Assembly (NCBI GenBank): GCA_947623455.1
Contig: OX392529.1
Span: 51,107,186-51,171,185 of the forward strand
Direction: 5' to 3'
DNA length: 64,000 bases
Origin: Mimachlamys varia
Lineage: Eukaryota; Mollusca; Bivalvia; Pectinida; Pectinidae
Shown: positions 1 to 64,000 of the stretch, piece by piece
Position numbering within the stretch: position 1 is the stretch's first letter
Layout of the letters: each line of letters begins with the position of its first letter
Notes under the pieces: model-generated
Seen by the model: the letters and a program-made list of their open reading frames with translations, nothing else
What the model was told of the DNA's origin: nothing
Databases searched by the model: none
Translations under genes and position numbers: made by a program

Positions 1-67
1 AAGGTCGGGGAGCAGGGGCTTTAGTTAGCTATTGGCTTACAGTTCTTGTTCAATAAGAATAAACAGG

Positions 68-145
68 AGAATACAAAGCGTCAACAAAGCCATAATCTGA
101 ACTCAAAATCGAATAAAGCAGGCGCAAAATATGAACTAAATTATG
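68..145 (-). repeat. Dispersed repeat R, fragment
   Basis: Carries the family's end block: AAAGCGTCAACAAAGCCATA, then CAAAATCGAATAAAGCAG and GCAAAATATGAAC. Confidence 0.6.
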
Positions 146-146
146 G

Positions 147-235
147 ACAATTTGATTCAGTTTAATTCATTTTTTTCGGCATACTGTATCTATTACTAAA
201 TTGGTGTGGGATATGTATGTGTTACGTCATCCTTT
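147..235 (+). repeat. Hammerhead-bearing repeat family (H), 3' fragment
   Basis: Carries the family's downstream part (cagtttaattcattttttt, cggcatactgtatctatta, ending in a GTTACGTCATC-like end). The ribozyme core is missing from this copy. Confidence 0.55.
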
Positions 236-406
236 GACACTTATAAGCAACGCAAGTGTACATCGTTTTCAACAATTACATAGTCATAACATATAATAAG
301 AGAAAAAATAGAAAAGAGGAGAAAGATAAAAATTTAAAAGAACAAATGAAGTTTATCACTCAATGGTGGTTGCCATACTTACTCTGATCAATTTTGTCTA
401 CTTCAG

Positions 407-481
407 GATAAAGATCGGAAGCGAAAACTGAAGAAAAGGGACGCAGTAGATTTCGATGTATACACTGGAGATTTCCCAGAT
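407..481 (+). CDS. Possible internal exon of a plus-strand gene
   Basis: Acceptor ctacttcag|GATAAAG, donor CCAGAT|gtaagttcg, 75 nt. Only one frame is open: DKDRKRKLKKRDAVDFDVYT then GDFPD. Strong splice sites and a lysine/arginine-rich peptide suggest an exon of a gene entering from the left edge, convergent with gene A. Family not recognised. Confidence 0.4.
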
Positions 482-1205
482 GTAAGTTCGATATTGTTAC
501 CCTCTCCAAATCCCACGGTTACGTTAATGGTGTATACCTGAATCACCTTGTCTGAATGGCTGTATGGATGTCTGAATGACTGTCTGGATGTCTGGATGTC
601 TGTCCCCCCACAATGACTTGTCCGGAGATATCTTCCTAAGCCATTTCTCTTTGCATATTCTTTTGTCTATTGACCTTAGCTTATCAAGCATTTGATGAAT
701 TTATTTGATATTAGTCGAAAGGTATAACTTACCAATGCCCATCATGGCCGATTGAAGTTCAGAATTATGACCAATTTTACTAAATGCGTAACCTAACTTG
801 GAATTTTGTCGAACTATTGTGCGTTTTTTGGGAATTTAGTTTTTCCCTTGGACAAACATCCCATAAAACTTTTAATACAATACTTACTGATTAAACAGTC
901 AGTTGTGTTTGGTCTTAAATGCACATCTACACCTCTATCTACGGTGGTAATATGTATGTGAGGGGTGGGAGGGGTGGGAGGGTGGGGATGTGAGGTATCA
1001 CGAATGCAATAAGCCATTGTTGAGTTACAGATATCAGCAATAGATTATATGGACCTAATTTGAGACAACCCTATATTTCGTTAGAAATATCAACTGATGT
1101 AATATATATATGATATGCGCACTATACATTTAAATATTGCAAACTCAATGTTCATATTTCGTTTCATTTATGAAACTAGCGTTATCGATGTTTATTGCTA
1201 ATCTA
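482..1205. other. No gene seen (putative intron)
   Basis: AT-rich and without a convincing exon. Contains a short CTGTCTGGATGTCTGAATG-type microsatellite near 545-602 and a GGGAGGGGTGGGAGGG G-rich tract near 962-985. Confidence 0.4.
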
Positions 1206-1216
1206 TTTTAATTGTA

Positions 1217-1381
1217 GATGGTTAATACCTGCAAGGCTCCAAATAGAAAATAAACATCCTTCTGACTTTCCGGAAAACCGAACCGAACGTCCACCTGCCA
1301 ATCCTCCCAATCGACCCATTCTTCCGAATTATTCAGCAACGTTAAAGAGGTTTTCCGATGATGCAAAAATGATAAAGAAAT
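1217..1381 (+). CDS. Possible terminal exon of the same plus-strand gene
   Basis: Acceptor ttttaattgtag|ATGG. Joined in phase 0 to the 407-481 exon it reads MVNTCKAPNRK and stops at 1252. A different phase stays open to a TGA at 1379-1381 and gives a proline/asparagine-rich tail (ERPPANPPNRPILPNYSATL) that looks more coding-like but would need another exon in between. AATAAA occurs at 1908-1913. Assignment is uncertain. Confidence 0.3.
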
Positions 1382-1389
1382 GATATGTA

Positions 1390-2190
1390 TGACTTGTACG
1401 CATAACCTGATGACATCATCGAAAAGTGTGTTGTTTCGAAGTGACAAAGGTATCCAAAACTCTTTCAAAGATAGTGCAAAACACTTATGTTGTGCAAACC
1501 TGAACATAATATGTTTTGTGATGCTAATTATGGGATACATCTATTTTCTTTTTGTTTATATCATAACTTGTCTTTGTCATCAATGAAAACTACTTTAACG
1601 TATATTTTGAAATATCATGTTTTGTTTATTTCAGTTATGTTGTATATAAATGTTGTATATTCGTCTGTATATGCTATTGAGTAGTAAACATAAGATTGTA
1701 TTGAATTCAGAAAGCGTTAACTCAATGAAACATAACACTCTGAGATATCCAAACTAATACTTTGCATCAAATGTCATAATTCTACAAAACTTCCATTACT
1801 GCATTTTTTTCGGAAACATTGTGAAAAACAGAAAAAAATTATCGCTGTTGAAAACATATAAGTGTATCTCTGTATATTTGCATAGTATTTACAGTGTATC
1901 GAATAATAATAAAGCAATTCACAAAATGTTAAAGTGTTACAGTTTTACATATCAAGCTTATAAGGATTTTATAAAAAGAAAGAAAAATTGTACTGTGTTG
2001 ATGGAAATTTTGATTTGTTGTAAATTGAATCACTTATGAAAGGCTATTTGTATAGTCCATACCTCTAAGAAAGATGATTCACACATGAAAAGTTAACAAT
2101 TGCCTGTTAAGAACAGATAATTATTTTTATAAATGATTATCATTTTCGCAATAGCTGTATTTTCATGAAACAAAAATTTGAGTACCGACG
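1390..2190. other. No gene seen
   Basis: AT-rich. Small ORFs here have no recognisable features. Possibly 3' UTR or downstream flank of the putative plus-strand gene. Confidence 0.4.
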
Positions 2191-2192
2191 CG

Positions 2193-2583
2193 TTAAAGGC
2201 CCAATATTTGCAACTTTTGGCAAAACTTGAAGGAAATCAAGCCTTATAACTTCTTATATTATTAGATTTAGTTAAAATTAACTGATATCAGCAATATTCA
2301 AGACGAAATCTTGCGCGGTTATTGGTACAGCAGCAGTTGAAACACGGTATTTGTAAACACGGGTCCATTTCGAACTGTCTTCTACCTACGGCTTTTTTTG
2401 TTGAAGTGGGCCACACCTGAACTTTTCTCAATTCTTTGGATTTTTTTGTCAAGAGTTTCTTGTTAGTTACTGCTCAGTTTAACTTCGTTTTAGGCTTATT
2501 TTTGCATGGTTATCAACTGAATTTTTTTCATAATTTTACAGAATCCCGAAAATTTCCTGAAGTTACGTATATTGGGCCTTTAA
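2193..2583 (-). mobile_element. MITE-like element M, copy 1
   Basis: Ends are inverted repeats of TTAAAGGCCCAATATACG followed by TAACTTC-like sequence. 391 bp, in reverse orientation to copies 2 and 3. Diverged at the left end. It abuts a member of repeat family R at 2584. Confidence 0.7.
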
Positions 2584-2902
2584 TCAAACCATAATCCGAA
2601 CTTAAAATCGATTAAACTAGAGGTAAAATATGAACAAAGGAAAGATTTGCATGGAAAATACTGTAGAAATACAAGAGAATAATACCACAACAAGTAAATA
2701 AACTAATGAGCATACTCAAAAACTCCATCCTCATATCACTTAAAGATACAGAACATTTCTTGATGAGGCAAAGATGGCGACCATAAAACTTGCCATTAGT
2801 TTTGATCAACCTGCATCTCTCGAATCGTATTGTGGTAAGTTTGTGTTTCAGCAGTCGACAACGGTCGTGAACAAGCTCGATATTAAGAGCAAGCAAAACG
2901 GT
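2584..2902 (-). repeat. Dispersed repeat R
   Basis: Shares the AAAATCGATTAAAC...GCAAAATATGAACAAAGG end block and the ATGGCGACCATAAAACTTG and CAGCAGTCGACA blocks. Has an internal deletion compared with the 10320 copy. Confidence 0.65.
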
Positions 2903-3108
2903 TCCAAGTGTGCTAAGAAAACATGGATGGGTCTTTACTATTAATCATACCTGACCGCGCTCCTACATTAAAATTGGTCTTTCAAACCATATTATATATT
3001 CTGTGAAAAGCTGAAATATTTCCGAACCATACATTTTTTTGTAGTAATGTATCATTCAAAACAGAGTTCAAATGTTTGTAAACATTTTCTTCGGATTGAA
3101 AAGTATGA

Positions 3109-3186
3109 TTTATGTAAAGACTATTTTACACAACCAAAATATGTTTTAAAACATATTTTGGTTGTGTTAAATAATCTTTACATAAA
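3109..3186. repeat. 78-bp loopless palindrome
   Basis: Arms of 39 bp meet at TTTT|AAAA (centre 3147/3148) and contain ACACAACCAAAATATG and its complement, with about two mismatches. No gene relation seen. Confidence 0.85.
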
Positions 3187-3954
3187 AGAGCTCAAATGGA
3201 TACCATTTCGATTGACGCTTCACTCCTTGTCTACGCGAAGTAATATCTTTCTACGTCAGCGTCGGGATTCGGTATTGATGTCACGTCAAAGGTCAACAAT
3301 GGGTTACAGTGTCAATTGCGTTTCTTCACGGCAACTAAGTACAAGGATCCATACATGTACTACATACCCCAAAACTGTTCGTTGTTTGTTTACACATTAT
3401 TTTTTGTTATGGCTCTAAGAGAAATAGAGATATTCGCCTGACCGTCTGTCCATCTATGTTTTTTTGCTTTATGCAGTAAAGCTTGATGTATATGATTCGC
3501 TCCTATTAGCGTCTAAATGGCATAAGCAGATTTTATTATATGATACCCAGGGAGTTGAGAACGATAACAGCTGTTTGCAAATAATGCCCTATAACAGCGG
3601 CTGATGTGCGAACCGCTTGGATATGACCATCGAACTAGGTAGTTAAAGAACAATATGAAAGACCCTCGAACTAATAAAATTTATTATTTAAGAATTGTAA
3701 AACGACCGTATTCTAGGAAAAGTCGGGGTTTTGTTTTTTGGGTTTTTTTTTTTTTTTGCTTGAAAAATTGAAGAAAACTATGATATTATTCATAATTATA
3801 ACTTTATTAGTTAGGATGGTGAAAATTTAATCGCTTGAATTAAAGTAGTTATTGTAAACAGAAGTTATAAAAAGCAATCACTATTAAAATATGTTGATCA
3901 ACAAAACCAAAAAGTCCTTAAATGATTAAAAAAAACTCATCTACTTATAAATAC

Positions 3955-3960
3955 TTTATT
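3955..3960 (-). terminator. Polyadenylation signal, gene A
   Basis: AATAAA on the minus strand about 110 bp after the gene A stop codon, the first such hexamer after the terminal exon. Confidence 0.55.
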
Positions 3961-4069
3961 TATCAATTATCTTGTGAGTTACTTCCAACTCAAATACAAA
4001 CATATTACAAAAAAGTCATAACAAAACGGAAATAGAAAAACTGGATTTCTTGTTTGAAGCCTTCATCAA

Positions 4070-4099
4070 TTAGGGACGAGTTGAGCCAGCTCCTACGTT
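4070..4099 (-). CDS. Gene A exon 23: 30-nt terminal coding exon
   Basis: Acceptor ttttcttacag|AACGTAGG. Encodes NVGAGSTRP then TAA. Phase 0 joins exon 22. The paralogous site in gene B (32751-32780) encodes SAGAGSTRH-stop in the same phase, which supports a very short last coding exon. AATAAA follows about 110 bp downstream. Confidence 0.75.
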   Translation of the reverse strand, partial: NVGAGSTRP

Positions 4100-7000
4100 C
4101 TGTAAGAAAATAAAACAGTTTTTTTTAAATTGTATAAAACGGATATATTATTTAAAGGGAAATATGAATACTCCACGAAGAAATCCATAAAATCTATACA
4201 TAATAAATGTTTTATTTAACCACTGCATTAATGTCGTAGATTTTGTTACATTTTGGAAATATATTTCTCCAAAACATAATGTATACATATTCTAAGTTCT
4301 TACTTGATTTATGAGTATATATTTTGTATCTTTAAGTGATATGAAAATGAACATTTTTGAGTATCTTCATTAGTGTGTTTACTTGTTGTGATTGACAATG
4401 ATACTCGGTTCTCATTTTGAGAATTTGATGTTTACTTGGATGTGACAAAGATTTACATGACGGGTATCGTCGATGAAGCAGAAGACGCTTACTCTTCCGG
4501 AACACCTGGTCTTATTCTCTTGTACTTTAACAAGGGTCTCCATGTAAATCTTTCCTTTGTTCATATTTTTCCCCTGGTTTAATCGATTTTGAGTTTGGAT
4601 TATGATTTTGTTAACTCTTCCAACTTATAAAGCAGAATAACATCTATAAAATGTTATAATTATCAGAGAACATCAACGGGTCAACAAAACCATCAATCGA
4701 TTAAGCAAGAGGCAAATATACAAAAAAAAAGGGTAAAGGTTACATAAAAACCATCGTACAAGAACAAAAGAATCAGACCTGGTTTTCATGAAGATTACGC
4801 ATATTCTGCTTCATCGACGACACCCATCATGTAAACATCACGTTCTCAAAATGAGAACCGAGTCAGCATTGTCAATCACAACAAGGGATATGTGTATATA
4901 TAATGACTACGTCCTACCTGTGGAGGATTGGGCGAGGAATGCATCATTTCTGAGGGTAATTCCAGTGAACCTTGAACGACCTAATAAAGCAGAATAACAA
5001 AAATGTTTTTCAAAGTACTTAAGCATAGCACAGTAAAACTGATTTCAATCCATATTTTAAACCCTATTAAAAATATCTAGTCTATCTGGTGAGAAATTGG
5101 TAACACGCTGATATAAAATCGCTTTAAACATTGCTTTTGACTAAAATAAAATCTTCATCTTACCAAAGATGCTGATTATGAATAAAGCGGTCTTAACGCT
5201 CATACATTAAATCAAACAATGCATGCGATTTGAACAAAACATCTGTTGTGATCTCATAACCTTAAATTCAAATGCAATTAAAAGGATGGAACAGAAAAGG
5301 CACCAAACACATTAAAAAACACAGCAAAAACGTCACAAGACAAATGTCGCAATGTCCTTCTGTTTTCACAATCCATACTGATATTTCATTATCGACAGGC
5401 TAATACATTACAAAAAAAATCCATGTATGCTTAATATTTAATCTCTTAAGAGTTTAAATAAGATAAAAACATTTTCATACGAAAATAAATTCCATGGTTG
5501 TACTTTTTGTTAAGGCATTTTACTGGGATATTATTAAAATCACTTTAAACATATTTAATTATCTTGAACATTGTAATTATTTTATTACAGATTATAAAAC
5601 ATTTTACCATGGCCGGTGCCTTGCAACTTTCTTTTCCATTATTTTCCTTTGTGTGGCGCTTTATCGTTTATCAATGGAAAGTATTGTTTGATCACCATAA
5701 TAAATTTCTGTTGCCTATTGTTCTTTTCACTTACCTGTTGGGTAGCGCCATATTTACTTATGTATTCTGATTCACAGTCTACGTCTCGTGTGTTCTTAGT
5801 TTCTAATTTCCTCAGGCTAACGACGGTCTCCATTGAATTGCCACCGTCATAGGTCAACTTTACAAACACCACCCTGAATCAAACGTATACATAATGATTA
5901 AACTCTATACAACTTGCTATAATCCTAACTGTTAATTGACCAAAAAAAATATTTAAAGGAGCACTTGGTTGATGACGTAACAAATGCTGCATTAAAGTTA
6001 GTAATAGACACAGGTTGCCGAAAAAAATAATTAAACTGCATCATACAGCTGTTTCGTCCTCTTAGGATTCTTCAGTGATGTTAGGTGCAAAAAGAAGGAT
6101 TCAAAAATTTCTAAGCTAATATAGAAGCAAAAGGGTCAGGTGCGTAAAACCCCTTTAATTTATGAATTCAGAAGTAAAATTAAACTAGTTCTGTTTAATT
6201 TCAAATCGTGTACTACGAAAATGTGTACATTATGTACCATGCCGCTACTCAAAAAAGATACCTGTGGTTACGAAGGCTCTTTATTACTTTTTTGCTAGTG
6301 AATTATCGTAAATTATGTATTCTATAACAATGATCATTTTCACTAGTGGAAAAAATGGTTCAACCAAAGACAATGGGAACAATTCAAAGCTGCCCGGTAG
6401 ACTTGCTATAAAAATGCAATACACATAATATCTAATAGTGTCTTTAGTAATACCAAACATATTTAATTCAAGAGACATTTTTTTTTATATTTCATTCATT
6501 CGTACTTCGCACTTGGGAAAAGTATCAAAATATTAGCCCCACACGCGGAATGTAGAAATTGTAGCCTTTGTTATTTCTATCATATTGAAATCTGCATTTG
6601 CTGTTTACCTTTTAAATGAAAATGTTTCAAAAAGATGGTCAAATGAATGTACAAGCCACATTATCGTAAACAGGAAGCAGATGACTCAGACAAAGGATAT
6701 GGTTTTGTCATTTATATAATATAGTAACACCTCGTTATCTCGAAGTCGACGGGACTGTAGTAAAGCTTCGAGTTAACCGAGTATTTGAGTAACACGAGTT
6801 TAAATGCTATTGTAAAATTTGGCACAAGTTTAAATGCTATTGTAAAATTTGGCACAAGTTCAAATGCTATTGTAAAGTTTGGCACAAGTTCAAATGCTAT
6901 TGTAAAGTTTGGCACAAGTTCAAATGCTATTGTAAAGTTTGGCACAAGTTCAAATGCTATTGTAAAGTTTGGCACAAGTTCAAATGCTATTGTAAAGTTT

Positions 7001-10000
7001 GGCACAAGTTTAAATGCTATTGTAAAGTTTGGCACAAGTTTAAATGCTATTGTAAAGTTTGGCACAAGTTTAAATGCTATTGTAAAGTTTGGCACAAGTT
7101 TAAATGCTATTGTAAAGTTTGGCACAAGTTCAAATGCTATTGTAAAATTTGGCACAAGTTTAAATGCTATTGTAAAGTTTGGCATAGACCGACAAAATAC
7201 TTAGAATTAAACAGGGTATTCGAGTTTGAGATAACGAAGTTGGACTGTATGTCCTTATTGAACATTCCACATACCCGACTTCCCTGTCGAAGTAATATTT
7301 AGCCCCGTCACCAGACTGGACAAGGCTGACGCTGTCTACTCCTGTCATCCTGGCACTTGCAGGCTTCCTCACCATGGCTCTAAACACCAGATCCTTAGGG
7401 ACACACACACCAATAATGACATCTTGATTTCTAAAATAAAACAACCCACGATATGTAAAAATAATCTTTCAAAACATAATATATACTGCTTTTAAAAAAA
7501 TGATCTATCGGAATACATAAACTATCCATAAAAACTGCTAAATAGACCAGATTTGGTTTCCTATTTTTTTTTTTTTTTTTTGTGTGTGCATTTGCTACTT
7601 TTTTCAGTATGCATCAATGCCACAAAACACAAGTATCAACTGTTGTTTTTCCTAGTGTTTCTATTTTCGGTGTCTGTATTATTATTTATTCTTTTCAGTG
7701 TGTATAAAAGCCACTAAAACACACATACCTACCGGTTTTGATTCCTGGTATCTCAATTTTCCACGTCAAATTTGTAACTTAAAGAAAAGAAATGTTCTTA
7801 ACCAAATTACATTTTATTCTACGAATGTTACGTGAGATAAAAAATAATTTGGTAGTAAAAAAAAATACTCACACAGCCATTCCCATACTGCGAAGCACTA
7901 TAGCACTGTCTGGCAGACTCGTTCCAAACTTGAGAAGGTATGAATAAGTTCCACCCGTCACAACATTAAACACTGCCTGTCCCATGTTATCCGATGTCAG
8001 TCTGTTTGTCGTGATGTCGTCCGACCTCATCATTGTTCCAGTGTCACTTCTGGCTAATTTAACTAATACCTATGGACGATATGCATGTAAACGTAACACA
8101 TCTTGAACCAAAGTCAAATTTGTCTTAAAAATGACAGCTATTTCATCTCATTTACACCTAAAAACACATTTGAATCCTTCCAAATCAAAGGTTGGAATAG
8201 TGCATAATGACATTTTAGATAAGAATGAGTTAAAAGTGTAGGCAAATAACATACCGGTATTCGATATGTTTTGGATAATGCTAATTATCAACCAGACTTT
8301 CTACGATTGAAAATAACCTAAAAGGGGGTATTTATTGACAATAAACTACAAATATGATAAAAATGTCAAAATAAAGATCATCTTATTCTTTTTCTTAATA
8401 AAATGACGACATTTATGATTAAATTTTAGTCCTAAATGATTTGTGAACGGTTAACTGAATAGGGAGAGAGACATTAAACAAGATCTCGTAAATAATAGTT
8501 CGAACGAGATAAAAAGTGCAAGCCAGCAGCCAAATGGTTTATGGAATAAAAATTCCTTTTTTTCACATAGCATCTAGACTATTGAATATATTAAAGCAAA
8601 ACTAGAGCTACACAATATAAGTCTAAAGAATATCTGTAAATAATACCGCTAAAAAATGTCAATATTATTAGAAACATAAATAAACATACATATTTCATTG
8701 TTTGACAGCTTTTATCACCGCTAAATTACCTGTGCAAAGTGTTCCTTACAAACAGCCATTCCCCAATTCGTTCTTTTCGCACAATTTGATGTCATTTGGA
8801 ACGGATTTGCTCTAACAATGGAGGCACCAGGAATAGAGGTGACAGAACCAGAAGCATCAAACAATCTATCGCTTTTACTTCCATCACGGTAATCTTCGGG
8901 GTTTTCAATTTGATGAACTCGGTTTCCTTCTGATGACTAAAAATAATAAAAAAAATAAATAAATAAAAAAAAGGATTTATTTTTTTAAGTTTTAAGGTAA
9001 TATTTAATGAAATCTTATGAGTAGGATGTTCCGGGAAATAATAACAATAGATATAAACTTTATTGAGAAACATTAACTGTAAAACAAAGCTAATATTTCA
9101 ATGTTTTTGTTTACAATGGTGTATTTTTTTCTGGTATATTTTTTTTCAACTTATAAACTTATAACTTATAAAATAAATCTTACGTCATCGAAGCCAAAAC
9201 CAATGTTATCCAACGTATTTCCTGCGGAACTGAGAAACCCGTTGATTTCCTGAAATGAAATGGCTCCTGCCTCCATATCAGTTGTATTTGCGAATCCGTC
9301 AAACCATACGTTCCTTGCTGTCATTGGTCCTATGTTAAAGACAAGCCCCTTTCTTGGTCTTGGCCTACAATTACATAGTTTTATAGAGTGAAAAATTAGA
9401 GAATAACGAAGCGTAAAAAAACCATGATACGAACTCAAATTCGATTAAACAAGGAGCAAAATATGAAAAAAAGAAAAGATTTACATGGAGACCATTGTAA
9501 CGGTACAAGAGAATAAGACCAGGATAAGCGTCTCGACGACACCCGCCATGTAATGAGATAAAAATGTCGACGATAAAACTTGCTCATAGATATGATCAAC
9601 TTGCGTTTCTCGAATCCCTGTGTGATAAGTTTGTTTGTCAGCAGTCGACATCGATCACGACAATCTCGATATTTAGAGCAAGCTCTAGAATAACAAATCA
9701 ACTGCGACATGTAAACACCATGGTTGGAGACGCGTAGATGTTACTATCAAGAAATGGAAAGTTCAAGATCTGAAAATTTAAATCGTTTCCTTTATCGAAT
9801 AGCTCAGTGGTAAGCAGTCCATGTTGATCATAGCTGATCATAGAGACTTCATCAATAAAGAAATATTGCGATATATACATTGTATAACTCGATATGCAAA
9901 GTCCTTTATATGAATTAGAAAATTTATAATTTCTCACAGGCCCTGTATAAATGCCAGTCCTTTCTAGTGAGTGTTATACTTCATCAAATATAGGAAGTTT

Positions 10001-13000
10001 TTTTAACAAAGTCGTACAAATGTAATCATTTGATATGTAGAAAATAGTGGTCAATATTTGAAAAATTGCAAATACAAATAAAAAAATGTGTGTTATTAAA
10101 AAAAAAAAGTATAAAAGGATCATAACATATTCCTGCTAAAAATATTATCACAAACCTTATATTGTTCCCTAAAGGTTCACTAAAGTCTTTTATAATGCAT
10201 AGAATAGAGCTTAAACATTTCTTTCAACATAGTACATCAAAAATAAATTCGTGAGTATGTGTAAGTGTAGAAAAGCTAATAAACAACGTGATCTTGTTAT
10301 GAAATCTTTATATGTGTCATTTCGTGATCGATGTCGACTGCTGACAAACAAACAAACAAACAAACAACACAAGGATTCGAAAGATGCAGGTTGATCAGAA
10401 CTATGTGCAAGTTTTATGGTCGCCATCTTTTTCTCACTGAGAAATATTCTGTACATTTAAGTGATATGAAGATGGACGTTTTTGAGTATGCTCATTAGCG
10501 TGTTTACTTGTTGTGATTGACAAAGATACTCAGTTCTCGTTTTGAGAACTTGATGTTTACTTGGATGTGACAGAGATTTACATGGCGGGTGTCGTCGATG
10601 AAGTAGAAGACGTTTACTCTTCCGGGACACCTGGTCTTTTTCTTTTGTGTTTTACTCTAGAGTTTTCATGTAAATCTTTCTTTTGTTCCTATTTTGCCTC
10701 TAGTTTAATCGATTTTGAGTTCGGATTATGGTTTTGTTGACGCTTTGGTACTCTCTGAAATTTTTACCACATACATGTATTTCGCCTTTCTACCCTGACT
10801 CCGACCACAAACTTGCCAATATTGCAATATATGGATCACTAGGCTTAAACATTATTCAGTAATAGATGAGTTGAAAATAGAATCAATACCTTTTAATAAG
10901 CACACAATAACTCTTCGGGGACTACTTACCCGCCGACCAGCATAGGCAAAGATCGAACTGCCCCTGCTTCTTCTGGATTTCCTACATTATCCGAATCACC
11001 TATGATAACTGAGTTGGTGATCAGCTGTCCTCCAGTAAACCATCTGTAGGCATGCAAAATAAATAACATATAATTACTCATATCTACATCATAGAAAAAT
11101 AATAACTGAATTTTAGAACTAAAAGAAAGTTAACTTGAACATGAAAAAGTTGAAATATTCACATTTATGTCCAATGAGTGCCATTTCTGTAATAGAAATA
11201 TCTTCCATTTCTGTCAATGCATGATATACTATTTCTGTTTAAACGTTACACATTTTTCACTGTCAAATATTATATTTTATTAAAATATGATATATAACAT
11301 ACTTAGACGCATGGTCTTGTAATATCTCTAATGCTGTCAAACCTATATATATAAATCTCCATTGATCTGTATTGAGCTTGACATAAATAGCAATATGTAT
11401 TATAGGACCATATTTACATTTGTATAACATTCATTGCAAAATGGTATTTAAGGAATACATGTTTTTTTATTCTTGCAGTATCGGACAGTGGATATTTTGA
11501 TTAGGTGTTTATGCAATCTGATTAAAATCACATCTTGATCTCCGCGCCGTTCCGTAAATTTCTCTCTCCTGTGATAATCCCATAGGGGTCATGTCCCGAT
11601 GACCTTTTGCATTAGCCAATCAAATCACTACTGTCAGAATCTTGACAGTGAAATTTTGAGGCGACAAAGCTGGTATAATCGCATTTGTCTGTTTAGCCTT
11701 TTCGTCACCAAAAATACCATGTAAAATAATGTGCCGAAATGGCTTGCTGCAAGATGACCGGTCATTTGAAAATTATTGAAAATTAATTTAGTGTTAAGTA
11801 AAGAGGCGACAAAGGTCATCTGAATATGACCTCTTATGGGATGTTGTCAGATCCTTGTAAAACGGAGTGAGAACAAGGATCTGTATTTTGATCAGATTGG
11901 TGTGTATTTGTTACAAACCTAAGTAACTGTACTCCGTTTACAGCATCAGCCATCCTGAAACATTTAAAAAAAATGTTATTTTTTCTATATGATTGCTATA
12001 CACACATAAAACTAATATAACAATTCTTCGGGGTCAAGGTCAAACTGACTACCTAATATGTGCATTACACAAACGGTTTCATCAATATATTTTAACGGTT
12101 GGAAAAGTAATTGCCCGGACAAGATAATATTAGAAAACTAGAAATGTCTGTGAGATATAAATGCCCCCGCCCCAGTTGGTTACATTACCATGGGACGGGA
12201 CGAAATCTTTGTAAAAGTACAAAAGAGTAAGACCAAATTTTCTGGAAAAGTAAGTGTCTTCTTAAAACTTAAAAACTAAAATTACTAAACATTCAGTAAT
12301 TACTTACGAAGATTGGGTGAGTTCGATGAACCCTCTCGTTATTACGTTGAAATATCTATTCTTGTATGCTGTAAAACAAGCAAAGGCGTACATTTATTTA
12401 TAGGTATACTCAATGCAATTAAATCCCAAATATGACAGGAAATAACATAACTAAATAAAGTATCCATGGCTTACAAAGCAAACGGGTGAATGGCAATCTA
12501 ACCCATTGATAATCAGTGTTATATAAAATACCATATGTTTTACTTATATGATTTGATAACCCTTTTTCAGTATCATAAATTATAATACAATGACATGAAA
12601 ATGTATCATAGTATGCTAATGGATATAATACAGTATGATATAGTTATAACTTTCATTATTATGTTGAAGAAATGATTTATTTCAATATAACAAACTCATA
12701 CATATAATCAAATTATATTGCTACATTTCGTTGCATTTTAATGTTAGTCAGATGATATACCGTGATATCTTGCGTATTGCCCGCTCTTTTGTATAGACCG
12801 CATACCCCAAAATATTGTTTTTTATGATATGAAATCTTCATATTGCCCGCTCCGGCATATTGCCCGCGGATTATCTGCTATATAATGACTGATAATAAAT
12901 TAAAACTGTATAGGTTGACTATATGTATTATCACAGGACTCTTCACGCGAGGAATTTTCATGAGTGTCACTAAGTCGATGCTCCTTACCATGAACGAATA

Positions 13001-16000
13001 CATTTGGAATTTAGACGTTCATTTTAAATTTGATTTTCTGGAAAATGTGTATTATTATTATTACTTAAGATGCATACGTGCTAAGATTTGACAGACATCA
13101 AATAACCCGCACATTGTTAAGATTAAGGAAATTATTTTCCCAGATATATCGCTTCATAAGATTGCACACAAGAGGCATTTTGATATCTTTTAATCCGTAG
13201 AGCCCGCGATCAATACACAAGTTCTTACGGTAATTTACAACAGTTTGCTATTAATTAAGTTCCGCAATTAAGCGTTTTTGTTTAAAAAAAAAAAACAATG
13301 TATGGACCATGTGGTATATTTGACAGCAATACATTACTGTTAGTACGGTGAATAACCATAAACAAACACGCCTTACCTGTCAGTTTGACGATGTCGACCT
13401 TCTTATTTCCAGATGTTCCGTCTAGAGGGTCGTTCCATGGTTCGTATTTATTGTTATTTACCCTTGTCCCGTTCTCATCCATGGTGTCTTCTATCTTGAG
13501 TCCAACCTGAAGAATATCAAAGTTCAAAAACATTACCTAAAGGTAGTTTTGTAGAACAATGTAATATATGTCTCTCGCTCACGTTTGTTCGGAAATGATG
13601 GAATTGTGTTTGCTATCTTTTATCTCAATACAAGTTTGTTTTTAGATTAAAATAGTTGAAATCCTTAAAAACTAAGCGTAAAACCTTCAAATAAATATGT
13701 TGAGAAACATTTTCGTTAAAACCCGTGAAAACAGAAATCGTTAAATATGAAATGCTTGTTTAGAATAACGTAATATTTGAACCATGCGTAAGTAAACGAG
13801 AATTTAGTGCTAATTGATAAAGATCTTTTAATTTTGGCTATTGAAATTTTCTACCTGCAAATGTTTCGACAATATATTGCCGATTTTGAAGACAAAGCAC
13901 TATATGTTAAAAACATGATAACATCATATCTTTCAAATTCCGTCAACAGTGCTAGCTACATATTATTAATAAGATACATTAAACGTAATTTAGTTCATTC
14001 ATCAACGTTGATAATAAGATAATGTTTTACAAATTGCTTCACAAATACTAGTTAGCTTCATCGTATAAATAAAATAATACTATACATTTTTTTAAATGTA
14101 GCTACAAATGATTAACCACATGCCTTCTTAAATATATTTTCTACGGCAATGTTAGCTAAGACGTTTACAATAAAATGACTTCTGAAGAAAATCTTTCAAC
14201 TTACTACGAGTGAATAATTGAAATCTTATTTAGAACTTTTTAAGCAATGCTAGATTTGTGTAAATGATTAAATAATTTCTTACAAATTTGTTCGAGTGTG
14301 CTACGTTGTTGTAGAACTTGGTGATAGGTGTGTGGCTGGCCTCTCCTGGTTCCATGTAGCCCTTTCCCTTAGAGGATCCGATCGGCTCAAATGGAAAGAT
14401 GTACCACATTCCGAAACCCTGCAAGTCCAAGAAATGCTCATGTCATTCGTCTCACAGGCGTACACATATATCAAAGTTTGGAAATACTAATTTTACTTGG
14501 TCTTTTTATCTTGTGCATTTACGAGAGTCTCCATGTAAATCTTCCCTTTGATCCTAGTTTGCCCCTAGTTTAATCGATTTTGAGTTCGGATTATGGTTTT
14601 GTTGACGCTTTGGTATTCTCTGATTATTTTTTTTTAAGTGTATGCCAATCTTCTTAACAAACTGCACCTACATGTTCAAGCAAACATAAACGACAAATCC
14701 AAAAGATGTTAGCGTGATACATTTTGTTTGTCACCTCATAATGTTTACCTTATGTATAGTTTCTTATTTTCGTTTAGAAAAATTTCAAAGATAAAAAAAA
14801 ATGGTCCTAAGGGAACAATTTAAGTTAATGAACACAAACTGCAACAGTTTGTCAACCATAAAGTGGGGGTTATGAAAATTAATGAGCATTATTTATAAAG
14901 TCCGATCCTTTTTTGATCAGTGACAGTTTAAACACGAGTGTATGGCAGCTTAATAATCTTACCCCGAGGGTTGAGATCCCTCTGTGTCACTCTCAAGGGG
15001 GTGCATGATTATTATTTTTCTTTTACCCGGTTTGACCTTGTATATTTCTAATATTGACGATACATCAATGAAAAACAATGTTGATGTGATATGATTGCGT
15101 TGTCGACGTGACGTTATTGTAGTGTTGTCGTGACTTCATTGTATGGTTTCTATGATGTCAACCAATTGTTGAGAACGTGCATAAAGGCACAAGTCGCATG
15201 TATCAACCCTAAGGTAAGATAAGAAAATATCACACCGGTAAAAGTGCGGATATCCCTGTCAAGGGTAATAGAAAGCAATGTCAAACACTTTTTTCGTAAT
15301 AAGATTTGATTAAGTGTATTACTTACATCACTGCCACCTGCTACATTGTTTTCCATCGTGGTGAGTGGGTTGCTGATCCAGAAAGTGCTCGGTAGACTGT
15401 AACATAACACAACCGTTCTTATAAAACAGCACAATAGGCTTTTATGTTTTACATAATGCAAAAGTAAAAAATAATGTACTGAAATACTTTTTATCATACT
15501 GAAAAAAATATATATTTTAAAATCTTTGTCCAAATGTAGTCAAAACACCTAAGGAAGACTTACTAAGTATTAGTAAAATAGCATCCCCTTCAAAGAGTAA
15601 ATTTCCCTTAAATCATAATTTGATATAAAATTGGTGCGACTGCTGGTTTAATAGAGTAACCTCCCTTTAATTATAGTTTGAAACAATTGTAGTTCATTAG
15701 TTGATTTTATACAGTTACCTCCCTTTAATCATAGTTTGATACAACTGTAGTGTATCAGTTGATTTTATAGAGTATCTTCCCGGCAATCTTATTTTGATAT
15801 TTAACTGCTGCGCACCTGTTAAACCGAACCGATTCTGTTAACCAGCCTGGTCAGTTAGTTAGGGCGGTTACATAAAGAATATATGGTTAGTAATTAACAA
15901 TACAAAGTTTACTTTTGGTGTGGGCCATGAAAAACGAGATGGTGAGCCTCTAGTGAACCATCTTTATTTTCCGTCCCAAGCCAAATATAAACGTTGTATT

Positions 16001-19000
16001 GTAAGATACTTACCATTATTTTGTGTATCCTGCAACTATTTAACACAAATATTCACATAAAACAAACAAAACCGATATGTGCTCATCTTTAATTGCACTG
16101 AGGCATGCTATGTTGCCTAGTAAAAATATCCATTTATGAAACTACAGACCTCTTCACTTCTCTCAGAAAGGTGATGCTCAAAACATAATAGTTCTACTAA
16201 TTTTAAACCCAAATGGTGTAAATTCAATGTATTTCCGATAATCAACCGTTTAATACCATACTAAATTCATAAGTCAATCAAGATGGATACAGCGCCTTGT
16301 ATTAACGAGTAGTAATCGACCGCTATTTGTGGTTGTTGCAAAATTTAAACTCAGGTTTTCCCCCAAATGTTTTAAGAATCTTATACCCTTGCCCAAAATA
16401 ATCCAATACATGGTTACAATTTTTGAGAGTGGCATAGAGCCGATAGAACAAAATCTTACTCGTCAGTGGGAACGAGTTCTCCCTGCTCTTGTCCAACACC
16501 GAGATTGCCCCTAAATATGGTTCCCTTTTCGCCTCCATCTTCAAGAAAATATCCATGTCCAATGCTTTTGTAGCAGACGTTATCAGCAACCTAAAAATTC
16601 ACGAAGTGAACAATCAACATATTTCAGTTCTCTTACAGACATTGCAATTATGAATTCCAATATATTCATTTGGTTTGGTTTATTTTGTTTTACGTCCTTT
16701 GAACACCCAGGGTCATGTAAGGACGTGCCAGGTTTTTGAGTTGAAAGAAAACCGAAGTACCCAGGAAAAAAAACACCGACCTACGGTAAGTACCTGGCAA
16801 CTGCCCCACGTGAGTTTCGAACTCACAACCCAGAGGTGGAGGACTAGTGATAGAATGTCGAGACACTTTATCCACTCGACCATTGTGGCCCCTTAATAAT
16901 TATATTCATACAATGCATTGATGACATAACAAAATCACATGTGCTACTACGACATTAAATGGGATATACGAATGTTTATTTACATATATTTACAATGAAA
17001 TGTACATGTGATATATCCAGAATTAAGAGCAATCGCCAAAACGCACAGCTTCCATACCATAATCAATTTACATCCACACGTCAAAAAAATCAATTCTACA
17101 GTAGTATTATTTGCAACATTTTCCTGCTTCAAGTATAAGTTTTGGCATTTGTTATATTTCAATTTCCCTAAATAGGAAACTTTGAGAGTTAGGAGAAGAA
17201 AACTTGTATATTACCATTGCTCCATGCGTAGCGTGGACGGTGACACATCTGGCATAAGAGTCATGTATGGAGTTTTCACGTGCATACGTAGGATCAGGGT
17301 ATGTGGCTTGGTCGTCTACATCTTCACACATGTGCCAGTGAATCGGATAACTACCTATAAAGAGACAGGGTTGTTATTATTATTTTTTTTTTAACTAACG
17401 TTAAAATGTTTTAATTCCCCAGCTTTTTTTTTGGGAAGGATGCCAGGGTTGGGGTGCCCTATTTATTTCCATACAACAAATAAAAATGCCAGAATAAGCT
17501 CAAATATCTACATAAAACATATTTAATGTATACAAATTAATAAGCTTAAGATTTCAGTAAGAGAATCGGCTCACTCCATACTTGAAAGAAAAACTCACGC
17601 GATATTTGACTTGCCCTATAGCGAAATATGACGTAACACACATGCTGCACCGTTTAAATATAGAAACATATACAGTATGCCGATTTTTTTTATTAAACTG
17701 CCTTATATATCTGTTTCGTCCTTTTAGGACTCGTCAATGATGCTAGGGGCCAGAAGGTGGGAATCGAAATTTTCTAAACTAATGTACTGTAGAAGTAGAA
17801 AATAATCAATAACAGATGCGTAGAAATTTTCCAAGATTGTGACGTAACGGATGACTATAGATATATGTCGGTTTATATAATTTACCACTGGTCAAGAATT
17901 TCTGAAACCTATTATTGTATGTGTTCTAACACTTGTATATCTTGTCTGGTTTTAGCTATCAACTGACGGAAGCCATTATCTGCTGTCTGCTATGAATAAA
18001 TGATCAAATACATACCTAGTGTGTTGGACTGACCCATATGGCGAATTTCTGCTCCTTCGATATGGAAGTTTTTAAAACCTTTCCTGACCTGCAAATATAC
18101 AAATATTATTCCAAAAGTAAATGTTTGTTATCTCTTCATGAAATACATATTATTTATTGGCTGGATTGGTGTACTACGATATTGCCATTTATTATATCAC
18201 CTTTTTTAATGTCATTTTACCTATGAAGAACAAATGACATTTAAATGAAGTTAATTATGCATTTTTCCCAAACAGAAGACTGCATTCACATTATATATGT
18301 TCATAGACAGTGACATTACATTTTAAAGTGTGCGAATACATTTGTCGATTTGATATTCATTTCGGACAAGCTTAGCCGGGGAGACGGGAATTTGATTGCA
18401 AACGGAATACTCCAGTGCAAAACGTTGCTCCTATCATTTCTCTGATAAAGTAGTAGACTACTCATTGTAGGAGACATAAACATTCTCTGTTAACGTTATA
18501 TTAATATATTTACATTTGCGCTACAACCCTCTATATGAACATTACCAGCAAAAGTGCCTTCCATAAAAGTATGAAAGCAATGGTTCCCGAGACGTAGCAC
18601 GTGGTTTCATTAAGACGTCATAGATCAAGCTTGTTCAATAAGAGTCTTGTCGCGGCGCTTCGTATAACATGGATAAATATGGATGTAACGGCTGACCTTT
18701 CTTAGCACTATGAAAGTTTAAAAAATGACTTTCAATCCTTATATAAATACAACCTTTTCATCTTAACCCAGAGATGTTTTTAGACAAAGAAGGCTCAGCT
18801 AACCTTGATGTGACCTCCAAACTCGTCGTCTGCGTTCTCCATATCGCCTTCTATGACGATGTTTCTACTGAGCAAGCCTACTTCTGCACGCATGTCCACA
18901 TTTTTCGTGATTGCACCGTAATGGTTGAATCGAGGGGACACTGTCGGAATCAAAGCGAGCAAATATATCCAATAGCTTTATGTCACAAAAGCAGAGTTCT

Positions 19001-22000
19001 ACCTTTATTTACAGATGCACATCTAAATAGCAATATGATTATTTCGATCCAGATTCATTTTCTCAAAATGTCCATACATTCAAAAACATATTGAAGAACA
19101 TAAAATATAAATTTCATTTACTTTACAACAATTATGAAACAAGTTATCCAACTTATATAAATCACTCTTGTTGGCGCAGATGTTAGCGCGCGAGGTGTCT
19201 TATTCAAGTTATTGTGGGAGAAAACCGGAATACCCGGAGAAAACCCATGTTGTCCGGCAGGTTGACCCTCATACCTTTTCATGTCTGGTCGGGGAATCGA
19301 ACCCCGGCCGCCTTGGTGAAAGGCAAGTGCGCTATCGACTGCACCACCCGAGCACCATAAGACGATTAAAATTAAATACTTTCGTGTTCTATGATGATTT
19401 TTGTTATTGAAGATTATAGTTTTACAATTGTGTTATCGTACAATGAACTTACAGTCGAGTCTGACTTCGTTGGGGGCACATTCCTCACACTTAAAAACGG
19501 TGCCGACTTCGACCTGTCGCCAATCGTAATCGGTCGACGTGATGATCACTTTGTCACCTGAAAACAAATCACTTCATTAGATTCAAGTCATTTACCGGGA
19601 AAGAAAGCCTCAAAACTCTTTTACATGAGGTAAGAGGTTGTTTTAGAATTCACGTTATTGTCGATGCAACACTTCATCATTGGATGCTTGTTATTCTGAT
19701 ACAAGAAGCAGGAAAACTTTACGGAAGGAATTTAAAACATAAATCTTGCATCTTTTGTTTCGCCGCTATATTACCTTGTAACATTTCTACTGGACAGGTA
19801 TAGTGTTCCTGTAAGCATTTAGTGAACAAGCAGTACTTTCTACATCTAAAATTGTATAACGTTTATCATTGGTCATTTAAATCTATGACGACCTCTTTGT
19901 CAACAGCTGAAAATGAACGGTGCACGGTCCTTAAGCAACCTCTGAACTGTTAAGGAATACTTCACAGAATCTTCATAATGAAGTGCACAGAGAAGTACTT
20001 TAATTTAAATATTTTGAATAACATATATTATTGAACGACCTATCTAAGAATTAAACAGCATTCTGTTCCATCTTACGGTCCTATAACACGAAACAGGGTT
20101 GAAAACAAAATGAGTAATGCGCGTTAGCAGATTCGTGGTCTCATAACACAGAAATGGCCTTAGTAGTGGTTTGTAGTTGCAATGTACAGCAAATGTAAAT
20201 ATGTTACATTAAATGCAGATATAACATTTAATTCAAATATCATGAATTGTACATGTATGTATATAATGATTAAAAACTTATGTAATATCTTATAACATAT
20301 GGTTATATATAGTATGCTTATAGAGATTCACGTTAAATACATTTGCATATAAACTTAAAGACAGCATTATACATTACATACTCAACTAGCAAAACTCATA
20401 AATCAATTATTTGTAAAAATATCTGTAACAACAAACATTTGATTTGATGGAAGTTCAACTTTGAAAGTCGCTTACAGCAATATACAAAAAATGTGTGTTC
20501 AATACCTTCATTCCAGGAAGTGACGTCATCAGAGACGGTGATTTTCGGGATCGATTTGGCTGTATAAGTCACTTCAAATGTCGCTGTTGATCTTCCAAAC
20601 CCGATGGATCTGGTGTAACTCTCGACGAAGAACTTAATTGTCTTGTCCTGCGACATCATTGAGGCTGATGAGGTTTGGTGAATACCACCGATTTTGTAAG
20701 GTTCGAAATTTTCGATGGTCTTGGAGTAATCACCTAAAATCGATGAATTAAACAACTTTAAAAAAAACAGGAATATAGTATTTTGCTATTTTTCATAAAT
20801 CTTAATTATAAATCTAAATAATATATTTCGGGTTATAAAAAGGATGTGTTATTTTATTATTGGACCAATCAAGAAATGATGTTTTAAGACAAATGTTTTC
20901 ATGTAAATACAATAATGTATATATGGAATGTCATCTGTGTCATATAATCAGTAAAATGATATCAAATGCTTTTGATTCATTACTATTTGGTTAACTCATT
21001 CATCCCTTGAACACTTATGGACTCTTTCCAAACAAAGATAAAACAACGAATTTATATCGTACTATCTTACATGTTCGTTTTTCTGCTGCTGCATACATAA
21101 TACATATTTTAAATCTTGATTGAATTAAGGTGCACAAATGAAAATGTAATAATGATTCAAAACTTTTACTATGTAATATGGCTAAATTTTTTTGCAACTA
21201 GTTTGTTTGAAGAGAAACTTGTTATTTGTTGTTTACTGCCCGAGCTATTGACACGTGGACTTGAATTTAGTTTAATTTACATGCAGAAAAACATCTGGTA
21301 TTTTTAATCTTGCATTTGTTTTCAAGAATTTGCCTGCAAATCCTTCTTTTATTAATGTCTAAGATTTTTAAAAATCCCCAATATATTATATATGTGTTGG
21401 TTCAATGAAAGAAATTCGTAAAAATGCAAGTGTAAATTGCATGTATTTATATAAATACTTGTGGACATAGAGAAGGTAAGTACAGCTTCATACCTTTTAC
21501 CACGATCATGGCGAAACTGTCGTAGAAGACGAGATCTCGGATTTTGCTCGAATTTGTGACTTTTCCATATCCCAACATCTCGACAGCATCATAAAACAGA
21601 CTTCTATCAAACGCATTTTCTCTGTCAACGATGAATTTCCGTACCGCAAGCATCACTACGTTTCCGTTTGGTATTTCTGAAAGAAATAGCTGGGTGATTA
21701 AAACAAGAATTAGATCTTCGCCGACAAAATCAAAATAACGTCAGATAAATTAATTATGCAACGTCAAAGGTTACATAATGTTCTTAGATTAACAATGATG
21801 ATGTAACACACACATACAATGTATGCTGCACCTTTTAAAATTTAGTAATAGATTTAGTATGCCGAAAAATGTAATTAAACTTCATCATAGAGCTGTTTCG
21901 TCCTCATAGGACTCTTCGTTGATGCCAGGGACCAAAAGAGCCAAAAAATGAGCTAAAAAGTGTTCTCTAAGAAAAACCGCTTTGCTAAGTTTCGTTTCAA

Positions 22001-25000
22001 TTAACATTAAAGTCTTAGCTGCATGCCTTTTATATAATGTTGGTACTTTAAATGTATAACTTATACATGTATTTACAGATATTAATACACATTTTTTACA
22101 TGTACCGATACGTGCAATATTGCCATATCAATATGCCTGTAGGGTACATTGTATTCACTTTCAGTGTATTGCCGCTGGATACTTTGTACATTTTTAATGC
22201 ATTATCGGCATATGCCTTGTGGATCTTCAGTGTATTTCCGGCACATACATTGTATAAACTTTCAGTGTATGTTATGCCTGCAATCCTTGTTAGTTATAAA
22301 CCGGAAGGTACAGTGTACACATTTAGTGTATTACATTTATTAAATGTATTACAATGTACCAGTACATAAATTGTACACTTTCATTGTATTACATTTATTA
22401 TATGTATTACAATGTACCAAAATAATACATAATGTACATTTTCATTGTATTACATTTATTAAGTGTTTTACAATATGCCAGTACCTACACTGCACACTTC
22501 CGGTGTATTAACAATTTTTGCATTATGACCTCATCATTATACATAGTATTCTTTCTTTTACCATCAATATAGGTGGCAAATCTTCCGCTTTCCCTTTCAA
22601 TTCCTTTTTGATGTTGCATGCCGACATTAAACGATCCTCGCGGTCGATCACATTTCCCAGTAACAGGATTGTAGGAATTTACCATGAAACCTCTGACGTC
22701 ATCCTCTTTCGTTACCTTGAATGATGACGTAACACACACATATCAAATTAAATTTGATTTTTTATTTACGTTTACATAATACAACATCAATCAATTTTAT
22801 TTGTTGGAATAATGTAATGTATGATATAATGATCTAATGCTAATAACATAACTATAATTCACATATTATCATAATTCAATGTAACATATATATTACAATG
22901 TGTTACAATAAAATTTCATTTTTACTGTATGTGTGATATTCTTATTGTAATACCGGGTCAAGAAATCAGCAAAATCATAAATTTATAAAAAGAATTAAAA
23001 AAAAAACCACGCACCCACACATGAAAAAGGTTTATGTACACAGGTATAAAGCACAAGTTTTGGTAATCGATGTAATAGTTTAAAATGAAAATAATTTCAA
23101 AATCCAACGAATTATTGTAAGCGAATTTTATCAAAAGTGCGCTAAGAAAAGTTTTAGATATATCACTAACTTACCGCATCGTAAGAGGCAAACGCATCAC
23201 TTGTCATTTTCTGGACAGGACTTGCGAGCTTCGTCCATGGGAGCTTTCTTTGTCCATGAATCTCAAGAGTACCGTCCTCGTTAACGCCGAGGAACTTCTG
23301 TCCAAATCCTGGCACAGAGTAGGTGTCGTTGATGGTCCCTAGGCAAAACAAAATCAAGGAACGGTCAGCAGAATGGACACATACATCGGCAACTGACAAA
23401 CAAACTTTAGGGAAAGGGATTCGAGAGATGCAGATTTATCAAGATAGTGACAGTTTTAATGGTCGTCATCTTGGTCTTAATGAGACATATCTTTGTGTGA
23501 TATGAAGGTTGACGTTTTTGAATATTTTCATAGGTATGTCATTTTATTATGTGTGAAATTACTCCAGTTCTAACTTTAAGGATATGACGTTTATTTGGAT
23601 GTACCATAGATTTGTATGGTGAGTGTTGTCGATGTTAAAGAAGACGCTTATCCTTGCGGAACATCTAGTCTTATTATCTTGTATTTCTAAAGGGTCTCCG
23701 TGTACATATTTATGAGTTTGAATTATATTTCTTGTTGACATACATGTTCTAGTATTCGCTGATTGTTTTTTGTTGTTTTATTTTTAAGACATGTTTTTCT
23801 ATGTAAATATTTTAAAATGTTACATTTTAGTAAAAGTTCTAAATTGAAACAATTGAAATAAGCTACCACACCGCGTAATTGATGCGCCAAATGTAATTGA
23901 AATTTATAGTCATTGTTATTTTTATTATCCCCAATAAACACCTAAATTGTTATACACAGAACATTGCATTATCTGAAGTAGGATATGAGTTAGTATTGTG
24001 TCATCACATATCTATGAGATGTATACTTGGTTAAAATCACAACGACATAAAGAGATGTTCGCTTAAATATGTAATATTTTGCTTTTGTTAATAAACGTAT
24101 TAATTATTCTTCAACAACTATGTTGTATTGAAGAAAAGTACGAAAACAAATCTTGTGCCAGATCCAAACAATCAAACTAAACAATTTTAATCAGTGAATG
24201 GTAGCTCATCTACTTTCTTGGGCTTCTCTATGGGAGACTATTTAAACCATATAATCTTCAACCCTTGCATCATCTACATGTACTTCTTCAAATATCTCGT
24301 CGGTAAAAGTACGCATCAGGTATTACCATGTAAACAAAGGACTAATTACACACAACCCTCTCTTTTGATAAACATTCTTCATTAAAATTACCTAATAGTT
24401 GAATCGTAGCTTCTCCCTCGTAAAGACAATCAGCAGACCCAATGTCCATCCGTCCTCCCTTTATCTCGATGTATTTCGTCCTCAGCGTTAGGTCACTGTT
24501 TGGCAGAAATACCAGTCGACCTCCGGTTACTATAGTAATGCTACCGAGATCCACACCTGGACTTGCATCTAAGGCTATCATGGAATTGATGATGACGTCA
24601 TCACCTTCTACGGGTACCTAGTTTTTTTATGAAATTAAATTGAACAGATTTAGATCACCAAATATCTATTTGCCTTTGTCCAGTTGGAATTCATTTTGCT
24701 TATGAATGCCAACCGAAAGCATTCCAATGCTTAAATGTGAAGTGTTTGAAGTCTATATATAATTTCATATGTTTGTCATATTTTCAATAACTTTAAACAC
24801 TAACGTCATTTTCAAAACGTTTTCCTATCATGTGATTTTCACCAATCATCAAGAATAGACAAAATTACCACTAAAATAGACTAATACTGTGGAGCAAGAA
24901 TTGCCAATTCTCTCTGCTATCATTCTATCTTTATTTGCTAGCTATAGGTATTTTAACTCTATCAATATTGCTGAATGAATTCAAATAATTATTTCCCATA

Positions 25001-25860
25001 TCTTGATATCTTCGTCTTTCAGACAACATTGTTTTTGTTTTCAATTTGCTTGTAACACAGCAGCTACATGTAGGTCAAAACCCGAGAGACCGGAATGGTT
25101 TGAAGATTCGTAAAATCTAGGGGTGTTCCTCACAGAAGGCCAATACAGGTTTTGTGGGTGCATTACTGAATCAATAATGCATGGGTGACGATTAAGGGTT
25201 GGTAGTTTTGGCGCCGTAATGCATATGCAAAAATCCTGTTTTTATTACTAAGTATACAAGAAATTAAATTAAAATGAAATAAGATTTGACAAAACATTCA
25301 ACATAGAGAATCGATCAATACTTGATTTAGTTTAGAAAGTAATGCAGTGGTTTACTCTGACATTATTTGACGATATATGTACATGTGATTTATTATTTAA
25401 ATAATAATTGATATTACACTGTGTGTAATGTAACAAAAAATATTCGAGATTATATTTAATGTTTTTAATGTAACAAATACTACTTTGATAATGTATGTGT
25501 AATGCATTTATAAAGCAAAACGTGATTTGATAGTAATTCTTGATTTGACAGTGAGTAATGCATTCATAAAGCAAATACTCATACTGATTTGATAGGGTCT
25601 GTAATGTCTTGATATAAAACAAAAACGCTTAATTTGATGTAACCAACGAACGCATAAAGATACGGTGCTACCTCAGACTCCTTTCTGTTCAAATCTTGTA
25701 AGCATAGATTGCCAAATAAACACATCGTTTGTATACGTACCCCGTTTGACCATGATGTAGCTTCGGACCAATTTTTCAGACCAGGCTCTTTATCTGGACA
25801 GGCTGAACGTGACACTAAAACACACAAGGATAAGACAAGGAGACGTCCTAGGACCGCCAT
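4070..25860 (-). CDS. CEMIP-like: CEMIP/TMEM2-like secreted G8-domain protein, paralogue A (23 coding exons)
   Basis: Hand-built model of 3,117 nt (1,038 aa). Exons in transcript order: 25741-25860, 24392-24617, 23175-23338, 22562-22715, 21494-21676, 20506-20733, 19453-19557, 18804-18940, 18016-18088, 17215-17354, 16460-16590, 15327-15396, 14284-14418, 13377-13506, 12308-12368, 11919-11954, 10930-11043, 9184-9364, 8730-8936, 7873-8069, 7275-7430, 5735-5873, 4070-4099. All junctions are GT-AG and the frame stays open. Residues 1-20 form a signal peptide, about 28-170 a G8 domain, about 170-285 an ILEI/GG-type domain, and the rest a beta-helix-like region with family motifs (VDMRAEVGLLSRN, HIEGAE, YPIHWH, FWISNP, AYKN). 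Vertebrate relatives degrade or bind hyaluronan. Activity here is unknown, and whether the host has hyaluronan is unclear. No membrane segment was seen, so it is probably secreted. It is shorter than vertebrate CEMIP (about 1,360 aa) and lacks the second C-terminal GG domain. PKHD1L1-type proteins share G8 but are far larger. Confidence 0.85.
4325..4880. repeat. Two inverted copies of dispersed repeat R
   Basis: Plus-strand copy at about 4325-4625 and minus-strand partial copy at about 4668-4880, both with the TCTCATTTTGAGAA block and the CGTCGATGAAGCAGAA block. Both lie inside the last intron of gene A and could pair as a long hairpin in the pre-mRNA. Confidence 0.65.
5735..5873 (-). CDS. 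Gene A exon 22
   Basis: Residues 983-1029. VVFVKLTYDGGN, then DVDCESEYISKYGATQQ, equivalent to 'LLFLKL...' and 'VSDCTATAYPKF'. Donor CAACAG|gtaagt, phase 0. 30 nt shorter than the B exon. Confidence 0.83.
5960..6178 (-). mobile_element. Repeat family H copy 1 with hammerhead-like core
   Basis: Lies in intron 21 of gene A, sense to transcription. It runs from a TGAATTCATAAATTAAAGGG-like 5' part through the ribozyme-like core to the TTTTCGGCA...GTTACGTCATC 3' part. Related copies lie at 17620-17800, 21783-21965 and 43485-43620. Class unknown; a Penelope-like or retrozyme-like origin is inferred from the ribozyme motif. Confidence 0.6.
6038..6080 (-). ncRNA. Hammerhead-ribozyme-like motif, copy 1
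   Basis: Read on the minus strand: CATCA | CTGAAGA | ATCC-TAAGA-GGAC | GAAAC | AGCT | GTA | TGATG. This gives the CUGANGA box, the GAAA box, a GUA cleavage-type triplet, a 5-bp stem I and a very short stem III around a palindromic AGCU. Stem II has one mismatch (A against C) at its base. Other copies carry the perfect GTCC/GGAC stem II. Activity is not shown. Confidence 0.55.
6720..7250. repeat. MITE-like flanks around the 30-bp minisatellite
   Basis: Left CTCGTTATCTCGAAGTCGAC, then GGGACTGTAG. Right GAGATAACGAAGTTGGACTG. The ends are inverted versions of each other, so the minisatellite appears to have expanded inside a small inverted-repeat element. Confidence 0.5.
6795..7184. repeat. 30-bp minisatellite in gene A intron 21
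   Basis: About 13 tandem units of acaagtttaaatgctattgt plus aaagtttggc, differing at one or two sites (tttaaa/ttcaaa, aaaatt/aaagtt). Long open frames on both strands follow from the unit being a multiple of three. Confidence 0.92.
7275..7430 (-). CDS. Gene A exon 21: VIIGVCVPKD / YYFDREVG
   Basis: Residues 931-983. QDVIIGVCVPKDLVFRAMV and AKYYFDREVG correspond to 'WIRVGLCYPRGTTFSIL' and 'HYYWDEDSG'. Donor GTCGG|gtatgt, phase 2. Confidence 0.88.
7873..8069 (-). CDS. Gene A exon 20
   Basis: Residues 866-931. VLVKLARSDTGTMMRSDD, DNMGQAVFNVVTGGTYSYLL, then SMGMAV. Same 197-nt length as B and a similar sequence. Donor GCTGT|gtgagt. Confidence 0.87.
8730..8936 (-). CDS. Gene A exon 19: SGSVTSIPGASIV
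   Basis: Residues 797-865. DASGSVTSIPGASIVRANPF, then NWGMAVCKEHFAQ. Matches 'DVDGSVSEYPGSYLTKNDNW' and the 'W.GAIC...YAQ' segment. 207 nt. A longer ORF over this exon in another frame is a shadow. Confidence 0.9.
9184..9364 (-). CDS. Gene A exon 18: PRKGLVFNIGP / NVWFDGF
   Basis: Residues 736-796. Reads PRKGLVFNIGP, then NVWFDGF and NIGFGFDD. Corresponds to FPIRGIQLYDGPINIQNCTF and NVTGIAFEDV. 181 nt, same as in B. Confidence 0.9.
9418..9690 (-). repeat. Dispersed repeat R
   Basis: In intron 17 of gene A. Retains the AGAGCAAGCTCTAG end, the CAGCAGTCGACATCGATCAC block and the CTCAAATTCGATTAAACAAG end block. Confidence 0.65.
10320..10757 (+). repeat. Dispersed repeat R, near-full-length copy
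   Basis: About 440 bp: GTCGACTGCTGACAAACAAA, ATGGTCGCCATC, CTCGTTTTGAGAACTTGATG, GGCGGGTGTCGTCGATGAAG, TAATCGATTTTGAGTTCGG and TTTTGTTGACGCTTTGGTA in order. The most complete copy in the window. Non-coding; class unknown. Confidence 0.7.
10930..11043 (-). CDS. Gene A exon 17: NSVIIGDSDN
   Basis: Residues 698-736. WFTGGQLITNSVIIGDSDN corresponds to 'IKNSLFVGESGN'. Donor GGCGG|gtaagt, phase 2. Confidence 0.88.
11505..11905. repeat. Foldback MITE-like element
   Basis: Outer arms CAATCTGATTAAAATCACAT and its approximate complement (ATTTTGATCAGATTG), and inner arms CCCATAGGGGTCATG and its approximate complement (TGACCTCTTATGGG). It ends about 14 bp beyond the donor of the gene A microexon. Confidence 0.65.
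11919..11954 (-). CDS. Gene A exon 16: 36-nt microexon
   Basis: Encodes MADAVNGVQLL with split codons at both ends (phase 2-2). Acceptor tttcag|GATGG, donor CTTAG|gtttgt. It supplies the segment equivalent to FADNGIGLTLA in vertebrate CEMIP. A 36-nt exon of the same phase lies at the same place in gene B. Skipping it would keep the frame. Confidence 0.8.
12190..12262 (-). repeat. Dispersed repeat R, fragment
   Basis: A short diverged piece matching the CATGGAGACC...AAGAGAATAAGACC...GTAAGCGTCTTCT part of the family. Confidence 0.45.
12308..12368 (-). CDS. Gene A exon 15: AYKNRYFNVITRG
   Basis: Residues 666-686. AYKN is the conserved beta-helix turn seen as FIAYKNQDHGAWLRGG in the family. Donor TCTTC|gtaagt, phase 2. 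Confidence 0.87.
13377..13506 (-). CDS. Gene A exon 14
   Basis: Residues 623-665. VGLKIEDTMDENGTRVNN, YEPWNDPLD and VDIVKLT, equivalent to the 'DADPLKP..PAIIRHF' stretch of CEMIP. 130 nt against 133 in B. Confidence 0.87.
14284..14418 (-). CDS. Gene A exon 13: GMWYIFP / ITKFYNN-AHSN
   Basis: Residues 578-622. GFGMWYIFPFEPIG and ITKFYNNVAHSNKF correspond to GFWFIFH and LGKFYNNRAHSN. 135 nt, phase 0-0. Confidence 0.9.
14500..14628 (+). repeat. Dispersed repeat R, 3' fragment
   Basis: GTCTCCATGTAAATCTTCCC through TTTTGTTGACGCTTTGGTA. In intron 12 of gene A. Confidence 0.6.
15327..15396 (-). CDS. Gene A exon 12: TFWISNP
   Basis: Residues 554-577. STFWISNPLTTMENNVAGGS corresponds to STFWMANPNNNLINCAAAGS. 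70 nt, phase 2 to 0. Confidence 0.9.
15590..15800. repeat. Degenerate ~62-bp tandem repeat (3 units)
   Basis: CTCCCTTTAATCATAGTTTG, then ATACAACTGTAGT-like units, repeated near 15600, 15661 and 15720. Intron 11 of gene A. Confidence 0.6.
16460..16590 (-). CDS. Gene A exon 11: GHGYFLEDGGE
   Basis: Residues 511-554. SIGHGYFLEDGGEKGTIFRG corresponds to SLGHCFFTEDGPEERNTFDH. Donor GACGA|gtaag, phase 2. One codon shorter than in B. Confidence 0.88.
16667..16893 (-). mobile_element. tRNA-headed SINE-like element S2
   Basis: Minus strand: A-box-like TGGTCGAGTGGATAAAGTG, B-box-like GAGTTCGAAACTC, body CCAGGTACTTACCGTAGGTC, and an end GGACGTAAAACAAAATAAAC. Intron 10 of gene A. Confidence 0.7.
17215..17354 (-). 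CDS. Gene A exon 10: YPIHWH / RCVTVH
   Basis: Residues 464-510. SYPIHWHMCEDV and SYARCVTVHATHG correspond to YPIHFHLAGDV and FSRCVTVHGSNG of CEMIP. 140 nt. Confidence 0.9.
17620..17800 (-). mobile_element. Repeat family H copy 2
   Basis: Intron 9 of gene A, sense. The core at 17701-17743 reads GCATCA | TTGACGA | GTCC-TAAAA-GGAC | GAAAC. Stem II is perfect and the conserved boxes are nearly so (C3 changed to T), but the distal part of stem I and the cleavage triplet have diverged. Confidence 0.55.
18016..18088 (-). CDS. Gene A exon 9: HIEGAE-HMGQ
   Basis: Residues 440-463. VRKGFKNFHIEGAEIRHMGQ matches the 'LEGTEL.HMGQQ' motif of the family. 73 nt, phase 0 to 1. Confidence 0.88.
18804..18940 (-). 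CDS. Gene A exon 8: VDMRAEVGLLSRN segment
   Basis: Residues 394-439. NVDMRAEVGLLSRNIVIEGD and DDEFGGHIK are almost identical to the vertebrate CEMIP segment, the strongest family match in the gene. Confidence 0.92.
19130..19356 (-). mobile_element. tRNA-headed SINE-like element S1
   Basis: On the minus strand a tRNA-like head has an A-box-like TGGTGCAGTCGATAGCGC and a perfect B box GGTTCGATTCC (19293-19303), then a CTCCGGGTATTCCGG body and an end at CAACTTGTTTCATAATT-like sequence. It lies in intron 7 of gene A. Confidence 0.7.
19453..19557 (-). CDS. Gene A exon 7: VIITSTDYDW segment
   Basis: Residues 359-393. DKVIITSTDYDWRQVEVG is followed by CEEC. The family equivalent is TLVIASTDYSM...EE, then CRSC. 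105 nt, phases 1-1. Confidence 0.87.
20506..20733 (-). CDS. Gene A exon 6: linker after GG domain
   Basis: Residues 283-358. Contains YKIGGIHQTSSASM, FFVESYTRSIGFGRSTATFE and DDVTSWNEG. The last is the 'W..GD' turn that precedes IASTDY in the family. 228 nt, same as in B. Confidence 0.85.
21494..21676 (-). CDS. Gene A exon 5: ILEI/GG-type domain
   Basis: Residues 222-282. IPNGNVVMLAVRKFIVDREN corresponds to the 'IPDG.I..MAV.D' strand of ILEI-like domains. KIRDLVFYDSFAMIVVKG corresponds to the 'L..R..F..I..KG' strand. Confidence 0.88.
21783..21965 (-). mobile_element. Repeat family H copy 3
   Basis: Intron 4 of gene A, sense. The core at 21881-21926 reads GCATCA | ACGAAGA | GTCC-TATGA-GGAC | GAAAC | AGCT | CTA | TGATG. 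Stems are kept while two core bases and the triplet have changed, as in a decayed copy. Confidence 0.55.
22130..22510. repeat. Degenerate tandem repeat
   Basis: Recurring TTTCAGTGTATT, CATTGTATTACATTTATTA and ACAATGTACCAGTAC blocks, 50-65 bp apart, beginning 50 bp beyond the donor of gene A exon 4. Confidence 0.6.
22562..22715 (-). CDS. Gene A exon 4: start of ILEI/GG-type domain
   Basis: Residues 171-221. Reads VTKEDDVRGFMVNSYNPVTG, then FATYID. Matches the 'G..V.V.DP.TG' opening of the GG domain after G8 in CEMIP. 154 nt, same as in B. Confidence 0.85.
23175..23338 (-). CDS. Gene A exon 3: G8 C-terminal part
   Basis: Residues 116-170. Contains GFGQKFLGVNEDGTLEIHG and KLPWTKL, which correspond to the KFIGV...LEIHG...WT segment of CEMIP and TMEM2. 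Acceptor cctag|GGACC, donor GATGCG|gtaagt. Confidence 0.88.
23370..23760 (+). repeat. Dispersed repeat R, diverged copy
   Basis: Same block order as the 10320 copy (AACTGACAAACAAACTT, GGTCGTCATCTTGGTCT, GTCGATGTTAAAGAAGACGC, TTCTTGTTGACA) but strongly mutated, hence old. Confidence 0.55.
24392..24617 (-). CDS. Gene A exon 2: G8 domain core
   Basis: Residues 41-115. Contains GSITIVTGGRLVF, RTKYIEIKGGRMDIG and ATIQLLG, the repeated strand-GG pattern of G8. Acceptor ctag|GTACC, donor TTAG|gtaatt. It has the same 226-nt length as gene B exon 2. Confidence 0.88.
25741..25860 (-). CDS. Gene A exon 1: signal peptide and start of G8
   Basis: Encodes residues 1-40. A hydrophobic signal sequence (MAVLGRLLVLSLCVLVSRSA) is followed by mature CPDKEPGLKNW and ends WSNG. 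The ATG has A at -3 and G at +4. The donor is GGG|GTACGT, phase 0. Tryptophans 31 and 37 match the start of G8 domains. Confidence 0.85.
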
Positions 25861-25975
25861 TCTCTGTGACGTCGTACAGTGGACACTTTTTCTCTGTACG
25901 ATAGTGGACAGTGGTCAGTCACGAGCTCACAACGAGATCGAGTCGAAAGTGGTCAGTTCTATATGGTCGTAGGGA

Positions 25976-25982
25976 TTTTATA
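25976..25982 (-). promoter_or_regulatory. TATA-like box, gene A
   Basis: TATAAAA on the minus strand 116 bp upstream of the gene A ATG. Copies of a GTGGTCAGT-like motif lie between it and the ATG (around 25909 and 25949). The transcription start is inferred, not seen. Confidence 0.5.
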
Positions 25983-26929
25983 CAGTGTCCGGTGTTAAGC
26001 TTCATTAACGCTGGATTACCTTGATTTTGTGATTTAAATGTTTGTTGTTTATGCTGTTTAATTCTCCATTATACGACAGACACGATTCGTATTTGGTGGT
26101 ATGACGCGCCTTAAGGTATATACACAAGGACGAAATGGCTGTGACGTACGTACCGGTGTATGATGGTCACTCGCTGGTCACTCTGTGGTCAGTTTGCCCA
26201 GGGGGATGATTCAGCGGATTGTTATTGTCGTAAGACAATACACCTACGATATAAGTTTGTAAGTCTTATGATAAGCGTCTAGTTTATGAAAAGAGCTATG
26301 TTGTTGTTATTGTTGGGGAACAGAATTCATGGTCTTTTTAAGGGGATGAACGGTTCAGTAAACAAATACTTACTGGCTGATTTTACTAGCATTTTACGGA
26401 CATTGACGCATTTGTCGCGATTTAAAACCAACCAATCCCGATTCGTTCATTTAACAATGAAAATAGTCATAATTCAACTGTAACAACTCAAAAGTTTCGA
26501 TAAATTTTGATAAATGCTAAAAAAAGATAATTTCTTTTGACATGTTATGACAATCTACAAACTGTACATACTATTTGATAAATACTATACATGTGGTTAC
26601 TTATCAACGTTGATTATGAGAGGTGATAGCTATGAAAGGATGTCTAAAATCTCTTATAAATCACAAAATTCCTCATAATACAACAATTTGCTTATCTTTT
26701 TGAACTAATTTGCTAATCTTTATGAACTATTCATGTCAAGAAACTGAAGAAATAAAAATAAACAAATATTTTGGTGCATTTTAATCAGTAATGTAGAAAC
26801 AGGTAGTTGTATAACGAAGAATGCAATTCCTGTTTTTATTCTCTTCCAAACAGTATTTGCATTGTTAAGCTAAGGTAGATGCTGCCTTAATGAAAAGCTA
26901 GTTTTTCTAGTTTTGCAGTACCGCCTTGA

Positions 26930-27375
26930 GACCCGCTTACACTACTTAAGCAAATATGATCGTGGTCATTTGGTGTCAGCGTAGTGACTCTGTGTGATCA
27001 TGCAAGACCTTTTCTCGTTGATTTGGGAAGGTGCATTGTTACACAATGGAAGACTTACGGATTTCCCAGGCCAAGACCTTTCGGAGTTGGAAATTGTGTA
27101 CTGTTCAGCTATTAAAAGTATATGAGGGGAAAGAGTGCTCTCGCTAGTTAATCAACGTTGTGCGTATTGTGATTGGTGATAGCCCACATTTATTGGCACA
27201 TAGTGACTGTGTGTGATCATGTAAGGACAATTCCCGTTTGTGTGTGAAGGTGCACTGTTGTAATAGTTTGGTCAGCAGAAGGCTAGTCACCACGTGCACG
27301 TCACATTTGGTGGCCAAGACTTATCGGAGTATGCAGCTAAAGTATATGAATTTGACCATAGCTTGTCAGCACTGT
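26930..27375. repeat. Diverged direct repeat, two ~215-bp units
   Basis: AGTGACTCTGTGTGATCATG at about 26986 and AGTGACTGTGTGTGATCATG at about 27201, each followed by GAAGGTGCA(T/C)TGTT, a GGCCAAGAC block and AAAGTATATGA. Intergenic. Confidence 0.6.
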
Positions 27376-28300
27376 TTTTAGCACTATGAGGTCAATAAAC
27401 TTATTGGCTATTCGCCATCAGGTCCAAGGGAGGTATAACTGTAGGTAATAGGCATCCCTTATCCTGAGACTTGTTTAGATATTTTTGGAATTTATCTTAC
27501 ATTGTTTGTTAGTTATGTAATTGAGGTGATATGATCCGGTTTAATGTTGTATGAACCAAGGACCCGCTCACGCTAGTAGCATGTAAACGTGTTCAGTAGT
27601 TGATGGATGACAGCCGACACATAACACATCTTAAATATCATTATAAATGAATTTTAAACCATTATATGTTTCGCTTTCTGATATTCTACTTTGTACGGTT
27701 CGAAATTATCTCTGTAGTTACATCTTTGGATGTTGACTTAGGTCATGACTGTCATGAACAACTATATAAGTAAACTATGTAGTTAAACCTTTGTAATGAG
27801 ATATTTATTTCCAGTATCTTAGGTTGCAAGGTTGACTTAATAGTCCTTTTAAGTAATGAAGTTTTGGTTTCGCAGAAGTTAATAGCGAAAATCAAGATCT
27901 TCGTATCGTTGTAATCGAAAACACATCGTTGTATATTTACATTCTGATTGTTTCTTCTCTATATGAACATACCAACTGAAAACAAACACTAGACTATGAA
28001 TACATCATGAATACAGTATGAATACATCCATTCACGTGAATTACTTATGACGTAATATGTAAGTCTTGTCCAATGGGAGTCTTACGTCTCCTCTTCGGAT
28101 AACATGGAGAACGCCCCCGCGTCAAACGTTCAAATGACTACGGTAGATTGTTGGCGCCAATTTTACGCTAATTATGGCTGTTCCGCCTTTTTCGTTTAAA
28201 GGACGGCGCAATAACAAACGCAGTTGATTGACCAGTTGTTCAATAAAAAAAAGAAAATAAATTAGACCATTGTTCAGTAGTAAAAAATGTGAATATATGA

Positions 28301-28449
28301 ATTGAACGGCGTTGTTTTAATTTTCATGCCGGTACGAATGCAAATCGGTTACATCCATATTGACCATGAAGCCCTAACGGGCTTCATGCAATATGGATGT
28401 AACCGCTTTGCATTCATACCGGCATGAAAATTAAAAAACGCCGTTCAAT
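28301..28449. repeat. 149-bp near-perfect palindrome
   Basis: Arms of about 72 bp beginning ATTGAACGGCGTT, containing TTTTCATGCCGGTACGAATG, and closing on GAAGCCC-taac-GGGCTTC. Only a few mismatches between arms. Confidence 0.9.
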
Positions 28450-28998
28450 CTCTTTATAAATATCAGTCATGGTATAATTACTGTTGTTTGAGCCTTGAAA
28501 GTAAAGAAAACAACCTGTCTAATGTAATGGCGATATTCCCGAGGCTTTTGGCCGGGTATTAGTGAATTCATTAAAAATCTAAAATATTATCGAGTAATCG
28601 GTTTATTGCTTACATTGCTAAAGAAATATTTGTCAAAAAAGTATCAACAAAATACTATACATTGTGTGTTATCTTAAGCCCTGAGTAGCCCAGGGTTCTG
28701 TACTTAGACCAGTGTTATTTCGGGAATTGTTTAGTTATAGTATTACTGATCATGTGGTAAGTCTAATAGGAATAAACATATTCCAGTGTTGGGCAAAAAC
28801 ATTGAATGGCAAAGTTCAATCCATGAAAAACTTTTAAGAACCTAACGTTGAATCTAGTAGTATTATGGGATGGTAGCTTATTGACGGTCTTCTTCTTCGA
28901 AACTGAATCGAAAACCTTAGATAAACAAATCAAAGACGAAATATGGGAACTTTTCTTAAATAATAAAATTATTCATAATTTGACCCCTTCTTATATGA

Positions 28999-29180
28999 TA
29001 CTGTGAAAGTTAATATTTTCGCGTGTCGATTTTTTTCGCGCTTTCAGTCTTACTGTTTTGTACTGGGTGTCTATGTAGACATTGTAGAGTTTGAGTAGTG
29101 TTTAATATATTCGCGTGTGGATGATATTCGCGAAGATTTAACGCAAGTAAAATACGCGAACATTTTCACTCTACCAACAT
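28999..29180. repeat. Inverted-repeat element with CGCG motifs
   Basis: ACTGTGAAAGTTAATATTTT-CGCG at the left and CGCGAACATTTTCACTCT at the right, with repeated TTCGCG(T/A) inside. Resembles the 38191 element in style. Confidence 0.5.
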
Positions 29181-29739
29181 TTTCACTTTGACCCTCTACA
29201 CTAGACTATGGAATAACAATGACAATTTTATTAAAGAAGCCTCTGCTCTTACCATATACAGATATGCTTTATTGTTGAAATAAAACATGGACTTGAACAG
29301 CATTACCATGCTTGTGGTCGAAAACAAACTAGTTTAATGACTAGATTTAGGCACTATTGAAGTACATGTACTATACATGATGACGTGTGTCAAGTTACCT
29401 AAAATATCTAAGACAAGATGCATGCCGTCGGTTTTCCATTTCTAATTGATATGGTAACCAAGAGAAAGTATTTTAAAACTCATATATAAAAGCATTTCTT
29501 TCTTGTGTTTTGCTAAGTGTATCCGTATAAGTGAAAATTTGTAAATAATCGTATGTGCTAAACAATGTATCATAGACATAATGGGTTGAACTTATTAAAA
29601 CAATAACCATTACTATAACATATCTTTAATTTTATTCTACTTTCATCAGTCTACAATCTATCCCCACCTCTACCAAAAACCTTCCCTCCAAATACTCCGC
29701 TCTCATTTTTCTTGTTACCCTGGTCACATTTGTATGTTG

Positions 29740-29830
29740 TAGGACAGACCAATGTCTGTCTGTCAGTCTGTCGGTCTATTCATCCGGTTGTCTGTCCATG
29801 TACTGGTATGGCTCTCAGTCTGTCTGAAGT
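29740..29830 (+). repeat. Degenerate TGTC microsatellite
   Basis: Runs of CTGTCTGTCAGTCTGTCGGT and similar. A small ORF over it is an artefact of the repeat. Confidence 0.6.
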
Positions 29831-30221
29831 CATGCTACTACTCATCTCTCTCTGTCTCTTTGTTTTTTACATTATTACTAGAATTTGAGATTACGTATCA
29901 TATTTCATGTACATGTATTTCTATCGCAATAAGTGGGTGTTATTCATCTCCGAGGGTAACAAATAATCTTTACAACTGTTTAAACCACAAAAAAAAATAG
30001 AATAAACGCTTTTTGATTGGCTGACATGATGCACTCTCACCATCACGGATCACATGATGCATCACTTGCTGATTGTTTACGACGTCATTTATGGTTGACG
30101 TTGTCACCACTCGGTAGGAATAAATACGAGATGATACGTTTTGCGCATATCATAGTTCGCGGTTCTCTCGAGTTGTTTCCGACTGAGATTGTGGTAGAAG
30201 CAGGTCACACGACTCGTGGTT

Positions 30222-30358
30222 ATTGGATATGGAATATATTTCACTCTCGTTAACTACTTTTTAAAACTTACAAAAGACACTCGCCAAACGCTCGTGTCTT
30301 TTTTAACTTTTAAACATTAATGAGGTCGAGTGAACTAAATTCCATATCCAACAATCAC
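30222..30358. repeat. Nested foldback repeat
   Basis: Outer arms TTGGATATGGAATATATTTC / complementary ATTCCATATCCAACAA. Inner hairpin AAAGACACTCG-ccaaacg-CTCGTGTCTTTT. Confidence 0.7.
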
Positions 30359-32654
30359 TGTGTAACCTCTATATATACAACATGGAGTATATAGTCCACA
30401 ATATTAAAGTATGGGAGAAAAGTAATCAATAACAATGTATACATGAACATAATGATGACAGAGAAACTTCAACCCTTTATTAAGTTAAGCAATTGGAAAA
30501 TTCATTTATAATGCCCTTTGAATCAAATTTCTCAGTCTTCAACATAAATTGTGATAAATTATATTTGTCTTTCATCCCATTTCAGCGTGACGTGGCGTCG
30601 TAATATCTAAAACATGACGCGACGTCTCTAATTCAATTTTTAAAGTGCTGTAATGAACTTTAAGCATATTATGATATTTTTACCATACACGTTAGAAAGA
30701 TCAGACTTTTTTTCTGTGCTATTGATGATTTGAAATATAGGAAAGACTCAGATGACCGATTCGTATTTATCGAAAACGCTCAAGGGAAAGTCGATCATTT
30801 CAAAATGGTAGCCAGACAAACGTAGTTTCGTGGTTTTTAAGAGTTTTCTTCTGGTAATTGAAATGAAAGAAAAAAAGCATTATCAAAGCTGTAAGTAGGG
30901 CAAATTCACTATCGGGATTTTTCCTATCTGACAAAACCCTCGTCTTATTTTTCAGAGGGTTTGGTCAAATTTGAAAATCCCGAACATGGATTTGTACCTA
31001 TCTGACACCCCTGGTCATAAATGTATACGTAGTCTTACCTTGATTTTGAAAGAAAGATATTTTCAAATGGTTCAAAGGCAGCAGAAACCAAGGAATCAAC
31101 ATCGAGAAAAACGACTGCATGTCTTTTTCTTTTTCTCTCACAGCAATTGCGATATGAACAAAAACGTTTTAACACTGTGTACTTCATATACAAATGTTGA
31201 TACCAAGAGCATCCGTATAGGTAGGTCTTTGTCCTGTAAATATGTCTTACTTCTTAAACATCAGAACATCATAATATTTATATTTATTATATCCTACTAC
31301 GCTTGGCTGTACTCTCGTTATCTAGTTTTTGTGAGGCATATTTGATTTATTACCACTTGTTTCCATACACGTAATTAATAGTTCGTGTGTCAGGCTTTGT
31401 TTCGTACACAATGTGAATGTGTACATTTGTAGATATTTTGTTTACAAATGAAATCTTGATCTTTGACCTCATTTTACATTTTGCTGTGTAATGCCAATCA
31501 AGTTGTATGCGTAAAATTGCACAGTTTCATGATTAAAACAAATAATAATAGCAAATAAAATTCACATAAAAATAACCCTATAAAGAATTTTGATTAATAT
31601 TTACTTGTGAAAAGATTAAGGTATAATTTCTCTATACAAAAAATAGAAAAAGCAAAAATATTTATCAAACATGCTAAAAAATATTTTAATGAATATTATG
31701 AGTCTGGGAGTGAATCATAGTTATGACAGGTTTATTGTTTCATGTGTCAAAAGACCGGACATATTTCCCGAGGCGAAATTTTGAGATACAGGCCAAACGA
31801 ATGTTGTCACAAACAATGATACGCGGTACATGAAAGAATTTGTTTATTCCTGGAATTCCGGATATTTGTAGAACACATATACAAACTCAAAACTCGGCCA
31901 ACTCACATCAATTAATCAGACATGTCCACCGAGAAAATTCTCGACAAAATAACACACTTCTTTTGCAAGTAATTCTCCTTTTAGAGATATCCTATTGCAT
32001 ACATGTTACAGACGGAAAATAACTTCACATAAATTATAATACCATGTGTATATGGCTATGTGAGATACTAGCGCCCGGTGACATTCGTTCTGAGAAATCC
32101 ACAGTTGTAACTATGTACAAGTAAGGTCTAAAATACAAACAATATGCAATGAGATAGTGTTTGTCTTAGCCGACATGTAAATATTAATTTTAGTGCAAGA
32201 ATCACGTATCACAATGGAAAACCTCATACCAGAAATGATTTGAAAATGTGTGTTGAAAAATATCAAATAAGAAAGATATTTTTTATCATCATATGTCAAA
32301 GAAATAATTTTTTCCATGAGTTAGATTTAAATATTACCTGTCAGTGCATTTTTGAAATGATTGGTCAAATGTAGCTTAATTAAAAGGCCGATCATGATCC
32401 TACCAGATTATATTACTGTAGTTCTAACAAACCGCTTTAACTTGAAAACAGAAGCCCAGTAACACGGGCCCATACTGACAACTGAAGCAGAACTAATCTT
32501 GTCGTGTATTCCCTCCTGCAGCGAGGCAAGGAATCTAAGTGTGAATTCATACACACATCATTCATATTTAGTACAGATATGAATTGGTAACGCAACACTG
32601 ACAAGGTATCAATTTTCTCAAATGAAAACTGGAACAATATTTAAAAATGCGAGT

Positions 32655-32660
32655 TTTATT
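32655..32660 (-). terminator. Polyadenylation signal, gene B
   Basis: AATAAA on the minus strand about 90 bp after the gene B stop, at a spacing similar to that in gene A. Confidence 0.55.
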
Positions 32661-32750
32661 TCAGAAGTTAAAGGAGAAGATACAACATAAGTAGCAAATA
32701 TAAAAACAAAATGTATGCCTCCATCAAAATGAAAAGTGCGTGCAGCAGTA

Positions 32751-32780
32751 TCAGTGGCGAGTTGAACCAGCTCCCGCGGA
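32751..32780 (-). CDS. Gene B exon 24: 30-nt terminal coding exon
   Basis: Acceptor attccttttacag|TCCGCGG. Encodes SAGAGSTRH then TGA, matching NVGAGSTRP-stop in gene A in position, phase and length. Confidence 0.75.
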   Translation of the reverse strand, partial: SAGAGSTRH

Positions 32781-35700
32781 CTGTAAAAGGAATATGTGTT
32801 ACCGTTAATTCTGTCTTAACAAATGAATGTTACCAAACGTTAATAGAAATAGGAGTTATCGAAAAACAGGTTCCCCACACTCCTTCGCTTGATTAGGAAT
32901 CCCTACAAAAACAGGGGAATGGGGTACGTAAAAGCTGACAAACTAAGCTACCAAACACGTGGCTCTTTTAAAGTAACTATTATTATTGTTATCTATGGTC
33001 ATTTTGTTACAATTTGTCTTTGATTGTTATTAAAATCACGGCTCTTATCGCTTCTAATGTTATTACAGTGGATTCCACTTGAATCACCCCTGTTAATATC
33101 ACATTTCTCTTTATATCATGTTTTTCCAAATCACCAATTTTTCCTGTTTTTTTTTTTTTAATATGATGGATTATGAGGTGAATTCCTCTTAGTATCATGT
33201 TTTTAACCAATCACAAAAAATATCCAGAAAACGAAGGCATTTCTATTGACTTCAGATAAACTTTGCATAAAATACATCGACGTATTGTATAAAAATAAGA
33301 AAAAAACAAACAGAATTTTTTTTAATGAAATAATGTTATCTATAGAGTGAAACGTCTTCATAATTATGTACATTAAACAGCTTACTTTTAGTTATGGAGA
33401 TTGGAAATGCACTAGATTTAGTTTTGAAACATGTTTCTTTTAATGTCACATTCCTGTTAATATCATTTTTGTCTGACAAATGCAACATGATATAAAGAGG
33501 AATGCACTATATCATTAATTTTGTAAATGTCATTACTATTTTCAAAAAAATAAATTATACATTATACTGTAAATGTCACGTATTGTGCTATTTTCATTAC
33601 AATAGTTAATGTCATATTATGTTTTTGTCATTTTGTTGTTAATTTATTTAAAATTCCGTCAAAGACTTTAATACTGCTAATTTCATAAACGTCTCTCAAT
33701 GTCTTTTGTTCTTTTATTGTCATTACTAATCTTGATGTCATTGAATTATGTAATCATCTTTATTTCGGTTAATGTCATTGATTCTGCTATTATCTTGTGT
33801 ATTTCGGTTAATGTCATTGATTCTGCTATTATCTTGTGTATTTCGGTTAATGTCATTGATTCTGCTATCATCATCTTTATTTCGGTTAATGTCATTGATT
33901 CTGCTATCATCATCTTTATTTCGGTTAATGTCATTGATTCTGCTATCATCATCTTTATTTCGGTTAATGTCATTGATTCTGCTATTATCTTGTGTATTTC
34001 GGTTAATGTCATTGATTCTGCTATCATCATCTTTATTTCGGTTAATGTCATTGATTCTGCTATCATCATCTTTATTTCGGTTAATGTCATTGATTCTGCT
34101 ATCATCATCTTTATTTCGGTTAATGTCATTGATTCTGCTATTATCTTGTGTATTTCGGTTAATGTCATTGATTCTGCTATTATCTTGTGTTATTTGTTCA
34201 GTTAATGTTATTAATTCTGTAATTATCACCTTATGCTTGTTAATGTCATTCATTTTGTTGTCTTCTTTATTACAATAAACGTCATTAATTTTGTTTTTAA
34301 CTTTATTTATGTTTATGTCATTAGTTATTTTATTGTTAAAAATTCTGTTATCATCTTTATTACTGTTTTTGTCATTAACATTACCGCTTTTCCTATATTG
34401 GTGTATAGCTTATACTTCGTTGCTGTATAATCTTATAATTGTTAATCATTAATAAACACTCTGTTTATTATTCTTACCGCAGGTGGGTCAGACGATGATT
34501 TTGACAGAGTCGATGGTAAACTTAGTGAACGCCTCATCTTCAAAAGTTGACGAACAGTGACCTGTAATTAAAAAAAACATTTAATTGAAAATATCGAATA
34601 AGTACATTATCTTCTCAATAGTTGTAATTTTTGCAATGATTCAGAACCGAATACAGTAAACACTTTTTAACAACTCTCCGGAGACCAAAGAAATTAAGTT
34701 TGTTAAAGGCATCGTTCTTAATACGTGTATAACCTACAAATGATAGAGCGCTGGGTGGGGAATGAAAACAACACTACATTAAACCTCACCTGTGGTTGGT
34801 ATTTGGCTTTAAAAGCCGCCTCGCAGTCCGTGTCCGACTTGTCTTTGGTGGAAATCATCATCACATCCACTCTAGCACAGGCACCTTCAGGACAGTTCCT
34901 CAGCCATAATGAATCGGGTGAGAATGAACTGGTGGTCATCAGTTTCACAAACAGGACGCTGATTGTGATAAAAGGGGGCAAAAGTAAAAACAAAAACAAA
35001 AAACAAAAAACAAAAACAGAGATTATCAAAGCGTCAACAAAACCATGATCCGAACTCAAAAACGATTAAACTAGGGGCAAAATATGAACAAAGGAAATAT
35101 TTACATGGAGACCTTCGTAAAATTACAAGATATTAAGGCCAGGTGTCCCGGAAGAATTAGCGTTTTCTGCTTTATCGTCGACACCAGTCATGTAAAATAT
35201 ATAAATGTATACTTAGGGAAATTGGTGCAAGGAGGTATAATTGTATTTGGCTCTAAAACAGCATTAACGTGAGGGGAATCGATTTAAACGTATTGGTGAA
35301 AACCGACATTTATTTGTCGTATAAACAGCATAAAAGTATATTGTGGAAAACAGTATAAATTGTGCTGTAGTTACAATTATCAATGTGTGGTATGGTAAAA
35401 ACTATAAAGGTACATTGTGGTAAACAGTATAAATATGTGTCGTTGTATAAAGAAGATACTGTATATCGCTATAAACAGTATAAATATATGTCATAATGAA
35501 CAGTACCAATATACAAATATGTCGTGTTTAAAAGTATGAATATATGGTCTTGGAAGCAGTATATATGTGTATTGTGGTAAATGATATAAATAGGTGTTGT
35601 GATAAACAGTACAAATGTGCGTTGGGTAAACAGTATAAATGTATGTCGTGTAAAACACTATAAATGTACGGTGTGGTAAACACTATAATTGTACGGTGTG

Positions 35701-38700
35701 GTAAACAGTATAAATGTACGGTGTGGTAAACAGTATAAATGTACGGTGTGGTAAACAGTACAAATGTATGTCGTGGTAAACACTATAAATGTATGTCGTG
35801 GTAAACAGTATAAATGTACGGTGTGGTAAACAGTACAAATGTATGTCGTGGTAAACACTATAAATGTATGTCGTGGTAAACAGTATAAATGTACGGTGTG
35901 GTAAACAGTATAAATGTATGTCGTGGTAAACACTATAAATGTACGGTGTGGTAAACAGTATAAATATACGGTGTGGTAAACAGTATAAATGTATGTTGTG
36001 GTAAACACTATAAATGTACGGTGTGGTAAACAGTATAAATGTATGTCGTGTAAAACACTATAAATGTACGGTGTGGTAAACACTATAATTGTACGGTGTG
36101 GTAAACAGTATAAATGTACGGTGTGGTAAACAGTATAAATGTACGGTGTGGTAAACACTTTAAATGTATGTCGTGGTAAACACTATAAATGTATGTCGTG
36201 GTAAACACTATAAATGTACGGTGTGGTAAACAGTATAAATGTACGGTGTGGTAAACAGTATAAATGTATGTCGTGGTAAACACTATAAATGTACGGTGTG
36301 GTAAACAGTATAAATATACGGTGTGGTAAACAGTATAAATGTATGTTGTGGTAAACACTATAAATGTACGGTGTGGTAAACACTATAAATGTATGTCGTG
36401 GTAAACACTATAAATGTACGGTGTGGTAAACAGTATAAATGTATGTTGTGGTAAACACTATAAATGTACGGTGTGGTAAACACTATAAATGTATGTCGTG
36501 GTAAACACTATAAATGTATGTCGTGGTAAACACTTTAAATGTACGGTGTGGTAAACTGTATAAATGTATGTCGTGGTAAACAGTATAAATGTATGTCGTG
36601 GTAAACACTATAAATGTATTTCGTGGTAAACACTTTGAATGTACGGTGTGGTAAACTGTATAAATTTATGTCGTGGTAAACAGTATAAATGTATGTCGTG
36701 GTAAACAGTATAAATGTACGGTGTGGTAAACAGTATAAATGTACGGTGTGGTAAACAGTATAAATGTACGGTGTGGTAAACACTATAAATGTATGTCGTG
36801 GTAAACACTATAAATGTATGTCGTGGTAAACACTTTAAATGTACGGTGTGGTAAACTGTATAAATGTATGTCGTGGTAAACACTATAAATGTACGGTGTG
36901 GTAAACAGTATAAATATATGCCGTGGTAAACACTTTAAATGTACGGTGTGGTAAACAGTATAAATGCATGTTGTGGTAAACAGCATAAACGTATGTTGCG
37001 GTAAGTAATATAAGTATATACAAACCCTGAGTCACCATCGAGGAAATATTTGGTTCCTGAAGTATCCGACTTGAGCGCATCCAGGCTTGCTACAGAAGAT
37101 GCCGTCTTCCGGTTTGGGGTATTCGTTTTAAGCTTGAATGACACGTCCTTTGGAACACATACACCGATAATAACGTTTTCCCCACTGTAAATTACAAAAA
37201 TAGAAAAAAAAACATTTTGTGAATGTCATATTAAAACATGGAAACAACACGTAACGTTATTATCATCATTATAATTTGGTGTTGATAAACATGCACACCG
37301 CATTACAAATTAATTAGCGAACAACAGGCAACTTTTTTACAACAAATGTAAACAAGTTTCATTTGCTTTTTTAAACGGAAAACAAAAGATAATGCTCGTG
37401 ATTTTTTAATAAAATAATTCACAAAAGTGAAAACCTTTGACATAGTGGTACATTGTATGTGTCGTTTCTTTGACTTGTATACGTACCTCTGCATTCCCAA
37501 TCCTGTCAATGAAAAGCCTGGTGGGATTTTGGAATTGAATTTGACTAAGTACATGTAGGAATCACCTAGGATCACATTGAATGCACTTGTCGCTCCAAAC
37601 ATGTCTGACGTCATTCTGTTGTTTGTGACGTCATCAGATCTCATCATTGTCACAGACTTTTCTTTTATTCCTCTTATAACGACCTGATAACAAGGGAAAA
37701 AATAAGCTGTATTTTTCGCAGGCAAGTGTTTCTAATTTCATTCTGCTAACTGCAATATTTATCTACATTTTAATAAATAGCACTTTGTCGCAGGTACGGT
37801 TTAAAACAAGCGAATACAAAAAATAAAGTGTACCCTCGTAATATCGCCACCTATAGTCTTGGGATATTGTGGCAGTATAACGAGGGTGACAATAAGAAAT
37901 TTGTTTCGTGAAATTGTATTACACATTATATTACCGACGTTTAATTAAATACAAGTTGAGCAATAGACATATTTCATAATCTACATTTTTCATAAATCCG
38001 ATTTCTCATTGATATCCATTTGCTGTATTCCACCTGTTATTATCTGTCAAACTTTATGCGAAAATATTCGGCCCATGATCTAATAGTACATGCTTTCGTC
38101 TTGGAATGTAGTGACTTCCTAGTTTGACCTTGGCAATATTTAATGAAACTAAATCCGACTGAAGGACAAAAACATACTCAACAACATTCTACTGTAAACC
38201 AATTTTCTTCCGCGTGTGATTTACTATCGCGAATCTCGCGATCAGAAAAAATTCACGAAAGTTAATCGTCGCGAATTATGATATGAAAGACTTGCTTGAT
38301 AATATTTTTGGGTCTCGTAAATGCCCTGCGGCAAGCTGACCTGTCGTAGCTGAATTTGCAATCGGGAATGGGGCTCCTTACAGGGTTTTCAATAAGTGAA
38401 ATATTGTAAATGATCGAATTCGCGAAAGTAAATCGCCGCAAAATTGTTGTGTTACCAAAATCGCGAAAGTTAGAAGCCGCGACAAAAAGTTGGTTTACAG
38501 TATCATATACCTTTTTTAAGTTAAAACCATCAGTCAATTTGGTTTACTTAGCTCTCACCTGGCCAAAAGATTCATCGCAAACCGCCATTTTCCAAGAATC
38601 TACCAATGCACAGTTAGGGGACATGTGAAATTTCAGCGGCCGCACAACACTTGCGCCTGGTATGGACGTGACATCGCCGTTTTCGTCGTAAAATATGTCC

Positions 38701-41700
38701 ACTTTTACAGTGTCTAGACTCTCTGATATGTCTGTCGTCCCCTGAATGACTCTGTTGCCCTCAGAACTCTTCAACAAGCCAAAACAAATTTCAAAACAAC
38801 AATGGAGAAACCGATGTCATTTTGACAGCGCGAAAACAAAACAAAATCATACGCGCAATTATAATATTATATAAATATATATATTATATTTGGGGTCACA
38901 AATGAAAAATCGTACATACGTTGTATTGCTTTCAACACGTTTATTCTATATCCATGGAATGTGTGTATGAATATTATATCAAAAAGCGAAATAAAAATAA
39001 AAATCCATTTGAAGAAATATCATTGTAATTAAATGATAAAATTACAACTTCTTTCAAACTTTTTAAACATTGAACATACAATTACGCTGCCTATAAACGT
39101 TGCATTGAAAGATGATGCCGTCTATATAGGTAAAGATAATAGCGCCACCTAGAGGGCTGCGTTTAATCATAATACATGTTACCGTTAAACGTTATAATGC
39201 TTCCTTCATTAATGATAATGTTGCCTTCATAAATGCTTTTGAAGATAATAAGACCGCCTTTACGGCTTCCTGTAGAATATTATAAGACTCTTTCATGACC
39301 AGGGATGTAAGATAGGGAAATTCCACCCGAGGGGCCATATTTGGGAAAAACCTGAGGATTTGCCGAGGGTTTTGCCAAATTTTGCCCCGATGGTGGAATT
39401 TGGAGAAAAAGACACTTTCATGACCAAAGATGTAAGATAGGGAAATTCCACCTGAGGGGTTTTCAAATTTGGTAAAACCCGATGCTTTGCCGAGGGTTTT
39501 GCCAAATTTGAAAAAACCCGAGGGTGGAATTTCCCCATCTTACACCTTAGGTCATGAAAGTGCCTTTTTCTCCCATATAAACTAGCCGAATAAGCTCAAA
39601 AACTATGAAAATACGTTTTGACTGGCTACCATTTTGAAATTTTTCCTTGAGCTTTTTTGACGAAAACAAATAAGACAGCGAGATTAACCATACCCTATAT
39701 TTGCAAACGTCCTTTGCGCAGAAAAATTGCCTATAAGGCTGACCTTAGATAATAACACTGCCTTAAATGAAAAAAAAACATTACCTATAACACTGATTGT
39801 ATAGATCATAACACTGCCCTAAATGAAATATAACGCTGATTGTATAGATCATAATACTACCTTTAATGAAAAAAAGATTGCCTATAACGCTGACTTTAGA
39901 TCATAACACTGCCTTTATTGACAATTAGTATGCCTATAACACTGCCTTGTACGATTACGCGGGCTTTGTAGATGATAACACCTTCTTTCAAATTTAAATC
40001 TCTCAATAGCATATACAATTCTTTTCAAAAGAACGCTTGGTGAGTGACAAAATGACGCGAAATAAAACATATTTTGTTGGTCCATCCAATGTTATTTAGT
40101 TGTATCATCGATATGTACTCTTTAAATGCATATGCCAATTTGGATGGACTTATAAAGATCGAAATATTTATCCGTAATTATCAAGATGCGGATGCATTGT
40201 GTCATTGCCACATTTTTGAAGCATATTCTAATTATTTATCATGATAGAATTTTAATAGAGACATTATCTCCCAGACGGAAAGTTATCTAACTATTACAAT
40301 GAAACAAGACATGCGCAGGGTCAATTTGCTTACGTCATCGAAGCCGAAGCCGATGTTTCGGAACGTGTTCCTTGGAGACCTAAACCTGTTTGGTTTTGAT
40401 GAAAAGGTCACTGCGCCGGTAGAGTAGGGTGCCGTACTGAGGAAACCGTCGAACCATACATTATCTGCCAGAACAGGCCCTGCCCCAAGTACCAGGCCGA
40501 CACGAGGGAGGTTCCTGGAGGGGTATCGACAGAATAAATTATCACATGATTTCAAGCAATTGTTTCCTTTGGAGGACAACTCCACCAAAAAAGTTAACTG
40601 CATTAGCGGAAATTTATGCGGTATGAAGAATCTTGTAGTTTTGGATTTTATCATAAGTTGAGATGATAAGAGCGAATTTAACCACTATTATAATATTTCT
40701 GTATCTATTAAAGTCCCAATATACGTAACTTCAGGGATTTTTTCAGGATTCTGAAAATTGTGAAAAAAATTCCAGTTGATAACCATGCAAAAATAAGTCT
40801 TAAACGAAGTAAACCTTAGCGGTAACTAACAATCAACTCTTGACAGAAAATTTCAAAGAATTGAAAATAATTCCGGTGTGGCCCACTTCAACAACAAGTC
40901 GAAGTTAGAAGACAGTTCAACATGGAAACGTGTTTACAAATACCTGTTTACAAATTGCTGATATCAGTTAATCTTAACTACATTTATAAATATATAAATA
41001 TATAAGTTATTAGGCTTGATTTTCGCCGAAAAATACGTATAATGGGCCTTTAATAATAAATGTATACAATTGCATGTTAAGCTGTTAAACAGACTCCTTA
41101 ACCATTTGAACATGTCAATACATCCTCATTACAATCCGTTGAAAGAAACACAATGCAAAAATAAAATACGCGATAATTTCCACGTTTACAGTAAGTCGTA
41201 GTGCTAATTATGGAAGTCACAAATAAAAATATAATTATTGGTATTCTAAAAATAAATATATGCTCTTATCAAATAAAATGAAAATCTTTTTAACAATAGT
41301 TGCAGCCGCCAATTAAATATATGTTCTTATCAAACAAAATATCATGTTGAAAATCTTTTTAACAATGGTCGTACTACGAAATTTGCTTATATCACTATTC
41401 GACAACATTGATGCTAAATAACTAACATGCAGTTATACATTATTAACATACATAACGATGGATCTTACGGTTCTTCCACATCTGGTAGAGATCGGTCAAG
41501 CGTGTCCGATGATTCTCCTTTGTTGTCAGAATCTCCAATAATCACCGAGTTTATCACCGACTGACCGTTATCAAATCTGAAGAAATACACGAATTAATTC
41601 ATCAAATTAAATGTGGAAAATACAATATGAGCTTGAAGCTCTCTGTTTCGAATTAAAGACATTCAATAAAATTGTTCTTGGCTGTGTAATAAACTCTCCC

Positions 41701-44700
41701 TTTGATCATTTGTTTAACTATAACATATTTAATATATCAGGAATATGGAAAATTATTGTTAGGTCATTAGGCGTTTATCGAAAATATAAAGGTTTTGAAA
41801 TTGGGCGGTTAAGGAACTCCTTTAGATTTTCCATAAAAAAGAAAATTGCATTTGAAAAGCCAGACAAAAATAGGTAGGTATTATCGAAATTTTCAAATAC
41901 TGTGTCAAATAAATTTTTAAGTCCTATATTTTGATAATATTAAAAGATAAATTCAAAGTTCGAAGGAGATGCACGTTAATTTCAAAACAAATATGCACAT
42001 TTCGTACAGATAATATGTATTCTTCCAAAATTATTTCTGTTAAATACAATCTTTACCTTCTCAACGATAAACCAACCGGGCTGTCAGCAAACCTTCAGGA
42101 AATAAAGAACAATTAAGAAACTTGGCAGAATGATATATTTACATGACTTTAAACAGCTACATGTAACATGAACAAATATTAGGTTTGTGATCTAACTTCA
42201 CTGTATATCATAAACTCCTGTTCCTTCTTACAATGTTACACCGCCCTGTTATTAAATTGCAATTCCCTTCTTTTTATGTATAATCATATTTAAAATACGT
42301 TCTTAAACTCATTTAGTTTTAATTCTGTTATGTAACTGTTTTTTCAACAACAACAAAAGTGTGTTGGCATTTTAAAAACGTAGAATACACTCTTCTACTC
42401 CAGATCTCATTCTATAAAATGTATGACGTCAGAATATAAGACAGCAGATGTATATACACTGTATGTGATAGTAGATTATTTAAATAGTACTTACGATGAG
42501 TCTTTTATTTGTATAAGTCCTCCACGTAAAACAGCATTTCTCTTACAGTTCTTGTATGCTGTTAAAGAAATCATAAATTTCTCACCTGCATAGCGGCGTG
42601 CTTGTATCATATCATAATTAATAATAATGATATTTTTAGAATCGTATATACTGCTTTATCACAACCTAGATCTTATGTCGCCTCAAGCGATTCACAAATT
42701 ATTATTCGTTGTTAAAGGGCCGTTGCAACCAGATAATATTGTTCTCATATCCGTTGGGAGTATACAGTCGGTGCTGCAATTTTGGCGCTCACAGCTTGAT
42801 GTTTAATACAATAACACTACCTAATTTGTAATTAATTCTTACCTGTTATTCGGTTAAACTCCACTAGTTTAGGCTCGGACTCTTCGTCCAGAGGATCTAC
42901 CAATGGGTTGTACTGGTTATTGTTACTTAACTCGGTACCGTCCTGGTCAAGTCGCTGGTCAAACCTCAGCCCGTCCTAAGATAGAGATAGAAAAACAATA
43001 TGCATTTCTATCAAACGTGTTCGTACTCTGTGACCCCGGACTGAATCGGTTATTAATACAAATGTAAATGTATAAATGTTTATTTTGTATAATGAGGATA
43101 AATATAACTCACCTTCATTCTGATTATTAGTAAATATGTCTTATAAAGAGTATATCTTATTTATAAAAATATACAAGCGAGATTAAACATGTGACTTGAA
43201 AATATACCCATAGAAGTATGATAAGATACATTGTTACATTATCTATTTATAGAAAATGTGTCATGTATTTTTTTTATTTTTTTTTTTTGTTCTGGTATCA
43301 AAAGAAATATATAATAAATTCTATAAAACTTTGTTTCATATATGTTTTTTTCCGTTTTTTTACTAGTTTTAACACATTCAATATCTTACATATTTATTAT
43401 GATATTTAAAATCTTGTTATTTAAAGATGAACCCAACAACACGCACTTGCTTGTGCTTTCCGTTTTTAATTTAGTACATGTATTACGTAGATACAGTATG
43501 CCGAAAAAAAGTTACACTCGTCAGTGATGATAATGGCCAACAATTGTGATGTTTGCTAAGCTACTATACAAGCAGAAGGGTCAGGTGCGTAAAACCCCTT
43601 TATTTCATGAATTCATAAAAAAAATATTACTGTGTTATTTCAACCATAGCATACTCAAATGAGATAACTGTGGCCATCAAGGCTCTAGCAAACCTCGGGG
43701 AGTAAGACAACTACAAACAGAGTATACCACCTTGTATCCTGAAAGATTATCCTAACACACACACATGTAATAGATACAGTATGCCTAGAAAAGGAATAAC
43801 AGCTGTAACATGTACTCATAATATAACATACCAATCGGTTGGAGTGTACCACATTGTTACTGAACTTCGTGATGGCGGTATGTCTGGCCTCCCCGAACTG
43901 CATATACCCCTTCCCATTGGACGGTCCCATTGGCTCTTCCGGAAACACGTACCATATGCCATGTCCCTGAAATAATTAAAAACTATCAATTAAAACCTAC
44001 ACAATTTGAAAATGATGTCGATTTTTATTTTTAAAATACTAAAAGCACGTAATTGGTTCGTTGAGTCACAATGCAGCAACACATAGTGTTTTTTTCAATT
44101 TGAAAGACATGTCGCTGAATTCCATTTCGTTCATCCAGTTAGTTTATAAGGTAAAATATCGAACTAAAGTGAGCTATCTAACTACGATGAACTATCTAAC
44201 TTGGATGTATTGTAATATATAGCTGATAACTGTACAATGAAGTATATCTAACAACGGCGAAGTATATAATAATAATATATTCTACATTGTATGTATCTAA
44301 TATTCATTCATGTAGTAATTTAAGCGATATTCTTTCAAATGCAGTACTTTTAATGCATCCGTGCTATTTGCTAGCCTCTCTTAATTATTTAACAGTGTCC
44401 TTTGTCACGTGGTGTATGTACATTTATATGTACTAATATTGACATGGCGGGTGTCGTCTATGAAGCAGAAAACTCTAACTCTTCCGAAACGCCTGATATT
44501 ATTCTCTAGTACTTTTACAAGGGTCTCCATGTAAAGCTTTCCTTTGTTCATATTTTCCCTTTAGTTTTATCAGTTTTGAGTTCGGATAATAATTTTGTTG
44601 ACACTTTTGGTTTTGCTTGTTTTTTACAATGTATAGTATATGCGAAAGGTGAGACTCTTAAAAAATATCTATCTGTATTAGGTCGATAGCAGCACAGCAG

Positions 44701-47700
44701 CATATCCCTAGTTCTTTACCCTGCCCCCGGCTGCCACGTTGTTCTCCAGCACAGTAAGGGGATTTGTTATCCAGAATGCTGACGGTTTCCTGAAGAAGCA
44801 ACAACAATAACAGCCGAATATATCATTTCTCATCATTTTTCTCTCAGAAATGTTACATATAAAACATAATAATAATATCCATAATAATTCGAGGTTCTTA
44901 TATACTGCTTTATCACCACCTATAGTTTATCTCGAAGTGGTTCACAGATTATTATATGTGGTAATAGGGCCGAAGCAACCAGCCAATATCGTTCTCAACT
45001 CCTTGGGGACATACAACCGGTGCTGCCATTTTGGCGTTCACAGTTACATGTAGCATTCTACAATGTCTAGCACTGCCCAACACCAATAAACAGGCAGAGT
45101 AAAGTATCTTTCCCGGGGTGTGTTCTTCATTATATAACGAATATATTTACAACATAACTATTTGTAAAATGTTAATTATTTGACAACAATAATGATACAG
45201 CTTATTATAGACTTGAAATCATCACTTGTTGGTTCGGATGCAAGCACGCGGGGGTCTTATATTTGAAAGTAATCAAAGGAAATCTACATGGTCAGACAGG
45301 GTGATCTAATTCCTCTTTATTTCCGATCGAGGGATCGAATCCTTGTCGCCTTGGCGAAAGGTACAATGTACGTTAACATAAGCAGTTCATATAAATTACA
45401 TTTTTAACGAGTTATACGTAAAACGAACCACGTTCACCTGTGAGATTTTTTTTTTATTATTATTATTTCAATTTATTTTTTCGGGGGGGGGGGGGGGGGG
45501 GGCTGGTCCTTATAACTGGGATAAAGTTAACTTACATGCCGTCTGTAGGTATAAGGTCACCAAAGAGCTGTCCTGCTCCAAGATTTCCTGATATTGTTGT
45601 CAATTTCTCCCCGCCATCCTCCAAGAAAAAGCCGTGACCGATGCTATCAAAGCAGACATTATCCATGACCTGAAAACACAAACACCATATTATTATTGAC
45701 CAAAAATACGCTGGTAATTATACTCTATGCTATTAATTAAAGATAAAACAGCACGCATTATTTTGACATTTCTTGTTTATTGAGACCAAGAGGGTTTGTT
45801 ATCACATCAGAGTATGACACATATATCGATTGTAAATTTGACGAAAATGCTTTACTTAAGCACATTGTAAGCAAGTACAGTATCATTTCTGTATCAAGTG
45901 GTATTGTTTCACCAAATATAACGCATGCGCAGTGACATCTGCTGAGTAGCGATCAGTCATACCTGTTGTGACATTTTACCATAGGTGGCGTAAATCATTT
46001 CAACTGCCTTCGAAAACACGTCCTCGGTATCCAGGGGTTACGCTCACCTATGCTCTCTACACCCCTGGAATATGTCATGGCGAAATGAAGGTTCCCTGTA
46101 CGCCACCTTGTTGATGAGGCAAGAAACAGACTGGTTTGACCCTTTGGTCTTCACAAAAGAATTTCCTAGTGTCTCAAAACAGTAAAAATTGATAAGATTT
46201 AAAGTCGGTGTCGGCTCCTTTGTAATCTTCGAAATACAGACATCAGCCATTCGAATGGTCAGGGTATTTTACCTGAGTGTGCCTTCAGTTTGGCAATGGC
46301 GTATACCAGTGGCGTAGAGAGCGAAGGTAAGCGTAAGCCCTGGATATCGTGGATGTCGAAAATGAAGTAACAGGGTCATTCATTTGTTGGAGATGTTGTA
46401 ATCATGAGCGGATTATGATGCTGAGAGACAATTGGTTGGGGGAGGAGGGGGGGCTGAAGGATTATGATGCTGAGAGACAATTGGTTGGGGGAGGGGGGAC
46501 TGAAGGATTATGATGCTGAGAGAGGCTTGGCTGGGGGAGGGGGGACTGAAGGATTATGATGCTGAGAGACAATTGGTTGGGGGAGGGGGGACTGAAGGAT
46601 TATGATGCTGAGAGACAATTGGTTGGGGGAGGGGGGACCGGAGGATTATGATGCTGAGAGACAATTGGTTGGGGGAGGGGTGACTGAAGGATTATGATGC
46701 TGAGAGACGCTTGGCTGGGGGGGGGCTGAAGGTTTATGATGCTGAGAGACGCTTGGCTGGGGGAGGGGGGGCTGAAGGATTATGATGCTGAGAGACCATT
46801 GGTTGGGGGAGGGTGGACTGAAGGATTATGATGCTGGGGGGTGGTGAAGTTCCTTACCTTAACCCCGTGGGTTCCGTGTACGGTGACACATCTAGCGTAA
46901 GATTGGTGGATTGCGTTCCCACGTGCGTACGTGGGGGAAGGGTAGGCAGTTTGGTCCGTCACGTCCTCACAGAGATGCCAATGTATAGGGTAGTTACCTA
47001 CAACAGAACCGCTGTATTACCAAAGCATTACTAAATCGTCTTCTTCTTTCGACTTGTAAGACAGTTATCATCATATCTTATTAACGTATCGCCATTAATG
47101 CTATACACTACCTTTGGAGGTTGACTGCCCCATATGTGTGAGTTCCGCTCCTTCTATGTGAAAGTCTTTGAATCCCTTCAAGACCTAAATACAGAAAGAT
47201 GTTTTTAATATTTAGAAGCATTTTGGCTTAAATAAGACGATGAAACAGATTAAACATATATATACAGAGTCCATATACCACCCTGGGACAGAAAAGTCTC
47301 CCAATTTTAATTCGGACTTTTGTTTTATTCAAGTCAATTTCAAGCTAATTCTGAAGATATCGATATAAAGTTGGGGTTTTTTTTGCCTGCGTCAATCAAA
47401 TAGCTTAACTTACATCATACATTATGTAAAGATCTCCTCTCCTTGCACTTTTTTTTATATGTTAGAGATACCTCCCCTTTACTTCAGTTTTGTTACACGA
47501 TGGAAATGTTCAACCACTAGTATTTTTGTTGGTTTTTTTTAGTTTCTCATATATCTCATGCAAGATACGAGTTTCTTTTCAGGAATGATTAACTAGTATT
47601 AGCGCTTACTAGATTGAAATCAAAAGATCGGTATAATGCGATATATTTCTAATTTACATATGACATACACATTGTCTTCTATACTGTATTGTTACCTTGA

Positions 47701-50700
47701 TATGACCGCCGAATTCGTCCGCAAAGTTTTCCACCACGCCTTCAATGACCACATTCCTGGTCAGGACGGCTACCTCCGCGCGCATGTCCACGTTCTTATA
47801 GATTTCTCCATAATGTGTAAATTTCGGTGCAACTGTAAACAAATATTTTTTTTTTATGATTTTGATAAAAATGTTTTCAAAAAATAGAGGCAATGGTATT
47901 TTAAAAGACATTGAAAAATAATTCAGATTACGTGCTAAAAAATAATAAACATGCTTCTTAATCAAACATATCAAACGAATATTAACAATTCCTTAATTTA
48001 TACAAATATTGTTATTAAAAACTAGAAAATCCGTTCTTACTGACATAGATAATATATATTCTGACCTAGTAAAAATGACCTACTAACTGACACATATACT
48101 ATAGTATGTTCTGAGCTAGTTACTGTGACCTAGTTTTGGTTTATAGTGATCTCGTTACTGACACAGATATCGTATACAATAAACAAGTTACTGTGACCTA
48201 CTTACGGTCGATCTTTAGCTGGTTACTAAGGCAACTGTCACAGTCCATCACTCTTCCAACCTCTACCTGTTCCCAGTTGTAGTCCGTGGATGTTATAATG
48301 ATGCGGTCACCTGCAGCATACAACCAGATAATGATAAAAACCCCGTTACACTGCCATAGTTCTACAGTAGTCAGTGTATGTTATAATGATGCGGTCACCT
48401 GTATCATACAATCAGATAATGATAAAAAAAAACCCGTAACATTGCCAGAGTTCTACAGTAGTCAGTTGACGTTATAATGATGCGGTCACCTGTATCATAA
48501 ATCAGATAATGATAAAAACCCCGTTACACTGCCATAGTTCTACAGTAGTCAGTGTATGTTATAATGATGCGGTCACCTGTATCATACAATCAGATAATGA
48601 TAAAAACCCCGTTACACTGCCAGAGTTCTACAGTAATCAGTTGACGTTATAATGATGCGGTCACCTGTATCATACAATCAGATAATGATAAAAAAAACCC
48701 GTAACATTGCCAGAGTTCTACAGTAGTCAGTTGACGTTATAATGATGCGGTCACCTGCAGCATACAATCAGATAATGATAAAAACCCCGTTACACTGCCA
48801 GAGTTCTACAGTAGTCAGTGGACGCTATAATGATGCGGTCACCTGCAGCATACAACCAGAAAATGATAAAAAAAGGTACTCTGCCACAAGTGTAGTCAGT
48901 GTATGTTATTATGATGCAGTCACCTGCAGCATACAACCATGTCATGGTAAAAAATCTGTTACACTACCAGATCTAGTCACTAGACGATATAATAATGCGG
49001 TCAACTGTAGCATACAACCAAAAAATGATAAAAAAGAAACATTATACTGCCACAGTTGTAGTCAATGGGTGTTATAATGATGCGGTCACCTGTATCATAC
49101 AATCAGATAATGATAAAAAAAAAACGTTACATTGCCACCATTTGTCCAAAAAAATCCGAAAAGGCAATATAGCTATCTCACGAGCGCAGTGTTGATCTCA
49201 ACATTGGGTGTGCATTCGTTTGTTATGACAGGGAAATAGTCCTGATACTATACCATTGTGAAACGTACTTAATACCTTTAAAAAATGTCAATCTGTTTAT
49301 TTACGCCAAAAACTTATCACTTTATTAACTTATATATAAGGGTTAATCCACAGACGATAACATATTTACATGATATTGTTGAAATAGATAGAAGTATGAT
49401 GTTTACTGTATATGTATGAAAAAAAAAGTAGTACATATTGGAACAATATATTTTTTCCTCGAAATAATCAAAACAAATATACAAAATTTGACCAAAACTT
49501 CGAAGATTTCAGTATTCATACAAAAACTTCACTTCGTCTAATTCATTTTTTGACAACACATTCTGTTATATTGGCTACACAAAAGTCCTTGCAATTGTAT
49601 ATATTGGACACTGAGATAAATATGAGGTGGAGAGATTTACAAGCTTCTAAAGCAAGTATTACTTCGTTATACAAAAGCGTTTCCTGAAGTTTTCAATGAC
49701 AGCCATATGGATGATGATAAAACAGTTTTGCTGTTTTAAAACTCCTCTGAAAGTATATCGCATTATACAATGTACATGTACCTGTTTTCCAGGATGTGAC
49801 GTCATCTATGACGTTGATGATTGGACATGACATCTCTGTGTGGGTGACCTGGAACTCCACGAAGGACTTGCCGTGGCCTCGAGAACTGGTGTAGCTAAAC
49901 ACGAAGTATTTGAGACTTTGATCCTCGTCAATGTACGAAGCTGTAGACGTCTGGTGTATACCCCCGACCTTGTAGGGTTCGAACCCTTCCACAGTGTTGG
50001 AGGGGTCACCTAAAGCAACACGTGCAAAGGACTCATTATAAACCGGAAGTATCAACTACAAAAGGTTCTAATAATAAGCTGGAAGTATCAACTACAAAAG
50101 GTTCTAATAATAAACTGGAAGTATCAACTACAGAAGGACAAAAATTATCCGGAAGCAACAAGTACAAAAGAATCAAAATAACCCGGAAGCAACAAGTGCA
50201 GAAGGACTAATGATAAACCGGAAGTAACAAGTACAGAAGGACTTATAGTTAACCGAAAGCAACAAGTACAGAAGGGCTAATAATATACTGGAAGCAAAAA
50301 GAACATAAGGGCTAGAAATAAACCAGAAAACAACAAGAACAGAAGGTTAATCAAAAACCGGAAGTATCAAGTAAAGGAAGACTGAAAATAAACCAGAAAT
50401 AACAAGGACAGAAGGACAAATAATAAACCGGAAGCAACAAGTACGGAAGTACTAAAATTAAACCAGAAGCTAAAAGAACAAACCGGAAGTATCAACTACA
50501 GTTGGGATAATTAATAAACCGGAGGTCACAAGTAAAGAAGCACCAATAACAATCCAGGTAGAGAATTTTTGAGACTATCAAATTATTAATTCATCAAGTT
50601 ACCATCTGAAAAGAACTGATGTTCTGTATTATTCTTTTTAATATCATTATTTCTTATTATTTATTTTACATTTCAACATACTTAATTTTAAGAAAAGTTT

Positions 50701-53700
50701 ACTGAATGTGTAAGAAAAACACACAGATTACATCTTTCACGTACCTTTTGTTAAGATCATGGCGAAACCATCGTAGAACATAAGGTCCCGGATCTGACTC
50801 TTCCCGGTCACCTCTCCGTACCCAAACGTTTCCAATGCATCATAGAAGCGTGACCTGTTTAGGGCATTCTCCCGGTCCACTATAAACTTCCGCACCGCCA
50901 TGGACACAACGTTTCCGTCCGGAATCGCTACAATGAAATGCAATATATGTTCGAGTTGTATTTTAAATTTTTGTTTCCTATATTTTGAAGATGAAAGCAA
51001 GCCGGAGTACCAGGAGAAAAACCACCGACCTACGGCCAGTACCTGGCAATTGCCCCCACATGTTGGTTTCGAACTCGCAACATAGAGATGGAGCGCTTGT
51101 GGCAGAATGTTGGGACTCGGCCACTGCAGCCCTTTACCCATTTCATGATGTATGTGAAATGCAATTTCAACATTGACAAGTTTCTAATATAATGACAGAC
51201 CATGGTTCCCATCTACAATTTGTGTTGAATCTTACCATCAACGTAATCTATGAAGGCGTCGGTGACTCTCTCCACCATTTTCGGATTAGATGAACCAAGA
51301 TGGAAAACTCCCTGGTCTCTGTCCTCTTGTCCAGTCAATGGATTGTAAGACTTTACAACTAGACCCTTCAAGTTGTCCTCCCTATCGATCTGAGGACAAA
51401 GTTCGAGTTTTCAATCTTTTGACGAACAACGAATAGGAATTCTGTTAACAAGCTACATGGAAACCTGATCACAAAAGTCAGTTTTACAATTTGTTAACAA
51501 ACGACTTTATTTTCCAGTCGACTTGGAAATTGATTACTAAAAGTTATCTTGGAAATTAATTAATAAAAGTAAACTTGGAAATTGATTAATAAAAGTTAAC
51601 TTGGGAATTAATTAATAAAAGTTCACTTGAAAATTGATTACATGTAACTAAAGTCGACTTCGCAATGTTTTTACAAACGTCCATCTGGTTGTCTGTTAAC
51701 AAAAGCCGACTTGTTCTCTCAGGGAATGACAGAAAGAAAAAAAAATATCAATGATATATTTTTTTAAACATGGCAATTGTAAAAGACAAGAAAAATAAAA
51801 ATAATCGTCTACTTCCTCGTAGTGTAATAAAAAAAAATCACCAACCCTCGGGAGATTTATTTAGTTGTCTAACTCGAGGGTCTGCCGGGAGTAAGGCAAC
51901 CACATACTCCTCCCGAGGGTTGTTGATTTCTCTGTCATATGTATACTCCTAAGTAGGGGAAAATATATAGTACAGGGACAAAAGTGAGTCAACTTTTTGG
52001 GGGTTTTTTCTATTTATTCTTTGTATTTCCAGCACTTTTCAATGAATTTTCCTGACTTGGTTTATGGGAACATTTTTAATTAAATTTTGTATACTTAAAG
52101 AAAAACGTTTCCTGTTTCATCTCATTATAGTTTAATTGTTTTCCGTTTTGTATGACAAAGGAAATAATTATTTATTTACAACATCCAATTTTTGTGACGC
52201 CATTTTTATGTCAATCATTTAGGTAGCGTTATATAGAAAAATTGCGTCAAATAGCGTAAATTAGCAGTGTAGATAATTCTATATACCTTTAAATCCGCAA
52301 GAACAAAACGGAAAATGGAATGAATATGAGAAGACAGTATTGATATCTTCTGTACAAAATGACAAAATATTGTCAAAATTCATCAATAAACAGAGCCAGA
52401 AAAATGTGTTAAAGATGCTGTCAATTCAAAGAATAAATAGTAAACATATTTACTATGAGTCGACGTCATTACCGTATCTCTAGAAGTAAAAGCTTCATCG
52501 GAAAGTTTCTCTAGTGTGCTGGATATCTTTGTCCAAGGCAGCTTGTCTTGTCCGTGGATCTCCAAAGTTCCGCCTGCACCCACTCCAATAAACTTCTGTC
52601 CGAATCCTTGGATCGAATAGGTGTCATTCACATTTCCTGGAGAAGAGAAACAAATATTTCAAGACATTAAAAAACTGTGCATGTTATATTACATATAACA
52701 AGCTATAATTTAGAAGATTGGACGGGATCTGACAAACAAATATAAAGTAAATAAAAAGAGTACCGTCACACTAATATTTGTAAGATTATGAGAGCATAAT
52801 TCATAATATGGCTATCAAGCTGAACATTTTTACGCGTTTAAGGAGCGTTTATTTAAAAAAAATACATTATATATTACAAAACATTTCATAAATCATTTTA
52901 TATATATATATACAATATACTTACATACATAATATATTAGACATCCTATAAATATATAATATCAACTTATTTATTATTATTTACCATAATTATGAAACAA
53001 GTTATCCAACTTATATTAATCGTTCTTGTTGGCCTGGATTTTAGCGCGCGAGGGGTCTTATGGTGGGAGGAAACCGGAGTACCCGGAGAAAATCCACGAA
53101 GTCGGGCAGGTGACCCCCATACCATTTCACTTCAAACCGGGGAATCGAACCCTGGTCGCTTTGATGAAAGGCAAGTGTGCTATCCACTGCACCATCTAAC
53201 CATCATATCATTCATATACTTATATGATACTTTGATCCGTTTCTTAACGAGTTATATTGTATGGATATACTATGGAAATAAATCTCGCTTACAAAGGGTT
53301 GCGATCCAGTTTTCTTCTCTGAAGATGATGGTACTGGATCGTTACCCTGGTAAGCGAAGCTCATAAAAACATGACTATGAAATAATAATAAAACCATTGA
53401 AGTTTTCTTAATGAGCACTTGAGTTTGCGAACCCTCGTGTCGGAGAGTCAAGTTTTACCCTCGGGTTGAGATTTCCATCTACGAGGGTCGCACGCTTATA
53501 AGATTCTGTTTATCTTAGACACAAATCTATCGGTAACAATATGTTTGTTTCGGTTTACAAAGAGGCAAAATGTTTAAAGCATAGTTCAATGAATAAGATT
53601 TTCTTATATGATGTAAAAACTTTAATACATTAATTCTTAAACTTCCACAGTTTATTCTTCGCTCAGTCCGTCGAACGGGAGCGTTAATGTGTGGTTAAAA

Positions 53701-55822
53701 GGGGGCAGATCTACTTGACTTCATTGTATACAAACCTAGAAGTTGGATGTTGGCTTTGCCTGAGTAGCGACAGAGCTCGGATCCAATGTCCATTCGTCCG
53801 CCATCAATGTGGATGTAGTATGTCCGGAGAACGAGGTCACTGTCCGGAGCGAATACTAATCGCCCTCCAGGTCCTATTGTTATACTGTTGAAGTCTACCC
53901 CAGGGCTCTCGTCCAGTAAAATGGGTGTAGTTATTGTGACGTCATCGCCATCATCCGGGATCTATTCAAGAAATATCGAATACAGATGTATTACTTATAT
54001 ATACTGTACATTGGTGTGTGTGTGTGTGGTTTTTTTTTTTTTTTAGTTTTACGTCCTTTTAACAGCTATGATAATTGAAGGACGTACCAGATGTTAGTGA
54101 TGGAGGAAAGCCGGAGTTCCCAGAGTAAAAACACCGACCTACGGCCAATACCTGGCGACTGCGCCACCTAGGCCTCGAACTCGCGACCAAGAGGTGGAGG
54201 GCTATAGTTGTAGTAGAATGTCAGACACCTTAACCACTTGACTTAAAAACCGTCTTTGGCAAAACACACGTTAAATAATTATGTAACTGTTAAGTAAAAA
54301 CTATTGAGTAAAAGGGGGAGGGGGTCTGTGATAGATATTGATTGATTTTCTTCTTAAAACATTTCCACTCTTATTAGATTTTGAAGACTGCATCTCATGA
54401 AAATCGATATTTATTATGATATAATAATCTTGATCTTTTCAACGTTCTAGTAACTTACATGTACTATACTTACTGCCCCGCTCCCCCATGGCAACATGTG
54501 CACGCGTGCTTTATTGTCATGTCCACATTACAAACAAATTGAAGCAATACTGCAACTAGTTATGTATATAAAACTGCGTATTGAAAAAAGAGAATATGCG
54601 TTTTTGTGCACACATTTACAAAACACCAAGCATTTTGCAAGACTGGTTGAAGTATTTGAAAAAAAAACTGTAATAGTTAGGTACAAAAGAACTATTGGTG
54701 TTAAAAGTGTGGATCTTGCTGCGGTCCTTGCTCATAACCGTTCTGAATCCATTCAACAACCTACCTTTTTACCTCCATAACTGGCAATTTCACAATATAA
54801 ATTACCCCCATTCCAACATTATTGACCCCTCTCAAGTTGGCTTGGACACGGTGGATACGATTTTCTTCAAGAAAGAAAATCTCCGATAATTTATGGATAT
54901 TCTAGCTATAATTGTGGTAACATAATTATGTTGAAATTAATGTATTGAATATTGATCATGTACTTTTACAGTTTGTCTTCAGTACATGATAAAAACCTAG
55001 AGACTTCTATGTCCTAAATTGTAATAAAAATGTAAATGGAACTTGAAAGTTATTTGTTTGAAGTTATTTCATCACCATTTAACTATAGTCTGATGAAATA
55101 AGATAAGGAAGCAGTGACACATGAACAAATTCAGTATTTTTAGACCAACTTGGCCTTAAGCTTAATTATTGTCATTTAAGCATTGAAGTGTTGCCAAATG
55201 TAGTACACAGTCGATAGGAATACAATTTGGGTGACAGATAAATAGACGTTGTCGCCGACATGAATATTCTTATACTGTTAAACAAACATTTCTTGTTGCT
55301 TTTTTTAAAATCAATGAGTCAAAAATGACGGTTTTGTCAAGGAGAACTTGTATTACTGTGCTTTTCACACCGACACAGGTGTTAGCCAAGGAGGTCCGGT
55401 TTATCATAAATTATTTCTAGAACTTTTTAGATTTTTCTATGCCAAATAATAAAACAAAAAAAGAGGGGAAAATATTGGTAAAGACCCACAATTTGTGACG
55501 TACTCTCTTAATATTGCAAATAAAAAAAAATTGAAAGAAAGACGCATGCGGGGGAGCGGAACTAGTCCGATATATTAATGCATGTGTCCATTTACCTCAA
55601 ATGTTGTAAAAGGGGGGAAATAAAACGGCCAACATAAACAAAACTTTAAAAAAAAAATGATTAGTGAAATAAAGACTGATTATCAACAATCGCACTTACT
55701 CCATCTGCCCAAGTGGAAGATTCTGACCATTTCTTCAGCCCCGAGTCCGAGTGCGGACAATTAGCACTGGTCATCGAAATCAACACCAAAGCCAGAAAAC
55801 ACTGAACGGACCACATCGCCAT
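32751..55822 (-). CDS. CEMIP-like: CEMIP/TMEM2-like secreted G8-domain protein, paralogue B (24 coding exons)
   Basis: Hand-built model of 3,243 nt (1,080 aa). Exons: 55700-55822, 53736-53961, 52473-52636, 51236-51389, 50745-50927, 49782-50009, 48206-48310, 47696-47832, 47112-47184, 46858-46997, 45536-45669, 44720-44789, 43832-43966, 42843-42975, 42495-42558, 42057-42092, 41469-41576, 40334-40514, 38559-38768, 37487-37683, 37026-37184, 34790-34958, 34478-34561, 32751-32780. It lies upstream of paralogue A on the same strand, so the pair is a head-to-tail tandem duplication. Domain order equals A: signal peptide 1-20, G8 about 29-171, ILEI/GG-type about 171-286, then a beta-helix-like region. 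The start ATG at 55822 (gagATGG) is preferred; an in-frame TTG lies 27 nt upstream, and another ATG is two codons downstream. The 84-nt exon 23 has no counterpart found in A and may be alternative. Function is inferred from the family only. Confidence 0.85.
33763..34191. repeat. 39-bp minisatellite in gene B last intron
   Basis: Eleven units of tttcggttaatgtcattgat plus tctgctat and an 11-base variable end of two types (tatcttgtgta or catcatcttta). Degenerate copies of the same theme extend to about 33000 and 34440. Open frames on both strands result from the 13-codon unit. Confidence 0.92.
34478..34561 (-). CDS. Gene B exon 23: private 84-nt exon (possibly alternative)
   Basis: Acceptor taattacag|GTCACT, donor CCTGCG|gtaaga, phase 0-0. 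Encodes VTVRQLLKMRRSLSLPSTL then SKSSSDPPA, basic and serine-rich. No counterpart was seen in gene A. Another frame of the same exon reads CSSTFEDEAFTKFTIDSVKI then IV and a stop, which looks more protein-like but needs a phase-1 donor that exon 22 lacks in a good form. Skipping the exon leaves the frame intact. Confidence 0.5.
34790..34958 (-). CDS. Gene B exon 22
   Basis: Residues 987-1043. VLFVKLMTTSSFSPDSLWLR, NCPEGACARVDVMM, then DTDCEAAFKAKYQPQ. Matches the cysteine-containing 'FAFCSMKGCERIKIKALIP...SDCTATAYPKF' segment of CEMIP. Donor CCACAG|gtgagg, phase 0. Confidence 0.86.
35022..35200 (-). repeat. Dispersed repeat R, partial
   Basis: AGCGTCAACAAAACCATGAT, AACGATTAAACTAGGGGCAA and the TTATCGTCGACACC block, in intron 21 of gene B immediately upstream of exon 22. 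Confidence 0.6.
35310..36995. repeat. 25-bp minisatellite with ~400-bp higher-order period, gene B intron 21
   Basis: About 57 regular units from about 35585 and degenerate units before that. Unit: gtaaacagtataaatgtacg plus gtgtg. Variants are CAGTATAA/CACTATAA and TACGGTGTG/TATGTCGTG. A rare TCGTGTAAAACACTATAAA junction followed by CACTATAATTGTACGG occurs near 35646 and again near 36046, so blocks of about 16 units were duplicated. Confidence 0.93.
37026..37184 (-). CDS. Gene B exon 21: VIIGVCVPKD / YFLDGDSG
   Basis: Residues 934-987. GENVIIGVCVPKDVSFKLKT, then TKYFLDGDSG. Donor TCAGG|gtttgt. A 25-bp minisatellite starts within 20-30 bp beyond the donor. Confidence 0.88.
37487..37683 (-). 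CDS. Gene B exon 20
   Basis: Residues 869-934. VVIRGIKEKSVTMMRSDDVT, MFGATSAFNVILGDSYMYLV, then GLGMQ. 197 nt, same as A. Confidence 0.88.
37820..37892. repeat. Short hairpin element
   Basis: TACCCTCGTAATATCGCCAC pairs with the complement in GTGGCAGTATAACGAGGGTG. Intron 19 of gene B. Confidence 0.5.
38191..38505. mobile_element. MITE-like element with TACTGTAAACCAA ends
   Basis: Terminal inverted repeats TACTGTAAACCAA / TTGGTTTACAGTA about 315 bp apart. Interior is rich in TCGCGAA. Intron 19 of gene B. Confidence 0.68.
38559..38768 (-). CDS. Gene B exon 19: ENGDVTSIPGASVV
   Basis: Residues 799-868. SSEGNRVIQG, FYDENGDVTSIPGASVVRPL and SWKMAVCDESFGQ. 210 nt, phase 0-0. Two acceptor AGs lie 2 nt apart; the upstream one keeps the frame. 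Confidence 0.9.
39290..39562. repeat. Compound direct and inverted repeat
   Basis: CATGACCAGGGATGTAAGAT followed by AGGGAAATTCCACC is repeated at about 39419 and appears inverted at about 39525-39560 (GGTGGAATTTCCCCATCTTA, then GGTCATGAAAGTG). AGGGTTTTGCCAAATTT also recurs. Intron 18 of gene B. Confidence 0.65.
40334..40514 (-). CDS. Gene B exon 18: PRVGLVLGAGP / NVWFDGF
   Basis: Residues 738-798. LPRVGLVLGAGPVLADNVWF, then NIGFGFDD. 181 nt. Acceptor ctccag|GAACC, donor GATGAC|gtaagc. Confidence 0.9.
40708..41053 (+). mobile_element. MITE-like element M, copy 2
   Basis: 346 bp in intron 17 of gene B. Same terminal inverted repeats with TTAA at both outer edges, and the same interior as copies 1 and 3 (CCAGTTGATAACCATGCAAA, CCCACTTCAACAACAAG). 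TTAA could be a piggyBac-type target duplication. Confidence 0.75.
41469..41576 (-). CDS. Gene B exon 17: NSVIIGDSDN
   Basis: Residues 702-738. FDNGQSVINSVIIGDSDN, then RSLPDVEE. 108 nt against 114 in A. Confidence 0.88.
42057..42092 (-). CDS. Gene B exon 16: 36-nt microexon
   Basis: Acceptor tttcctgaag|GTTTGC, donor GAGAAG|gtaaag, phase 2-2. Encodes FADSPVGLSLR, aligned with FADNGIGLTLA of vertebrate CEMIP and with the gene A microexon of equal length. Too short for ordinary ORF detection. Confidence 0.82.
42495..42558 (-). CDS. Gene B exon 15: AYKN-LRGG
   Basis: Residues 669-690. AYKNCKRNAVLRGGLIQIKD, closer to the vertebrate AYKNQDHGAWLRGG than the A copy. Donor phase 2. Confidence 0.88.
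42640..42830 (+). repeat. Dispersed repeat D, copy 1
   Basis: ATACTGCTTTATCACAACCT, then GGGCCGTTGCAACCAGATAA and GGTGCTGCAATTTTGGCGCT. Matches the copy at 44882. Intron 14 of gene B. Confidence 0.6.
42843..42975 (-). CDS. Gene B exon 14
   Basis: Residues 625-668. DGLRFDQRLDQDGTELSNNN, then PLVDPLDEESEPKLVEFNRI. 133 nt, phase 0 to 1. Confidence 0.87.
43485..43620 (-). mobile_element. Repeat family H copy 4 (deleted core)
   Basis: Intron 13 of gene B, sense. Keeps CATCACTGACGAGT (43516-43529) with an intact CUGACGA box, then jumps to the TTTTTTTCGGCATACTGTAT part, so stem II and the GAAA box are lost. The 5' part matches copy 1 closely. A further scrap with ATAGATACAGTATGCC lies near 43770-43806. 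Confidence 0.5.
43832..43966 (-). CDS. Gene B exon 13: GIWYVFP / ITKFSNN-VHSN
   Basis: Residues 580-624. GHGIWYVFPEEPMGPSNGKG and ITKFSNNVVHSNRL. 135 nt. Confidence 0.9.
44440..44612 (+). repeat. Dispersed repeat R, partial
   Basis: GGCGGGTGTCGTCTATGAAG through ATTTTGTTGACACTTTTGG, in intron 12 of gene B. Confidence 0.6.
44720..44789 (-). CDS. Gene B exon 12: AFWITNP
   Basis: Residues 556-579. KPSAFWITNPLTVLENNVAA, then GGR. 70 nt, donor AGG|gtaaag. Confidence 0.9.
44882..45085 (+). repeat. Dispersed repeat D, copy 2
   Basis: ATACTGCTTTATCACCACCT, then GGGCCGAAGCAACCAGCCAA and GGTGCTGCCATTTTGGCGTT. Intron 11 of gene B. Confidence 0.6.
45210..45372 (-). mobile_element. SINE S1, diverged copy
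   Basis: Retains GGATTCGATCCCTCGATC (B-box region) and the CACGCGGGGGTCTTAT body but lacks a clear tail. Intron 11 of gene B. A further scrap of the body lies near 61545-61625. Confidence 0.5.
45483..45502 (+). repeat. Poly-G run
   Basis: About 20 consecutive G, about 33 bp beyond the donor of gene B exon 11. It reads as poly-C in the pre-mRNA. Confidence 0.9.
45536..45669 (-). CDS. Gene B exon 11: GHGFFLEDGGE
   Basis: Residues 512-556. SIGHGFFLEDGGEKLTTISG, then PTDG. Donor GGCAT|gtaagt, phase 2. A run of about 20 G lies about 33 bp beyond the donor. Confidence 0.88.
46020..46365. repeat. Inverted-repeat element
   Basis: Left arm CTCGGTATCCAGGGGTTACG, then CTCACCTATGCTCTCTACA. The right arm is the approximate complement (GTAGAGAGCGAAGGTAAGCG, then TAAGCCCTGGATATCG). 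Intron 10 of gene B. A small ORF inside is not supported. Confidence 0.6.
46405..46845 (+). repeat. ~46-bp G-rich tandem repeat beside a splice donor
   Basis: About ten units of GGATTATGATGCTGAGAGAC, AATTGGTTGGGGGAGGGGGG and ACTGAA. Each unit has two or more G-runs. It ends about 13 bp before the donor of gene B exon 10. Confidence 0.9.
46858..46997 (-). CDS. Gene B exon 10: YPIHWH / RCVTVH
   Basis: Residues 465-511. NYPIHWHLCEDV and SYARCVTVHGTHGVK. 140 nt. A G-rich tandem repeat ends only about 10-20 bp beyond its donor. Confidence 0.9.
47112..47184 (-). CDS. Gene B exon 9: HIEGAE-HMGQ
   Basis: Residues 441-464. VLKGFKDFHIEGAELTHMGQ, then STSKG. 73 nt, same as A. Confidence 0.88.
47696..47832 (-). 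CDS. Gene B exon 8: VDMRAEVAVLTRN segment
   Basis: Residues 395-440. NVDMRAEVAVLTRNVVIEG and DEFGGHIK, the best match to vertebrate CEMIP in this gene. 137 nt. Confidence 0.92.
48206..48310 (-). CDS. Gene B exon 7: RIIITSTDYNW segment
   Basis: Residues 360-394. DRIIITSTDYNWEQVEVG, then CDSC. Acceptor atgctgcag|GTGACC, donor GACC|gtaagt. Its 5' end and acceptor are copied about nine times in the array directly upstream (48311-49130). Confidence 0.88.
48311..49130 (-). repeat. ~89-bp tandem array of copied exon-7 acceptors
   Basis: About nine units upstream of gene B exon 7. On the minus strand each reads GGGTTTTTATCATTATCTGA, TTGTATGATACAG | GTGACCGCATCATTATAAC, then a TCCACTGACTAC-like end, i.e. 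a 3' splice site plus about 36 nt of exon 7 including the TSTDY codons, then unrelated sequence with an in-frame TAA. Acceptor positions are near 48389, 48479, 48567, 48655, 48744, 48832, 48914, 48995 and 49079. Confidence 0.88.
49782..50009 (-). CDS. Gene B exon 6
   Basis: Residues 284-359. EPYKVGGIHQTSTASY, FVFSYTSSRGHGKSFVEFQV and DDVTSWKTG. 228 nt. Confidence 0.87.
50040..50555 (+). repeat. Degenerate 31-37-bp tandem repeat
   Basis: About 15 variable units built on AACCGGAAGTATCAACTACA plus AAAGGTTCTAATAAT or AACAAGTACAGAAGGACT. It begins about 30 bp upstream of the gene B exon 6 acceptor, where the pyrimidine tract lies. Confidence 0.8.
50745..50927 (-). CDS. Gene B exon 5: ILEI/GG-type domain
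   Basis: Residues 223-283. IPDGNVVSMAVRKFIVDREN and QIRDLMFYDGFAMILTKG. 183 nt, same as A and highly similar. Confidence 0.9.
50985..51135 (-). mobile_element. SINE S2, truncated
   Basis: Contains the GAGTTCGAAACCAACATGTG B-box region and the CCAGGTACTGGCCGTAGGTC body. The 3' end is missing. Intron 4 of gene B. Confidence 0.6.
51236..51389 (-). CDS. Gene B exon 4: start of ILEI/GG-type domain
   Basis: Residues 172-222. IDREDNLKGLVVKSYNPLTG, then FIDYVD. 154 nt. Confidence 0.87.
51470..51720 (+). repeat. Degenerate ~31-bp tandem repeat
   Basis: Units of GACTTGGAAATTGATTACTA plus AAAGTT..., about six to eight copies. Intron 3 of gene B. Confidence 0.7.
51825..51930. repeat. Short foldback element
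   Basis: CCAACCCTCGGGAG at the left and CTCCCGAGGGTTG at the right. A related CCTCGGGTTGAG theme recurs near 14960 and 53455. Confidence 0.55.
52473..52636 (-). CDS. Gene B exon 3: G8 C-terminal part
   Basis: Residues 117-171. GFGQKFIGVGAGGTLEIHG and KLPWTKI. Acceptor ctccag|GAAATG, donor GATACG|gtaatg. 164 nt. Confidence 0.88.
52987..53208 (-). mobile_element. tRNA-headed SINE-like element S1
   Basis: Second copy of the 19130 element with the same head, GGTTCGATTCCCCGG B box and tail, in intron 2 of gene B. Confidence 0.7.
53736..53961 (-). CDS. Gene B exon 2: G8 domain core
   Basis: Residues 42-116. NSITIGPGGRLVFAPDSDL and YYIHIDGGRMDIG, then ANIQLLG. 226 nt, same as A. Confidence 0.88.
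54035..54242 (-). mobile_element. tRNA-headed SINE-like element S2
   Basis: Second copy of the 16667 element with the same head, GTCGGTGTTTTT body and GGACGTAAAAC end next to a poly-T/GT tract. Intron 1 of gene B. Confidence 0.68.
55700..55822 (-). CDS. Gene B exon 1: signal peptide and start of G8
   Basis: Residues 1-41. A hydrophobic signal sequence (MAMWSVQCFLALVLISMTSA) is followed by NCPHSDSGLKKW and ends STWADG. Donor GGA|gtaagt, phase 0. Confidence 0.85.
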
Positions 55823-55876
55823 CTCTAGCGATGGACAGAAACCGACCAAATGCGGGTCAGTACCAAATAAAAGCTT

Positions 55877-55884
55877 TATTTATA
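55877..55884 (-). promoter_or_regulatory. TATA-like box, gene B
   Basis: TATAAATA on the minus strand 55 bp upstream of the gene B ATG. If used, the 5' UTR would be only about 25-30 nt. A possible 3' splice site lies just upstream (acceptor AG at 55897-55898), so an upstream noncoding exon is the rival model. Confidence 0.45.
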
Positions 55885-56696
55885 TGTCATCTTCAGCTGT
55901 AATGAAATCAAGTGTTTATCTTGAATTTGATCAATTAAGCCAGTTTGGCCTAAAGTGGTCTATTCCGGACCACCTGACTCGTCCTACACCCGGGTTACGG
56001 TTTGTAAAGTACGTAAGACGCCTCAGGACTCTTACACCAAGTTTAAATTCGTGTTCGTAATAATATTTTTCGACTCACTGGTTCCGAAAGTGAGAGATTT
56101 GAAAATTTTACAGAATCATCGGAAAGTGTTACCAAATTACTCTCAAATTTTGTCACTTGATACATTTTTTGTCAAATTGAGTAATTATTTTGTGTTATTA
56201 ACCAAGGACGTACTCTCATATACGTTCATGCATTTATATTCAATAATTTCATCAATTTTCGCAAACATCGATTTTTAAAACAGTTTCGTATAATTGCTTT
56301 GATAGAGATTTCAACATAAAATAAAACTCGTTTGAGACGTCATTTAGATTACACTGAACTCCATCATAACCCGTGGTTTATTTAGAGTACACTCTGGTTG
56401 TTTGTGTTATATCTCCATAACATAAAAAATAGATTTAAGTTAATCCTTAACTAATAGAAAGTTTTCTGACCAAGTCGATTGTTTAAACCCTGCTGTGTTT
56501 AAGACAGACTCCTTAACTGCTGCCTATTTCGATCTTTAGTTAACTACATTGTGTATGACCAACAAACCAACATGGACAGCTTACTAATAAGCTCTACGAT
56601 AAACGTGATTCCCCCATCGTGAACTTTCACTTTCTTGATAACAACATCCATGGTTCTCCAAGCTTTCACATGTCGCTGTTAAGTTATTATTGTACG

Positions 56697-57112
56697 GCTT
56701 GCTCTAAATATCGATATTTTCGTTATAGAATATGTCGGCTCTTGACGAACAATGCAGATTGAGGAAGACTATGGGCGAGTTTTATGGTCGCCATGTTGGT
56801 CTCATTGAGAAATATTCTGTATCCATGTATGATATGACGGTAGGCGTTTTCTTGTTTTGTTTTGTTTTAATATGCTAATGAGTGTGCATAGTTGTTGTGA
56901 TTGAGATTGTCTCATTTCTCACTTTGAGAACGTAACATTTACTTGGATGTGGCCTAGAATTACATGGTAGATGTCGTCAATGAAGGAGAAAACTTACCTT
57001 TCCGGTTTAATTCTCTGTATGAAGAGAATGTTCGTGTAATCTTTCTTTTGTACATATGTTGTCCATTGTTTAATCGATTTTGAATTCGGATTAGAGAATG
57101 TTGACGCTTCGA
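56697..57112 (+). repeat. Dispersed repeat R, near-full-length copy
   Basis: Starts GGCTTGCTCTAAATATCGAT, passes TTTTATGGTCGCCATGTTGG, and ends at TTGACGCTTCG, so it extends further 5' than the 10320 copy. Confidence 0.6.
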
Positions 57113-57699
57113 CAATTAATATTCAAAAAAATAACTCGGTGCATAATAATTACATAAAACATACATGTATTGATTCAGTACAAGAATCGGTTTAGCTTAC
57201 TATATAATATATATACATATATATAAATGGTATATCTTGAATATGATATTGCAATAACTTTTATTACATGATGTACGTGGTTAAGGTTAAAACCAAAAAC
57301 AAAGCACCAAAAAACAGCAATCATTTCTCCTTCATTTAATTTTTCTAAATCTTTTGAATTCTTTTTTAATCGACATGTCAAAAACTTACATTTTACTGTG
57401 TAGAATAAAAGGTCCTAATTTTATGGAAATTGGAACAAATAACACATTGGTATATTTTGACAAAAAGATTTATGTATTTCCATTGCGTAAAAGAATACTA
57501 AAATTAATTATTAACATGGTTAAAAATGTTGAACCTTGAACAATTCTTTCATCTGTAAATTCTGTCACCCGTGTCTGACATAAGTTATTACTGTGGGCGA
57601 TTTAATCAAATCCCTTGTTAGTCTCTTTATACAGTTCATTGAATTTTCTAGTTAATCAAAATTGTTCATCCGGAAATCCACCCCCGCATTTAGAAAATA

Positions 57700-57895
57700 T
57701 CTTTAATCACGTGACAGGCTGGCTGGAGGGCGTATGAAAAGGTCAAGGATACACAAAGCACAGGTACAAACTTACCTGAGATTTGTATCGCTACAGGACC
57801 ACGGCGGGGAAACTATGTCACAATGTCATGCGTTACTAAGAAAGGACAAAAATGGCGGCTTATGAAAGCGCTTTGAGGAAAATGTTTCCAAGTTT
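57700..57895 (-). promoter_or_regulatory. Possible upstream promoter / noncoding first exon
   Basis: A locally GC-richer stretch with a CACGTGAC E-box-like site (about 57710), a GCCGCCATTTTT (YY1-like) motif (about 57855, minus strand) and a strong minus-strand donor, ATCTCAG|gtaagt, with exon edge at 57776. It could splice to the acceptor before 55896 and give gene B a 5' UTR exon, or belong to a promoter facing the other way. No coding potential was seen. Confidence 0.3.
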
Positions 57896-58164
57896 TATTT
57901 ACATTTTATGAAGTCTATCTCTAAAGCAAATAGTACATCGGTTGTCGGATATACCCACAAGTTTCCGTTTGGCGTCACAATACTCCAAGAATGTGCCGCT
58001 TCTTCAAACATTCGACGATTGTGTCAGTTCGCTAACAGGTACCTGAGAATTTGTTGCAGCTAGTTTTGGACCTAAACTATGGTGTTTGGAGTAATTTTAC
58101 ACTTTTAGGGGTTTTGATTCATTTTCGATAAAATTGTCCACTCAATGGTAGTAAAGGCTAAAGG

Positions 58165-58945
58165 ATGGACAACCGGGGACTGTAGTGTGATTCTTTGAAT
58201 TGTCTCCCCTTTATTAAATAGCTACAGCCGGGGTCTGTAGTATGATTCGTTGAATTGTCTCCCCTTTATTAGATAGCTACAACAGGAGTCTGTAGTATGA
58301 TTCTTTGAATTGTCTCCCCTTCATTCAATAGCTACAACCGGGGACTGTAGTATGATTCTTTGAATTGTCTCCCCTTTATTAAATAGCTACAACAGCGGTC
58401 TGTAGTATGATTCGTTGAATTGTCTCCCCTTTATTAGATAGCTACAACCGGGGTCTGTAGTGTGATTCTTTGAATTGTCTCCCCTTCATTCAATAGCTAC
58501 AACCGGGGACTGTAGTATGATTCTTTGAATTGTCTCCCCTTTATTAAATAGCTACAACAGCGGTCTGTAGTATGATTCGTTGAATTGTCTCCCCTTTATT
58601 AGATAGCTACAACCGGGGTCTGTAGTGTGATTCTTTGAATTGTCTCCCCTTCATTCAATAGCTACAACCGGGGACTGTAGTATGATTCTTTGAATTGTCT
58701 CCCCTTTATTAAATAGCTACAACAGCGGTCTGTAGTATGATTCTTTGAATTGTCCCCTTTATTAAATAGCTACAACAGGGGTCTGTAGTGTGATTCGTTG
58801 AATTGTCTTCCCTTTCATTAAATAGCTACAACAGGGGTCTGTAGTATGCTTCTTTGAATTGTCTCCCCTTAAGTTTAAAAGCTAAAATTGGGTCTGTAGT
58901 ATGACCCTTGCAATTGTCTCCCCTTTATTGAATATCTACCACATG
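58165..58945 (+). repeat. 55-bp tandem repeat with 165-bp trimeric period
   Basis: About 14 units of GGTCTGTAGTATGATTCTTT, GAATTGTCTCCCCTTTATTA and AATAGCTACAACCGG. Three unit types (TTCGTTG...AGATAG, TTCTTTG...TCATTCAATAG, TTCTTTG...TAAATAG) recur in order every 165 bp. Confidence 0.92.
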
Positions 58946-58955
58946 ACACGTTTAC

Positions 58956-59336
58956 TTAAAGGCCCAATATACGTAACTTCAGGAATTTTTCGTGATTCTG
59001 AGTGATTCTCAGTTGATAACCATGTAAAAATAAACCTAAAACGAAGTTAACCTGAGCGGTAACTAACAAGAAACTCTTGAGAAAAACATCCAAAAAATTG
59101 AAAATAATCCAGGTGGGGCCTACTTCAACAACAAGCCGAAGTTAGAAGAGAGTTCAAAATGGACGCGTGTTTACAAATACCGAGTTTCAACTGCTGCCGT
59201 ACCAGTTACCGCCTAAGAATTCATCTTGAATATTGCTAATATCAGTTAATCTTAACTAAATCTATGACAATACAAATGTATTAGGCTTGATTTTCGCTTC
59301 AAGTTTTGCCGAAAGTTACGTATATTGGGCCTTTAA
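58956..59336 (+). mobile_element. MITE-like element M, copy 3
   Basis: 381 bp, nearly perfect terminal inverted repeats (TTAAAGGCCCAATATACG at the left, its complement at the right), the best-preserved copy. No coding capacity. Confidence 0.78.
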
Positions 59337-59510
59337 CTAACGTGGTACTACACGAGATACATAATATATAAATATGTAAGTGAAGAACAAAGCATGAACA
59401 TTTAACAACACGTGACTTTACACAACAATGTCGTTCCTTTACCAGATGTAGATTGTACACTAGACTATACTTTGGACATGAGACAGTCGTGGCGTTCCAT
59501 ATGTGTAGCA

Positions 59511-59781
59511 ACACAGGGGCTAGGCACGGACGGGTCTATGTCACTATGAAATGATTGTCAGATTTTGTTTTTTACCTTTCTCGAATATAATCTCCCACTA
59601 CTCTATATCTGCTTTTCGTGACTCTAAATATATATAGATACCTGATCCTCATGAGAATATGTTTATGTTTTTTGCCAGCTGAATATAGTAGTTGGAGAGG
59701 CTGTATTCGAGAAAGGTAAAAACATTTATCTGACCATCAGTTCATAGTGACATAGGTTCGTGCCTAGCCCCTGTGTGTAGC
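59511..59781. repeat. Foldback element
   Basis: Left ACACAGGGGCTAGGCAC, then GTCTATGTCACTATGAA and TTTACCTTTCTCGAATA. The right arm is the complement of all three blocks. Confidence 0.75.
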
Positions 59782-59789
59782 ACATGTAC

Positions 59790-61440
59790 ATTGTACATGA
59801 AGTATTCATCCCTTCTACACTATACCAAGTGGGCGAATGTGTGTATCTGAAGTTGTGTATATGGGCGTGTAAGGTTATTGCAGATATTGATTGTGCTATT
59901 CTTGTATATATGTTTATTTTGTACTGATGAGCCATAAGGTTCAAGGTAATAAAGAACTGATCCCTAGACCTTTCCTCAGGATATGTGTAGGAACTGTTTT
60001 CTTTGAACAATTCAATTGCATGATTATCTAGATATTTCTTATTTGATTTGTAAATATATATGTGTCTGTAATATAACTTTTGATTACATTATTAGAAATA
60101 TTCAAGATGGCAAATCAAAAATATTATAACCTTAGGTTTATTGATATACTGATACGGTATACATATACACTTGTATTACTATGACATTACTAGATACTTC
60201 AATTCGCTGCACTATCATAATTGTGATGTCATTACTTTGATGCCATAAAATATTTGAAACGTGTTAAACTCTCCAAATGAAATGAAATCTTCCAATTAAA
60301 AATGATCATTCAATTTGGATTTGATTAGAACTTTGCTTCAATGACAGGTCTGCAGATTTTTGTTTATTATTTATCTTAAATTGTTTATCTAATCCTTTGA
60401 ATCGGATAATCCTGTTAGTACAATTCGCCAGTGGTTATTTATCCCTGGTGTCGAACTCGCCATACAGTCGGGAGACGGTTAAACAATAAATGTGACGGCC
60501 TGAGACGTTCAACTAAATAATTTATTTAAATGTTATTACTAAGCTTTCGAGCTAATAACTTTAATATTTGAAGTTCCACACTTGTGACAACTGTCTAGAT
60601 TCACAGATATATACATGGCAAAGGCTTCAAAGGACATTTTATGAGGAGTTTACTGGTATTTTAGCTCGCTACAGGCGTCTACTTCGGACAACCGGAAATG
60701 TACATATCAAACCAGTGAAATTAGACGAGAACACCCTCTGATTTTGACCACATATTCATCCGCAATCACATATCAAAATCTACCAAAATTATTCATTTTT
60801 GTAAAGTTTAATATCTATATGTTTCATTCAATGCAGAATATGTCAACAGTTACCTATTTAAATTACTCAGGACCACTGTACTTAGCCGGAACACATTTTC
60901 GGTAGGGACTACAATCGTACAATGAAACATTTGGTGATAGGCTGATTTAGTTGTGCGAGTCCTTAAAAGATTATTTTACCACAAAAATAAACAAGTTATT
61001 TCATCTTACAATGCATATATATAATTCACTCTTGCTTGTCTGAATATTGTTTAACTTTGAAAACCGTAAACTTAATTGTTTGCATACCAAAATCGGACAT
61101 CGTTGCGATTCCCTAAATTATGATCTCTTTAGAGTTAACCTTGTTGAGGATGCTGTTTTACATGTGGTCCTCCTTGTGAGAATGTCTTTCATTACTTTTT
61201 GGAATGTCACAATTTGCAAAAAAAAAGAATCATTTCATTTCAAAGTTTAAATAATTTGAATATTTTACAAAACTTTAAGAAATTATTTTGTTTGGCAACT
61301 CAAAATATCCCAAGGACCATAACATAAATACTTTAAGATATGTACACAGATTTGTTACATCGAGCAAGCGATTTTGACTTCATATTAATGTATTTTGTAT
61401 GAACAAATTATCATTACTGTAATGTTATGTAAAGTTAATA
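59790..61440. other. No gene seen
   Basis: AT-rich unique sequence. Short ORFs have no domain-like content. Confidence 0.4.
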
Positions 61441-61782
61441 TTTGGAGAAGACGCTGACAAGTTATAATAACTTGTATATGTACCTGATATCTAGTCAAGT
61501 TTTCACAATATATATACATAAATTTAAACTAATGTTAGCAAGGAGCAGATGGCGATGGGATGTGGGTTGGAGGTGGAGGAAACTTGAGTACCCAGAGAAA
61601 ACCCACATGTATGTCCTTGTATATATGTAACACCAATACTTTTTAATACATTTACGGTCCATTGTACCTTTTTTTGCTTTATTACCGGTGTGGCTTTAGC
61701 AGCAACAATCTGCAAGTGTTCTGGACGTGAATTAAAAAGCAAAGCAGGACGAGACCGAGATTCAAACATTTGCATTCAGACT

Positions 61783-62155
61783 GTTACTTCCGGTCGACGG
61801 AAGTCTCCTGGTCCAATCTTTCTATCGTCATATCCAAGCGGTTGTCAAGGGAAGAGGGAAGTGGTACAGAAATGGTTACTTCCGGTCGACGGAAGTCTCC
61901 TGGTCCAATCTTGCTACCGTCATATCGAAACGGTTGTCGGGGAAAAGTTGGAAGTCGAACAGAAATGGTTACTTCCGGTCGACGGAAGTCTTCTGATCCA
62001 ATCTTTCTACCGTCATATCCAAGCGGTTGTCAAGGGAAGTGGGAAGTGGTACAGGAATGGTTTCTTCCGGTCGACGGAAGTCTTCTGATCCAATCTTGCT
62101 ACCGTCATATCCAAACGGTTGTCAGGGGAAGTTGGAAGTGATACAAAAATGGTAT
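61783..62155 (+). repeat. 92-bp tandem repeat (4 units) with internal dyad
   Basis: Units start near 61786, 61878, 61971 and 62063. Each contains ACTTCCGGTCGACGGAAGT (an imperfect dyad) and CGTCATATC(C/G)AA(G/A)CGGTTGTC. Followed by a poly-C run at about 62161-62174. Confidence 0.9.
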
Positions 62156-62279
62156 TGACCCCCCCCCCCCCCCCTTAACCTTAACAGTTTAGATTATCAA
62201 ACAATAACATATTTATTTGATATCAAGATTTATTACTTAGCACATCAGTACCATAGTTGTATTTTTATTATCGTTTTCT

Positions 62280-62590
62280 ATGTTAAAAACATTTCTTATG
62301 TTTTCTTGCCAATCGGCACGGAACCGGGAGCAGGATAGTGGTCACTTCATTCGAAATAAATCACGTGATTGCTCGTATGAAAATAGAACCGGAAGCGCAA
62401 ATGTCAGGTACAGTAGCCGCAATAAACAAATATTGGCTGACGAAAACAGAGTCACAAGACTAGACAAGAAAGAAGCTGAAAGAGACTATTGAAAGATCGG
62501 GAACAGATGCATCTGATAAACAAAAAGAAATACGACACCATCAAAGAAGACGAAGAGCATGGTTTGACGGATGAAGTGTGGTTAAGTTGA
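62280..62590 (+). CDS. Weak coding-like ORF region
   Basis: An ORF to 62492 ends NKQILADENRVTRLDKKEAE then RDY and a stop. A second frame just after reads KDREQMHLINKKKYDTIKED, then EEHGLTDEVWLS and a stop. Both are purine-rich and charged, as coding exons can be, but no splice model, homologue or domain was recognised. It may be chance. Confidence 0.2.
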
Positions 62591-62599
62591 CAGTGCTTT

Positions 62600-64000
62600 C
62601 GGAAAACAAAAACGTACAGCTGATACGTATACGTTTTTCATTTACGTACACTGTAAGATTATGTTCGGTAAAGCTTGTAATAATGATAATAACATTATTT
62701 TATTAAAATGTCACATATTGATCTACATAAAACACATATAAAAAAATCATAAAATGGGATCAATATCAAGTCAAAGATAAATTGATTTATTAGATACAAT
62801 ATACTCTGATACATAAAAGGTATTTGAACTATCTATATACTTTCACATTATCATCATATCTTGATATATGGAAACTTTCGTACTAACCAACTAGGTTTCA
62901 TGATAGATAAGGTGATTTCTGTTAAGAGTTCATTGATAAGCACTTTTAAAATACCTCATTTTATATTTACTTGATTCATCTCTTAAACTACATAAGTATG
63001 AAAAATCAGATATTATTAAAAACTATTTAAGATATCACACAAAATCATGTCTAAACCAATTACAATATATATACATAAAGTTTTTGAGTTAGCACTAGAA
63101 CACATCATTATATATTATATACATATATGTATAGACATGATCTGCTACGTGTTCAACAATATAGTATCGTTGTTCTATACATTGTAATTACGTAGCACAT
63201 TCTTACCAAAGTTTGCCATAATCGTTTTTTTTTCATAATAAACTAATTGTGGTTCATTGAATTTTCTAATTTATCTTGTTATCTCGACTGGAACTACGAC
63301 CCCGTTTTGTTCGACTTGCTAATCTACGTTGTCTCGGCTAGCTCGAGGGTGTGTACTGTTTATAAATAGAATGGCCTAGGGTCAAGCGAACTGACGAGAC
63401 ACCGGCCGCGGACTCAAGGTCACAGATCCAATCGTAATAACACAATTAATCGTGGAATTATAATTTCTCACAAAAATATCATTATATGTACCAGTCTTTG
63501 ACCCTCAAATCCTCTTATCTCGTTTTCTTTTAAATTCATTTTTACCATGATCAATATCATTGTAAGTATTTTCCGTGAAAGGATATTTAACTTGAGAACA
63601 CTGACATTCAAATCTGTTCAATTACCTATCTTGATATATTTATCTTAAATTTTAAATCGATTACACATACTAGTTGGTTTTGCCTCCAGTCGTTTACTCA
63701 AGCACATGGTTCGTTACTTATCTGGGACACGTGTAGGCTGTAATATATATCAGACTTCGTTACATAACACGCTGAACATAGAGTATAGTATATCTGGTTT
63801 TGTCTTGCTAGGATGAAAAGCTTCACTTGTTCAAATGAACTTCGTTGAATATTACAAACATTTTTTTTCTATTAATATTCACTTATTTCTTTTTTCGGGA
63901 GGTTTGTGAGGGGGGCGCTATTTGCTATTAATATGCACTTATTTCAGATATTTACTGCTAAAATAATACTTAACAGATAACACAACCTGTTGTATGACTG
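62600..64000. other. No gene seen
   Basis: AT-rich. A somewhat GC-richer segment at about 63270-63430 (CTCGAGGGTG, ACACCGGCCGCGGACTC) could be regulatory or a noncoding exon, but no splice or coding signal was convincing. Confidence 0.35.

Follow-up and report, generated by a model that had tools for sequence, protein, structure and literature searches.

Introduction

The repeat described here, from the bivalve Mimachlamys varia, was compared with the closest described elements that carry hammerhead ribozymes (HHRs). In the mussel family of metazoan non-LTR retrozymes, as presented in the sections of PMC7229834 drawn on here, stem III is of the invertebrate type, with two pairs and a tetraloop, and the repeat has the same arrangement. 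The mussel family differs in sequence and host, and those sections were found to hold no description of a 3′ end like that measured here, 83 to 88 nt after the cleavage site (+83..88). Amphibian satellites and axolotl retrozymes (PMC7229834, same sections) also have a short stem III with a palindromic loop favouring dimers, but they differ in sequence, have units of 330-350 bp, and loop-loop contacts are reported for them. Plant LTR retrozymes, according to these sections, are likewise non-autonomous, with HHRs flanking a non-coding unit; unlike the repeat, they have a type III HHR, LTRs, a primer binding site, a polypurine tract and a 4-bp target duplication.

Penelope-like elements (PLEs) were represented by PAc of Anolis (PMC11167929, in the excerpts used) and by three families, A, B and C, from the same genome as the repeat. 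All have tandem, 5′-truncated copies in common with it. Families A, B and C possess a small HHR with a self-complementary stem III, as the repeat does, and in A, B and PAc the HHR site and the 3′ end are about 70-89 nt apart, again as in the repeat. In contrast, PLEs encode a reverse transcriptase (RT) and a GIY-YIG endonuclease, whereas the repeat is non-coding and has no tail sequence in common with them. According to the same excerpts, PAc begins reverse transcription in vitro at an internal site of its RNA, 111-118 nt from the beginning of the ORF; the genomic copies terminate at this start, with an optional longer tail. HHR mutants left insertion in vitro unchanged, and reads terminating at the HHR site were absent, indicating that hammerhead cleavage may be dispensable for insertion. 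As mobilisers of metazoan retrozymes, PLEs are considered a strong candidate in the discussion of PMC7229834, and PMC8969392 mentions them as a possibility, in the passages of both that were consulted.

Copies of the repeat in the window

A single dispersed repeat occurs five times in the window, which is the whole 64,000-nt stretch of DNA that was analysed; copies c1 to c4 are on the minus strand, and copy c5 is on the plus strand:

c1 hammerhead, 6038..6081, minus strand; RF00163 match and element-by-element check; cleavage predicted between 6044 and 6043
c1 putative retrozyme copy, 5971..6279, minus strand; 3′ end assigned by eye to TTACGTCATC, the computed alignment stopping at 5980
c2 hammerhead, 17700..17743, minus strand; damaged core (TTGACGA); consensus match and element check
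c2 putative retrozyme copy, 17624..17786, minus strand; 3′ end at unit position 86
c3 hammerhead, 21882..21925, minus strand; damaged core (ACGAAGA); consensus match and element check
c3 putative retrozyme copy, 21794..21939, minus strand; 3′ end at unit position 86
c4 putative retrozyme copy, about 43485..43797, minus strand; longest copy in the window; hammerhead ends early after CTGACGAG (43517-43529)
c5 putative retrozyme copy, 153..234, plus strand; its first base falls where the cleavage site would be; 3′ end at unit position 86

The first-pass annotation had reported three hammerhead-like motifs on the minus strand, and all three were recovered. Compared with the consensus written from them, c1, c2 and c3 were identical at 41, 38 and 38 of 44 positions, versus 24/44 for the next-best ungapped place on either strand among the places listed. 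Copy 1 had been described as intact in its core apart from one stem II mismatch, which agrees with our check: the core of c1 is complete, stem I pairs at 5/6 positions and stem II at 3/4, its closing pair being an A-C mismatch. Five further motifs of the sample (L014, L025, L028, L031 and L048) have the same stem II letter, which therefore resembles a variant of a subfamily and not private decay. The core changes ascribed to copies 2 and 3 were seen as TTGACGA in c2, where stem I pairs at 4/6 positions, and as ACGAAGA in c3; the stem III palindrome is broken in both. The fourth copy was said to keep only the CUGACGA box, and c4 indeed retains CTGACGA with the 3′ half of the motif gone. Segments from the middle of the unit and from its downstream portion are also present in c4, arranged head-to-tail. 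A type I hammerhead core is thus present in c1 and lacking in c2, c3 and c4. Identity of the five copies to the query unit was 66-88%, indicating that the window copies are old.

A covariance search with type I models had also been proposed. It matched c1, the sole RF00163 (Rfam type I hammerhead) match in the window, with 24.1 bits (E 0.21 for the whole window; E 0.00083 on a 251-base stretch). This was below the gathering score of 34 bits, c2 and c3 were unmatched, and no Rfam match attained its gathering score in the 64,000-nt window.

Copies c1-c4 lie in predicted host introns. Minus-strand frames match the G8 and CEMIP beta-helix domains above the Pfam cut-offs, and homologous exon-like frames occur in the same order in both halves of the window, indicating that it holds two tandem CEMIP-like genes:

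First CEMIP-like gene, 5735..25914, minus strand; limits given by the outermost exon-like frames detected; contains c1, c2 and c3
Second CEMIP-like gene, 34799..55831, minus strand; outermost exon-like frames found, the last match being weak (E 0.004); host of c4

The flanking frames are at 7208 and 5872 for c1, 20504 and 14421 for c2, 24342 and 21686 for c3, and 43975 and 40507 for c4. All four copies known from the first-pass annotation had been placed in sense orientation to these genes, and this was correct for c1-c4, while c5 (153-234, plus strand) had been overlooked. The sense orientation in 4/4 cases is not significant (two-sided 1/8). Cutting of host intron RNA by a window copy would be a weak proposal from these sequences, because the cores of c2 and c3 are broken, half of the c4 motif is lost and c1 has the stem II mismatch.

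Further features were observed in the window. A tRNA-like match at 19282-19353 (minus strand; 26.9 bits, gathering 29) is perhaps a tRNA-derived SINE, and a hairpin at 28318-28433 (minus strand) that matched mir-310 with 32.8 bits (gathering 48) is probably an inverted repeat. Tandem arrays were located at 6733-7274 (30-bp), 33675-34298 (39-bp), 35500-37000 (25-bp), 46395-46896 (46-bp), 48248-49137 (~88-bp) and 58059-58883 (55-bp).

Unit and genome copies

The genome (975.3 Mb, 71 contigs) was searched with c1. Eighteen of its large contigs total about 931 Mb and, together with C17, suggest 19 chromosomes, a number common among bivalves. Among 4188 first-look candidates the best 40 were scored, which gave 42 rows, and all of these except the window's own were fetched as 39 loci. 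A total of 56 stretches (L011-L050 and the window) were mapped against tandem units, 39 of them selected by the query and 17 unselected; since some of the latter are fragments of broken copies (L014, L038), they stand for fewer than 17 separate insertions. No copy was found in L050, one 10-kb stretch taken without a match.

The stem II and GAAAC pattern, TCCT followed by 1-4 letters and then AGGACGAAAC, was present in 18 of the first 20 loci. The spacing of cleavage sites was 379 bp in L013 and 378 bp in L020. The unit is about 379 nt, and its copies are 5′-truncated and often tandem, with 19/39 selected stretches longer than one unit and the longest reaching about 2.3 units. The GC content of the unit is 0.388, its longest frame has 72 codons, and no separate LTR was evident in it.

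Metazoan non-LTR retrozymes are defined by tandem repeats of some 150-450 bp, each with a type I HHR, that are non-coding with GC below 50%, and each of these features was found here, at a spacing of 378/379 bp. Members of the class also lack an LTR, a primer binding site and a polypurine tract, are expressed as linear and circular RNA, and have target-site duplications that, where they occur, exceed 4 bp. A Penelope-like element requires an ORF with RT and GIY-YIG endonuclease, to which a longest frame of 72 codons does not correspond. Given that RF00163 (type I) was matched by the c1 stretch and L020 and RF00008 was not, the type III HHR of the plant LTR retrozymes is also absent. Judged by its sequence, the repeat probably belongs to the metazoan non-LTR retrozymes, as a further family of a class described before from mussels and corals. 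A PLE- or retrozyme-type hammerhead with a minimal palindromic stem III had been suggested from the window copies; the full motif in genome copies bears this out, and the unit length and tandem order fit.

The hammerhead ribozyme

A set of 56 motifs, each covering at least 38 of 44 columns, was assessed; most had been chosen by similarity to c1, so the sample favours good copies, and in it the core (CUGANGA, GAAA, U16.1 and H17) was kept in 45/56 motifs, and the core together with at least 5 pairs in stem I and 4 pairs in stem II in 36/56. In the consensus, stem I pairs at 6/6 and stem II at 4/4 positions, and stem III is self-complementary, with the palindromic sequence ACAGCUGU; the motif opens at stem I, as in the type I class. 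Seven loci were scored against RF00163 and none attained the gathering score, although the two HHRs of L020, with 33.6 bits and E 1.5e-6 each, were only 0.4 bits below it. The gathering score is a curator's cut-off and not a structural feature, and missing it is not decisive for the assignment to type I.

In the predicted single-strand fold (-15.3 kcal/mol) the core CUG pairs with the CAG of stem III, while the two-strand fold (-36.7 kcal/mol) has both stem I and stem II, together with a stem III of 8 bp. The modelled folds favour a dimer, on paper. Most invertebrate retrozyme HHRs were reported to cut well as single motifs and amphibian HHRs as dimers (PMC7229834, in the sections drawn on here). 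For the predicted cleavage of the M. varia hammerhead, either form is possible.

Two further measures were set aside. The circular fold of the unit gave z -2.1 against base shuffles. The minor-letter frequency was 0.037 in the HHR versus 0.050 in the rest of the unit, which ranks the HHR 29th from the bottom among 379 windows, the sample itself having been chosen to span the HHR.

A motif scan of viral contigs gave two, both rejected as unrelated, L001 having a weak type III match and L002 a type III hammerhead. The latter (2864-3007, minus strand) scored 49.9 bits, above gathering, and adjoins a twister-P1 match of 51.9 bits (gathering 67.2).

Ends of the copies

The 3′ ends lay at +83..88 after the cleavage site in 42/56 mapped stretches (31/39 selected and 11/17 unselected), and at +80..98 in 46/56. 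The 5′ ends were scattered among the mapped copies. An apparent preference for 5′ ends at unit positions 321-335 (8/46) was not retained, because P was ~0.05 if ends are taken as uniformly distributed and because the duplicated locus L020/L035 accounts for two of these eight ends. A start at the cleavage site was also rejected as a general pattern, being within 3 nt in 3/46 stretches, one of which is an internal junction (L014). Such starts are rare, and c5, which begins at the cleavage site, would be the product expected from a cut template. The cleavage site was crossed by all 39 selected stretches, as the query required, and by 10/17 unselected ones. Copies that cross the site cannot derive from linear RNA cut there, whereas uncut multimers or circles could give rise to them. 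The flanks of 46 stretches were mutually unlike, as judged by eye, except in the duplicated pair L020/L035.

Penelope-like elements of the same genome

A GIY-YIG search of the genome, with the best 150 of 241 candidates scored, gave 56 matches, and RVT_1 together with GIY-YIG domains was found in L051, L052 and L053. Among 24 PLE 3′ flanks examined, which are part of the PLEs present, 12 contained a small hammerhead, and these belong to three families:

PLE family A, L054, L055, L059, L060 and L073; small HHR in the 3′ flank
PLE family B, L052, L056, L057, L061, L062 and L063; small HHR in the 3′ flank
PLE family C, L068; small HHR in the 3′ flank

The pairs L054/L055 and L056/L057 are inverted pairs, each at one place. 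Looser matches to the hammerhead pattern, seen by eye in L054 (a second one), L058, L065, L069, L071, L072 and L075, were not counted. Stem III is self-complementary in A, B, C and the retrozyme. The stems had been expected to covary, and the letters that differ among the retrozyme and the three PLE families do pair, the exception being one end pair, in stem I of A. As read, the HHR of PLE-A has an additional C before stem II.

The 3′ ends of PLE-A lie at +68..72 after the HHR site in three copies and at +179 in two, and those of PLE-B at +78..85 in three copies and at +198 in three. In A and B the short and long classes are thus about 110-115 nt apart, which resembles the optional tail but is longer. 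The longer class was not seen in the retrozyme sample of 56 stretches.

Tandem PLEs with RT and GIY-YIG and with long frames (up to 741-825 codons) were observed no more than tens of kb from contig ends (domains from L051). These terminal sites are at 15-21 kb of C16, 24-68 kb of C17, 19-26 kb of C4, 65.80/65.82 Mb of C1, 58.38/58.42 Mb of C5 and 48.91/48.95 Mb of C12. Canonical, endonuclease-bearing PLEs as subtelomeric arrays are of interest in themselves.

Distance between hammerhead and 3′ end

In the PAc RNA as printed in the excerpts of PMC11167929 used here, the HHR site falls after nucleotide 29 of the ORF, which places the RT start at +82..89. The 3′ end of the retrozyme at +83..88 agrees with this start, and PLE-A and PLE-B have their short ends at +68..72 and +78..85. 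The retrozyme 3′ ends at a PLE-like distance from the HHR support mobilisation by a PLE reverse transcriptase, as far as sequence can indicate it. The tail of the retrozyme showed no similarity to the tails of PLE-A, PLE-B and PAc (z -0.8, -1.6 and -1.3), while those of PLE-A and PLE-B resemble each other (z 4.9). Among the open-licence PMC papers covered, no earlier report of retrozyme 3′ ends at the PLE start distance was found.

Alternative explanations

The enzyme that moves the retrozyme might instead come from a LINE or be some other reverse transcriptase, in which case the end near +85 would reflect only what that enzyme binds. We consider this unlikely, though it is to be taken seriously. 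LINE and SINE copies likewise show a fixed 3′ end and 5′ truncation, and an abundant RT element is found throughout the sampled loci, its own 3′ end being fixed too. Junction repeats of at least 7 letters, present in 4/20 loci versus 21/380 mismatched pairs, might point the same way, but in three of the four loci (L018, L019 and L027) they include element letters and are no clear sign of a target-site duplication. Against it, no stretch common to the abundant RT element and the retrozyme was found in the copy lists examined, and the 3′ end distance matches that of PLEs.

The abundant RT element was itself characterised as far as the loci allowed. It has an RYIDDV frame (L023, 1242-1943, minus strand) and 5′-truncated copies, and in the window it occurs at 58-139, 2587-2894, 4319-4620, 9392-9838, 10320-10769, 14495-14631, 34993-35195, 44428-44606 and 56566-57111. 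The RYIDDV frame had no Pfam match, and relatives of it were found among 7850/8000 scored database proteins. We presume that the element could be a PLE with permuted domains.

A rather less probable explanation treats the copies as leftovers of an autonomous PLE, derived from its non-coding (pLTR) region, so that a separate non-autonomous element would not exist. The HHR, the tandem order, the 5′ truncation and the 3′ end distance are all PLE-like and would suit such an origin. However, L013 and L020 have two HHRs one unit apart without coding sequence between them, and no retrozyme-like sequence, hence no partner PLE, was detected in the 24 PLE 3′ flanks examined, although these represent a fraction of the PLEs in the genome.

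The tandem copies could also have come from unequal exchange in the DNA or from slippage during its replication, with the hammerhead as an inactive passenger, and the mostly damaged window copies, 66-88% identical to the unit, would agree with that. This is very improbable, given that copies at separate places with unlike flanks end within a few nucleotides of one another, indicating dispersal and not local expansion, and given that the core with stems I and II is intact in 36/56 motifs, though the sample favours such copies. A chance resemblance to a hammerhead, to which the score of c1 below the Rfam gathering cut-off might point, is excluded for practical purposes by the genome copies, with the full motif, E 1.5e-6 for each of the L020 pair and tandem order at unit distance.

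Proposed cycle and implications

A retrozyme with the cycle proposed below, including mobilisation by a PLE, is in our judgement the best explanation and somewhat favoured to be right. Tandem retrozyme copies would be transcribed, and the hammerheads in the transcript, acting singly or paired through the palindromic stem III, would cleave after GUA. Circles of unit length would then be closed by a host ligase. A PLE reverse transcriptase, as the presumed mobiliser, would initiate inside the RNA about 85 nt past the hammerhead site, and synthesis over as much as about 2.3 units, either round the circle or on an uncut multimer, would leave copies with fixed 3′ and ragged 5′ ends. The motif, the unit, the tandem order, the fixed 3′ end, the ragged 5′ ends and the copies that cross the cleavage site were observed.

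The broader proposition, that metazoan retrozymes parasitise PLE reverse transcription and that their copies are footprints of the RT round RNA circles made by the ribozyme, is evenly poised in our estimation. If true, the retrozyme would keep two PLE landmarks, the dimerising hammerhead and the internal PLE RT start about 85 nt after it. Among the enzymes that might mobilise animal circular RNAs with ribozymes, the 3′ end distance renders the PLE guess directly testable. The distance from hammerhead to copy end may also serve as a feature for matching retrozymes with PLEs in other genomes.
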